Origin: Styela clava | Lineage: Eukaryota; Chordata; Ascidiacea; Stolidobranchia; Styelidae | DNA length: 64,000 nt | Reading direction: 5' to 3' | Assembly: GCF_964204865.1 (NCBI RefSeq) | Contig: NC_135252.1 | Coordinates: 14,467,383 to 14,531,382, forward strand | In this document: piece after piece, positions 1 through 64,000 of the stretch | Position numbering within the stretch: the first letter of the stretch is position 1 | Layout: every line of letters starts with the position of its first letter | The notes under the pieces: generated by a model | Told to the model about the DNA's origin: nothing | Database searches by the model: none | Seen by the model: only the letters and a program-made list of their open reading frames with translations | Position numbers and translations under genes: made by a program

Positions 1-635
1 TAAAAAACCTATATATATATATATATATATACATCGTTTCGGTAGCCAAAATTTTGTAATTTACGCAATTTTGAAATGTACTTGCGGTGTCATATTACAT
101 AACTTCCAAATCCCCCTTATAACGTCATAAGAAATTGGTTGTGACGCCATTGTTATAGTCGGAGATTCACAATCAGCATAACCTGAAATGTCTCATCGTA
201 CAAGTCCGGCCCCGATTCGAACTTTGGTTAGTTGCCACCGATCAAAGTATATTCCACATTATTGTATCAACGTACTTGTTTGGCCAAATTTTGGCGGTAA
301 GCGGGCCCCCTGGTATAACTGCTTTTGGATTCTAGTAGGCCCGTGAGCTATGTTTCATTAGTTTTCATGCATTTTTTACTCAAATCATCTTTCAGATATT
401 TCGGATAAACATCCCTGTTTAAATCTTATGACTTTGGGGCATGTACTGACTTAGCAATAAAGTTGCGCAATGACAGTAGAAGTCGAAATTTTTATTTTAT
501 TTCTTATAATATTTTTGAACGTATTATTCCAGCAGCATGTTCAGCTGCCAGAACGCAACATTTTGGCGTGAATACAGAAAAAAAAATTGCTTTAAAACAA
601 GCCCTTGTTTATAATTGATAAAAATCAAAACCCTA
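1..635 (-). mobile_element. Partial hAT-like non-autonomous element, second copy of the 40573-41540 element
   Basis: This stretch is a diverged reverse-orientation copy of the element at 40573-41540. Shared blocks include the segment around the motif TTTAAATCTTATGACTTTGG (about 420-437) and AAAACAAGCCCTTGTTT (595-610), as well as a GCAACRTTTTGGCG block (555-569). The right end closes with CCCTA at 635, matching the TAGGG-type terminus of the other copy. The other end lies outside the window. An (AT)n run sits at 11-32. No open reading frame of note is present. Confidence 0.6.
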
Positions 636-3143
636 CGCGCAAGGATGATATCGACGATTGTTACGGGTGATATGACTTCGTTGATTAGTTTTGAGGTTTG
701 GATCCAACACTTAAGACAATTGTGTTTATTTTTTAGTTATTTTTTTTAAATTAAATTCTTTTTTTGAATGTCTAATATTGCTAATCTAAGCCACAAACAT
801 CACATTTGCTATGTGAAGCTAGCTTCTTTACTTGCTAGATCGCATTCACTCAATTCGAAGTGGACACAACTGAGCACAAAATGATATAATTTTTGAATTT
901 TTTCGGAGGAATTACATCTTTTAGGATACTTGATCTGGTTTTAAGGGGCTGCACATAGTATTGCTTGAAACAGTTGATGATGGCAACGAATACATATGAT
1001 TTTCTCTAATATAATCGCAATTTCGTACATTTGAACGACGAAAATAGATCACAAAAGAATTAGTAAATGCATCTGGGAAAATAACCATACTAACAGATTT
1101 CTATTGAAACTTATCGATTTGTATTGAGATTGAATTATGCCAGTGTTTGATAAATTTTGATTTTTTGATAATATTTATTCATTTTTTTCAGTTTGTCGAT
1201 TCTGCTGGAAGCATTTTTGTCAGCCCGGAAGAGAATGGTCTATTTTCAAGTTGAAAACGCGTTCATTTTCTACAGCATGAATATAAATATTAGAGATATA
1301 ACTGATTTCCCGTATCAAGGGAAGGGTGCTTTATTTACCGAGCATTCATTATCTTCAATCGCGCTGCTTTGTTTTTTAAAGTGATGTAAGTCAACGGCAT
1401 TGTTCGACAAGAGTAGGCAAGATATATATATAATATGATCCTGCTGATAAATTACTTGATTCAACTATTGGAATAATAAACAAAATATATGTTTAAAAAA
1501 CGAACAAGTAACCTGTCGCTCAGAGCTGTATAAGTCGGGATAAGTCAAGAAAAGTACATACAATAAGTCTTTGAAAAACAAAAAAATTCAATGCAAGTTG
1601 CAAATATGGCATATAGATAGACACATGTTTTAGGAGTTTTGTTCTGTTAGTAAAAACTTTTTCAATAAAAAGAATCCCAATATTTTTATTTGTGAAAACC
1701 GTTGGTATAATTCTTGTCTAAAAATGCATGGCGATATAAAATCAGATTTTCATGACTTTGGGAAGTTTTTCAATTTTTCTGTTAATTTCATTAAACGAAA
1801 CTAAAATGGCTGCTCAATACTCAATCAACATAATAAGGAAAAACGGTTGACTGGCGTCCAAATTCGAAAGTTCTGATGCAAAACCACAGTACATCAATGC
1901 AGCTGGAATTCCTATACGGTATCTTGGGTGGTAATACTATCTAATATCATGGGGTGATAAGTCTTTTAAAACATATGATTCACCGTGAAGACGTACTTTT
2001 TCCGCAATTGACTTTTATCAATCTGCAATTGCGAAACTCACCCACTGCTAGAAGTTAAAAAAATTATTTGCAATAACAGCTTGTTTTCTTCGAGACATTC
2101 TCTAATAATGAATCATTTATATTCATCGAACACCCATATGAATCATTTGCTGACGGACGTTGGTCTTATGAACATCAGCTGGTTGTGATTTGTATCCTGA
2201 TATATGTGAATACGAACTTTTGGCATTGGTAATAGAATGGTTGTCAAGAATTGACTATCTTATGTATTAAATTTACTGTGTTGTATTCGATTCTTCAAAT
2301 AGGCTACTCAGCACGATTAATATGCTCAAACGCTGCTTGCATTATTTACTGCTCGCCCTTATTTTTACGTTGCTTGAAGAAGACGAATCCATAAAAATTT
2401 CGACACTGGCGGAAAGTTTGCTTGTATATCAGTATGTCTATATTTTTATTTCACTCGATATACTCAACACCAAATACCCAAATAACAGCACGATGATTAC
2501 TCACTCGACACGATCGTGGTAACGATTTTCCTGTCGAAGATAAATGTGACATCCACAAGTGACACGAAAGAACATCAAATATTCAATAAATTCATATTCT
2601 TTAATTGATCAATAATTTATGTGTATACATATCATGTATATCAAATTTTTTCGTTTTTGTTATTTATGGGAATAACATTTTATGACCCGTGGCCTCGTGT
2701 TTCGATTAATGATTACTAAAATTTGGCTTAGTCATATATTTAGTATTTTGGAATAAATATTCGAAAAATAGCAGCAACCAGAGTTAAATGTTTGAATGAC
2801 TTGAGCTAAATATTGAACAGGGAAAACTGATCATTTATTGTTCGCGACATCGTTTTGGTTATCCCTTTTGTAGTATAACATAAATGAGCAAGTTTTATAT
2901 ATGATAAATATAACAAGAGTCTGATGCTCAAATGCATGAACACGAAGATCAAAACAAAGTAGTATAGTTATGCAATCATTCACATCAGACGATCGGCACC
3001 GCAGTTTCCACGACTTCGCCTGACCATTACCACGAACGAGAACTCGCCACAAGGTACGCATTTTTTAATTCGGTAACGTCATTGCAGACGAAAAACAAAT
3101 CTCAGAGCCCGTTGAAATAAATAAAAGTAACATCGTTCGAGCG
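636..3143. other. Intergenic, no gene seen
   Basis: AT-rich sequence with only short chance reading frames and no splice-linked coding signal that I can support. It lies downstream (3') of the rhamnose gene and left of a hAT relic. Confidence 0.5.
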
Positions 3144-4501
3144 CAGTGCTCGTCAACCGGGTGTATAGTACACCCCAGGGTGTAACAAAAGTTTGAAGGG
3201 TGTTCCACACCGATAGGGTGTACCGTACCTAATCTTGAACGGGTACACACTAACACACGATATGCTAATTAAATGCGTCTAAACTTATGTATGGCATTTT
3301 CCTATTTTCGGTAATCTTCTTGTTTTAGGTATAGCGTCATAATATACTTTTGTAGCAGTTCGATACCTTTTTAACGATACATATATCAATAGGCTCTTGT
3401 CGTAAGATGTAAAAAAAACTAAACTACGAAAAGGGTGAGAAAAGTGATTTGGATTTTATTCGGTCTCATTCTAAGAAGCATATACTATTTACATAAATTT
3501 GCACAAAGACATGGAGGCAAATGAATTGAGGCTATTGTATTACGCCGAAGTGCGCTGGTTATCGAGAGGAAAAGTTTTGAAATGAGTTTTCTCTGCTGTG
3601 GAAAGATCTGTCTGTTTTTCGCTGGTTGCTATAGTTTGATTCGGGCTGTTAGTTTTCAAAATATCTTTTGGCTTGCAAATTGTCCTATCTAACAGCAATA
3701 TTTGAAATCAGAAATCACCTAAATTTATTGATGCAAGGGAAGAGATGCTATATTTTTAAAGCTAGTAGCAAGATTCCGACTTTTAAAATGAAATTGAAAT
3801 TGTGGCAGAATAATGTAGAAAATTGACATATTTTCAATTTTGAATGTCTGGGCTATTTGTGAATGGGAAATCGGAAACCCAAACATGGAAACCAAGTTGA
3901 GGTCAATTGTACGAAAACATCTTGATGTGCTACAGCTCAAATTGGGAGCCTGTTTTACGGTTGTTGAATATCATCATCTTGGTTCTCTAATATGGGCCAT
4001 TCAGCCATTCGCAAGTGCAGAGGTTGCTCCTGTCTATCTTACTGGCGAACTGCTCGAATTACGATCAGATCCGGTAAAAAAATGCAGAGTTTAAAAGATA
4101 AAAAAAAAACTACAACGATTTGGGCAGAACTACCATAAAAGTTCCCGAGTATCGCAATCGCTTGCACAAAATGAATGAATTCCTTACGAATGACATACCT
4201 TCACAAACAAGGATTTTTTTGGAATCCAGGAAATTTAACCACCGACACTAATACACTGATGAGAGGGTCACTGGAAACAAGATTATAACCTCGCTCTGCA
4301 CGACTGGATGATTGAATCCAAGAGCAACGTTCACATTAACTAAATAATAAACTATTGCATCGACATAAAAACATATTTGTATATATATATAACTTCTAAA
4401 CATTATTTACGTGTTAAAAATGTAGGATGAGCGGGATGTACCAGATTTTGAGGAAGGGTTCAAAGGGTGTATACCACTCCAAATAAAGTTGGCGAGCACT
4501 G
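3144..4501 (+). mobile_element. hAT element relic, internally deleted, ZBED5/Charlie-like transposase remnants
   Basis: Terminal inverted repeats CAGTGCTCGTCAAC (3144) and, at the right end, the complement of CAGTGCTCGCCAAC (ending 4501). They are flanked by an 8-bp target duplication with one mismatch (TTCGAGCG at 3136-3143, TTCTAGCG at 4502-4509). Inside, on the plus strand, are decayed transposase pieces. Near 3525-3580 a frame reads RLLYYAEVRWLSRGKVL, a hallmark segment of ZBED5/SCAND3-type domesticated and hAT transposases. Near 3990-4075 a frame reads QPFASAEVAPVYLTGELLEL, matching the segment that precedes the hAT dimerisation region. Stops and frame changes show it is dead. Confidence 0.75.
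3520..4095 (+). pseudogene. Decayed hAT transposase fragment (ZBED5/SCAND3-like)
   Basis: Coding remnants of the relic at 3144-4501. They run in the plus direction with several in-frame stops, for example after the RGKVLK segment near 3580 and within the KLKLWQNNVEN segment near 3815. The order of pieces (EVRWLSRGK block, KLKLW block, then an LxxELLELRSD block) matches the C-terminal half of this transposase type, from my knowledge of the family. No catalytic N-terminal half or BED finger is visible, so only the tail survives. Confidence 0.55.
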
Positions 4502-4509
4502 TTCTAGCG

Positions 4510-4647
4510 ACAATACATACTTCAACCACTGAAAATTTCAAACCGAGCAGTTGAAGAGCAAAGGGATTTTCACACAACAAAAACAGGAATTCTAACAACA
4601 ACAGCAACATAACAACTAAACGATCTGCATGTCCGCTTCGTGTCCAA
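4510..4647 (+). repeat. Fragment of the ~0.42-kb dispersed repeat (third copy)
   Basis: Contains AACCACTGAAAATTTCAAA and an AACAACAACA-rich stretch, and ends in CGTGTCCAA. This is the same order as in the full copies at 48011-48433 (same orientation) and 36792-37218 (opposite orientation). It starts immediately beside the target duplication of the hAT relic. Confidence 0.55.
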
Positions 4648-4891
4648 TATTATCGTAAGATTGATTTAGAAGCAACAAGATAACTGGAAATAGCGGGAAC
4701 ATATATCTTGAAAATGGAAAAGGCTTGATAGTCTTTGCCACACATTTGAAACTACGAACTAAACGCCATACTCTCATTTAGAATTTACTTTTTACGCATA
4801 AATTACAAATACTTTGATTATATATTATATTGTATTTATCAATATTCGGATACGCCAATCTCAATATTCACGGTACCCTGTATTCGTGTTT

Positions 4892-7800
4892 TCATTTGGA
4901 ATATTTTTGTTTGATTTTGTTACAAAATTCTTCTTCCATATCCATCCAATCTCTTACAGCCTCCTCAGTTGAACGGCTTTTAAAATTAGGAAGAAGTTTT
5001 CTAGAAAAAAATAGGAAACGTTATTTTATTTTAGAACATTTGTTTAACCGTTCAAGGTTAACTCATATACGTCCATTTCATAGTAGTAAGAAAATTAAAA
5101 AAAGACTTTTCCAAATGCTATAAAAAAAATCCTAAATTATACCACGAAGACCGACATTGTGTGAAGAAAAACACATATGCATATCTGTTATCGGTTGTCA
5201 TTAAAGACCATCGTATCTGAAAAAAGAAACTCCAATATTTCGATATTGATGCAGTTGTCAATTTTCAAGAGCAACAATTTTTCTTCAAGAAGTTGTTCCA
5301 TCAATTTTGTGGAAAAGGCAAAATATATTGAAGAAGACTAATTTTATGGAATAATTATGTTTCTGAAACCCCATAATGGAGTAAAGTGGACGCAACACTT
5401 TTCGCGATACCAATCAACAATAGTATATCTACATAAACAACTTGAAACACTCTCTGGTAATCGAGAGAATGGAAAACATTAAAAAAACTTAGAACATACT
5501 TTCTCTTGTCAGACGACATGGCAGAGTATTCAGGTTGATATTTGTTTCTTTCTCTTGTTTTTATTAAGTTGGGATCGAAACCCATAACAACTGTGACCTT
5601 TTGGAAATAGTCGAGTAAAGACCCAATTTCGTCTCCACACCCATGAATTATTCCCTTTGCGTCATTCTTTATCAATTCTATGACAATTTTGGCCAAATCT
5701 TTTACGTATGTTGGTGATCGTGTCTGCAAAGAAATAAAGTTTTAAAATAATATTACTCAAGGCACGAAAGAGGGTTTTTGGTGGTTTTTCACTGTTTTTG
5801 CAAGATTTTTTTTTTGGTGGTTTTTCACGGGTTTAGAAATAAACTCATACAAACTGTGAACAAGCAACGGTTATGGAATAAAATCAGTTGAAATTATACA
5901 TTTTTAAAATAACGGAGGGTTGATTTTGAGACAGATTCACTAGTGAGCAACTGGAAAATTTTGAGAATATAAATGTTATTCCGAATCGTAATGGGGCAAA
6001 GACGATTATTCTAAATTCTAAAACATTCACAAATTGTAATCGGACTGTATCAATATTTCAATGTGGGATATTTCATGTTGGCCTCAAATTTCAGGATAAT
6101 AGTTATTAATCCACGGCAAGTTATTCCATGCATTGTCATTGAAACCCTTGAATTATGTAATGACGGCAATATTAAAGCAAGTAAATAGGATTTTTATGTT
6201 AAAAAATCCCTTGCAATGGCACCACTTTATTGAGGAGTTCAATGACATGAAAAATTACTACTGTCAACACGAAAAAATAAATTTTGGTGTCATCTGCTAT
6301 CACATGGAGAAGTGGATCACTTTCAGGAAATTTGAATTTCTAGTTAAATAATGACGTTATCAGCAACAGAATAAACAAGAGTTGGCTCGAATAAACGGAG
6401 ATATATATTAGACCCTTGTGACACAAAGTAATTTCACAATGAGATTTTTAATTCTAAACGTTTTCTCAAAAATATAGGATTTGGATTCAATGAACAGAAG
6501 TATTATGACCCAGCTGCTCAATGTTTTTTAGTGTTGATAATCTTTATACAAATTTTGATCGTTTGCCTTTCTCATCGGTCACCGCAGTAGAACCTTGTTA
6601 AACCATGGAGCAATATCATAGACAAGGGGTGTGCAGCCTTTAATACAGGAGGGCCAGATACAAATAACTTTGTAAAACCGCGGGCCGCATATTTTTTCAG
6701 CATAGGCTTTCTGTTAGTTTCGGCTACAAAATTTTGGTTATTGATCTTGTGACATGCGTTGTTCGCTTCGCACAAGCTAGCTGTTAGGGCATTGTGACGT
6801 CATAGACGTGGATAATAAATTGGACTCCGGTATAGGCTTTGCAACTCGAAGAGATTGGAATCACTTGAACGTATCAGATTAAGCTAAATTGAAAACTCGT
6901 TTTGCGGGCTGAACATCATTCAAAATTGGCACTTCTTCACGGACCGCACAATTTTTTTACTTGCGGGCCGCAGGCTGCACACCCCTGTTGTTGACCGTTG
7001 CATATTGATAAAACCTTGTCAATTTTAGAATTAAGGTACCTCATCAAATTTGTCCTGGTACCAATATTTGTTATTTAAATTAGGCTCGATATGTGGCAAA
7101 GAAAAATTATTTACCGCTTCTGGAACAAAGAATTCTTTTCCACTCATTAGATATTCATACAAGGTATAGAAAGCGCCAAACTGTCGGTGATCTTTCCCGT
7201 TTACCGTCGTTGTTCTTACAATCAATGCATCACCGTTAGTGGCATCAATGATTTGCTTTTCCATTTCATATTTATTTTTACCGTATGCAGAAAAAGGGTT
7301 CGCAACATCTGCTTCGTTGTAGGGACCATCTTTAATACCTATTAAGCAAATTTCAGTTTTTTTTGTCAGTGATGTCGGCTCTACATGAAAATAAATGCAA
7401 CCATATGAAAAATTCGTGTTTTTCTCATTTATCAGAATTGGTAAGTATAACAATAGCTTATTTGCGTAGAAGTAGTTTGTCTATTAAAGTTCAATTATTG
7501 GTGAAATAGCAAGCTCATTCTTAGCAGCCAGTACAATGATCCAGGTTGTTATCTTCATATGTATATATCATACCTCTTTTGCCATCGAAAACATAGTCAG
7601 TAGAAATGGCTACAACTTTGATTCCTCTTCTTTTTGCACATTTGGCTATGTTTACTGGCCCTTTGATCATAACTTCAGCGGATTTATCAGGTTCAATATC
7701 GCACTGACCCACGTTTGTCCACGATCCACATATTATAACCACTTGAGGGCAGCAAATATCTAGTACATCGTCGGCGTGATCCTGATCCCTGGGATGTCAA

Positions 7801-8736
7801 AGAAAAAATTCTAATTGCAAAAGCTAATAACATATTGAAGACATGGTTTGATTGTCTGAAGTTCTGAACTACATCGTTTTACTCCCTATTTATGAATTTG
7901 ATAAAGTCTGTAAGCACTTATTCTATCGCAGGCATACAGGGTGAGCCATTGCTGACTCGGCTCCATCAAAATCAGTCACACTCTTGACTGTACAGGTAAA
8001 GTCAGTTTTTACTTACATAAAAACACGTCAAGTAAAACATGTGTATAAATTCAAACTCTAAATCCCCCCATTTGGATCTGCTGCCCCTTATACAGCGTGC
8101 TGCAGGGGAGGATGCCCCCGTGGCCCTCACCGGTATGCATGACATACCACCAAAATTTTGACATTTTTAGTTTAAATATGCATAGAAACTATTTAAAATT
8201 TGAACGCCATTATAGCGGTTTTCTACTTTTTCCCTTTATTTGCTTGTTTCGAATATTCATTTTGACGAGCATACCTAAATTGATGATGAAACTTTTAAAT
8301 TAAAATGTAATTGGACTCGCCATGTAATTTAGAACAACTTTACGTACTTTCCAGCTAGTTCCAAGTCGTACTTCATAGAACCTTTAGATACTCTGTGTTC
8401 AAAGTGTGTTTTCAATGTAATCATGTCTTCACAATTCTCATCAACATATGAACATATGGCACTTCCAACTGTAAAATATATAAGTTTGTTTTATCCCTGA
8501 TATGCTGAGATTGAGCATTTTGAACTATATTTCGCCTAAAATCAGAAACAAGGCTAACGAGCTTAAAATTATTTTAAAACGATTAATCTGTTAATAACTA
8601 ATTAAAATGGGTCTCAAACTGGGCTCAAAGTCAACTTGAGATTTAAAATGAGGAAAGTTGCGAGAGCAATGGCCACAAAGACCTTGTCAACGTATTTTTT
8701 GGGAAATTTAACTTAGCCCTACAGATTTTTGTTAGG

Positions 8737-8770
<34 letters not shown>

Positions 8771-10678
8771 CTATTTCAAACCAAACTTCGTTCAATGCAG
8801 TCAATGAGAATGTTGCTCACGTTTTCCTGAGGCTCCGATAACCAGGATCCGTTTTCTATTTGATTTAAATTTAATTGGATCAAGTTGCAAATCTACTGCC
8901 TTTGCATCCTTTTCTGAAATTATGACGTCATCGCATGTTGGTAGCTGAATGCAGAGAACAGGGTCTTTCCACGATATTGTCCTATCAGACACTGGGTTGA
9001 ATGTACCACCCTGTTCAAATTTTGCATGAATAAATATTAGGTTTTAGATTCTTCATTTTCATTTGCAGTGGCATGTTCAATTTATAAAGTTTTTTGGTGC
9101 TCCCGAAGTATGCGAACCAAGATGGCGGACATCGGAACGTAACATGGGTAACAGGTTAGGGTTAGGCGATAATTTTTTTCCAATTTTCCTTATTTTAGTC
9201 CTATTATCAGCTCGAAGACTAGCCAAGAGCCTCCCGTAGTATTTATACCTAAAATTATGGCCTAACCCTAACCTAGTGCACATATTACATTCCGATGTCC
9301 GCCATCTTGGTTCGCATACTTCGGGAGCCCCAGTTTTTTTTTCAAGCAAATCACCTGAGCATACACCATAATAGAATTGTCTTTAGTTGCATAGAATGCA
9401 TGAGCACATCCTGCGGGTACAAATACTTGCTTATGGTTTTCAGCCGTCAGTCTTACTCGAACCCATCTGAAAAAATATAGGGCACATTCCCATCAGAAAT
9501 TCCAAATTTTTGAGGTTAGACAATCAAAAATAAAGAGGCGCAATTATTGAGCTTCCAGTAGTATCAAATATTGTTTCAAGTCAAGTAGGCACTTTTGAAC
9601 TGCCTGAGGATAAATTTTCACAAGCAAAAAAAACATCCTTCTCCAATACACGAATAGCATAGCCGATAAGCCGATATCGGCTTTTTTCACTGCATGATTA
9701 AACGCCCTTTAGAATGTAGCAGATTGCAACGTTGCTGAGATTGCAACGTCATCTGTTGCGTATAAATGTTTTATGTTCTCACTACAGCACAGTGTAAACG
9801 TGCGTTATAAATTAAAATAGTATTACTCCGTGCCCTAATTGTAATTACATGAACTCGAAACAGGCAAATCCGGTCATCCGCATCTACAATTTTACATTGA
9901 TATTCATTTCTGCTTTTTCGCCTTATGACTATAAGCCGTCATAGGAATTTGTAGGAGTAAAAAATTGAACTTTTACTTTAGAAATATGCAAAGGAGTAAA
10001 TGAGAGCATAAAGGTTTACGTTATGACATAATATACATTTTTTCCTGTTAACCAAAATCAATCGGTATCACCACTATAATGCTATAAGTTTGTTAAAAGC
10101 CGTCGACAAAGGGCTGTCGAACATATTTGTTTGAGGTACATTTACGCTCTCTCTCTCTTAAGACTACTTTGGGACGGCACTCACTTCAAATACGTAGAAG
10201 AGTCTTCGCGGACATCAGCAATGATATCGTAAACTTCTCCAGATACACACGTTACAAGCTTGTAGTACGGTGAACAATGTAGACCTGTAGATAAAACAAT
10301 TTTAAATGATCCTGCAGAGTAGTATTACAAACAATAAAACAAAGATTTAAGATTGGACAGAGGATTTAATCAGCAGTAGGAGCAATGGAGCTGAACGAGT
10401 ATACGTATATTTTGGAAATAAAAAATATTTTGTAATGTGGATGAGGAACAAAAAAAACGATCTAGGAAAGATAACACAAAGAAAATGGTAGCACCTCTGA
10501 AAACATTTGCATGTGAGTGCGAGGTCGATAATTGTTGTATTTTTGTAATGGGAATCTCTTCAGGGTACTTTGTCACGTTGTATAGTTCTTCGAAATAACC
10601 TCGGTGATCTTTATATTGTGGGAATTCGATAACATAAGCGCCTTCCACGAATAATGGAGTAACTTTGATTTGAGACAT
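4892..10678 (-). CDS. Bifunctional nucleotide 4-keto-rhamnose 3,5-epimerase / 4-keto reductase (RmlC-RmlD fusion)
   Basis: Nine exons (transcript order): 10678-10495, 10284-10185, 9466-9355, 9010-8821, 8468-8348, 7788-7574, 7338-7040, 5723-5500, 5000-4892. All junctions are GT-AG, phases join without a stop, and the product is 517 residues. Residues 1 to about 175 are an RmlC-type cupin epimerase: DHRGYFEELYN, the RGLHC box with the catalytic-type His at residue 64, KLVTCVSGEVYDIIADVRED, and PAGCAHAFY. A linker leads to an extended SDR reductase: Rossmann motif GASGKLG (191-197), STDYVFDG, and the active-site YxxxK (Tyr326, Lys330). Together these convert a 4-keto-6-deoxyglucose nucleotide to the L-rhamnose nucleotide, presumably in the cytosol. 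No dehydratase is present here. Whether the carrier is dTDP or UDP cannot be read. The start is the first ATG, at 10678. The short C-terminal exon 9 is chosen on phase and coding look. Confidence 0.88.
6624..6987. mobile_element. hAT-type MITE in intron 7 of the rhamnose gene
   Basis: 364 bp bounded by inverted AGGGGTGTGCAGCC termini. The left terminus carries a changed first base; the right end reads GGCTGCACACCCCTG. Subterminal GGCCCGCGG-like tracts (near 6678 and 6963) are typical of this hAT end type. The candidate 8-bp duplications (TCATAGAC, TTGTTGAC) agree at only 5 of 8 positions, so insertion is old or the edge is slightly off. It is non-coding. Confidence 0.65.
8741..8768. repeat. 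(AT)n microsatellite
   Basis: Uninterrupted AT dinucleotide run of about 28 bp in intron 4 of the rhamnose gene. Confidence 0.9.
9096..9331. mobile_element. Foldback MITE with GGTGCTCCCGAAGTATG termini in intron 3 of the rhamnose gene
   Basis: 236-bp element with nearly perfect inverted arms of about 38 bp (left GGTGCTCCCGAAGTATGCG, right end the complement of GGGGCTCCCGAAGTATGCG). It is flanked by a perfect 8-bp target duplication AGTTTTTT (9088-9095 and 9332-9339). The inner part carries telomere-like TTAGGG/CCCTAA stretches at about 9154-9166 and 9261-9275, also in inverted orientation. It is non-coding. A smaller relative lies at 44066-44163. Confidence 0.85.
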
Positions 10679-10757
10679 CCTAACAGTATCCCTGTTGACT
10701 AGCAAAATATATCAGATGAAAAAAATAATTTATAAATTTAGTAAGAAAATTATGTTC

Positions 10758-10910
10758 AATTACACCAGAAGTTGTAATCACAGACTAATTAGAATCACAA
10801 TCACCAGAAATTGTAATCACAGACTAATTAGAATCACAATCACCGGAAGTTGTAATCACAAACTAATTAATATCACAATTACCAAATGTTTTAATCACAG
10901 ACTGGTCAAT
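10758..10910. repeat. 39-bp minisatellite, about four units
   Basis: Four direct repeats of a 39-bp unit beginning CACCAGAAGTTGTAATCACA, with units 1 and 2 almost identical and units 3-4 more diverged. It lies just upstream (5') of the start codon of the rhamnose gene. The unit is a multiple of three and stays open in one frame (13-residue period with CNHRLIRITI), but there is no other sign that it encodes protein. Confidence 0.85.
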
Positions 10911-13212
10911 GAAGTCAAGTAAATAAATCAACCCTGTTAAGTAGATTATGATGCGACGGATGGTGCAACCATGCCTCTCATAAAAAAAACTCATGAGCAC
11001 TAAAATAATGTTGCACACATCTTAATCTATGAATCTAATTGAAGTAAGCATAAAAAATTAGGTTTAAATGGAATAAGTCCCTCACTGCGTGTACTATTAC
11101 TTTTGTATTCGACGTACGTCTATAGCAACAAATCGAATCTAACCCATTCGAAGGTCCATACAGCACATAATAGTGATGTGAATTGTAATATATTGTGAAG
11201 TTTCACCATCGAATTAAATTATTCTAAATAACAGATAACGAAAATGCACCTATAAAATTATTATATACACACGTGTAACAAACTCCACAAATACGTCTCG
11301 ACGCTATGGTCAGTACTCAAGACACAAAGCAGGTGACACAAAAGTGTTTTCCGGCTGATAGTGTGAATTTATGCGAGGAAATGAATATTGTAAATTGACC
11401 TTGTTTGTGCAGCACATTCAGCACACACTGTTCGCATTCAAGTGATTAGATATTGAATTTCAGAGTCACCATCAATATCAAGCCCTGCTTGTCGTAATTT
11501 GAATCCCTAATTTCCTGAAACATTTTCGAAAATGAGATATTTTATCAGCTTTTGTAGCTTACTGCTTGTATCTTCTATAAAATTCACGACAGTGAAGCAC
11601 TCACTATTCTCGAATCTGCTATTAGCTGTTAACCTACGTATACGTAAGCAATCCAAGTCAGCAAAACACTATAGATCTTATTGTAACGATCCATGTTATC
11701 GTCAATTGCTCAGCTGAAATATGTTTGCGGACCAATGCCTCATGTTTGACATGAATCTTAAGTCACACGAAATGTTAGACAAGTCATTACTGGAATCCAT
11801 TCATTAAATCTCCAGGTTATATTCTATTGATTACGGTTCTAAACACATACGTACACCAACTAACCTTTCCGCGGAAATGCGCCGCAGGCCAACTTCGGAA
11901 ACACGTGAGACGTGATATCAGCGCAAATTTCGCTAACAAGAAGACGCTAATATGCAGTGTATTATGAGCACAATAGAACGGAAATGAAGGATAATACTGC
12001 GTGCAGCCTAGTCTAAATGGACTAAGCTCGCGACGGGATTCAAATCCTCACTGCCTCTATTCATATTCTATAACTCGTGGTAGTTGTTTTACTTCACGGA
12101 ATCGATAGACATCATGTACTCATTTGGTGTATTTTCGACTCAAACCCGCCAGTATCAGTTATCCCTATGTTATTGGAGTTGTCTGCGACTGAATAATGCG
12201 ATTCTTGAGTAAATTTCCAACGTCCCCATTGGAGGTCATTAGTCCATTTAAGAGCATATAACCCTGGTGCCCAGTTTGCGTCTCAGCAAAAAACAAATAT
12301 AGCACATACGACATTATAAAGCACCATAGTTAAAAGGAGGTGACCGTGCATTGGAATCTTAAAAGGAGTACTATGAGTGTTTGAACGTCTGAAATGTCAA
12401 TATACACAACTCAACATGACCCCATCTGTATTTATTAAACCATTTTGAATATTGTGATATATCTGAATATATGAACGATTGCATATCGTGGGAGATAATG
12501 TTGTCATTTTCATATGTTGTCTTCTGTTTTTTATTAATCTTGCATTTTTCTTAATGGTTGAAATTTGTGCGTTTGAATTGAGTGTGTTGCCGTGATCCAA
12601 AGCGGGTTCGTTCTGCCTTTTTTCTAGTTTTGTCACCAAGTTGTTCCCCCAATTTGAAAAATCCGTCAACCGATAATTGGACGGCATTCGAAGTATCACA
12701 ATCAAATTTAGTTATTAATTTTTTTAATCTATTTTGTCTGTTCTGCACCCCCCTATTTACTACAACACTATTTAAAAACGTGTCTAATAAGTTGCATACA
12801 AAATTTTGAGGGGAAATGGGACATTTCTCTGTTCTGGAATAGTGCACGATATCACTGAAATTTTTGACCATTCTGAGATATTATTGTAATACTAGCTTAG
12901 ATTGGGGCATTGAAATCTTCTTCATTTTTATATGATTGTTGAAATTTTTCTTGTGATTTGATAAATAAAAATCTTGACTATATTCGTTGTTCGTTTTATA
13001 TATATATTTACGATTAATGGATCTATGTGAGATATTCGTGAAATCTATCACGTTTTCAGTTTACTTTTCAGCCAGGAAGATAAGTGACAATGACGAGAGA
13101 GGTTCTTTAAATGTCTTTCATAGAGCTTTTGATAGAATGCATTCAAATACACCTCAGTGAATTTCATCAGAAATACAGAAAACATCGCTCAAACCAGGTC
13201 CAATTTGGTTTG
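10911..13212. other. Intergenic, 5' side of the rhamnose gene
   Basis: No gene supported. At 12003-12053 there is a tRNA-like fragment (D-arm-like TAGTCTAAATGGAC followed closely by T-arm-like GGATTCAAATCC) that lacks an anticodon arm. It is probably a worn SINE piece. The remainder is AT-rich without coding signal. Confidence 0.45.
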
Positions 13213-13220
13213 GTAGGGAG

Positions 13221-13488
13221 CAGTGTTCCCTCTAAGATGTGCGCGCGCACACAGCTTTCACAGGCTGCGCACACGCATAGATTTACTGCGCACAGACGTA
13301 TTTCGAGGTAATGTAACAATGTGCTCGGTTGGCAGGTTGAGAAAGTTTGTTGTTTGCCCACCCATTACCCGGTTAGAACGCCAAATGTTTTTCATTGGTT
13401 TTTGCACAAATATTAGTCATTTCCAAAAAAGTGCGCACACACCAAAATTTCTGCGCACACATACTACAAAAAATTAGAGGGAACATTG
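13221..13488. mobile_element. hAT MITE, CAGTGTTCCCTCTAA termini
   Basis: 268-bp element starting CAGTGTTCCCTCTAA and ending with the complement of CAATGTTCCCTCTAA. It is flanked by a perfect 8-bp target duplication GTAGGGAG (13213-13220 and 13489-13496). The interior carries GCGCACAC-rich subterminal motifs on both sides, typical of this hAT type. Non-coding. Confidence 0.9.
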
Positions 13489-13496
13489 GTAGGGAG

Positions 13497-15006
13497 TCTA
13501 GAAGCAGATATAGTTACATATTCGTCAGCTAGCACTGTTCCAGCAAAGCTACGTTACTATGTGTTGTTAATTCAAACAAGTTTTGCTTTCTTCCATTCTA
13601 GTACCGCAATATTTTGTTATGAATATTTCACCCAAGCTGCTGCGAACGAACAACGGTGTGCATATAGCTATATTGAACAAGCAGTCGCTATATGCCTGTT
13701 GACGAAAGATTTGGAAAATTCACAAGATAATTGAATTTATGCAAATAAGATCACATAATATTATCTCTAATATTTCACTGGGTTCGATGGTGATGTTATA
13801 TACAAATTATGCTGAAAACTTCTGTTCATTAAATTCTAACTTTTCTATGATTAACACAAAATGTACATTTATATCCTATAACTGCATAAACATTGTATTC
13901 GATATTGATCATCTTTTGCTTAGAATCCCGCAGTTGACGTGGCATTTAAGCGGAAAATTGTACGTACTTAATTTAGAATAAATTTGATTTTATAGTTAAA
14001 AAGCGCGATTTTTTCCTGTCGCGAATTTTTCCTGTCTCAAACATACCGTTTTCAGATTATGCTCGCTTCCCTGCTAATTCTGTTTATTATTGCTGTACTG
14101 CTGTTGTTTTGTCAGTGTATCAAGAGTAATCAAGATAAACTTACTTGCTAGCAAGCCTATCTCTGCTGATTGTAGTCTCGTGATCAGTGTTTAACTCCCT
14201 ACTTAAACCTGAACTGGAGGCCATGGTTCACATTTTATTAATTCGTTTTTCGACATTTCTTGGACACCGAAGGGAGAACTCTTTGCATTTCTAGTGACTA
14301 TTGTTACACTTGAAATTTTTTTGTACGACTTTTATATTTGCAGACATAATTAAATAGTCAACGCTATTTTCACTGCTTTACCTTGACTGCGCCTACGAGT
14401 CAGACTCCACACCTTTCCCATTTATTACCAGTACTTCAACGAGACAAATGGAATGCAGAAAAAATCGAAGCCAGGAGATCACAATTGTGTTGCGTTTGTT
14501 GGCTCGAATAGACTGTTATTGCCAGTTCATGAAATATCAGTTCACTCGTTTGTTGATAAGATGAGGGACCCTGTAAGATACAATATCTGTGTTGCTGCAG
14601 TTGAAACAATCGCAATTCAGTGATTTTATACAAATAGAAGAAGTTGGCATATATAATTGATCGCTAATGGTTTTCCTTATTTTAGTTCTATTATGAGTTC
14701 AGGGGCTGTCTGTGTTGGCCAAGTGAATACACCGCCTGCACATAAGTTTCAGTCCCTTTACACAACTTGATGTAAAGTAGGCAGACAAAATTAGTTACCT
14801 ACATATTTGTACACACACTACGGGAGCGTCGTACGGAATAAAAATATGGTCTAACAATAACCTGATACACACACTACAGGAATACCGCAAACATCCAGAA
14901 AATTTCAAGAGTGTGGGCGTGTGGCTGACATTTGGCTGCATGGATACGATTATCCTTAGTATCCCATCGTACGGGATAGACCACTTGACGCTGCTGGTCT
15001 AACATA
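13497..15006. other. Intergenic, no gene seen
   Basis: AT-rich sequence with short chance frames. Around 14670-14700 a CCTTATTTTAGTTCTATTAT block resembles the interior of the MITE at 9096-9331, suggesting a degenerate relative. Confidence 0.45.
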
Positions 15007-15014
15007 CTACTAAC

Positions 15015-18000
15015 CAGTGGCGTCGCGTCAATAGAGCCAAACGGCAATGCCCCGGTTGTTTTTTCGGTATAATAAAAAATATTCGAAAAATTCCTCAATA
15101 TCGGTTGCACAGACTGTCTACACTAGCCATATTCTCCCGACATGGTTCATTTTTCGCTCGCAAAGCCTTCGCCAAACGTCGACGGGGCGACGCCGATTTT
15201 GCCCCGGTTGCTCATTGTATATCGTATTCTCTCTTTTATCTTCCACTCGCCGCGTTTGTCTCGTTTGTTTTCTGTTTCTTTTACTAAATCATCGGGGCCG
15301 ATCGGGGCTAGCCCCGAAATTATGACGACACAATGCCGACGTTTCTTACAACAACGTGTTGACATATTCACGCATTCCTTCTCGTTCGTTGGTTGCTTGA
15401 AGAGTTGATAGTTTCCTCGCCTTCGTTTTTGTCGCTTGTTTCGCTATTTGAATCAGTTAGAGACCTTTAGTCCATTTGCTTTCGATTTTCCACATTCCTT
15501 TTGAGCTCCTCACTTCTTTCCGGCTTCGCATTTCTTAGCCTTAGACCTCATAATGAATAAGGTTAATGCACTACTTCGCAATCCGTTTTCGCAGCTGCCG
15601 CTGGAACAAAAATTAGAGGTACAACGTCTTGGGCCTTATCAACCAAAAATTTGTTCACTGGAACAATCCCATGACGCAGGAAAGCGTCGGCGTACATTCT
15701 GCGCAGAAACTTGGTATAAAAACACGAATGGTTGTGTTACAGCGAGGACAAAAATGCACTTTTTTGTTTTTATTGCCTACTTTTTGCTACCGCCCGTGAC
15801 TCACGTTGGTTTTAGAGATCTTAAACATCTTTCCGAGCGTGCCAGGGATCATCAATCTTCTATGGAGCATCTGGACAATGCAGTAAAATACCGAACATTC
15901 GGAAGGGTTAATATTGCAGCACAGTTGGATGAAGGACGCGCGGTTTCTATTCGTCGGCACAACCAAAACGTCGAGAAAAACCGCCATGTTCTCGGTCGAT
16001 TGATAGATGTTTTGAAGTTCATTGGTTGTCACTAGCTGTCCCTCCGTGGGCACGATGAACGGGCTGGCTCTTCTAATAGAGGGGTATTTTTGGATATGGT
16101 GGAATACACCGCATCCCTAGATACAGTATTGAGAGATCATCTTGATGCCGCAACTGTTTCGAAAGGGACATCTAAGGATATCCAAAATGATTTGCTCGAC
16201 TCAATGTATAAAATTTATTTACAACATTTGGCTCTGTAAATTGAGAATTGCCAGTTCCTTTCGATTCAGTCTGACGAGACAACTGACATCACGTGCGTTT
16301 CCCAACTGGCTGTGATTTTTCGGTTTGTGAAAGATGGTAAACCTACCAAGAGATTTCACAGCTTTGTACCAATCGTTGATCGCACGGCTTGCGGGATATC
16401 GGCTGTACTGAAAGAAGTGTTACAGCCTTACAACGCGAAGTCAAAATTGATAGCTCAAACTTATGACGGTGCGGCAGTCATGAGTGAGTCGAAAGATGGT
16501 GTTCAAGTTTATATAAAAGAAGATATTCCTCATGCGCATTTTTTACATTGTTATGCACACCAATTTAACCTCGTTATTAAAAATATGTGTCTTGATACCC
16601 ATCTCGTCCGTATATTTTTTGCAAATGTTTCGGGGTTTTCTTCATTTTTTTCCGTTTCGCCGGAGCGCTCTGACCTCCTTCGCCAGATATGTAGCCGCCA
16701 TCTCCCAGCTTGTGCGCCAACACGTTGGAACTTCCAATCACGCGTGGTACAGGGCGTGTCCGAAATTAGGTCTGAGCTCATTGAGTGTTTCAATGGCATT
16801 CAGAGCTCTCCGGTTTGGGACGAACGCTCTGTGAGGGAGGCGGCAGGTCTAAAGCGTCTGCTAGAAGATGGTGAGTTTTCATTTTTTCTCGCTTTTTTCT
16901 CCACAATATTCTATCACGTGGATGTATTATACGGCGCATTGCAGTCAAGGCTAATGGATGGAGCGTCTGTGCAGTCGTGTATTTCAGACCTCTGCGATGC
17001 TGTATCTCGTATCCGGGAAACAATAAAATACGACGACACATGGAGTGCTTCTTTACGCCGCGGGCAAACAACGCAGCGTTTGATTTTGTCTGCAAAGGAA
17101 TGCTGCGACATTCTGGTGAATCACATAGGCGATCGTCTGCGCACTGAACACCTTGCCGCGTTCTCTTTGATGAACCCCAAAAATTTTTCAAAATTTGCAC
17201 GTCAATTTCCCATCCATTTTTTGGCTACTGTCTCCAAATTTAACCCCATGATAAACGCGTAAATTGGAAAATGAATTGCGATGTATATACACCAATCAAA
17301 CTTTTTTGAACATCACATCAACTTGCGCGCTCTATGGGTTCCTCATATATGGGTTCCTCGTATAACACTCTAGTAACTACCTTTGGGGCGTCTGCAAAAT
17401 TTCTGGACATCATTTTGACGACGCCTATTTCTTCCGCCGACGCAGAGCGAACATTCAGCACGCTGAAACGTATTAAAACGTATCTCAGAAACACAATGAA
17501 GCAAGATAGATTAAATTCCTTAGCTGTTTTATCCATTCACATAGACGTTATTTCTGGGATGCATGACTTTAATCAGCGCGTTATTGAGCATTTTGCTTCC
17601 AAGAAACCGCGGCGTGTTGCATATATGTTCAAGCAGTAGAAGTCCAGCAGCATATATATCTATGAGTGAGCGACGCATGTCCTTATCTTTGCATTAACTT
17701 TCCTTTCTTCATAGTAACGTTTTAAACCTTATTTTAGGTTTTGTCTGCTTTCCCGAAGTTTCTGTTAATATGTCATTGTATTTATCTGGGTAAATATTGC
17801 CTTTCCTTTTGAAAGAGGTTTCAAAATAAACTATGTCTATATTTATTAATCCCTTGACTTGGACCGGTTTTAAAGACACTCTCTTATCGTTAAAAATTGT
17901 CGCTTTTGCCGATTGGTTGTTACCGATGGAATGGTTTTTATACTCATAAAATGATGGGAGAACTTAAAGCGCTCATCCTGTCCCCGTAGATGGGGGTGAC

Positions 18001-18053
18001 TTGGTCCCGCAGTAGCTTGCCCCGGTTGTCAAAATGACCACGCGCTGCCACTG
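15015..18053 (+). mobile_element. Full-length hAT transposon with broken transposase gene
   Basis: 3039 bp from CAGTGGCGTCGCGT (15015) to the complement of CAGTGGCAGCGCGT (ending 18053), with a perfect 8-bp target duplication CTACTAAC at 15007-15014 and 18054-18061. The transposase runs in the plus direction from about 15553 to 17639. The last roughly 400 bp (from about 17652) is also present at the left end of the two following 3.7-kb tandem units, ending at 21776 and 25499, so the element inserted before the tandem duplication. Confidence 0.95.
15553..17639 (+). pseudogene. hAT transposase (ZMYM1-like, DUF4371 type), disrupted
   Basis: Starting at ATG 15553 the frame reads an N-terminal HLSERARDHQSSMEHL block. 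This is followed by HNQNVEKNRHVLGRLIDVLK, LSLRGHDE, SIQSDETTD, YDGAAVMS and HCYAHQFNLV, the usual order in ZMYM1-like hAT transposases. The C-terminal dimerisation block SSADAERTFSTLKRIKTYLR lies near 17430-17490. It is broken by in-frame stops at 16033-16035 (TAG) and 16237-16239 (TAA), and by frame changes near 17260 and again near 17330-17390. A 15-bp tandem duplication (MGSSY encoded twice, 17334-17363) sits at the second break. No active enzyme is expected. Confidence 0.9.
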
Positions 18054-19244
18054 CTACTAACTATCATAACAGTACCATAATGGGTACTCTGAGCTCCGTT
18101 ATTATTGCTGCCAGTTTTCGCTTATGTCGAAGCAAACAGATCAATTCTCAATTACCCATTGCTTGTATTGTATTGTGACTTTCATTGTTATCGGTGTCTA
18201 GCAACTCGGTTAAGCAAAGTCAAGGAGCAGCATATTTGTAGTTTTTTCACTGTAGTCTGACTCTTCCACACGGAGTCTATGGCTCGAATCTTCGACATAC
18301 TATTTATTCATTGTATTCGGCATGCATATCTTCTTTTTTCGCAACATTTGCTTTTCGTAGTGTCAGATTTTCGATATTTATACGATTATATAGGCGCAGT
18401 AGATTAATATTGAGATAAATAACTGTTTATCCATTTCTTATCCAAAGTTTATACTAATTATGATTTTCTTGTATTATTTACATCCGTTATAACACAGATG
18501 AGTCCCAAACATAATTCATGTGAGCCTAATTGGCTGTCCAGTCAATCTCTGTCGTTAAGTACTGCAATTTCGTGCTTTTTTAAGTGACTAATTTAAATTT
18601 TTGTTTTTACTTATTATAAATATTCTGAGAACCACTTGAATGCCAATATATATCCTTTTACTGCCCACTTGTCATACTTGTTGATATATCTTTTCTCCTC
18701 ACATTATACACTTCATAATTACGAGCCCAAATGCGATTTAAACAATTAGCACATGATCATTCTGCCCTACATACAATATCCTGAGCTCAAAAATTGATTT
18801 CTGTTTTGGTAACGCATTCCAGCATATTCATGTATTATCTCCAAAGTACACAAAGTAATATTCTGCTAATAAAAATGAGAAACTCACTCAATGGTACACT
18901 AAAATTGTTCATCCCCTATGTGGCCTAACGTTTTCATCGAAATAAGTTCTGTGACCCAAATTTCAGGCATGAATTGTCCCTATGACTATTAATTTAACTT
19001 TCCAACATGTAATTCCGTAGCGTTCTAATGACGGCAATTGCGAATTTAGTGAAATTAGCAAACAAAAGTTTATTATTTTATTAACCGGGTACTTTATTAC
19101 AGAAAAGCATGTCTTTGAAAATACATTTTTAAATTGTAAAACAACATGTATTGTCGTTGTGTGTAACCGGAGTAGACTTCAATCATCTCTGAATAAACAT
19201 AAATGCATCCAATTCAATCTTGTGTAATCTCAAATGACTAAATG
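18054..19244. other. 3' flanking DNA of the g1 cassette, no gene seen
   Basis: The sequence between the hAT and exon 6 is repeated in all three units. On the minus strand, AATAAA-type signals (TTTATT on plus, near 19068-19085) lie about 160-180 nt downstream of the exon 6 stop codon and could be the polyadenylation signal of each cassette. Confidence 0.5.
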
Positions 19245-21193
19245 TTATTCTTCGCTCTCGCCTTCTCTAGTAATTGTAACAGTAACATCACCGGCAGAAA
19301 ACCAGTTGGAAGTGCCATCTTCTGATTGTAGGTAATCTATGCTAAAGCTCACCTGTAAAAAACAAATTTCGAGATATGAAATTGTACATGAATGAGGTCA
19401 TTATTTATGAAGTCATATTTCTTATTTACCCATCCGGTAGTTACACACAAAAACTCGTTGTGAATCGAGCGCGTCTTTCGGTGTAAATTTTTATATTGCT
19501 GATTACTTACATTTATATCCAAATAAAAACAAAAAATTGAAATGTAATTTTTTTTAATTTTGTTACGCCAAAGAAGATCTCAAACCATTGGGATTGAGTC
19601 CTAAAAATCGAATGAGTGAGTGAAAATAAAATATATCATTTTGAACCTATGTGGGCACGCATTATTATTCTTTTTCGTTCTACGAACATCATACAAATAT
19701 TGAGTTATGTATTTGCTCAAACCTCTTTCATATCATCGACTCCCTCAGCATTTTGAAATCCACTCAAGGTGAACGTAGTTGAGTCGGAAGAAGTGACGGT
19801 ATATCTGCTGTCCATTGTTGTAAACTGGATTGATAAATATAGCTATGTTATATATTGTATTTTGAGAAGATCGTGTACGATCGAAAGTTATACAGAATAG
19901 TGGGTGTTCGTTAGTTCAATAGAATATGCTATGAATTAATTTATTGATATGACATATCACTGAATGAAACCAAATTTGATGATTTAATTTTCTGTCTGAT
20001 TGGTATTTTTAAAACCTGCATTTGTGCAACACAATATCATTTTTTTATTTTCATCATATCATCGTTTTACACTAATAACCGTGAATTATATTCCTAATTC
20101 TTCGATTCTGAATCTTTAATAAAGAATATATATGTGCATTCTGCGCCGGAATAATACTAGGGTATGACTACAAATACATTGGTTGGTAAAAAAGTAATAT
20201 ACTCCAAATGATAAAAAAAAAATAAAAAATAAAATTATTACGTCACAGTAACATATCAGCGAAATCGTTGATAGTAACATGCTGATATTAGATACATAAA
20301 TTAAATACTTACATTGAATCTAGCGACTGCAACTGGGAACGTAACGGTCAAGACATCTCCTTCGTGAAATCCATTTGTGTAGTATACATTAGAACTCGCT
20401 TCCTTCACCAAGTTATTTTGTGGGAAAGAATAGACGCTTACTGAAAAAGTGACGGTTTGACACATTGGTGATAAAAAAAAATAAAATTTTTTTTATACAG
20501 TGACAGCGAAGGAAGAGATTAAAAACGAGTTCCGAGTATTTAAAGAAATATGTGCTCATAAGACAATGTAATACTGAATATTAAAAAAATCTTCACAAAC
20601 TTCTTTTTTTGCGTTCGATACGTACGTATTTCGGTAAACTTTTCATTAATCTATCGTTTTGCAAAATTGCAGAATCCCATTACAAATTCGAATTACAGAA
20701 TTGCAAATTCAAAAATATCAATCCCAACTAAATTGATTTTTACAGATCTCTCAAATATCTGCTATGTTAATGTATTTTGGGCGGCCTAATATTAAAATAA
20801 TAATTTGAAATTTCAAAATGAACAAATTAAAACAGCTTATTAACAAATTCCAACGCAATGTAAAGAAAGTTTAATTGTAGAAAATTGAATTTATGGAAAC
20901 GAGTTCATTACGATTTAAAAAGATTGCTTATATTAATATACTTGAATAATGTTATAAACTCGCAATGAGTAAGAAAGAATACACTTCCATATAATTTCCA
21001 AAAACAACGTACTTTCTTCCACATCAGTTGGGTCACATGTAAATTGTATATCAGTCAAATTGAATATTTCGTCTCTGTTGAACATTATTAAAACATTGAA
21101 TGTGCTGTTTGCAGCTTCCCAGCCGGCTGGTGCTGAAATCTTATAACGACCTTCCACAGGACTAGAATCTCCATTGATGTGGCCATTCATTAC
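19245..21193 (-). CDS. Headless exon 3-6 cassette of g1 (tandem copy 1)
   Basis: Exons in transcript order: 21193-21013 (exon 3), 20440-20313 (exon 4), 19824-19723 (exon 5), 19352-19245 (exon 6, stop TAA). Lengths are 181/128/102/108 nt, as in tandem copy 3, with intact splice sites and no stops. No signal-peptide exon or exon 2 precedes it within the unit; the nearest are 7.7 kb upstream at 28867-29197. Exon 3 encodes LTDIQFTCDP where copy 3 and all other paralogues have IVF. It is either an unexpressed leftover of the duplication or an alternative 3' cassette that exon 2 could splice to in phase 0. Confidence 0.7.
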
Positions 21194-21374
21194 CTGTGAA
21201 ATGTGATTTATGAAATAGGTGAAATGACGAATGAAGGAAACAAATGAAACGTAATCGTGAATTTCTGGAGTTCGAATTCATTCCCTAACACCCTATGGAA
21301 AAATTTATATAACGACTGTGTGATACGTGGTGTTACGTAGTATGAAAACTTGGTTCAAATGTTCAAAATAATAT

Positions 21375-24300
21375 ATATATATCTATGAGTGAGCGACGCA
21401 TGTCCTTATCTTTGCATTAACTTTCCTTTCTTCATAGTAACGTTTTAAACCTTATTTTAGGTTTTGTCTGCTTTCCCGAAGTTTCTGTTAATATGTCATT
21501 GTATTTATCTGGGTAAATATTGCCTTTCCTTTTGAAAGAGGTTTCAAAATAAACTATGTCTATATTTATTAATCCCTTGACTTGGACCGGTTTTAAAGAC
21601 ACTCTCTTATCGTTAAAAATTGTCGCTTTTGCCGATTGGTTGTTACCGATGGAATGGTTTTTATACTCATAAAATGATGGGAGAACTTAAAGCGCTCATC
21701 CTGTCCCCGTAGATGGGGGTGACTTGGTCCCGCAGTAGCTTGCCCCGGTTGTCAAAATGACCACGCGCCGCCACTGCTACTAACTATCATAACAGTACCA
21801 TAATGGGTACTCTGAGCTCCGTTATTATTGCTGCCAGTTTTCGCTTATGTCGAAGCAAACAGATCAATTCTCAATTACCCATTGCTTGTATTGTATTGTG
21901 ACTTTCATTGTTATCGGTGTCTAGCAACTCGGTTAAGCAAAGTCAAGGAGCAGCATATTTGTAGTTTTTTCACTGTAGTCTGACTCTTCCACACGGAGTC
22001 TATGGCTCGAATCTTCGACATACTATTTATTCATTGTATTCGGCATGCATATCTTCTTTTTTCGCAACATTTGCTTTTCGTAGTGTCAGATTTTCGATAT
22101 TTATACGATTATATAGGCGCAGTAGATTAATATTGAGATAAATAACTGTTTATCCATTTCTTATCCAAAGTTTATACTAATTATGATTTTCTTGTATTAT
22201 TTACATCCGTTATAACACAGATGAGTCCCAAACATAATTCATGTGAGCCTAATTGGCTGTCCAGTCAATCTCTGTCGTTAAGTACTGCAATTTCGTGCTT
22301 TTTTAAGTGACTAATTTAAATTTTTGTTTTTACTTATTATAAATATTCTGAGAACCACTTGAATGCCAATATATATCCTTTTACTGCCCACTTGTCATAC
22401 TTGTTGATATATCTTTTCTCCTCACATTATACACTTCATAATTACGAGCCCAAATGCGATTTAAACAATTAGCACATGATCATTCTGCCCTACATACAAT
22501 ATCCTGAGCTCAAAAATTGATTTCTGTTTTGGTAACGCATTCCAGCATATTCATGTATTATCTCCAAAGTACACAAAGTAATATTCTGCTAATAAAAATG
22601 AGAAACTCACTCAATGGTACACTAAAATTGTTCATCCCCTATGTGGCCTAACGTTTTCATCGAAATAAATTCTGTGACCCAAATTTCAGGCATGAATTGT
22701 CCCTATGACTATTAATTTAACTTTCCAACATGTAATTCCGTAGCGTTCTAATGACGGCAATTGCGAATTTAGTGAAATTAGCAAACAAAAGTTTATTATT
22801 TTATTAACCGGGTACTTTATTACAGAAAAGCATGTCTTTGAAAATACATTTTTAAATTGTAAAACAACATGTATTGTCGTTGTGTGTAACCAGAGTAGAC
22901 TTCAATCATCTCTGAATAAACATAAATGCATCCAATTCAATCTTGTGTAATCTCAAATGACTAAATGTTATTCTTCGCTCTCGCCTTCTCTAGTAATTGT
23001 AACAGTAACATCACCGGCAGAAAACCAGTTGGAAGTGCCATCTTCTGATTGTAGGTAATCTATGCTAAAGCTCACCTGTAAAAAACAAATTTCGAGATAT
23101 GAAATTGTACATGAATGAGGTCATTATTTATGAAGTCATATTTCTTATTTACCCATCCGGTAGTTACACACAAAAACTCGTTGTGAATCGAGCGCGTCTT
23201 TCGGTGTAAATTTTTATATTGCTGATTACTTACATTTATATCCAAATAAAAACAAAAAATTGAAATGTAATTTTTTTTAATTTTGTTACGCCAAAGAAGA
23301 TCTCAAACCATTGGGATTGAGTCCTAAAAATCGAATGAGTGAGTGAAAATAAAATATATCATTTTGAACCTATGTGGGCACGCATTATTATTCTTTTTCG
23401 TTCTACGAACATCATACAAATATTGAGTTATGTATTTGCTCAAACCTCTTTCATATCATCGACTCCCTCAGCATTTTGAAATCCACTCAAGGTGAACGTA
23501 GTTGAGTCGGAAGAAGTGACGGTATATCTGCTGTCCATTGTTGTAAACTGGATTGATAAATATAGCTATGTTATATATTGTATTTTGAGAAGATCGTGTA
23601 CGATCGAAAGTTATACAGAATAGTGGGTGTTCGTTAGTTCAATAGAATATGCTATGAATTAATTTATTGATATGACATATCACTGAATGAAACCAAATTT
23701 GATGATTTAATTTTCTGTCTGATTGGTATTTTTAAAACCTGCATTTGTGCAACACAATATCATTTTTTTATTTTCATCATATCATCGTTTTACACTAATA
23801 ACCGTGAATTATATTCCTAATTCTTCGATTCTGAATCTTTAATAAAGAATATATATGTGCATTCTGCGCCGGAATAATACTAGGGTATGACTACAAATAC
23901 ATTGGTTGGTAAAAAAGTAATATACTCCAAATGATAAAAAAAAAATAAAAAAAAAAATTATTACGTCACAGTAACATATCAGCGAAATCGTTGATAGTAA
24001 CATGCTGATATTAGATACATAAATTAAATACTTACATTGAATCTAGCGACTGCAACTGGGAACGTAACGGTCAAGACATCTCCTTCGTGAAATCCATTTG
24101 TGTAGTATACATTAGAACTCGCTTCCTTCACCAAGTTATTTTGTGGGAAAGAATAGACGCTTACTGAAAAAGTGACGGTTTGACACATTGGTGATAAAAA
24201 AAAATAAAATTTTTTTTATACAGTGACAGCGAAGGAAGAGATTAAAAACGAGTTCCGAGTATTTAAAGAAATATGTGCTCATAAGACAATGTAATACTGA

Positions 24301-25097
24301 ATATTAAAAAAATCTTCACAAACTTCTTTTTTTGCGTTCGATACGTACGTATTTCGGTAAACTTTTCATTAATCTATCGTTTTGCAAAATTGCAGAATCC
24401 CATTACAAATTCGAATTACAGAATTGCAAATTCAAAAATATCAATCCCAACTAAATTGATTTTTACAGATCTCTCAAATATCTGCTATGTTAATGTATTT
24501 TGGGCGGCCTAATATTAAAATAATAATTTGAAATTTCAAAATGAACAAATTAAAACAGCTTATTAACAAATTCCAACGCAATGTAAAGAAAGTTTAATTG
24601 TAGAAAATTGAATTTATGGAAACGAGTTCATTACGATTTAAAAAGATTGCTTATATTAATATACTTGAATAATGTTATAAACTCGCAATGAGTAAGAAAG
24701 AATACACTTCCATATAATTTCCAAAAACAACGTACTTTCTTCCACATCAGTTGGGTCACATGTAAATTGTATATCAGTCAAATTGAATATTTCGTCTCTG
24801 TTGAACATTATTAAAACATTGAATGTGCTGTTTGCAGCTTCCCAGCCGGCTGGTGCTGAAATCTTATAACGACCTTCCACAGGACTAGAATCTCCATTGA
24901 TGTGGCCATTCATTACCTGTGAAATGTGATTTATGAAATAGGTGAAATGACGAATGAAGGAAACAAATGAAACGTAATCGTGAATTTCTGGAGTTCGAAT
25001 TCATTCCCTAACACCCTATGGAAAAATTTATATAACGACTGTGTGATACGTGGTGTTACGTAGTATGAAAACTTGGTTCAAATGTTCAAAATAATAT
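21375..25097. repeat. Tandem 3723-bp unit 2 (hybrid unit)
   Basis: Middle direct unit. Its left part shares variants with unit 3 (GCGCCGCC near the TIR, AAATTCTGTG, A at 22892). Its right part shares about twenty variants with unit 1 (for example TTCTTATTT at 23143, GGTGATAAAA near 24190 and the exon 3 IQF codon). The switch lies between 22892 and about 23145. Confidence 0.95.
22968..24916 (-). CDS. Headless exon 3-6 cassette of g1 (tandem copy 2)
   Basis: Exons in transcript order: 24916-24736, 24163-24036, 23547-23446, 23075-22968. All splice sites and frames are intact, and the coding sequence is the same as copy 1 as far as I can read (including IQF in exon 3). It again lacks exons 1-2. 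The upstream ATATAT run and truncated intron 2 at its 5' side are joined directly to the hAT tail of unit 3, so any transcript would have to come from the g1 promoter about 5 kb upstream or from a cryptic start. Confidence 0.7.
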
Positions 25098-28000
25098 ATA
25101 TATATCTATGAGTGAGCGACGCATGTCCTTATCTTTGCATTAACTTTCCTTTCTTCATAGTAACGTTTTAAACCTTATTTTAGGTTTTGTCTGCTTTCCC
25201 GAAGTTTCTGTTAATATGTCATTGTATTTATCTGGGTAAATATTGCCTTTCCTTTTGAAAGAGGTTTCAAAATAAACTATGTCTATATTTATTAATCCCT
25301 TGACTTGGACCGGTTTTAAAGACACTCTCTTATCGTTAAAAATTGTCGCTTTTGCCGATTGGTTGTTACCGATGGAATGGTTTTTATACTCATAAAATGA
25401 TGGGAGAACTTAAAGCGCTCATCCTGTCCCCGTAGATGGGGGTGACTTGGTCCCGCAGTAGCTTGCCCCGGTTGTCAAAATGACCACGCGCCGCCACTGC
25501 TACTAACTATCATAACAGTACCATAATGGGTACTCTGAGCTCCGTTATTATTGCTGCCAGTTTTCGCTTATGTCGAAGCAAACAGATCAATTCTCAATTA
25601 CCCATTGCTTGTATTGTATTGTGACTTTCATTGTTATCGGTGTCTAGCAACTCGGTTAAGCAAAGTCAAGGAGCAGCATATTTGTAGTTTTTTCACTGTA
25701 GTCTGACTCTTCCACACGGAGTCTATGGCTCGAATCTTCGACATACTATTTATTCATTGTATTCGGCATGCATATCTTCTTTTTTCGCAACATTTGCTTT
25801 TCGTAGTGTCAGATTTTCGATATTTATACGATTATATAGGCGCAGTAGATTAATATTGAGATAAATAACTGTTTATCCATTTCTTATCCAAAGTTTATAC
25901 TAATTATGATTTTCTTGTATTATTTACATCCGTTATAACACAGATGAGTCCCAAACATAATTCATGTGAGCCTAATTGGCTGTCCAGTCAATCTCTGTCG
26001 TTAAGTACTGCAATTTCGTGCTTTTTTAAGTGACTAATTTAAATTTTTGTTTTTACTTATTATAAATATTCTGAGAACCACTTGAATGCCAATATATATC
26101 CTTTTACTGCCCACTTGTCATACTTGTTGATATATCTTTTCTCCTCACATTATACACTTCATAATTACGAGCCCAAATGCGATTTAAACAATTAGCACAT
26201 GATCATTCTGCCCTACATACAATATCCTGAGCTCAAAAATTGATTTCTGTTTTGGTAACGCATTCCAGCATATTCATGTATTATCTCCAAAGTACACAAA
26301 GTAATATTCTGCTAATAAAAATGAGAAACTCACTCAATGGTACACTAAAATTGTTCATCCCCTATGTGGCCTAACGTTTTCATCGAAATAAATTCTGTGA
26401 CCCAAATTTCAGGCATGAATTGTCCCTATGACTATTAATTTAACTTTCCAACATGTAATTCCGTAGCGTTCTAATGACGGCAATTGCGAATTTAGTGAAA
26501 TTAGCAAACAAAAGTTTATTATTTTATTAACCGGGTACTTTATTACAGAAAAGCATGTCTTTGAAAATACATTTTTAAATTGTAAAACAACATGTATTGT
26601 CGTTGTGTGTAACCAGAGTAGACTTCAATCATCTCTGAATAAACATAAATGCATCCAATTCAATCTTGTGTAATCTCAAATGACTAAATGTTATTCTTCG
26701 CTCTCGCCTTCTCTAGTAATTGTAACAGTAACATCACCGGCAGAAAACCAGTTGGAAGTGCCATCTTCTGATTGTAGGTAATCTATGCTAAAGCTCACCT
26801 GTAAAAAACAAATTTCGAGATATGAAATTGTACATGAATGAGGTCATTATTTATGAAGTCATATTTCTCTTTTACCCATCCGGTAGTTACACACAAAAAC
26901 TCGTTGTGAATCGAGCGCGTCTTTCGGTGTAAATTTTTATATTGCTGATTACTTACATTTATATCCAAATAAAAACAAAAAATTGAAATGTAATTTTTTA
27001 TAATTTTGTTACGCCAAAGAAGATCTCAAACCATTGGGATTGAGTCCTAAAAATCGAATGAGTGAGTGAAAATAAAATATATCATTTTGAACCTATGTGG
27101 GCACGCATTATTATTCTTTTTCGTTCTACGAACATCATACAAATATTGAGTTATGTATTTGCTCAAACCTCTTTCATATCATCGACTCCCTCAGCATTTT
27201 GAAATCCACTCAAGGTGAACGTAGTTGAGTCGGAAGAAGTGACGGTATATCTGCTGTCCATTGTTGTAAACTGGATTGATAAATATAGCTATGTTATATA
27301 TTGTATTTTGAGAAGATCGTGTACGATCGAAAGTTATACAGAATAGTGGGTGTTCGTTAGTTCAATAGAATATGCTATGAATTAATTTATTGATATGACA
27401 TATCACTGAATGAAACCAAATTTGATGATTTAATTTTCTGTCTGATTGGTATTTTTAAAACCTGCATTTGTGCAACACAATATCATTTTTTTATTTTCAT
27501 CATATCATCGTTTTACACTAATAACCGTGAATTATATTCCTAATTCTTCGATTCTGAATCTTTAATAAAGAATATATATGTGCATTCTGCGCCGGAATAA
27601 TACTAGGGTATGACTACAAATACATTGGTTGGTAAAAAAGTAATATACTCCAAATGATAAAAAAAAAATAAAAAATAAAATTATTACGTCACAGTAACAT
27701 ATCAGCGAAATCGTTGATAGTAACATGCTGATATTAGATACATAAATTAAATACTTACATTGAATCTAGCGACTGCAACTGGGAACGTAACGGTCAAGAC
27801 ATCTCCTTCGTGAAATCCATTTGTGTAGTATACATTAGAACTCGCTTCCTTCACCAAGTTATTTTGTGGGAAAGAATAGACGCTTACTGAAAAAGTGACG
27901 GTTTGACACATTGGTAATCAAAAAAAAGATAATTTTTATATAGTGACAGCGAAGGAAGAGATTAAAAACGAGTTCCGAGTATTTAAAGAAATATGTGCTC

Positions 28001-28825
28001 ATAAAACAATGTAATACTGAAGATTAAAAAAATCTTCACAAACTTCTTTTTTTGCGTTCGATACGTACGTATTTTGGTAAACTTTTCATTAATCTATCGT
28101 TTTGCAAAATTGCAGAATCCCATTACAAATTCGAATTACAGAATTGCAAATTCAAAAATATCAATCCCAACTGAATTAATTTTTACAGATTTCTCAAATA
28201 TCTGCTATTTTAATGTATTTTGGGCGGCCTAATATTAAAATAATAATTTGAAATTTCAAAATGAACAAATTAAAACAGCTTATTAACAAATTCCAACGCA
28301 ATGTAAAGAAAGTTTAATTGTAGAAAATTGGATTTATGGAAACGAGTTCATTACGATTTAAAAAGATTGCTTATATTAATATACTTGAATAATGTTATAA
28401 ACTCGCAATGAGTAAGAAAGAATACACTTTCATATAATTTCCAAATACAACGTACTTTCTTCCACATCAGTTGGGTCACATGTAAATACTATATCTGTCA
28501 AATTGAATATTTCGTCTCTGTTGAACATTATTAAAACATTGAATGTGCTGTTTGCAGCTTCCCAGCCGGCTGGTGCTGAAATCTTATAACGACCTTCCAC
28601 AGGACTAGAATCTCCATTGATGTGGCCATTCATTACCTGTGAAATGTGATTTATGAAATAGGTGAAATGACGAATGAAGGAAACAAAGGAAACGTAATCG
28701 TGAATTTCTGGAGTTCGAATTCATTCCCTAACACCCTATGGAAAAATTTATATAACGACTGTGTGATACGTGGTGTTACGTAGTATGAAAACTTGGTTCA
28801 AATGTTCAAAGTAATATATATATAT
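25098..28825. repeat. Tandem 3.72-kb unit 3 (contiguous with g1 exons 1-2)
   Basis: Right-most unit. Its right edge is the ATATATATAT run at about 28813-28825 in intron 2 of g1, where single-copy sequence resumes (GTCGAGATTC). It starts with the hAT tail (TIR end at 25499) and contains exons 6-3 of the complete g1 gene. Confidence 0.95.
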
Positions 28826-29197
28826 GTCGAGATTCAAATTTTTATTTATATAGAAAGCATACTGACATGGAACATGTTGACTGCTTCTGGCAAGTTTACA
28901 ATGCAGCTTCCATCCTCCAATCCTTCGTATACCAAGCTTACGATAGCTCCAGCAAGCGAGTGATCGTTCTGCGGCCACTCGGTGTTAACAAGCACTATAA
29001 TGAAAATCATATGTTCAAAAAAATCAATTGTTATTTTATTGAGCGTTTCCCAATAAAGACAAAATTGGTTGAACAAATAGAATTAAATATATCAATGCTA
29101 TCGAATATTTTTCTATACCTGAAACTCCCTCTGATTCCTCCTCTTGTGCAAATGCAGATCCCAACAATAGAAATGTAGCTATTACTATAAATTTCAT
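26691..29197 (-). CDS. g1: secreted two-module protein, 241 residues, unrecognised family
   Basis: Exons in transcript order: 29197-29119 (signal peptide), 28994-28867, 28636-28456, 27886-27759, 27270-27169, 26798-26691. Lengths are 79/128/181/128/102/108. Exon 2 uses donor GTCAGT and exon 5 donor GTTTGA, both weak but fixed by the paralogues' exon lengths. The product starts MKFIVIATFLLLGSAFAQ, a clear signal peptide, then an acidic EEESEG stretch. Two related halves follow (exons 2-3 and 4-6), and it ends in GESEE. Two cysteines (GSC in exon 2, FTCD in exon 3) could pair; the third cysteine of g2-g5 (STICY) is absent. It is the most diverged member of the cluster. Upstream, a probable 5'UTR exon ends at a GT donor near 29879. 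Function unknown; exported. Confidence 0.82.
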
Positions 29198-31622
29198 TGT
29201 TTTCTAAAAATAAGTTAGCGTAATAATGAAACGAATTCTATTTTGATTTTTTAATATCTATATGATTAGTTCAATAAGGTTGTCAAGTTATTTTAAGTAA
29301 TATGATGTGAAATGCTTTTTCTACAATGACAACCGTTACCGAAATTCTATGACGTTGGGCTGAATTTTTATGGTCAATTTGATCAGCCAAAAACTGGAAT
29401 TTTGAGAGATTGAAGCAAATATTTTGAATACCAATAGTTCTCTATGTTATACTGACTTGAATTCGGGGAATGAATGCACGTGGTTTGACTATGATTCTTA
29501 TATCGGTAGTTTCGTTACTATTTTGGGAAAATTGATTCTATTGGGCATGGCCATCAATAAAACTGGGTTGTTGAAAATATTCTTCAAGTTTACAATTAGA
29601 ACTGTTTTATTTTTTTGTTTGTTTTTTAAATTGACCTGAAGTACTTCCTAATCATATGTAGACCTACTTGCGCATCACATTTAGTGTTTTAGATTCAAGT
29701 TTTTCGACTCTGTGGAGGATAAAAGCCAAGAAATGGGAATTGAACATCAATTTATTGGCTTAGTTTCGAATCCAAAATGGCGCAAAATATTTTATATGTT
29801 TTACGTCAACCAATACGTGAATAGTCTTGGTAATACAAGAGCAGCAGCTTCCTAAAATTCAATTATAACTCAACATACCTTGTACTTGATGTAGTCGAAC
29901 AGCGACGAATGAAGACAGCGATGACACAGATGATCTTGGCTTTTTCTTCGGCTATATGTAGGGAGAGGTAATTTCGCAATCTCTTCACGTGAACCATTTA
30001 TTTATTTCAATTTCAAAATACCGATGAGATCATCGAGAAGTACCAGTATAACAACTTTGATATTTAAGTAGACGCCAAAGGCAAAATACGTGTTTTCTTT
30101 ATGATCTTAATCGCACTTACTTTTAGCTTTACACGTATCGCTAAAATTGAACTTAATTATAATTCGATAAAACTTCACTTGAAGCTTGATAAAATTATAT
30201 TAGTTTACTATTATTTTAATTTATGAATAAAATATAATTGAAACGAAAGAAAGTTTTCCAGATAGTGCTTCACTCATGCTTTTTTTTTCGAGATTTCTTA
30301 CATTGCTTATTTCTGAGTTGGCTATAGGTTATTCGCGCGAGATTTTTCGAAGTTTTCACAAGTCATAAAATTGTTGAATGTTTTTGAACCTATTAAATCA
30401 CATATTTGAACCCAGAATTAAAGTCAATTTGCCTAATCATACTTTCGTTTGATACCAATCTATATTTTCCAAACAGATTAAAAATCATATAATGAATGTC
30501 CATCTATCAACAAGATGTAAATATTTAGTTTCAAACTATTAGTCATAGATTTTGATGTTTGACATTTTGGGTGTTAGTCACTAACTAATCACTTAAATTG
30601 TCTTTTTAAAATTTAAATAAAAATAATCGCACGACCAGTTCAAATCGAACGTCACTTATAATAAAGCATATCATTATTTGAAAGAACCGGAACATTGGAT
30701 TTAACTGATAAATAAATTTCACCTTACTGAACTCTAAAGCTCGTAAGTTCCCCAACTGAAGTAGTGATATATTTGTCCCAAAGAATCATTCGTTATTACA
30801 GAAGCTCACTAATTTGGCGGAGGTAGGACGACAGAACGAAATCCGTTTATTTCCCGTCAGTATGAAAAAAAAATCTTGAATTTTTAATTTTTTGGACCCA
30901 ATAAAAAAGCATTACCGATTCAGTATTGTGTATGTAGCAAGTTGTGTAATTTGAAGTGGTGAAAAATCTGACAAGATCCTATAACTATTTTTTCTTTCAT
31001 TAGAATAATTTTCCTTCAACCTCAAATTACTAGTACTTAATTCAATCTTCACGTCGTTCAGCATATAACTTGTTTTGGCGCGCTGGATGTTCCTGTTTAA
31101 CCAAATAGCGGTTATATGAAGTGCGCAACTTCGCCTAGAGACACATACTATATTTTCGGTAACATTAACAATTTAACACATATAATACTGCACGCTATTC
31201 GATTTACAAAACGAGGTTTATTTGATTCAACTCTCATAATGATTTCAATTGTGCAAATATGTCGATATAAAAGTATCAAAAAAAATAATAATATGCTATA
31301 CGAAAGAATAATTATCAGTATAAAATGTCAAAAGCATGCAAAGAGTGTTATATTTAATCATTCAACGATCTAAAAACGAAATAATTCTTGGTATGATTCT
31401 GTTATCATTCATAGAGTATTTTCATACGAAACGGTGGTTTAGTATTTTTAAATAACAAGCAGTTACAAATGAAACGTTTGTTTCCTATTTGAGATTGAAA
31501 ATCCCATACAATTTACCTATAATATTATAATATATATTAAAATCCAAACAACATCATTTTTATATTAAAAAACACGAAAGCTGTGTTGCAATTGAGATCA
31601 GTTTTATCAATCAGACAGAAAA
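29198..31622. other. 5' region of g1 and intergenic DNA
   Basis: Contains a likely 5'UTR exon of g1 (minus strand; donor ACAAG/GTATGT at about 29879, acceptor just before the start codon) with a weak TATA-like ATATAG near 29950. Beyond about 30000 I see no gene. Confidence 0.45.
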
Positions 31623-33845
31623 TCAAACAATGATAATTTCGCTGTCGGCAGCTTTAGTGATTGTGACAGTGATATCACCAGCGGAAAACCATCTGTCGAC
31701 TCCATCTTCCATGTCATACACAAGGTGGAAAGACACCTGAAAATATCACAAAGCTTGTTACAGGGTAGGTGTAATGAATTGGTCAACTTACTTAGCAAGT
31801 AACGTATTTCCCTTCATATATTTGTTATAAGAGAGAGAGGGAGAGAATTTATTGCTTTTGTCAAACCAGAAAATGAACATACGTATAAACAAAATAAGGA
31901 TTCGAAGTTTACGATATTTGACTACGACACTACGTGGTAACAGACACGACCGATGAGGTCATCAGAGTCCGGGTTGTATTCAATTTAATATTGTTTGTGA
32001 GTTTAATTTCATAAATATGAATCTTTATTCCAATAATGAGAATACGTTTGTTCAATAATACGTTCGATCATTACACTTGTTAGAAAAATAAATACATGGT
32101 GTGCTTCCGATAGAATGCAATTAAAATGTTTCCCGAGTCTACTTACCTCAGTGTTGTTGTCGTTTCCGATTGGAGAATAGAATCCTGTCAAGGTGTAGGT
32201 GATGTTATCTTCAGTTGTGAGTTCGTAATTGCTGTTCCAAGTTGTTATCTGTAAAATTTAAATTTAAATTAAATTAACATGACATAAACGAATTAATGTT
32301 TTTACGAGGTAATGAATTCTATATATCTTAAAAACTTGGACCTATCAACTCTTTCGATATCACAGTCAACCGAGTACAAATGCCACACTTTCATGAGGAT
32401 ACAGTATATCTGTAAAGTAAATGTATATAGGCAACATTTCAAGAGTTTGCAGGTTGGGTGCCAATCAGTGATATTTTTATTTTATTTTGAACTTGTTATA
32501 GTATGTTTAGTACAGTAGAGTACCTCTTCATATATGCAAGAAATTCTTCATGGACCATGCATTTGCGTATCAGTGATTTGAACATGCAAGGTATGCAATC
32601 ACGAGATATAAAGCGACTCACTCAAATATCGCTAGGTTTTGTTTTTAATCGTAGTCCATTGATTGCTATAGACGTATTTTTCTCCATTAGTCAGTTAATT
32701 AAACATCAGCAAATCGAATACCTATTGTCGGATAAAATAACTTGAGTGCCAAACAGTCTTTGAAAAACTTACGTTAAATTCTCTGACTCGAACTGGGAAA
32801 GTGATTGTCAGAACATCTCCGACGTGGAAAGCTCTTCTGTAGCAAATTGTTGAGCTAGCTTCTCCCATCAAGTTGTTTTGGGGGAAGGAGTAAACGTTGA
32901 CTGTAATAAAGGAACATAATTTTATTCTGCTGCAATTAAGTTCAATTGTTCATCAAAAAAATAAGGATTTAGTAATTCATATTTTATTCGTTCCGTATTA
33001 AGCTTTTTATCCTGATACAAAATATCTAAAAATCTTGCTATCTGTGACAGTCATCGAGAGTCTTTAAAAGATATGATGTTGCCTACGAATAATAACACAC
33101 TACAGTACTTACTGTCGGAAATTGCAAGAGGATCGCAAGCGAATACAATGTCTTCCAGAGCGAAAGCTGATCCACGGTCAAACAAGATGAGAACTTTGAA
33201 TGTGCCGTTGACCAAACTCCAGTGGGTTGGTGCACTGATCGTGTAAAGACCTTCAACTGGGCTGCTGCTCTCAGGGACGATGAATCCGTTCATAACCTAA
33301 TATCATAAGAATCATTTTTACTAGCAGACAACGTGAAACACATAACATTTTGATACTTATGCTGTTTATTTCATACTTTAGAATGCATTTTACAACTCAA
33401 GAATACCGATGTGTAGTTAGAAAAGTATACCATGATATTCCAACTAGCAATGATCAACTTACGTGGAAAAGATTGACCATAGCCGGTAATACAACTTGAC
33501 ACGATCCATTTCCAACGTTTTCATACACAAAATCTACTATAGCTCCACCGAGGGCGTGGTCATTTTCAGGCCATGTGAGAGCTGTTTCGTCTAAAAAGAT
33601 AAAAATACGATATATATTATATGATTACGCAATAAAAGAAATTTAGACAATGTACTTACTAGTGTATTTCGTGGTCACAAAACGAATGCTATTACTACTA
33701 TAGGAAAAATTAGTATTTTAAAGCTAACTTGGACACTTTCGGTCTCATCAGACTGTATGTCGAATCATATTAAATACTCACGGCTCACGATTTGTCCAGA
33801 AACTAATCCAAGAAAAGCAATGGCGATGAATATGGTGATCTTCAT
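31623..33845 (-). CDS. g2: secreted two-module protein, 239 residues
   Basis: Exons in transcript order: 33845-33782, 33590-33463, 33296-33113, 32900-32773, 32248-32147, 31736-31623 (64/128/184/128/102/114 nt), all GT-AG with consistent phases (1,0,1,0,0). Signal peptide MKITIFIAIAFLGLVSG, then QIVSH. Half 1 (exons 2-3) contains WPENDHALGGAIVDFVYE, NGSC and YTISAPTHW. Half 2 (exons 4-6) contains YSFPQNN, STICYRR, LTITFPVRVREFN, TTWNSNYEL and DRWFSAGD. There are three cysteines and several N-glycosylation sequons (NGS, NGT, NIT, NNT), in keeping with an extracellular protein. A non-coding exon (about 34154 upward) and TATA box precede it. Gene and 5' flank are directly repeated as g3. Function unknown. 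Confidence 0.9.
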
Positions 33846-34255
33846 TTTGATTGTCGTGCTGAAAAATACAAAAATGTTATGATTAAGTTGCCTTCAAAAA
33901 ATTAGGGTCAAGGGCATCTCGCTTCAAATTGAAATGGTATTATTGGTTAAACTATGCCTTAATATTATGTAGGTTCAAACATTTGAAATGTCTTAAAAAT
34001 AATTCGCATTTATAGATTATTAAATAAAAGCTTAACTCGACAACAAAGACTGTTAGATAGATTAGGACCCCGTTGTTTCAACAACTGTTCCACTAGTCAT
34101 TCTACTATTCATATGCTGATAAGCAACGAATTTATAAACAGGGGGTTGGTTACCTTGAATTCAGTGAAGCTGATATCTTCAGTATACAGTTGTGTTGACT
34201 TGTTAGTAACAAAATACGAAATTGAAGACTGATGTTCTCTCCTTGGGATCTCGAG

Positions 34256-34263
34256 ATTTTATA
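34256..34263 (-). promoter_or_regulatory. TATA box of g2
   Basis: TATAAAAT on the minus strand, followed about 30 nt downstream by a CATCAGT initiator-like site. The same arrangement precedes g3, g4 and g5. A 5'UTR exon ends at donor CAAG/GTAACC (34154) and joins 33858. Confidence 0.65.
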
Positions 34264-35929
34264 CTCTTTGAAAGTACAAGAAGTATTTTTATTGCTCATC
34301 GTTCCTCATCAGAAGTGCTATAAAAAACATAAAACACGCAATCAGGTGTGTACCGGAATGTCATTTATATTGTTTAGAGTTCTGCACAAACAGGTTAGAC
34401 TCATATTTATCCCAAGCTTAAATATAATTTTAGAGATGTTTACAGTTTGTTTTGATGATTTTATACGTTTATTGCGACGGATATATTGTTCAGTGCCGGT
34501 AATCCGCAGTAAACTTCTTTTTCAGTTGATTGATAAACGGGATATAATAAAACGTGTATCATAATATGGAGTTTCGCGCAATAATGACCTGTAGGTTTCT
34601 TTTTCAGTTCAACCTCAGCCGGACAGTCTGTGACCTAGTGGTTTTCAAGCGTGTCCATACAACAAAAACACATATTGAAATAATCACCGAATAAAATAAA
34701 AAGGCAATATTCCCATTCTGGTTTCGTGTATAAACAACCCTACTCACAAAATCTATCGTTTTAAATTTACCTCCTTTGATGTTATATTGGCGATTATACA
34801 AATTTGCGATGTCCGTATACTTTTACTTGCAGGAAATAAACGATCGTTCAAAATATTACGTATTTCAAAACCATACTCGGAATTTTTTTTCGTTTGAAAT
34901 ACCGACATTAATAATCATGTCACAATTTGTACAATAGGTACATATATAGATAAAAAGCATATTAATATACAGACAACATAACATAAAATTGTCCCAAGTG
35001 AATCGTGTATAAACGCTTTTCCGGACTACTCCACTTTTATCATTTAATATAAAGTTGTCTGAAATTACTTGTGGAAATTATTCTTAACCGTGGATAAGAA
35101 GCAGACACAGCACACAGTCATCGCCGTTGGTATGTGTAATGGTACATATGTTTTTGCCTTTGGTCTTTCTGCCTCAACGATAAAAAATCGTTGAAGGACC
35201 ATACTTTACAACACTCTCAAATAAGTTGAAATATAAAAAAAAACGAGCATTTTAACTTATTATTGCTAGATTAGTTCGCCCCTAGATAAGACAAATTCAA
35301 TAACAGTTTCAAACATGTCTTTGTTATCCGAGCAGCTCGTCCAAAGTCAGTTTCAACATTCTAACTTTACAAATGGCTAAACTTTTCTCAGGGTTCTTCG
35401 TAGATCATCATTCAATTAATTTAATATCCGGTTAATCATAGCTAGTTACTGCTAATTGTTAGAGAATCCATTTCACGGGGTTTTTGTGGTGAATTGTAGT
35501 TTTATTGTATATATATATACACATACACTGTACGAGCATATATATGAATGAAATCTTGAACATAAAAACGTGCATTTTTAACATTTTTTGTGATAATTAT
35601 CCAGAAAAGCCTATAGTATACAGTGGAGACAAAAAATACATAACCTGACTTAGATAGAACAGATTTATTTCGGTTGAAATATCTATAACGCAAAAAGGTA
35701 CAATTCATATATATACGGGAACTCGGGGAAACAAATATATAACTAAAATAACTAAAAACATGCATATAACATGCATTTGTCTACCGAAAAATTTAGAATA
35801 GTACAAAGTTTACAAATAATTTGAAACTCAGGCTATTTTTACGTTTGAAGATTGGAAAATAAGTCCTCGAAATCAAACTGTTTTTGTCTCACCAAATGAT
35901 AAGATAGGATTTGCATATTTATTCCAGGG

Positions 35930-36260
35930 GCGAAAAAAACCAATAGAACGGCTCAATCATATGGTGAAACCAAGGTCTCTCGTCCGGTTACTAGTTAATG
36001 TCGGGTATAAAATTAGTTAGCCAGCTATTGTTTTCAGATGCATGGATAAAGTCGTAATGGTGAAGGAAGCATCCGTATCCGGTCAAAATGCAACAATATC
36101 AGCAGCACTTCCCACAGTGCAGGCCTAAGTTATATGTCCGTGAATGCCCAATGCACCAGATGAGGAACAAAATCAAAATATACCAACCAGCCGCGGCAGA
36201 CCACAAACAAATTCCAAAGAAAAACGCCTCACTGAGGCACATTTTATCACGAAGCATAAT
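35930..36260 (+). repeat. Dispersed repeat R1, copy lacking the tRNA-like part
   Basis: Shares GGTCTCTCGTCCGGTTAC-like sequence, GTTAGCCAGCTATTGTTTTC, and the block CAGCAGCACTTCCCACAGTG with the copies near 44.7-45.2, 45.8-46.25 and 55.9-56.35 kb. The tRNA-like segment with the B box is missing here, with a direct join near 36075. Confidence 0.65.
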
Positions 36261-36791
36261 AAATGTAGATATTGTCGAAAACTCGCAAAAATATCGTTCG
36301 TGAGTGCGGTGGGCTCTTGTTATTCCAAACTATGGTAGTCTTTACTTAGCATAGGCTTGTTTTGGGCAATCGTTCTGCAAGCTCGCTGATATGAGGAGAC
36401 ATTCTGAATTTATAATGTAGTTGGTATAACACATTTTTCATAATGTATAATTTTTCATAAGCATTTCGTTGCACCTGCCTGAATAGATATATCATAGGAA
36501 CTCTTCGATGCACCAAAACAAACGGAAAGGTATTGTCACTCGCGCCCCGATTAATACCAAATATCTATGGTGAGAAATTTGATATTTCACAATACAATTC
36601 TGCAAGTAATGCCATTTTTTAAGGTAATGAATGTATTTAGTATGTTGCGGCGTTTTTTTTTATCCCGTGGAAGGATGACTTTGGATTTTGTTTTTAAAAG
36701 CAGATGTTCAAAGACGGAAGAAGTCGTTCGATAAAGAGAATAGTGTTTATTTCGTGTTGCTCGGGCGACTCGGTATCGTTGTTTTCCGTTT

Positions 36792-37218
36792 TTGGACACG
36801 TTGGTGGACCAATGGATCGTTTCAATATTATGTTGTTCTTGTTCTTTGACACGTTATGAAAAAGTCGCTTTTTCTTGGATTACTGGACCAATTGCTTTAA
36901 AATTTTCAGTGGTTAAAGGTTGATTTTTTGCCAGAAGACTATTAGTTTTATTTTTTATTATTGGACACGGGGTGGACCTATGGATCGTTTTACTTTTTCT
37001 GACCTCTAGTGGAGAAAACCTAAAAAGTCGTTTTATGCTGGCACTCTTCTTCTTCTTTTTGATCACGTGCTCATTGAACGTCGTTGGTATATAACGAAGT
37101 TTTTGCTTTCCTAACGGGGAATGGGAATGGCGACAGCGCCATAGGTACCGGTAGCGTCGAAGGTAAGGACTGCTTCTCTCTGATTAACATGTCCATATAT
37201 TTGAGCATTGCTCTCTTG
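36792..37218 (-). repeat. ~0.42-kb dispersed repeat inserted in the g3 3' flank
   Basis: Reverse copy of 48011-48433: begins TTGGACACGT, contains the AACCACTGAAAATTT complement and ACCGGTAGCGTCGAAGGTAA, and ends GCTCTCTTG. The corresponding empty position is in the g4 3' flank near 51070, between TTT runs. No terminal inverted repeat or target duplication is evident. Confidence 0.65.
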
Positions 37219-38240
37219 TTCTTTATCAAAATTGGTGCTAACTTTGTGCCTATGCATTTAAGCTCTGCTTTCTTGAATAGTATTATTGTTATGCGTTTTT
37301 TCTGCAATCGTCATAAGCTATCTAAACTGTAACTGTACAAATGCATTATTTGCAAACTTCAATCGGATATCCGTCAGACTTTATCCAAAAGATAGATCAT
37401 GTTATTTACGGTAGGATCCTCTTATACACTGTCGCTTAAATATAGCAGGTTATAGTTCTTAAATAAAATGCATCAATTACCAGATTTTTCACCTTGAATT
37501 GAAGTCAGACATTTTTTGCTAAAATCATATCTTTATTGTAAAAAAAAATCGTAATGTTCAAAGCATCATCATATTCACAAATTGAAAATTATATTTTTAG
37601 GTGTCGCTGCTTGATAACCATCTTTGGTTTCCCGCGGCTTCTTTTCCCCAGTGAGATGTGTATTCAATATTATTTATTCGTCTTAATTTTGCATGTGAAC
37701 TTTTTTTACTAGATGGAAAAAATGACTGTGACTATTGATAGTGTAATATTACACAAATGCAAAGAAATAATAATTTTTATATAGCATTTGAACATATTAT
37801 ATGTTCCTTCTCACTTCCAATTTATATCGTACTAAATTGAGTATAAAAATAGTGCATTATTGGTAAAAAAAAATATCAAAAGTAAGCTTACAAATTCTAT
37901 GAAAAATTACATAAAATTTACCGATGAAATAAATCTTGTCATGGTATTTCAACCATTCAAAGAAAATTTTCAAAGTAAGTACAAAAATTCAGCAAGTATT
38001 ATCAAAACTTGCATTCATCATGATCATATGTTGAATTGAAATCAAAAGTTTGGTGTTTCAAAGTGAATTTATGTTTCATAATTTCAGTTATTGAATCACC
38101 TAATATTACATTTAATTTTGATTGTCCAAAATATTCAACTGTTTCAGAGAATAGGATCAGAAAATTCAACTTAAATTTATATCTAAATGGCAAGTTCCAG
38201 AATGAGATGAACGTATTATTGAAAGAGATGTATGAATGTT

Positions 38241-39592
38241 TTAGACAATGATCACTTCACTGTCGGTTGCTTTTGTGATTGAGACGGTGATGTCACCAGC
38301 GGAAAACCATCTATCGACTCCATCTTCCATGTCGTAGACAAGGTGGAATGAAACCTAGAATGACAATTAGGTAAAGTGAGTTACTAGGATTTCAAAAACA
38401 CATCACGTTTTGGGTGTTGTGTTTAAAGATATTTTAAAAGTATTTTGTTCTATATTTATACCTCTACTCAATCTAGACTTTCTCATTGAATGAAGGCTAT
38501 AAACACTAACCTCGGTATTGAAATCATTTCCAATAGGAGCTTGAAATCCGGTCAAAGTGTATGTGATGTTGTCTTCGGTTGTAAGTTCGTAGTTGGAGTT
38601 CCAGGTGGTGACCTGTAAACAATAAACCAAATTAGTTTATTGAAGAAAGTGCTCAATAAACGTAAATTTGTGCCAAGTTCACAATTAAATTTTAAACAAA
38701 TATTCTGCAACTCACATTGAATTCTCTGACTCGGACTGGGAAAGTGATTGTCAAAACATCTCCGACGTGGAAAGCTCTTCTGTAGCAAATTGTTGAGCTA
38801 GCTTCTCCCATCAAGTTGTTTTGGGGGAAAGAGTAAACGTTGACTAGAAAAATATTGGAACAGTATTTATATTATACAAATCCTGATAATCCGATGCTAT
38901 TTATTTATCTTCATTGTGACATTAAAACAATTCTTTACATTTTATCTTAAATCTACAGACAAACTTACTGTCAGAAATTGCAAGAGGATCACAAGCAAAT
39001 ACAATGTCTTCCAGAGCAAAAGCTGATCCACGGTCAAACAAGATGAGAACTTTGAATGTGCCGTTGACTAAACTCCAGTGGGTTGGTGCACTGATCGTGT
39101 AAAGACCTTCAACGGGGCTGCTGCTCTCAGGGACGATAAATCCATTCACAACCTGAAGCGAAAAACGTTTAAATATTGCGTTCTTGGAACACGATGCATT
39201 TCTAAAGTTTATCTAACTATGTATATATATTTATATACAAATTTTCATCTTAATAATTTCATTTAATACTCAAATATTACTCACGTGAAAAAGGTTGACC
39301 ATAGACGGGAGTGAAACTTGACACGATCCATTGCCGATTTCTTCATAGACAAAATCCACGATTGCTCCCCCAAGTGTGTGGTCATTTTCAGGCCATGTGA
39401 GAGCATTCTCGTCTGTAAAAAAAATGGAGTTTGTTCAGTTTAGAATATTCACTCAGTTCTATTGTACGCATCTTAATAGCGTCGATAGAGGAAAGTTAGT
39501 AATGCACAATGTTCGATAAAATACTCACGTCTTACAATTTGTCCATTGACAATTCCAGCGAATACAATTGCGATAAAGATGGCGAACTTCAT
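38241..39592 (-). CDS. g3: secreted two-module protein, 239 residues
   Basis: Exons in transcript order: 39592-39529, 39412-39285, 39152-38969, 38843-38716, 38612-38511, 38354-38241; same lengths as g2, stop TAA. Signal peptide MKFAIFIAIVFAGIVNG, then QIVRH. It encodes NDHTLGGAIVDFVYEEIG, NGSCQVSLPSMVNLFH, SAPTHWSLVNGTFKVLILFD, NNLMGEASSTICYRR and the DRWFSAGDITVSITKAADS tail. It is nearly identical to g4 and g5 and clearly closer to them than to g2. It lies head-to-head with g4 across the 39.6-49.0 kb inverted repeat. A 5'UTR exon (about 39850-39769) splices to 39605. Function unknown; presumed extracellular. Confidence 0.92.
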
Positions 39593-39871
39593 TTTTTATC
39601 CTTTTCTGAATAGAAAACAAGAAATACTGAATGAAACGAATCTCTAGAGACAAGAATCTTCTGATGTCTTTACTTATTCAAATCTACTTCAGACTCTTTC
39701 GCACCATGCCTATATGCAATAGTGGATAAATATGTGAAATGATAAGAATGCTAGAAGCTATACATTACCTTTTTTGTTCGAAAATTGAATTCCAATGTAA
39801 AGCTGGGATCGGCTGTTCTGTCTTCTAGTTGTGCACTTGAAAACTGATGACTTCGGAGTGTAAGCATGAGG

Positions 39872-39879
39872 TATTTATA
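39872..39879 (-). promoter_or_regulatory. TATA box of g3
   Basis: TATAAATA on the minus strand inside a block conserved with g4 and g5, followed by CTTACACTCCGAAGTCATCAG, probably covering the start site. The 5'UTR exon then ends at GT donor 39768/39769. Confidence 0.8.
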
Positions 39880-40572
39880 CTGGTCGTAGTTTACAACGTT
39901 CAAATTCTCCACAAGCGGTATGGACTCATATCTATCCCAAGCATAAATATAATTTTAGAGATGTTTACAGTTTGTTTTGATGATTTTATGAGTTTATTGC
40001 GGCAGGTGTGTTGCTTAGAGTGCCTGTAAACTGCAATAAACATCTTTCTCGGTTGATTGATAAACAGGAGGTAATAAAACGTATATCATATATAATATGG
40101 AGTTTTACTCAGTATTGACCTGTACGTTTATTTTTCAGTGCAATCCCAACAGGACAGTTTGTGTCCTTGTAGTTGTCAAGCGTGTGGTTGTCAACAAAAA
40201 GACCTATTGACATAATCACCAAATAAAAAAACAAAACAAAGAATTATTCTCATTATGGTTTCGTATAGAAACAACTCTACTCGTGGATATTATCGTTTTA
40301 AATTGAGTTTCCTTGATGTTATGTTCGTGATTATACAAAGCTACAATATTCATACTTTTACTTGCAGGAAATACCATTCAAAACCATACTCGGAATTCCT
40401 ATTAAGCGCTTAACTTCTCTGTCAAATATACACCTAATACACTTTTCATCGCTTGAAATATATTTTGAAAATTTATACAATTCGTACATATATAGATAAC
40501 AAGCGTAAGCCTAACAATGATAATATACAAGCACCCTAGCATAAAATTGTTCCGGGTCAATCGTGTATTAAA

Positions 40573-41540
40573 TAGGAGTTTGTTTTTTATCAATACTAAA
40601 AAAAACATCGTGTTTTAAAACAAGGGCTTGTTTTAAATCGAAATTTTTCTGTATTTTTTGTATTTTTTATTGAAATACCCCTTGCATCGCCGCGAAACTA
40701 CGCCAAAACGTTGCATTCTGGCAGTTGCACACGCAGCCGGAATTATAATTTTAAAAATGAAAGTAATTTTTTTTTATTTTGACTTTTTACAACTATTGCG
40801 AACATTTATCGCCACTTTATATCTCCACCAAAGTCATAAGATTTTACCCGGAATGTTTAGCCGAGATATCAGAGAGACGAAAATTAGCTCACGAGCCTAC
40901 TACAAAAGCAATTCGATCAAGGGCAGCCCTTCGGCAAAACGAGTGGGTTGCGATAATGAAGAATATGCTTATATCGGCGGTAATCTACTGATATGAACGA
41001 TGAGACATCCTAACCTAGCCTATGTTGATTGTAAAATTCCTCTGATGCAAAGACGCCACAACTAATCTGTTATGACGCCCTATTATGGATTTCGAGGTCA
41101 TGTATTGACATTTTCTCATAAAATGAAGTCATTGTTACGGTTAATACTGTTCGGTTAATTTATGCTTAGCATACTTTGTTTTTTCAGGTTGAAGTGAGTT
41201 TTTCAAGGTTATACAAACTCATTTATTCGATCGCATTTCAATTTTCGCAACGTGGTTTCATCGCAGCAGGGTCGTTCACATAATGGCTTATCGGTTGCGT
41301 CTTACTGCGACAACCAATGAACTACAGCTTGAGAAGGTGTGCATGAGCCTTTATCGATATTTGTGGCCTTTTGAAAGATTTATTGCCAATAAGAAGCGCT
41401 TGGCAAGTTTTTACATCCATTTTTCTCCAACCTATTTAATACAAAAAAATCAAATAGTACAGCCATTTTGAACAAAACAGGCAAAAAAAACTTGATTTAA
41501 AACAATTGTTTTAAAACAATAATTTTTGAACAAATCCCTA
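40573..41540. mobile_element. hAT-like non-autonomous element, TSD GTATTAAA
   Basis: 968 bp with perfect 8-bp duplications GTATTAAA (40565-40572 and 41541-41548). Termini are TAGGAGTTTGTT and, at the right end, the complement of TAGGGATTTGTT, with subterminal TTTTAAAACAA motifs on both sides. The g4 and g5 arms show the empty site (ATTAACGCTTTTATC complement near 47540 and 57510). Its short frames show no transposase match that I recognise. Confidence 0.9.
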
Positions 41541-41635
41541 GTATTAAAACGCTTTTATCATATATCCTCGACATTTCACCATTCAATATAAATTTGTTTA
41601 AAATTTATTGTGGAAATCGTAAATGAGGAGAGGAC

Positions 41636-42307
41636 TAGGGCTGGGAATGTTTTACCGGTTAACCGATTTTAGATGGTTAACGGTTACGATTTATTTTAAC
41701 CGTTAACTGACATCTAGGTACAAATCATCTTTATAATGTACAATTTCTTCAAAAATGATTACGTCATCGCAAATTTATCTCCTGTGGCGTTGAATTCGAA
41801 AGAATATCACTAACTGTATTGGAAAGGACCCGATACATGTGAAAAATAATTTAGGTAACAATATTGCTGATTATAAAAACTTGAAAATGATAAATTCAGA
41901 ATCAATTTTCGGTCAGATAATATTGTTCACGATTTTATTGCAAAATCGTATATTCAATGTCATCAACGTCATTTCTTTTTATTAAATTTTTTTTATGTTT
42001 TTTCACAACAATTTTTTTATTTTTGCTTTTTCATTTTTTTTTTAATTTTACGCGTGACAACGATGGGCCACCATACATGTCCTAACCATGCTGCATGTCT
42101 TTTGCAGCGGAGCGATCACGAATCTATCTCGATTCGTGAATAATTTCGAGCGACACCGGGATAAGATTACCCGAAACTGCTTTGCAGCCATTGTGACGTA
42201 ACAAGATAAAATTATAAATTATTACGTCAAACGTCACGCAGCGGTTAACCTGTTAATTTCACCCCTTTAACGGCTATAAAGTGTTTTCCCTGAAATTCCC
42301 AGCCCTA
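41636..42307. mobile_element. MITE with TAGGGCTGGGAAT termini
   Basis: 672 bp between TAGGGCTGGGAATG and ATTCCCAGCCCTA, with CCGGTTAACCG-type subterminal motifs. It is absent from the homologous position of the g4 arm (near 47448-47462), where AAATGAGAAGCAGACACAAG is continuous. Flanking 8-mers GAGAGGAC and AAATAAAC each match the empty-site AAGCAGAC at 5 of 8 positions, in keeping with a worn target duplication. Confidence 0.75.
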
Positions 42308-42899
42308 AAATAAACACAAGCATCGCCGTTCGAATGTGTTATGTTGCATATGTTTTTGGAATTGGGTTTGTGCAATCAACGATAAAAAAACGTTCAAAAA
42401 ATAAAAAATATATCGCACGTTAAAGTACTTCACTTCACTAAACACTTTCAAATAAGCTGACATATGAAAAAGATCCGAATATATTAGGTTATTATTTCTA
42501 GACAAATTTGCCCGTATTCAGACGAGACAAACTCTGACTTCACAAATGGCTAAACGTCTATGAGGGGTACAGCGTCGTTCATGTTATAGGTAGTTGGATA
42601 CGGTGCAAAGTATCGAACACTGTTTGTAATAATATTTGAGATGGCAATTTATTCTGCGTAGACTGTAGAATGTAGATTATCACTCAATGACCGTTTTGCA
42701 CCCGTGATAAAAGGGCTTGATATTTAGAAGATACAAACTTTGTGCTCATAACGTGACTTCGTGGTGTGATATATCCTTTCGATTGGTAAATTGATTGGTT
42801 TGTTACCATCCATTACTTCATATTTCACGAACCAATGTCACGGCTGACCGGCTCCGTCACGCCTATCTGCCGATCGTTTCAGCAAAGTCGGTACTCGGT

Positions 42900-44430
42900 A
42901 GCGCTGAACACAAACAGGATTCAGAACTCAAAAAAACAGGACTCTGGCAGGGTTTTCAACAAACAGGATCGGATCAAGAGTGGGAATATTCGCGGTTACC
43001 CGGGGTCAATCAGGAGTTCCAACTAAATCTATAATATAACCATACGTACAGGAATAATCCAAACAGATTTAAATTATCCGTACATAAATGTTAAAACATA
43101 ATCGTGCCTTGTTAGGATGAAACCGATATTGATGAATCCGAGTTTACCACTACTAGACAAGCCTGAAACGGGTGTTTTGTAATTTTTAACAGTGTTTGGA
43201 TGCTGTTGTCGGGTTGTAGCAAATAACTTCCATGCCTGTATGTTCCATGAATTCGTTGTGCATAACCAAAGAAAAAAAGCATATATAGGTGCCAGTTGTC
43301 ACTGTGTGCATGAGGTTATGTTGAACACCATAACTGTATATAACTGTATATTGAACATGCTTTTGGCGAAGAGTAATGTTAAATACTTGAATGTAATTGT
43401 GGGTATAAATGATTGGTTCTATTCAGACTTTGCAATGTTTAAATGTGATTGTCTGATTGTAGTGAACACTGAATTCATGGGATGACCAAGCCTCGAGTAA
43501 ACTATTATTCCTAAGCTTTGGTAAAAATTGCTTTAGCGTATGGGTCAATAAATATGCTTTAAATTGAGTCATGTTTAACAGACAGCGGTATTATTTTCAG
43601 TTTGAATTAGAAAATGCGTACAGTTTTGGTTGGTTTTTCTTTTTCATAGTTTTTCAGAATTGGATAAATGCATATTTTAATCATACTGTGGGGCTTTAAT
43701 TATCCCAAATAAAAAAATTTCAAACGGAACTTCAAAATTATTCCTGTAATGAGGACTATAAGTAATTATAAATCTTTTATACGATCCATGGCGATAATGC
43801 ATGTACGCAACATAGTTTTAAATGCGATGCTACTTTGTTTTTATTGTGTTTTGATGTGCTGTCGCCTGACAGTAAACCTGATACATACAACCATGGGTGG
43901 TATACTTGATCTCACAATATAATTTTAAAGTTTAGTTGAACATACTAATGAGTGTGTGCTAGTGTATGTAATACCGCAGTCTTTGCAATGTTTATATTAT
44001 GCGGTTGTAGCGAACACTATAATTGTATAATACATAGTCCCCATGTAGTTTTAGATTGAGAAATGGGTACTCCTGAAGTATGAGCACCATGATGTCGCAT
44101 AATCTGGTACACAACCTGAGTTCTGGTTGTGCGCCATCTTGGTGCGCATACTTCAGGAGATCCGAGCAATGTTTAAATGTGAGTTTGTGAAGCATAATAA
44201 TACATATTTTTAAGTGATCAGATGTGTGTCCAATGAACACAAAATACGTCAGCGCAGCACGTTTTTGATGTTGCTGATGTAGTGAACACTAAAATATGTC
44301 AAAATTAGATTTGTCAACAGAAGCGAAATAGTTTTCCCTGTTCGGAGTCGGACTCCGAATTCGAATTTTGATTTCGGACCAGGACAGAGTCGGAGTCTGA
44401 ATATTCTGACTCCGCTCATCTTTGTTACTT
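42900..44430. repeat. ~1.5-kb insert present only in the g3 arm
   Basis: Relative to the g4 arm (GGTACTCGCTACTCGGTCAC near 46530), sequence is interrupted after GGTACTCG and resumes at AGTCACATCTAG. The insert repeats a motif around TGTAGTGAACACT (43458, 44005, 44276) with nearby GCAATGTTTAAATGTGA, so it seems built of degenerate internal repeats. It carries the MITE at 44066-44163. No coding function is recognised. Confidence 0.55.
44066..44163. mobile_element. Small foldback MITE, relative of 9096-9331
   Basis: 98 bp from GGTACTCCTGAAGTATG to the complement of GGATCTCCTGAAGTATG. It is flanked by GAGAAATG (44058-44065) and GAGCAATG (44164-44171), an 8-bp duplication with one mismatch. The arms include the CACCAAGATGGCGC-like block seen in the larger relative. 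Confidence 0.8.
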
Positions 44431-44719
44431 AGTCACATCTAGTTTGGATATCTATAATTTTCACTATCCGGATAACGGATATATCCGAATATTTCGTATT
44501 TTCACTAGTTACTGCTTACTGTTAGCAAATCAATTTCACAAGATTTTTGTGGTAAATTGTAGTTTTATTGTAAATTGTACAATAAACTACCAAAAATGTA
44601 GAATGGTGCACAGATTACAAGTAATCCGAGACTTAGCTTATTTCAACGCTTGAAATCAGTCCTCAGAATTAAAACTTTTTTTTCCACTTAACACCAGGTC
44701 CCGGGAGAAAAGAAAGCCG

Positions 44720-45430
44720 ATAAGATGGCCTAATCATATGACGAACCACGGCCTCTCGTCTGGTTACAGTCCATGTCGGGTATGGGGTTAGTTAGCCAGT
44801 TTATTGTTTTCAGGGGCATGGACCTGACGGTGAAGAAAGCCATAACCAACCAGCGAGTACATGAACCACCCTACGGCGGCGAGAATTGCACATAAGTGTC
44901 CCCGCATGAGATTCGAATCTGCGAACCCACGCAGGGTAATCGGAGTTGGGGTGGCGAGCGTATTCCCAACGCTTAGCACGATGCACTTCACCGCTGAGCA
45001 TAAGAAGGCGTTCCTTCAATATACTGCAAAAACTAAACGCCGCATCAGATAAAAAAGCAACAAGATCAGCAGCACTTCCCACAGTGTAGGCTTAAATTAT
45101 ATGTACGTGGAAGCGCAATGCACCGGATGAGAAGCAAAATCAAAATGTACCACCAAGCCGCACCAGACCACAAACAAATGCCAATCCACCAACAGCAAGG
45201 CCCGATGATACATAGCCTACGTGGCGTCAATTGTGCAGTATTGGTGTTGTGTCCAGTACCGAACCAAAACATGCCCCCATTTGTCTAATTTTCCGACAAT
45301 ATACCTGAATCCTAAGGCAAAAACAGTGACATCAATTACTAGTCATCACCTAAACCGCCATCCTCCAGACTGCCTCATCTACACCTCCACCTCCTCAAAT
45401 CTCTACTGCTCTAATATACAAAATAAATAC
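44720..45430 (-). repeat. Dispersed repeat R1 with tRNA-like segment (reverse copy)
   Basis: Inverted relative to the copies at 45800-46260 and 55640-56400. It contains a degenerate B box (complement of AGATTCGAATCT, 44909-44920), the CACTTCCCACAGTG block and an outer segment (45200-45430) shared with 55640-55880. Confidence 0.7.
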
Positions 45431-45458
45431 CTTACCTTTAAAAATGATTGGCGTACAG

Positions 45459-45660
45459 CAGTGGTTCTCAACCTGTGGTACGCGTACCACTAGTGGTACG
45501 CGGAACATGTTCAGGTGGTACGCGAGCAGTTTTGAATTATTGCAACAATTAAACCTTTGAGTTCGCTAAAATATGCCGACAACGCTTTATCTTCCATACT
45601 GTATGTATTCGCTGTACGGCCTTTATGCATATTTTCCCGGGCATCAATTACCTTGTTTAT
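45459..45660. mobile_element. hAT end fragment in the palindrome spacer
   Basis: Begins CAGTGGTTCTCAACCTGTGG with GGTACGCG repeats, a familiar hAT terminus. It interrupts the sequence TTTAAAAATGATTGGCGTACAG that continues differently at 52365 and 61917. The opposite terminus is not seen, so this is a fragment or one-ended copy; its right limit is approximate. Confidence 0.55.
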
Positions 45661-45799
45661 TTCCATAACCATAACCAATCAACAACAATGATGTAACAAT
45701 TGCAATTTCTGCAGCCGTTCAGACACCTTTGTCCTCCAGGCAGATATTCAAGTATGGTTGTAAAGTAAACATTGCCTCGTTTTTGTACATTTGGAATTT

Positions 45800-46260
45800 G
45801 TTTGTGGTCTGGCGAGGTTGGGTGGTACATATTGATTTTTCTTCTCATCTGGTGCATTGCGCCTTTCACGTACATATAACTTAGGCCTACACTGTGGGAA
45901 GCGCTGCTGAGCTTGTTGCCTTTTGACTTGACGCGGCATTTAGTTTTTGCGGTATATTGAAGGAACGCCTTCTTATGCTCGACGGTGTAGCGCATCGTGC
46001 TAAGGCTGGGCGTTAGGAATACGCTCGTCACCACAACTCTGATTACCCTGCGTGGGTGCGCAGGTTCGAATCCCATGCGGGGATAATTATGTGCACTCTT
46101 CGCCGCCGTAGGGTGGTTCACGTACCTGGAAAAGGGGAACTGGCTAACTAATTCCAGACCCGGCATGGAGTGGTAACCGGACGAGAGGCCGTGGTTCGTC
46201 ATATGATTAAGCCATCCAATCGGCTTTCTACTCTCCCGGGATCAGGATGTAAAACCTATT
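45800..46260 (+). repeat. Dispersed repeat R1 with tRNA-like SINE core (g4 arm)
   Basis: Contains an A-box-like TAGCGCATCGT at 45988 and a perfect B box GGTTCGAATCC at 46063-46073. Spacing suits a tRNA with a long variable arm. The surrounding sequence (GCGGTATATTGAAGGAACGCC before, CTTCGCCGCCGTAGGGTGG after) recurs in the other copies. I read it as a tRNA-derived SINE-like repeat rather than a working tRNA gene. Confidence 0.65.
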
Positions 46261-48010
46261 CTAGGTTGGAAAAAAAGCTAGTTTTAATCTCGATGAGTCA
46301 TTTCAAGCGTTAAACTAACTTGTGTCCCGGATTACTTCTAATCTTTGCACCATTCTATAATTTCGGTAGTTTATTGTACAATTTACAATAAAACTACAAT
46401 TCACCACAAAAATCTTGTGAAATGGATTTTCTAACAATAAGCAGTAACTAGTGAAAATACGAAATATACGGATATATCCGTTAGTAAAAATTATAGATAT
46501 CAAAACTAGCCAAACTAGATGTGACCGAGTAGCGAGTACCGACTTTGCTGAAACGATCGGCGGACAAGCGTGACGGAGGCGGTCAACCGTGACATTGGTT
46601 CGTGAAATATGGAGTAATGAATAGTAACAAACGATGAAATTTATCAAAGAAAGAAATATATCACACCACGAAGTCTCGTTATGAACACAAAATTCTGCAT
46701 CTCCTAAATATCAAGTCTTTTTATTACGACTGCAAAACGGTCAATGAGTGCTAATCTACACAGAATGAGTTGCCATCCCAAAGATTATTGCTAACAGTGT
46801 TTGGTTCTTTACACCGTATCCAACTACCTATAACATGGACGACTTTGTACCCCCATAGAAGTTTAGCCATTTGTGGAGTCAGCCTCTTAAAACTGGCTTC
46901 GAACGAGCTGCTCGGGTAACGAGGACTTGATTGAAAACTATTATCGAATTTGTCTCGTTCATATACGGGCAAATTTGTCTAGAAAAAATAACTTAACATA
47001 ATCGGATCTTTTTCATATTTCAACTTATTACTTATCGATTTAATCGGTAAGTATGTTGATAGGTATGTGTGTGTTTGTCTGTTAGATGCACGCGATAAAT
47101 CACGAAAGCGAGATTGAATCTGCCCACGATTTTGCATGTGCATTCATTATATGTCGTACCAGAAGCCTATTGATTTTGAATAAAATATGTCGTATAATTA
47201 GCGAGTTGTTAATTAGTTAGTGATGGGACACAAGGTGTCACTATGGAGTAAGAGCGCTATTTTGGGGGATCCCCTAACTTTCGATCGATAAGTCTTCGGT
47301 CTCTGACCGATATTCTCGTTTGAAAGTGTTGTGAAGTACTTCAACGTACGATTTTTTTTTTATCTTCGAACGGTTTTTTATCGTTGATTGCACGAACCCA
47401 ATTCCGAAAACATATGCAACATAACACATACGAACGGCGATGCTTGTGTCTGCTTCTCATTTACGATCAAGATTAATTTCTACAATAAATTTCAGACAAA
47501 TTTATACTGAATGGTAAAATATCTAGGATATATGATAAAAGCGTTAATACACGATTGACTTGAGACAATTTTACGTTAGGGTGTCTGTATATTTTAATAT
47601 TGATAGTGTTGCGCTTGGTATCTGTATATGTACCAACTGTACAAATTGTTGAAAAGTAGCCTAATTTCAAGCGATGAAAGGTGTATTATGTGTAGAGGCG
47701 ACAAAGAAGTTGAGCGCTCAATAAGAATTCCGAGTATGACTTTGAAACACGTGATATTTTGAACGACCGTGTATTTCCTGCAAGTAAAAGTATGAATATT
47801 GTAGCTTTGTATAATCACGAACATAACATCAAAGAAAGTAAATTTAAAACGATCATATCCATGAGTAGTGTTGTTTATACACGAAACAAGAATGAGAATA
47901 TTGCATTTTTTATTATTCAGTGATTAAGGTAATATCTGTTTTTGTTGTATGGACACACTTGACAACTACTACTAAGACACAAACTGTACGGTTAGGATTA
48001 CACTGAGAAA

Positions 48011-48433
48011 CAAGAGAGCTACGCACAAATATATGGATACGTTAGACCAGAGCGAATCAGTCCTTACCGGTACCTTTGACGCTACCGGTACCCTCAAAAA
48101 AGTTCTGAATTTCCAGTAGCAAGAATTTTGCAGAATCAAAACGTACAGCCAGTCATGACACTGACTAAAATCCGTGTTCCCATGGTTAAAAAATAATACA
48201 TCAAAATTTTAGACGAAATATCAAATTTCATAGAATTCACGCAAAATTTTGAAATAAATAAAAGTAATAGCCTTCTAGCGAAAAAATTAATCTTTAACCA
48301 CTGAAAATTTCAAAGCAATTGGTCCAGTATTCGAAGAGAAAAGCGACTTTTTAAAAACGTGTCAAAGAACAAGAACAACAACAACAACAACAACATAATA
48401 TTGAAACGATCGTTATGTCCACTACGTGTCCAA
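48011..48433 (+). repeat. ~0.42-kb dispersed repeat inserted in the g4 5' flank
   Basis: Begins CAAGAGAGCTACG, contains an ACCGGTACC cluster, AACCACTGAAAATTTCAAA and a CAA-rich tract, and ends CGTGTCCAA. Units B (57990/57991) and g3 (near 40130) show the uninterrupted ACTGARAAATAAACRTACAG site, so the insertion postdates the A/B duplication. No target duplication or inverted termini are seen. Confidence 0.7.
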
Positions 48434-48680
48434 TAAACATACAGGTCAATACTAAATGAAACTCCATATTATGATATACGTTTTATTATCTCCTGTTTAT
48501 CCATCAACCGCGAAAGAAGTTTACTGCGGTTTACTGGCACTCTTAAAAACACACCCGTCGCAATCAACTCATAAAATCATCAAAACAAACTGTAAACATC
48601 TCTGAAATTATATTTATGCTTGGTATAGATAGGAGTCCATACCGCTCATGCAGAATTCTAAGGTTGTAAATTTCGACCAG

Positions 48681-48688
48681 TATAAATA
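48681..48688 (+). promoter_or_regulatory. TATA box of g4
   Basis: TATAAATA, 315 bp before the start codon. It is followed by CCGAAGTCATCAG near the expected start site and a 5'UTR exon ending at donor 48795. The 5'UTR intron ends at TTCAG 48982, 13 nt before the ATG. Confidence 0.8.
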
Positions 48689-48995
48689 CCCCATGCTTAC
48701 ACTCCGAAGTCATCAGTTTTCAAGTGCACAACTAGAAGACAAAGCAAGCAGCCGATCCCATCTCTACATTGGAATTCAATTTTCGAACAGAAAAAGTAAT
48801 GTATAGCTTCTAGTATTTTAGGAAAACACTTTTACCATTTTACATACTTCTACCATTTTACTCGTCTATTGCATATAGTCATGGTGCGAAAGAGTCTGAA
48901 GAAGCTTTGAATAAGTAAAGACATCGAAATATTCTTGTCTCTAGAGATTCGTTTTATTGATTATTTCTTGGTTTCTATTCAGAAAAGAATAAAAA

Positions 48996-50323
48996 ATGAA
49001 GTTCGCCATCTTTATCGCAATCGTATTCGCTGGAATTGTCAATGGACAAATCGTAATACGTGAGTAATTTGTTGAACATTGTGCATAACTAACTTTCCTC
49101 TATCGACGCTATTAAAATGCGTAAAATAGAACTGAGTGAATATTCCTAAATGAATTTTTTTTTATAGACGAGAATGCCCTCACATGGCCTGAAAATGACC
49201 ACACACTTGGGGGAGCAATCGTGGATTTTGTCTATGAAGAAATCGGCAATGGATCGTGTCAAGTTTCACTCCCGTCTATGGTCAACCTTTTTCACGTGAG
49301 TAATATTTGAGTATTAAATGAAATTATTTAGATTGAAATTTGTATATAAATATAGTTAGAGAAACTTCAGAACTTCATCTAGTTCCAAGTACGCAATATT
49401 TAAACGTCTATCGCTTCAGGTTGTGAATGGATTTATCGTCCCTGAGAGCAGCAGCCCCGTTGAAGGTCTTTACACGATCAGTGCACCAACCCACTGGAGT
49501 TTAGTCAACGGCACATTCAAAGTTCTCATCTTGTTTGACCGTGGATCAGCTTTTGCTCTGGAAGACATTGTATTTACTTGTGATCCTCTTGCAATTACTG
49601 ACAGTAAGTTTGTCCGTAAATTTGCGATAAAATGTAGAGAATATTTGGAGATAAATATATTGCCATGGTCTTATCAGGATTTGTGTAATATTAATACTGT
49701 CCCATCATTTTTCTAGTCAACGTTTACTCTTTCCCTCAAAACAACTTGATGGGAGAAGCTAGCTCAACAATTTGCTACAGAAGAGCTTTCCACGTCGGAG
49801 ATGTTTTGACAATCACTTTCCCAGTCCGAGTCAGAGAATTCAATGTGAGTTGCAGATTTTTTGATCAAAATAAAATTGTGGATTTAGCTCAATTTGCAGT
49901 TTATCGAGCAATTTATTCAATATACTAATTATATTTTTCCGTTCAACAGGTAACCACCTGGAACTCCAACTACGAACTTATAACTGAAGACAACATCACA
50001 TACACTTTGACCGGATTTCAAGCTCCAATCGGAAATGATTTTAATACAGAGGTTAGTGTTTACAGTATTCATTCAATGAGATAAAGTCTAGAATGGGTAG
50101 AGTTACAAATATAAGACGAAACACTTCCAAAGTATCTTTAAACACAACACCCAAAACGTGATGTGTTTTCGAAATCCTAGTAATTCACGTTACCTAATTG
50201 TCATTCCAGGTTTCATTCCACCTTGTCTACGACATGGAAGATGGAGTCGATAGATGGTTTTCCGCTGGTGACATCACCGTCTCAATCACAAAAGCAGCCG
50301 ACAGTGAAGTTATCATTTTCTAA
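48996..50323 (+). CDS. g4: secreted two-module protein, 239 residues
   Basis: Exons: 48996-49059, 49168-49295, 49420-49603, 49717-49844, 49950-50051, 50210-50323 (64/128/184/128/102/114 nt), all GT-AG. Signal peptide MKFAIFIAIVFAGIVNG, then QIVIH. It has the same modules, three cysteines and sequons as g3; differences include ELITED in exon 5 and the C-terminus SEVIIF. The 3' flank is inverted relative to that of the pseudogene at 54330-54811, so the two are tail-to-tail. It is the near twin of g5 (direct duplication). Function not recognised; secreted. I infer co-expression with g3 and g5 from the shared core promoter block. Confidence 0.92.
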
Positions 50324-53300
50324 AACTTCATACATCTCTTCCATTGATACGTTTATCTCATTCCGGAACTTGTCATTTAGATATTTTCTGATCCTATTCT
50401 CTGAAACAGTTGCATATTTTGGACAATCAAATTTAAATGTAATATTAGGTGTTTCAATAACTGAAATTTTGAAACATAAATTCACTTTGAAACACCGAAC
50501 TTTATTTTAATTCATCATATGAACATGGTGAATGCGAGTGAAAATATTATTTGCTGAATTTTTGTACTTACTTTGAAAATTTTCTTTGAATGGTTGAAAT
50601 ACCATGACAAGATTTATTTCGTCGGTATATTCATGTAATTTGTTGTAGAATTTGTAAGCTTACTTTTGATATTTTTATACCAATGATGAACTATTTTTAT
50701 ACTCAATTTGATACGATATAAATGTGAAGTAAAACGGAACTAGCATTTGACAATAAATATCTGATTTTTACGAAAAATTTCTGACTTCAATTCAAGGTGG
50801 AAAATCTAGTAATTGACGCATTTTCTTTAAGAACTATAACCTTGATAAAGTTACAGGCCAGTGCTTAAGGGGGCCCTGCGTATATAACATGGTCTATCCT
50901 TAGGATAAAGCCTAACAGCTATCCGATTGATGTTTGCAAATAATGCATTTGTACATTTACAGTTTAAATAACTTATGATGATTGCAGAAAAAAGCAGTGT
51001 AATAATACTATACAAGAGAATAAAGCTTAAATGCATAGGCACACAGTTCGCACCGAATTTGATAAAAAAAAACGGCGAACAAACGATACCGAGTCGTCCG
51101 AGCAATACGAAATAAAAACTATTCTCCTTATCGAGCGACTTCTTCCGTCTTTGAATATTTGAAATGAATTAGTCCTACAATGGCGGAGAAAGACACAATT
51201 TTTGCCAACAACAATATTAACCACAACAAGAATAACAACAGACGAATTAAAAAGTACGTGACGTCATAATGTAAAAGTAGAAAACACGTTTTTGACCATA
51301 TTACAGCATCGGGCGCTCACAAACATACGTCGCAGCTCATATTTTTTTGCCTAATGGTTCCGCAGATAGCTGTTGGATCAATTTAAAAAGATATTTTTTT
51401 CTTTTTTTTGGCGACCATAATACAAACGTAAACGTGGGTCAATTTTCAGCCCACCACCTTGCGTCAATTCTGGACGGCTAGTTAAAAATTCTCACATATC
51501 AATATGAAAAATAAAAAGCTTTTGACTACAATGCTTCCCCATAATTCCAGATATTTCTAGCCTTAAATTTACTATGTGGCGTGCGCAAATGGTAGAGAGA
51601 TGCCACTCGTCGTCAATACAATGATTGCAATTTAGTAGTTCATGTAAAATTGTAAACGTTCTAAAACGCTCCATGCTTTCCATTGCTCCCTTTTTATAGA
51701 AAGAATTGCACGTAATAAACTCGATTTAAAAGAGGTATCGATGAGATTCCCCATTGAGTTGATCCAGAGCATGCTTCATTTTTACGCGAATCAAAAACTC
51801 AAAAATATTGAGCTAACACATATTTTATTGTGTATCAAAAAGGATAGATAGTTTGAAAGCGACTGGCGCAACATCATTGTTATAAGCGATCAATAGTTTT
51901 TAACATGCGTTAAATTATCTGGATATCTGTTGTCGCTTTTATTAGGAGTGTTTATAGTACACGTGAGGGATATTGTTACAGATTTAACCTTGAATTTTAA
52001 CTCGTTAAGGTATGTAACGAGATTTATGGAGGCAAAAGTACAAATATAGGCGTAAATTAGTAAAAACAGAATTGATTTTAGACTCGGTAAAAATGTCGTG
52101 GACTCGGAGTCGAATCAGAGTCCAAAAAATGTGTGGATTCGACTCGAATCCGAGTCCGGATCCGAATCCCGGCCCATCCCTAAATAAAACATATATCTGA
52201 AACCTTTGCGGGATGGCGGCTGGACATACTGGTCTAACTTCGAATAATATAATTGTTGGGGATAATATAATGGTTTCCTTTTAAAAACAAATTCCAAGGT
52301 CATTCTTTCTTTCACGAGATGAAAAAAAAACTGACGCAATAAATAAAATAAATACCTTACCTTTAAACATGATTGGCGTACAGGAAGATTATCCAATACT
52401 TGCAAAGTTGTGTGGTAAAATATTTAATTTATCACCAAAGTTATTTGGTAAAAATCGGAGCGCGAGTAACAATACTTACGTGTATTTAAGAGAACTTCTG
52501 ATATATATACATGCAGATGCAACAAAATGCTTCTGCAAATTTGAACACAATGACAATTGTATTATACCCACTATATTATAAAAGCAGAAAGATTCCTCAT
52601 ATCAGCAAGCTTGCAGCACGATTGCCCCAAACAAGCCTCACTGCTAAGTAAAAAGCTAACTATATATACCATAGTTTTGAAAAACTGGAATCCGGGTGAG
52701 GTGATGTACATGATATTTTAAAGAGTTTTCGAAAATATGTACATCCAATATGCTTCATGGTGAAATGTGCACTAGTGAGGAATTTATCTGGCCCATGCGA
52801 CATCGTAATTTACTTAGTGAGACATTGAATTTGTAATCTACCCACCAGCATATGATAGCATTAGTAAAGGAACTTCGACAAATGAGACTGGCGGATGTGA
52901 CTAGGGTTGGATTATCCGAATAATCGGTTAACCGATAGGTGTTTTGCCATCTGATATCTGGATAGTACTGTGAGCGGTTTTATGCTCATTAAAGATTTTT
53001 ATATTTTTTCAGTTGGTGGTTGCTACTGACAGCATATAATTACAACTCTTATTTACACTTCTTTTTCTATATTTTAGTCATTTGAAAAATGCCGGAGTGA
53101 ATTTCACTATCACATCACAAAATACGCGACCTTGGATTTTGTTATTAAAAGGCAAAACCCCCAATCATTATATTTATATAAAGCTATAGACTAGTGTGTT
53201 CAGCCGCCATCCCGCAAGTGTTTTATTTATTTGATTTATTGTTTAGTTTGACAAGGAGTTAGACCTGAATTCGTTTGTTTATTATTCTTATTGGATTTAT

Positions 53301-54329
53301 TATTGTTGTTGGAAAAAATTGTTCCTTTCTCCGCCATTGCAGGACTAATGGGTTTCAAATGATTACCCAAATTACCCAAAGTCGCTCGATAAGGGGAATA
53401 GATTTATTTCGTATTGCTCGGACGACTCGGTATCGTTTGTTCGCCGTTCTTCTTCATCAAATTCGTAGCGAACTTTGTGTCTATGTATTTAAGCTTTGCT
53501 CTCTTGTATAGTATTATTGCAATGCGTTTTTTCTGCAATCATCATAAGCTACTGTACAAATGCATTATTTGTAAAGTTCAATCGGATAGCTGTTAGGATT
53601 AATCCAAAAGATAGACCATGTTATCTACGGCAGGATCCTCTTAAGCATTGGCCCGTAACTCCTTGCTCTAGTTTATATACAAAAATACGTCAATTACTAG
53701 AATTTTCAACTTGAATTGAAGTCAGACATTTTTTGTAATAATCAGATCTTTTTTTGTCAACAATTCGTAATGTTTAACACAGCGTCGTATTCATAAATTG
53801 AAAATATTGATAATGTAATATTACACAAATGCAATGAGATAAAAAAATTTATCAAGCATAATATGCTAGTTCATTTTTACTTCAAATTTATATATACAAA
53901 TTGAGTATAAAAATAGTTCATCATTGGTATAAAAATATCAAACGTAAGCTTACAAATTCTACAAAAAATTACATAAAATATACCGACGAAATAAATCTTG
54001 TCATGGTATTTCAACCATTCAAAGAAAATGTTCAAAGTAAGTTCAAAAATTCAGCAAATATTATTTTCACGCGCATTCACCGTGATCATATGATCAAAAG
54101 TTTGGTGTTTCAAAGTGAATTTATGTTTCAAAATTTCAGTTATTGAAATACCTATATTATATTTATATTTGATTGTCCAAATTGTCTAATTGTAATATAT
54201 TTAATTTTGATTGTCCAAATTATTCAACTGTTTCAGAGAATAGGATCAGAAAATTCAACGTACATATATATCTAATTGACAAGTTTCGGAATGAAATAAA
54301 CGTATCAACGAACGAGATCGATGAATGTT
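50324..54329. other. 3' flank of g4 and inverted 3' flank of the pseudogene
   Basis: 50324-51230 is mirrored by about 53270-54329 (opposite orientation). Between them lies a GACTCGGAGTCGAATC-type degenerate palindromic tract (52080-52170), which ends CCCATCCCTA like a transposon terminus. There is also a TAGGGTTGGATTATCCGAAT terminus-like block at about 52912 (also at 55333 and 62477). Most of 52440-53200 recurs at 54815-55560 and 62030-62800. No gene supported. Confidence 0.5.
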
Positions 54330-54811
54330 TTAGACAATGATAACTTCACTGTCGGCTGCTTTTGTGATTCAGACGGTGATGTCACCAGCGGAAAATCATC
54401 TATCGACTCCATCTTCCATGTCGTAGACAAGGTGGAATGAAACCTAGAATGACAATTAGGTAATGTGAAAAACTAGGATTCCCAAAACAAATCAAGTTTC
54501 GGGCAATCGGGTGTTGTGTTTAAAGATATTTTGGAAGTATTTTGTCTTATATTTGTAACTCTACTAATTCTATACTTTATCGCATTAAATGAATACTGTA
54601 AACACTAACCTCGGTATTGAAGTCATTTCCAATGAGAGCTTGAAATCCGGTCAAAGTGTATGTGATGTTGTCTTCGGTTGTAAGTTTGTAGTTAGAGTTC
54701 CAGGTGGTAACCTGTTGAACAGGGAAAAATTAGTTAATTAGATAAAATGCAAATTCAGCCATGTCCACTATTAAATTTTAAACAAAATTTCTGCAACTCA
54801 CACTGAATTCT
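54330..54811 (-). pseudogene. Truncated copy of the g3/g4 gene (exons 5-6 and a scrap of exon 4)
   Basis: Exon 6 at 54443-54330, exon 5 at 54711-54610, and about 10 nt of exon 4 at 54811-54802, after which homology stops abruptly and repeat sequence follows. Exon 6 carries two nonsense changes: the conserved Trp of DRWFSAG is TGA (54396-54398) and a Ser further on is TGA (54369-54371). It lacks promoter, signal peptide and half 1. It lies tail-to-tail with g4. Confidence 0.9.
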
Positions 54812-57800
54812 AAAAGTAACAATACTTTTCCTTTTGTTTTGGTGTATTAAAGAGTACTAATATATCTCTGATCTGAGTATCTGATATATCTCTACAGGGA
54901 GGTGCCACCCATTGCTTCTGCAAATTCAAACACAATGATAAATGTATTATACCCACTATATTATAAAGACAGAACGTTTCCCCATAACAGCAAGCTTGCC
55001 CCAAACACATTGCTAAGTAACGAGCTGCCTACAATAGTTTAAAAAAAAACGGAATCCGGGTGAGGTGATGTACATGATATTTGCATGAGTTAACTGAAAG
55101 CCAGAACCATTCCCATTGCGTCCACGTACGATATTTTAAAGATTTTTCGAAAATATGTACATCTAATATGCTTCATAATAAAAGGTGTCGCAGTGAGGAA
55201 TTTATCTGGCCCATGCGACATCGTAATTTACTTGGTGAGACATTTATTTGGTAGACTACTTACCAGCATATGATTGCACTAGTTTGCGTAAATTAAAGGA
55301 ACTGCGACAAATGAGACTGGCGGATGTGACTAGGGTTGGATTATCTGAATAACCGGTTAACCGAGAGGTATTTTGATATCCGGATAGTATTGTGAGGTTA
55401 AACCGGACAATGAAGTTGCCAGAATACACCATATGCTTTTTTGGTGGTGGTGGCTACTGACGGCACCCTAAGCATATAATAGCAACTTTCATTCACAGTT
55501 CTTTGTCTATATTTTAGTCTATATGCTGGAGTGAACTTCACTATCACATCACGAAATACGCAAAACAAATGTGATTGGTATGTTATGGAAGAGCGCATTT
55601 GCTTTAAAAAGTTAGGTTGGGAGTATAAGCGAGACTGTAAACGAATTCAGTTGAAGAGATTTGAGGAAATGGATGTGTGGATGAGGCAGTCTGGAGGATG
55701 GCGGTTTAGGTGATGACTATTTATTGATGTCGCTGTTTTTGCCTTAGGATCCGGGTATATTGTCGAAAAATTAGGCAAATGGGGCATGTTTTGCTTCGGT
55801 ACTGGACACAAGACCAATACCGCATAATCGACGCCATGTAGGCTATGTATCATTGGGCCTGGCTGGTGGAAGATTGGCAGGTCCTATACTAGTATACTAC
55901 ATTTGGAATTTGTTTGTGGTCTGGCGGGGTTGGGTGGTACATATTGATTTTTCTTCTTATCTGGTGCATTGCGCTTTCACGTACATATACCTTAGGCCTA
56001 CACTGTGGGAAGCGCTTTTGAGCTTGTTGCCTTTTGACCTGACTCGACATTTAGTTTTTGCGGTATATTGAAGGAACGCCTTCTTATGCTCGACGGTGTA
56101 GCGCATCGTGCTAAGGCTGGGCGTTAAGAATACGCTCGCCACCACAACTCTGATTACCCTGCGTGGGTGCGCAGGTTCGAATCCCATGCGGGGATACTTA
56201 TGTGCACTCTTCGCCGCCGTAGGGTGGTTCACGTAACCGCTGGTCACGTACCTGGAAATAACTAACTGGCTAACTAATCCCAGACCCGGCATGGAGTGGT
56301 AACCGGACGAGAGGCCGTGGTTAGTCATATGATTAAGCCATCTTATCGGCTTTCTACTCTCCCGGGATCAGGATGTAAAACCTATTCTAGGTTGGAAAAA
56401 GCTAGTTTTAATTTCGAGGACTCATTTTAAGCGTTAAACTAACTTGTGTCCCGGATTACTTCTAATCTTTGCACCATTCTATAATTTCGGTAGTTTATTG
56501 TACAATTTACAATAAAACTACAATTCACCACAAAAATCTTGTGAAATTGATTTTCTAACAATAAGCAGTAACTAGTGAAAATACGAAATATACGGATATA
56601 TCCGTTAGTAAAAATTATAGATATCAAAACTAGCCAAACTAGATGTGACCGAGTAGCGAGTACCGACTTTGCTGAAACGATCGGCGGACAAGCGTGACAG
56701 AGGCGTTCAACCGTGACATTGGTTCGTGAAATATGGAGTAATGAATAGTAACAAACCATGAAATTTACCAAAGAAAGAAATATATCACACCACGAAGTCT
56801 CGTTATGAACACAAAATTCTGCGTCTCCTAAATATCAAGTCTTTTTATTACGGCTGCAAAACGGTCAATGAGTGCTAATCTACACAGAATGAGTTGCCAT
56901 CCCAAAGATTATTGCTAACAGTGTTTGGTACTTTACAACGTATCCAACTACCTATAACATGGACGACTTTGTACCCCCATAGAAGTTTAGCCGTTTGTGA
57001 AGTCAGCATCTTAAAACTGGCTTCGAACGAGCTGCTCGGGTAACGAGGACTTGACTGAAAACTATTATCGAATTTGTCTCGTCCATATACGGGCAAATTT
57101 GTCTAGAAAAAATAACTTAATCGGATCTTTTTCATATTTCAACTTATTACTTATCGATTTTAATCGGTAAGTATGTTGATAGGTATTTGTCTGTTTGTCT
57201 GTTTGCCTGTTAGATGCAAGCGATAAATCACGAAAGCGAGATTGAATCTGCTCAAGATTTTGCATGTGCATTCATTATATGTCGTACCAGAAGCCTATTG
57301 ATTTTAGATGAATTATGTCGTATAATTAGCGAGTCATCAATTAGTTAGTGATGGGACACAAGGTGTCACTATGGAGTAAGAGCGCTGTTTTGGGGGATCC
57401 CTTAACTTTCGATCGATAAGTCTTCGGTCTTTGACCGATATTCTCGTTTGAAAGTGTTGTGGAGTAATTTCAGACAAATTTATACTGAATGGTAAAATAT
57501 CTAGGATATATGATAAAAGCGTTAATACACAATTGACTTGAGACAATTTTACGTTAGGGTGTCTGTATATTTTAATATTGATAAACTTGCGCTTGTTATC
57601 TATATATGTACCAACTGTACAAATTGTTGAAAAGTATCCCAATTTCAATCGATGAAAGGTGTTTTATGTGTAGAGGCGACAAAGAAGTTGAGCGCTCAAT
57701 AAGAATTCCGAGTATGACTTTGAAACACGTGATATTTAGAACGACCGTGTATTTCCTGCAAGTAAAAGTATGAATATTGTAGCTTTGTATAATCACGAAC

Positions 57801-58237
57801 ATAACATCAAAGAAAGTAAATTCAAAACGATCATATCCATGAGTAGTGTTGTTTATACACGAAACCAGAATAAGAATATTGCATTTTTATTATTATTCAG
57901 TGATTAAGGTAATATTTGTTTTTGTTGTAGGGACACGCTTGACAACTACTACTAAGACACAAACTGTACGGTTGGGATTACACTGAGAAATAAACATACA
58001 GGTCAATACTGAAGGAAACTCCATATTATAATATACGTTTTATTATCTCCTGTTTATCCATCAACCGCGAAAGAAGTTTACTGCGGTTTACTGGCACTCT
58101 TAAAAACACACCCGTCGCAATCAACTCATAAAATCATCAAAACAAACTGTAAACATCTCCAAAATTATATTTATGCTTGGTATAGATAGGAGTCCATACC
58201 GCTCATGCAGAATTCTAAGGTTGTAAATTTCGACCAG
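54812..58237. other. Intergenic repeats and 5' flank of g5
   Basis: 54815-55560 repeats 52440-53200. 55640-56400 is R1. 56400-58237 repeats the 5' flank of g4 without the 423-bp insert. No gene supported. Confidence 0.5.
55640..56400 (+). repeat. Dispersed repeat R1 with tRNA-like SINE core (unit B)
   Basis: A-box-like TAGCGCATCGT at 56099-56109 and B box GGTTCGAATCC at 56174-56184. Otherwise as the copy at 45800-46260, plus the outer segment shared with 45200-45430 in reverse. Confidence 0.65.
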
Positions 58238-58245
58238 TATAAATA
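58238..58245 (+). promoter_or_regulatory. TATA box of g5
   Basis: TATAAATA in the same conserved block as g4. The 5'UTR exon ends at AG/GTAATG (58352/58353) and the UTR intron ends at CAG 58539, 13 nt before the start codon. Confidence 0.8.
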
Positions 58246-58552
58246 CCCCATGCTTACACTCCGAAGTCATCAGTTTTCAAGTGCACAACTAGAAGACAGA
58301 GCAAGCAGCCGATCCCATCTCTACATTGGAATTCAATTTTCGAACAGAAAAGGTAATGCATAGCTTCTAGTATTTTAAGAAAACACTTCTACCATTTTAC
58401 ATACTTCTACCTTTGTACTCAACTATTGCATATAGGCATGGTGCGAAAGAGTCTGAAGAAGCTTTGAATAAGTAAAGACAACGGAAAATTCTTGTCTCTA
58501 GAGATTCGTTTTATTGATTATTTCTTGTTTTCTATTCAGAAAAGAATAAAAA

Positions 58553-59876
58553 ATGAAGTTCGCCATCTTTTTCGCAATTGTATTCGCTGGAATTGTCAAT
58601 GGACAAATCGTAAGATGTGAGTATTTTATCTAACATTGTGCATAACTAACTTTCCTCTATCGACGCTATCAAAATGCGTAAAATAGAACTGAGTGAATAT
58701 TTTAACTGATTTTTTTGTAGACGAGAATGCCCTCACATGGCCTGAAAATGACCACACACTTGGAGGAGCAATCGTGGATTTTGTCTATGAAGAAATCGGC
58801 AATGGATCGTGTCAAGTTTCACTCCCGTCTATGGTCAACCTTTTTCACGTGAGTAATATTTGAGTATTAAATGAAATTATTTAGATTGAAATTTGTATAT
58901 AAATATAGTTAGACAAACTTCAGAACTTCATCGTGTTCCAAGTACGCAATATTTAAACGTCTTGCACTTCAGGTTGTGAATGGATTCATCGTCCCTGAAA
59001 GCAGCAGCCCAGTTGAAGGTCTTTACACGATCAGTGCACCAACCCACTGGAGTTTAGTCAACGGCACATTGAAAGTTCTCATTTTGTTTGACCGTGGATC
59101 AGCTTTTGCTCTGGAAGACATTGTTTTTGCTTGTGATCCTCTTGCAATTACTGACAGTAAGTTTGTCCGTAAATTTGCGATAATATGTGGAGAATATTTG
59201 GAGATAAATATATGGCCATGGTCTTATCAGAATTTGTGTAATATTAATACTGTCCCATTATTTTTCTAGTCAACGTTTACTCTTTCCCTCAAAACAACTT
59301 GATGGGAGAAGCTAGCTCAACAATTTGCTACAGAAGAGCTTTCCACGTCGGAGATGTTTTGACAATCACTTTCCCAGTCCGAGTCAGAGAATTCAATGTG
59401 AGTTGCAGATTTTTTGTTCAAAATAAAATTGTGGATTTAGCTCAATTTGCAGTTTATCGAGCAATTTGTTCAATATACTAATTATATTTTTCCGTTCAAC
59501 AGGTAACCACCTGGAACTCCAACTACGAACTTACAACTGAAGACAACATCACATATACTTTGACAGGATTTCAAGCTCCAATCGGAAATGACTTTAATAC
59601 AGAGGTTAGTGTTTACAGTATTCATTCGATGAGATAAAGTCTAGAATGGGTAGAGTTACAAATATAAGACAAAATACTTCCAAAGTATCTTTTAACACAA
59701 CTCCCAAAACGTGATGTGTGTTTGAAATCCTAGTAATTCACGTTACCTAATTGTCATTCCAGGTTTCATTCCACCTTGTCTACGACATGGAAGATGGAGT
59801 CGATAGATGGTTTTCCGCTGGTGACATCACCGTCTCAATCACAAAAGCAGCCGACAGTGAAGTTATCATTGTCTAA
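58553..59876 (+). CDS. g5: secreted two-module protein, 239 residues
   Basis: Exons: 58553-58616, 58721-58848, 58973-59156, 59270-59397, 59503-59604, 59763-59876; same lengths, phases and stop (TAA) as g4. Signal peptide MKFAIFFAIVFAGIVNG, then QIVRY. Half 1: NDHTLGGAIVDFVYE, NGSC, SAPTHW, NGTLKVLILFD, FACDP. Half 2: SFPQNNLMGEASSTICYRR, TITFPVRVREFN, TTWNSNYELTTED, DRWFSAGDITVSITKAADS, ending SEVIIV. All splice sites are intact. It is the direct duplicate of g4, with a few amino-acid changes. Function unknown. Confidence 0.92.
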
Positions 59877-62800
59877 AACTTCATACATCTCTTCCATTGA
59901 TACGTTTAACTCATTCCGGAACTTGTCATTTAGATATTTTCTGATCCTATTCTCTGAAACAGTTGAATATTTTGGACAATCAAATTTAAATGTAATATTA
60001 GGTGTTTCAATAACTGAAATTTTGAAACATAAATTCACTTTGAAACACCGAACTTGATTTTAATCCATCATATGAACATGGTGAATGCGAGTGAAAATAT
60101 TATTTGCTGAATTTTTGTACTTACTCTGAAAATTTTCTTTGAATTGTTGAAATACCATGACAAGATTTATTTCGTCGGTATATTTATGTAATTTGTTGTA
60201 GAATTTGTAAGCTTACTTTTGATATTTTTATACCAATGATGAACTATTTTATACTCAATTTGATACGATATAAATGTGAAGTAAAACGGAACTAGCATTT
60301 GACAATAAATATCTGATTTTTACGAAAAATTTCTGACTTCAATTCAAGGTGGAAAATCTAGTAATTGACGCATTTTCTTTAAGAACTATAACCTTGATAA
60401 AGTTACAGGCCAGTGCTTAAGGGGGCCCTGCGTATATAACATGGTCTATCCTTAGGATAAAGCCTAACAGCTATCCGATTGATGTTTGCAAATAATGCAT
60501 TTGTACATTTACAGTTTAGAAAGCTTATGATGATTGCAGAAAAAGCAGTGTAATAATACTATACAAGAGAATAAAGCTTAAATGCATAGGCACACAGTTC
60601 GCACCGAATTTGATAAAAAAAAAACGGCGAACAAACGAGCAATACGAAATAAAAACTATTCTCCTTATCGAGCGACTTCTTCCGTCTTTGAACATTTGAA
60701 ATCAATTAGACCTACAATGGCGGAGAAAGACACAATTTTTGCCAACAACAATATTAACCACAACAAGAATAACAACAGACGAATTAAAAAGTCCGTGACG
60801 CCATAATGTAAAAGTAGAAAACACGTTTTTGACCATATTACAGCATCGGGCGCTCACAAACATACGTCGAAACTCATATTTTTTGCCTAATGGTTCCGCA
60901 GATAGCTGTTGGAACAATTTAAAAAGATATTTTTTTTCTTTTTTCTGGCGACCATAATACAAACGTAAACGTGGGTCAATGTGCGCCTTGGCTGTGAACT
61001 GGATTTTCAGCCCACCACCTTGCGTCAATTCTGGACGGCTAGTTAAAAATTCTCACATATCAATATGAAAAATAAAAAGCTTTTGACTGCAATGCTTCCC
61101 CATAATTCCAGATATTTCTAGCCCTAAATTTACTATGTGGCGTGCGCAAATGGTAGAGAGATGCCACTCGTCGTCAATACAATGATTGCAATTTAGTAGT
61201 TCATGTAAACGTTCTAAAACGCTCCATGCTTTCCATCGCTCCCTTTTTATAGAAAGGATTGCACGTAATAAACTCGATTTAAAAGAGGTATCGATGAGAT
61301 TCCCCATTGAGTTGATTCAGAGCATGCTTCATTTTTACGCGAATCAAAAACTCAAAAATATTGCGCTAACACATATTTTATTGTGTATCAAAAAGGATAG
61401 ATAGTTTGAAGGTGACTGGCGCAACATCATTGTTATAAGCGATCAATAGTTTTTAACATGCGTTATATTATCTGGATATCTGTTGTCGCTTTTATTAGGA
61501 GTGTTTATAGTACACGTGAGGGATATTGTTACAGATTTAACCTTGAATTTCAACTCGTTAAGGTATGTAGTGAGATTTATAGAGGCAAAAGTACAAATAT
61601 AGGCGTAAATTAGTAAAAACAGAATTGATTTTAGACTCGGTAAAAATGACGTGGAATCGGAATCGAATCCGAGTCCAAAAAATGCGTGGATTCGACTCGA
61701 ATCCGAGTCCAGATCCGAATCCCGGCCCATCCCTAAATAAAACATATATCTGAAACCTTTGCGGGATGGCGGCTGGACATACTGGTCTAACTTCGAATAA
61801 TATAATTGTTGGGGATAATATAATGGTTACCATTTAAAAACAAATTCCAAGGTCATTCTTTCTTTCACGAGATGAAAAAAAACTGACGCAATAAACAAAA
61901 TAAATACCTTACCTTTAAATATGATTGGCGTAGAGGAAGATTATCCAATACTTGCAAAGTTGTGTGGTAAAATATTTAATTCATTACTAAAGTTATTTGG
62001 TAAAAATCGGAGCGCGAGTGACAATACTTACGTGTATTAAAGAGAACTTCTGATATATATATATATATATATACATGCAGTTGCAACAAAATGCTTCTGC
62101 AAATTTGAACACAATGACAATTGTATTATACCCACTATATTATAAAAGCAGAAAGATTCCTCATATCAGCAAGCTTGCAGCACGATTGCCCCAAACAAGC
62201 CTCACTGCTAAGTAAAAAGCTAACTATATATACCATAGTTTCGAAAATCTGGAATCCGGGTGAGGTGATGTACATGATATTTTAAAGAATTTTCGAAAAT
62301 ATGTACATCCAATATGCTTCATGGTAAAATGTGCACAAGTGAGGAATTTATCTGGCCCACGCGACATCGTAATTTACTTAGTGAGACATTGAATTTGTAA
62401 TCTACTCACCAGCATGTGATTGCACTAGTCTGCGTAAATTATAGGAACTTCGACAAATGAGACTGGTGGATGTGACTAGGGTTGGATTATCCGAATAACC
62501 GGTTAACCGATAGGTGTTTTGCCATCTGATATCTGGATAGTACTGTGAGGGTAAACCGGATAATAAAGTAGCATGAATAAACCATAATATGCTCATTAAA
62601 GATTCTGATATTTTTTCAGGTAGTTGCCACTGACAGCATATAATTACAACTCTTATTTACACTTCTTTTTCTATATTTTAGTCATTCGAAAAATGCCGGA
62701 GTGAATTTCACTATCACATCACAAAATACGCGACCTTGGATTCTGTTATTAAAAGGCAAAACCCCCAATCATTATATTTATATAAAGCTATAGACCAGTG

Positions 62801-63906
62801 TGTCCAGCCGCCATCCCGCAAGTGCTTTATTTATTTGATTTATTGTTTAGTTTGACAAAGAGTTAGACCTGAATTCTTTTGTTTATTACTCTCATTGGAT
62901 TTAATATTGTTGTTGGAAAAAATTATTCCTTTCTCCGCCATTGCAGGACTAATGGGTTTCAAATGATTACCCAAATTACCCAAAGTCCCTCGATAAGGGG
63001 AATAGATTTATTTCGTATTGCTCGGACGACTCGGTATCGATTGTTCGCCGTTCTTCTTCATTAAATTCGTAGCGAACTTTGTGTCTATGTATTTAAGCTT
63101 TGCTCTCTTGTATAGTATTATTGCAATGCGTTTTTTCTGCAATCATCATAAGCTACTGTACAAATGCATTATTTGCAAACTTCAATCGGATAGCTTAATC
63201 CAAAAGATAGACCATGTTATCTACGGCAGGATCCTCTTAAGCACTGGCCCGTAACTCCTTGCTGTAGTTTATGTACAAAAATGCGTCAATTACTGGAATT
63301 TTCAGCTTGAATTGAAATCAGACATTTTTTTGTAAAAATCAGATCTTTATTGTCAACAACTCGGAATGTTTACCACAGCATTCGTACTCATAAATTGAAA
63401 ATATTGATAATGTAATATTACACAAATGCAATGAGATAATAATTTTTATCAAGCATATGCTAGTTTCTTTTTACTTCAAATTTTCATATACAAATTGAAT
63501 ATAAAAATAGTTTCATCATTGGTATAAAAATATCAAACGTAAGCTTACAAATTCTACAAAAAAATACATAAAATATACCGACGAAATAAATCTTGTCATG
63601 GTATTTCAACCATTCAAAGAAAATTTTCGAATTAAGTACAAAAATTCGGCAAATAATAATTTTTTAAAAAGTTTGGTGTTTCAAAGTGAATTTATGTTTC
63701 AAAATTTCAGTTATTGAAAACCTATATTATATTTATATTTGATTGTCCAAATTGTCCAATTTTATTATATATTTAATTTTGATTGTCCAAAATATTCAAC
63801 TGTTTCAAAGAATAAGATCAGAGAATTCAACGTAGGCTACATATATATCTAAATGACAAGTTTCGGAATGAGATAAACGTATCAACAAAAGAGATGGATG
63901 AATGTT
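59877..63906. other. 3' flank of g5 and inverted flank of the next copy
   Basis: Repeats 50324-54329 of unit A in order, including the GACTCG-rich palindromic tract (61630-61735) and an (AT)n expansion at 62053-62071. No gene supported. Confidence 0.5.
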
Positions 63907-64000
63907 TTAGACAATGATAACTTCACTGTCGGCTGCTTTTGTGATTGAGACGGTGATGTCACCAGCGGAAAACCATCTATCGACTCCATCTTCCATGTCG
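63907..64000 (-). CDS. Last exon (partial) of a further family member
   Basis: Reads the final exon up to the window edge: DMEDGVDRWFSAGDITVSIT, then KAADSEVIIV and stop TAA at 63909-63907. Unlike its unit A counterpart at 54330, both positions with nonsense codons there are intact (Trp and Ser), so this copy may be functional or a younger pseudogene. The rest lies outside the window. Confidence 0.85.
   Translation of the reverse strand, partial: DMEDGVDRWFSAGDITVSITKAADSEVIIV

Follow-up and report, generated by a model that had tools for sequence, protein, structure and literature searches.

The window analyzed here, the whole 64,000-nucleotide stretch of Styela clava DNA, contains a minus-strand gene (g1) whose first two coding exons occur once and whose last four occur three times. 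Is this a working array of alternative terminal exons served by one shared start, or a partial-gene duplication whose far copies are silent? An initial annotation had read the locus as a 3.7-kb unit, consisting of a hAT transposon tail plus g1 exons 3 to 6, repeated three times behind a single signal peptide exon.

Structure of the tandem array

A repeat search detected three direct copies at a spacing of 3723 and 3723 bp, as had been claimed, and a lag comparison set the unit limits listed in Table 1. Each unit contains the last 402 bp of the hAT element, 1.2 kb of flanking sequence, and g1 coding exons 6 to 3, in keeping with the proposed capture of a 3′ half-gene. The three-unit alignment has 3723 columns, of which 30 are variable. 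U1 and U2 differ in 4 of the 3723 columns, U3 differs from either by <1%, and U3 is 3 bp shorter than the other two. A chance repeat is ruled out by 3.7 kb at over 99% identity. The partial-gene tandem triplication is real, recent, well preserved, and of a known kind. Three is the copy number as assembled, and there is less certainty about the exact number (2, 3, or 4) than about the occurrence of a duplication.

Table 1. Features of the array, the adjoining hAT element, and the g1 to g5 genes (positions within the window)
Feature	Position	Strand	Remarks
hAT DNA transposon, broken transposase frame	15015-18053	+	Target site duplication, terminal repeats, domain match
hAT breakpoint sequence, ATATATAT	17652-17659		
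Unit U1	17652-21374	-	402 bp of hAT tail, 3′ flank, g1 coding exons 6 to 3, part of intron 2
Unit U2	21375-25097	-	Content as U1; hAT tail only, from the equivalent of 17652 onward
Unit U3	25098-28817	-	Adjoins exons 1 and 2; diverged patch at 27916-28496
AT run in intron 2	28814-28825		Positions 28818-28825, its last 8 bp, are shared with the hAT breakpoint
g1 coding exon 1	29119-29197	-	Single copy; signal peptide-like start (judged by eye)
g1 coding exon 2	28867-28994	-	Single copy; next intron phase 0
g1 exon 3	28456-28636 (U3); 24736-24916 (U2); 21013-21193 (U1)	-	
g1 exon 4	27759-27886 (U3); 24036-24163 (U2); 20313-20440 (U1)	-	
g1 exon 5	27169-27270 (U3); 23446-23547 (U2); 19723-19824 (U1)	-	
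g1 exon 6, including stop	26691-26798 (U3)	-	AATAAA at 26544, 26528, and 26520
g2	31623-33845	-	Six coding exons
g3	38241-39592	-	Six coding exons
g4	48996-50323	+	Six coding exons
g5	58553-59876	+	Six coding exons

Exons 1 and 2 were each found once, and exons 3 to 6 have GT/AG borders and an unchanged frame in every unit, so that the description of single upstream exons and intact downstream ones stands for gene models built on splice signals and agreement among paralogues. The exon 6 stop codon is also present in U2 and U1, because it contains no variable column. Intron 2 is in phase 0 and its acceptor is retained in every unit; with exons 3 to 6 in frame, each cassette is splice-compatible with exon 2, as had been argued. 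The exon with the signal peptide-like start is single, but its rank as exon 1 has to be amended to first coding exon, given that an acceptor-like sequence (TTTTTAG) ends 6 nt upstream of the g1 ATG. Since similar acceptor-like sequences end 13 nt upstream of the ATGs of g2 and g3, a non-coding exon probably lies upstream of g1 coding exon 1.

The hAT element

The element at the left edge of the array is a hAT transposon. It is flanked by an 8-bp target duplication (CTACTAAC, at 15007 to 15014 and 18054 to 18061), has terminal inverted repeats that share CAGTGGC and agree in 12 of their first 14 bases, and encodes the C-terminal dimerization domain (Dimer_Tnp_hAT, PF05699; E value, 1.7e-10; 41 bits against a cut-off of 21.4) in the open reading frame (ORF) at 17310 to 17639. 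A further match, to DUF4371 (E value, 0.00084), was below its cut-off. The transposase frame is broken by stops into ORFs at 15505 to 16035, 16240 to 17262, and 17310 to 17639. The right hAT end and the right target duplication are present in all three units, while the hAT body and the left target duplication occur once, joined to U1 only; thus, the insertion preceded the duplication. At alignment column 395, the base of U2 and U3 matches the other end of the hAT element, and U1 is therefore probably the changed copy.

Breakpoints and junctions

The left unit edge lies within the hAT element, 12 bp past the transposase stop (17637 to 17639), and the right edge falls in the AT run of intron 2; both breakpoints are where the initial annotation had placed them. 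The U1/U2 and U2/U3 junctions are identical fusions of intron 2 to the hAT interior. Since both carry the same sequence, the simplest account is a single junction origin followed by copying. The two junction parents have the 8 bp of ATATATAT in common, which is the short AT homology that had been proposed, and no bases were added at the head-to-tail join, as in microhomology-mediated tandem duplication. Of 200,000 breakpoint pairs placed at random no more than 2 kb from the respective edges, a proportion of 0.0002 had 8 bp or more in common.

We also considered movement of the cassette by the hAT transposase, which the initial annotation had not invoked. The 8 bp shared at the unit edges are as long as a hAT target duplication, yet one of the two copies lies inside the element. 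We rejected this route: the break is internal to the element, and no hAT end adjoins the match.

A diverged patch in U3

Threefold repetition held up, but uniformity of the units did not. Columns 1 to 2818 of the alignment contain 7 variable columns (3 private to U1, 1 to U2, and 3 to U3), and with so few, spread over three units, the duplication appears to be recent. Columns 2819 to 3402 contain 18 substitutions and one 3-bp gap, with U1 and U2 identical and U3 different throughout. The remaining 321 bp add 2 further differences of the same pattern. Divergence is thus ~3% in the 584-bp patch versus 0.1 to 0.2% in the 2818 bp before it, and the patch edges are sharp. Counting neighboring changes once, 18 of the 22 U3-private events fall within the 584 bp; none of 20,000 uniform shuffles placed 18 events in any window of this size, a width picked after seeing the data. 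This clustering suggests that the side bearing exons 1 and 2 underwent a single exchange with, or conversion by, a different allele.

Predicted output of the cassettes

U1 and U2 encode identical residues, and U3 differs from them at residue 119 only, where it has V and they have Q (V119Q; two bases); the third coding change is silent. The codon 119 bases lie at 28488 to 28489 in U3, 24768 to 24769 in U2, and 21045 to 21046 in U1, and a base at 19169, 76 nt past the U1 stop, sets U1 apart from U2 and U3. V is also found at this residue in g2 and g3 and at the matching position in g4 and g5. Each cassette has its own stop, followed ~145 to 175 nt beyond by three AATAAA motifs (motif matches only; others occur in g1 introns and farther downstream), and a transcript from the g1 start should therefore end in U3. 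The proximal cassette, U3, is likely to be the only one used by default, and U2 and U1 are likely to be two silent 3′ fragments with neither promoter nor signal peptide. Their use would be expected to need read-through and skipping of U3, with introns of ~3.95 and ~7.67 kb. Alternative cassette use is mechanically possible, as judged from the acceptor retained in every unit; functional cassette switching is possible but is not indicated by the sequence.

The g1 to g5 cluster and its surroundings

The g1 to g5 proteins have ~240 residues and a signal peptide-like start. No match above cut-off came from a Pfam scan of g1 and g3 (two of the five genes), in which the best E value was 0.069. Against PDB, g3 matched two chains at an E value of ~0.3, neither convincing, and a g1-to-g3 profile matched nothing up to an E value of 10. 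Searches for related loci yielded 85 pattern matches in viral contigs and 29 in genome contigs, none of which was confirmed, a result that says little on a eukaryotic family because the sequences searched were viral and bacterial or archaeal.

Two tail-only copies show that 3′ fragments arise in this cluster and that at least one has decayed. The copy at 54333 to 54811 (minus strand) is inverted, consists of exons 5 and 6 and the 3′ region, and is interrupted by two stops in exon 6, in line with silent U2 and U1 fragments. A counterpoint is the partner copy near 63400 to 64000, also inverted and cut by the window end, which shows no stop in the 30 exon 6 residues visible.

The synonymous difference between g2 and g3 is 0.18 in exons 3 and 4, compared with 0.51 in exons 1 and 2 and 0.63 in exons 5 and 6 (Fisher P = 4e-7, from rounded sites); exons 3 and 4 contain one non-synonymous change. 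Alignment of introns 1, 2, 3, and 5 of these genes does not exceed that of shuffled sequences, and for intron 4 the excess is marginal (11 of 200 shuffles were as good). The low-difference stretch spans the exon 3/4 join and may reflect conversion from a spliced (cDNA) template, which would give this pattern; alternatively, each exon may have been converted on its own, or constraint may be strong.

A second, larger tandem duplication (45786 to 54423 and 55898 to 64000; offset, ~9.6 to 10.1 kb) carries g4 and g5 with their flanks and aligns in three pieces at 94 to 96% identity. On the minus strand at 5355 to 10711, five ORFs match dTDP-4-dehydrorhamnose 3,5-epimerase (PF00908) and RmlD (PF04321), and three of them exceed the Pfam cut-off; the order of the five resembles that of exons from dTDP-rhamnose pathway genes. 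The window contains no Rfam match at the gathering threshold and no tRNAs.

Discussion

We consider it probable that the array arose by microhomology-mediated tandem duplication, followed by unequal exchange and by the acquisition of an allelic patch in U3, and that g1 is served by exons 1 and 2 plus U3 while U2 and U1 are silent. The hAT element would have inserted ~1.2 kb beyond the g1 stop codon, after which a break or replication template switch would have joined intron 2 to the hAT interior at ATATATAT; the joined structure is observed, and the mechanism is our reading of it. The product would have been a head-to-tail duplication of the hAT tail and coding exons 3 to 6. The count of three may then go back to unequal exchange between the copies, and the distinct promoter-side end of U3 may stem from exchange with, or conversion by, a second allele. 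The gene would still work through exons 1 and 2 plus U3, with the poly(A) signals of U3 ending the transcript. The intact exons, splice sites, and frames of U1 and U2 are a counterpoint to their silence, but one of little weight at so low a divergence.

The low divergence itself can be read otherwise. The duplication could be old, its units having been homogenized by gene conversion everywhere but in the diverged patch; this reading would share the origin of the units with the account above and differ on age. The abrupt start and stop of the patch and the identity of U1 and U2 through it fit such a history, as does the converted appearance of exons 3 and 4 of g2 and g3 in the same cluster; it would, however, require that almost the whole 2818 bp preceding the patch had been converted in each unit. 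One allelic exchange event or tract would be simpler, and we hold the older age to be rather unlikely. The same near identity, in a unit that exceeds short-read length, is what haplotype or read-joining errors around a single true copy might leave. Such an assembly artifact is unlikely, in that the hAT/intron 2 fusion occurs twice, precisely at the shared 8 bp, every unit has private changes, and the window contains no Ns; misjoined haplotypes would also be expected to duplicate the flanks.

A working array, in which each exon 3 copy could serve as the splice partner of exon 2, as reported for Drosophila pip or PGRP-LC, seems quite improbable to us. The phase 0 intron, the acceptors, and the frames are intact in all units, and this architecture is among those described for flies in the relevant sections of a published report (PMC9013439). 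Against it stand the stop and AATAAA motifs of each cassette and the near absence of any difference between the isoforms that would result. Furthermore, intron 2 of U3, the sole intron folded, is not unusual in its folding (z = -0.5; equaled by 59 of 200 shuffles). Very doubtful, in our estimate, is the intermediate idea of a pip-like terminal cassette array in the making, in which hAT/intron microhomology left one promoter with three 3′ half-genes downstream, all compatible in splicing, the cassettes have not yet diverged, and occasional read-through already yields U2 and U1 transcripts.

What the locus signifies depends on the far cassettes. If they are transcribed, the array would be a very young example of the origin of a terminal exon array, in which the parents, the junction, and the transposon can all still be read. 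If they are silent, the case is a clean but unremarkable partial-gene duplication in tandem; it also cautions that exon copies lying past a poly(A) site may have no function even when they are splice-compatible.

Microhomology-mediated tandem duplications of the MMBIR/FoSTeS type leave head-to-tail copies with a clean junction and a short shared sequence. The g1 array has the same features and nothing that distinguishes it from them; the repair route is not readable from sequence. Among gene families, the sections of PMC9013439 on Drosophila pip (eight clusters), PGRP-LC, and CG42235 describe common upstream exons followed by homologous clusters of terminal exons or variable 3′ regions, which are reported to be chosen mutually exclusively and are discussed there mainly as UTR duplications. 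Relative to those descriptions, g1 likewise has homologous terminal exon groups in tandem behind shared 5′ exons; unlike them, its cassettes are coding, nearly identical rather than specifying different products, and known from sequence alone, so that use and diversity of the pip type are not matched so far. For Drosophila hydra, the same source describes recurrent duplication of initial exons, seven of them flanked by DINE-1 (PMC9013439). The duplicated units of g1 also include transposon sequence, but from a hAT element, and they carry 3′ exons without a known promoter, whereas those of hydra, as described there, are initial exons, some with their own start sites. The chelicerate sDscam genes, in the account given in part of PMC4835542, have 5′ cassettes of several exons that arose when a portion of the gene was duplicated in tandem, and a promoter of their own generally lies upstream of these. 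The cassettes of g1 likewise comprise several exons and derive from tandem duplication of a gene portion, but they are 3′ cassettes without a known promoter.
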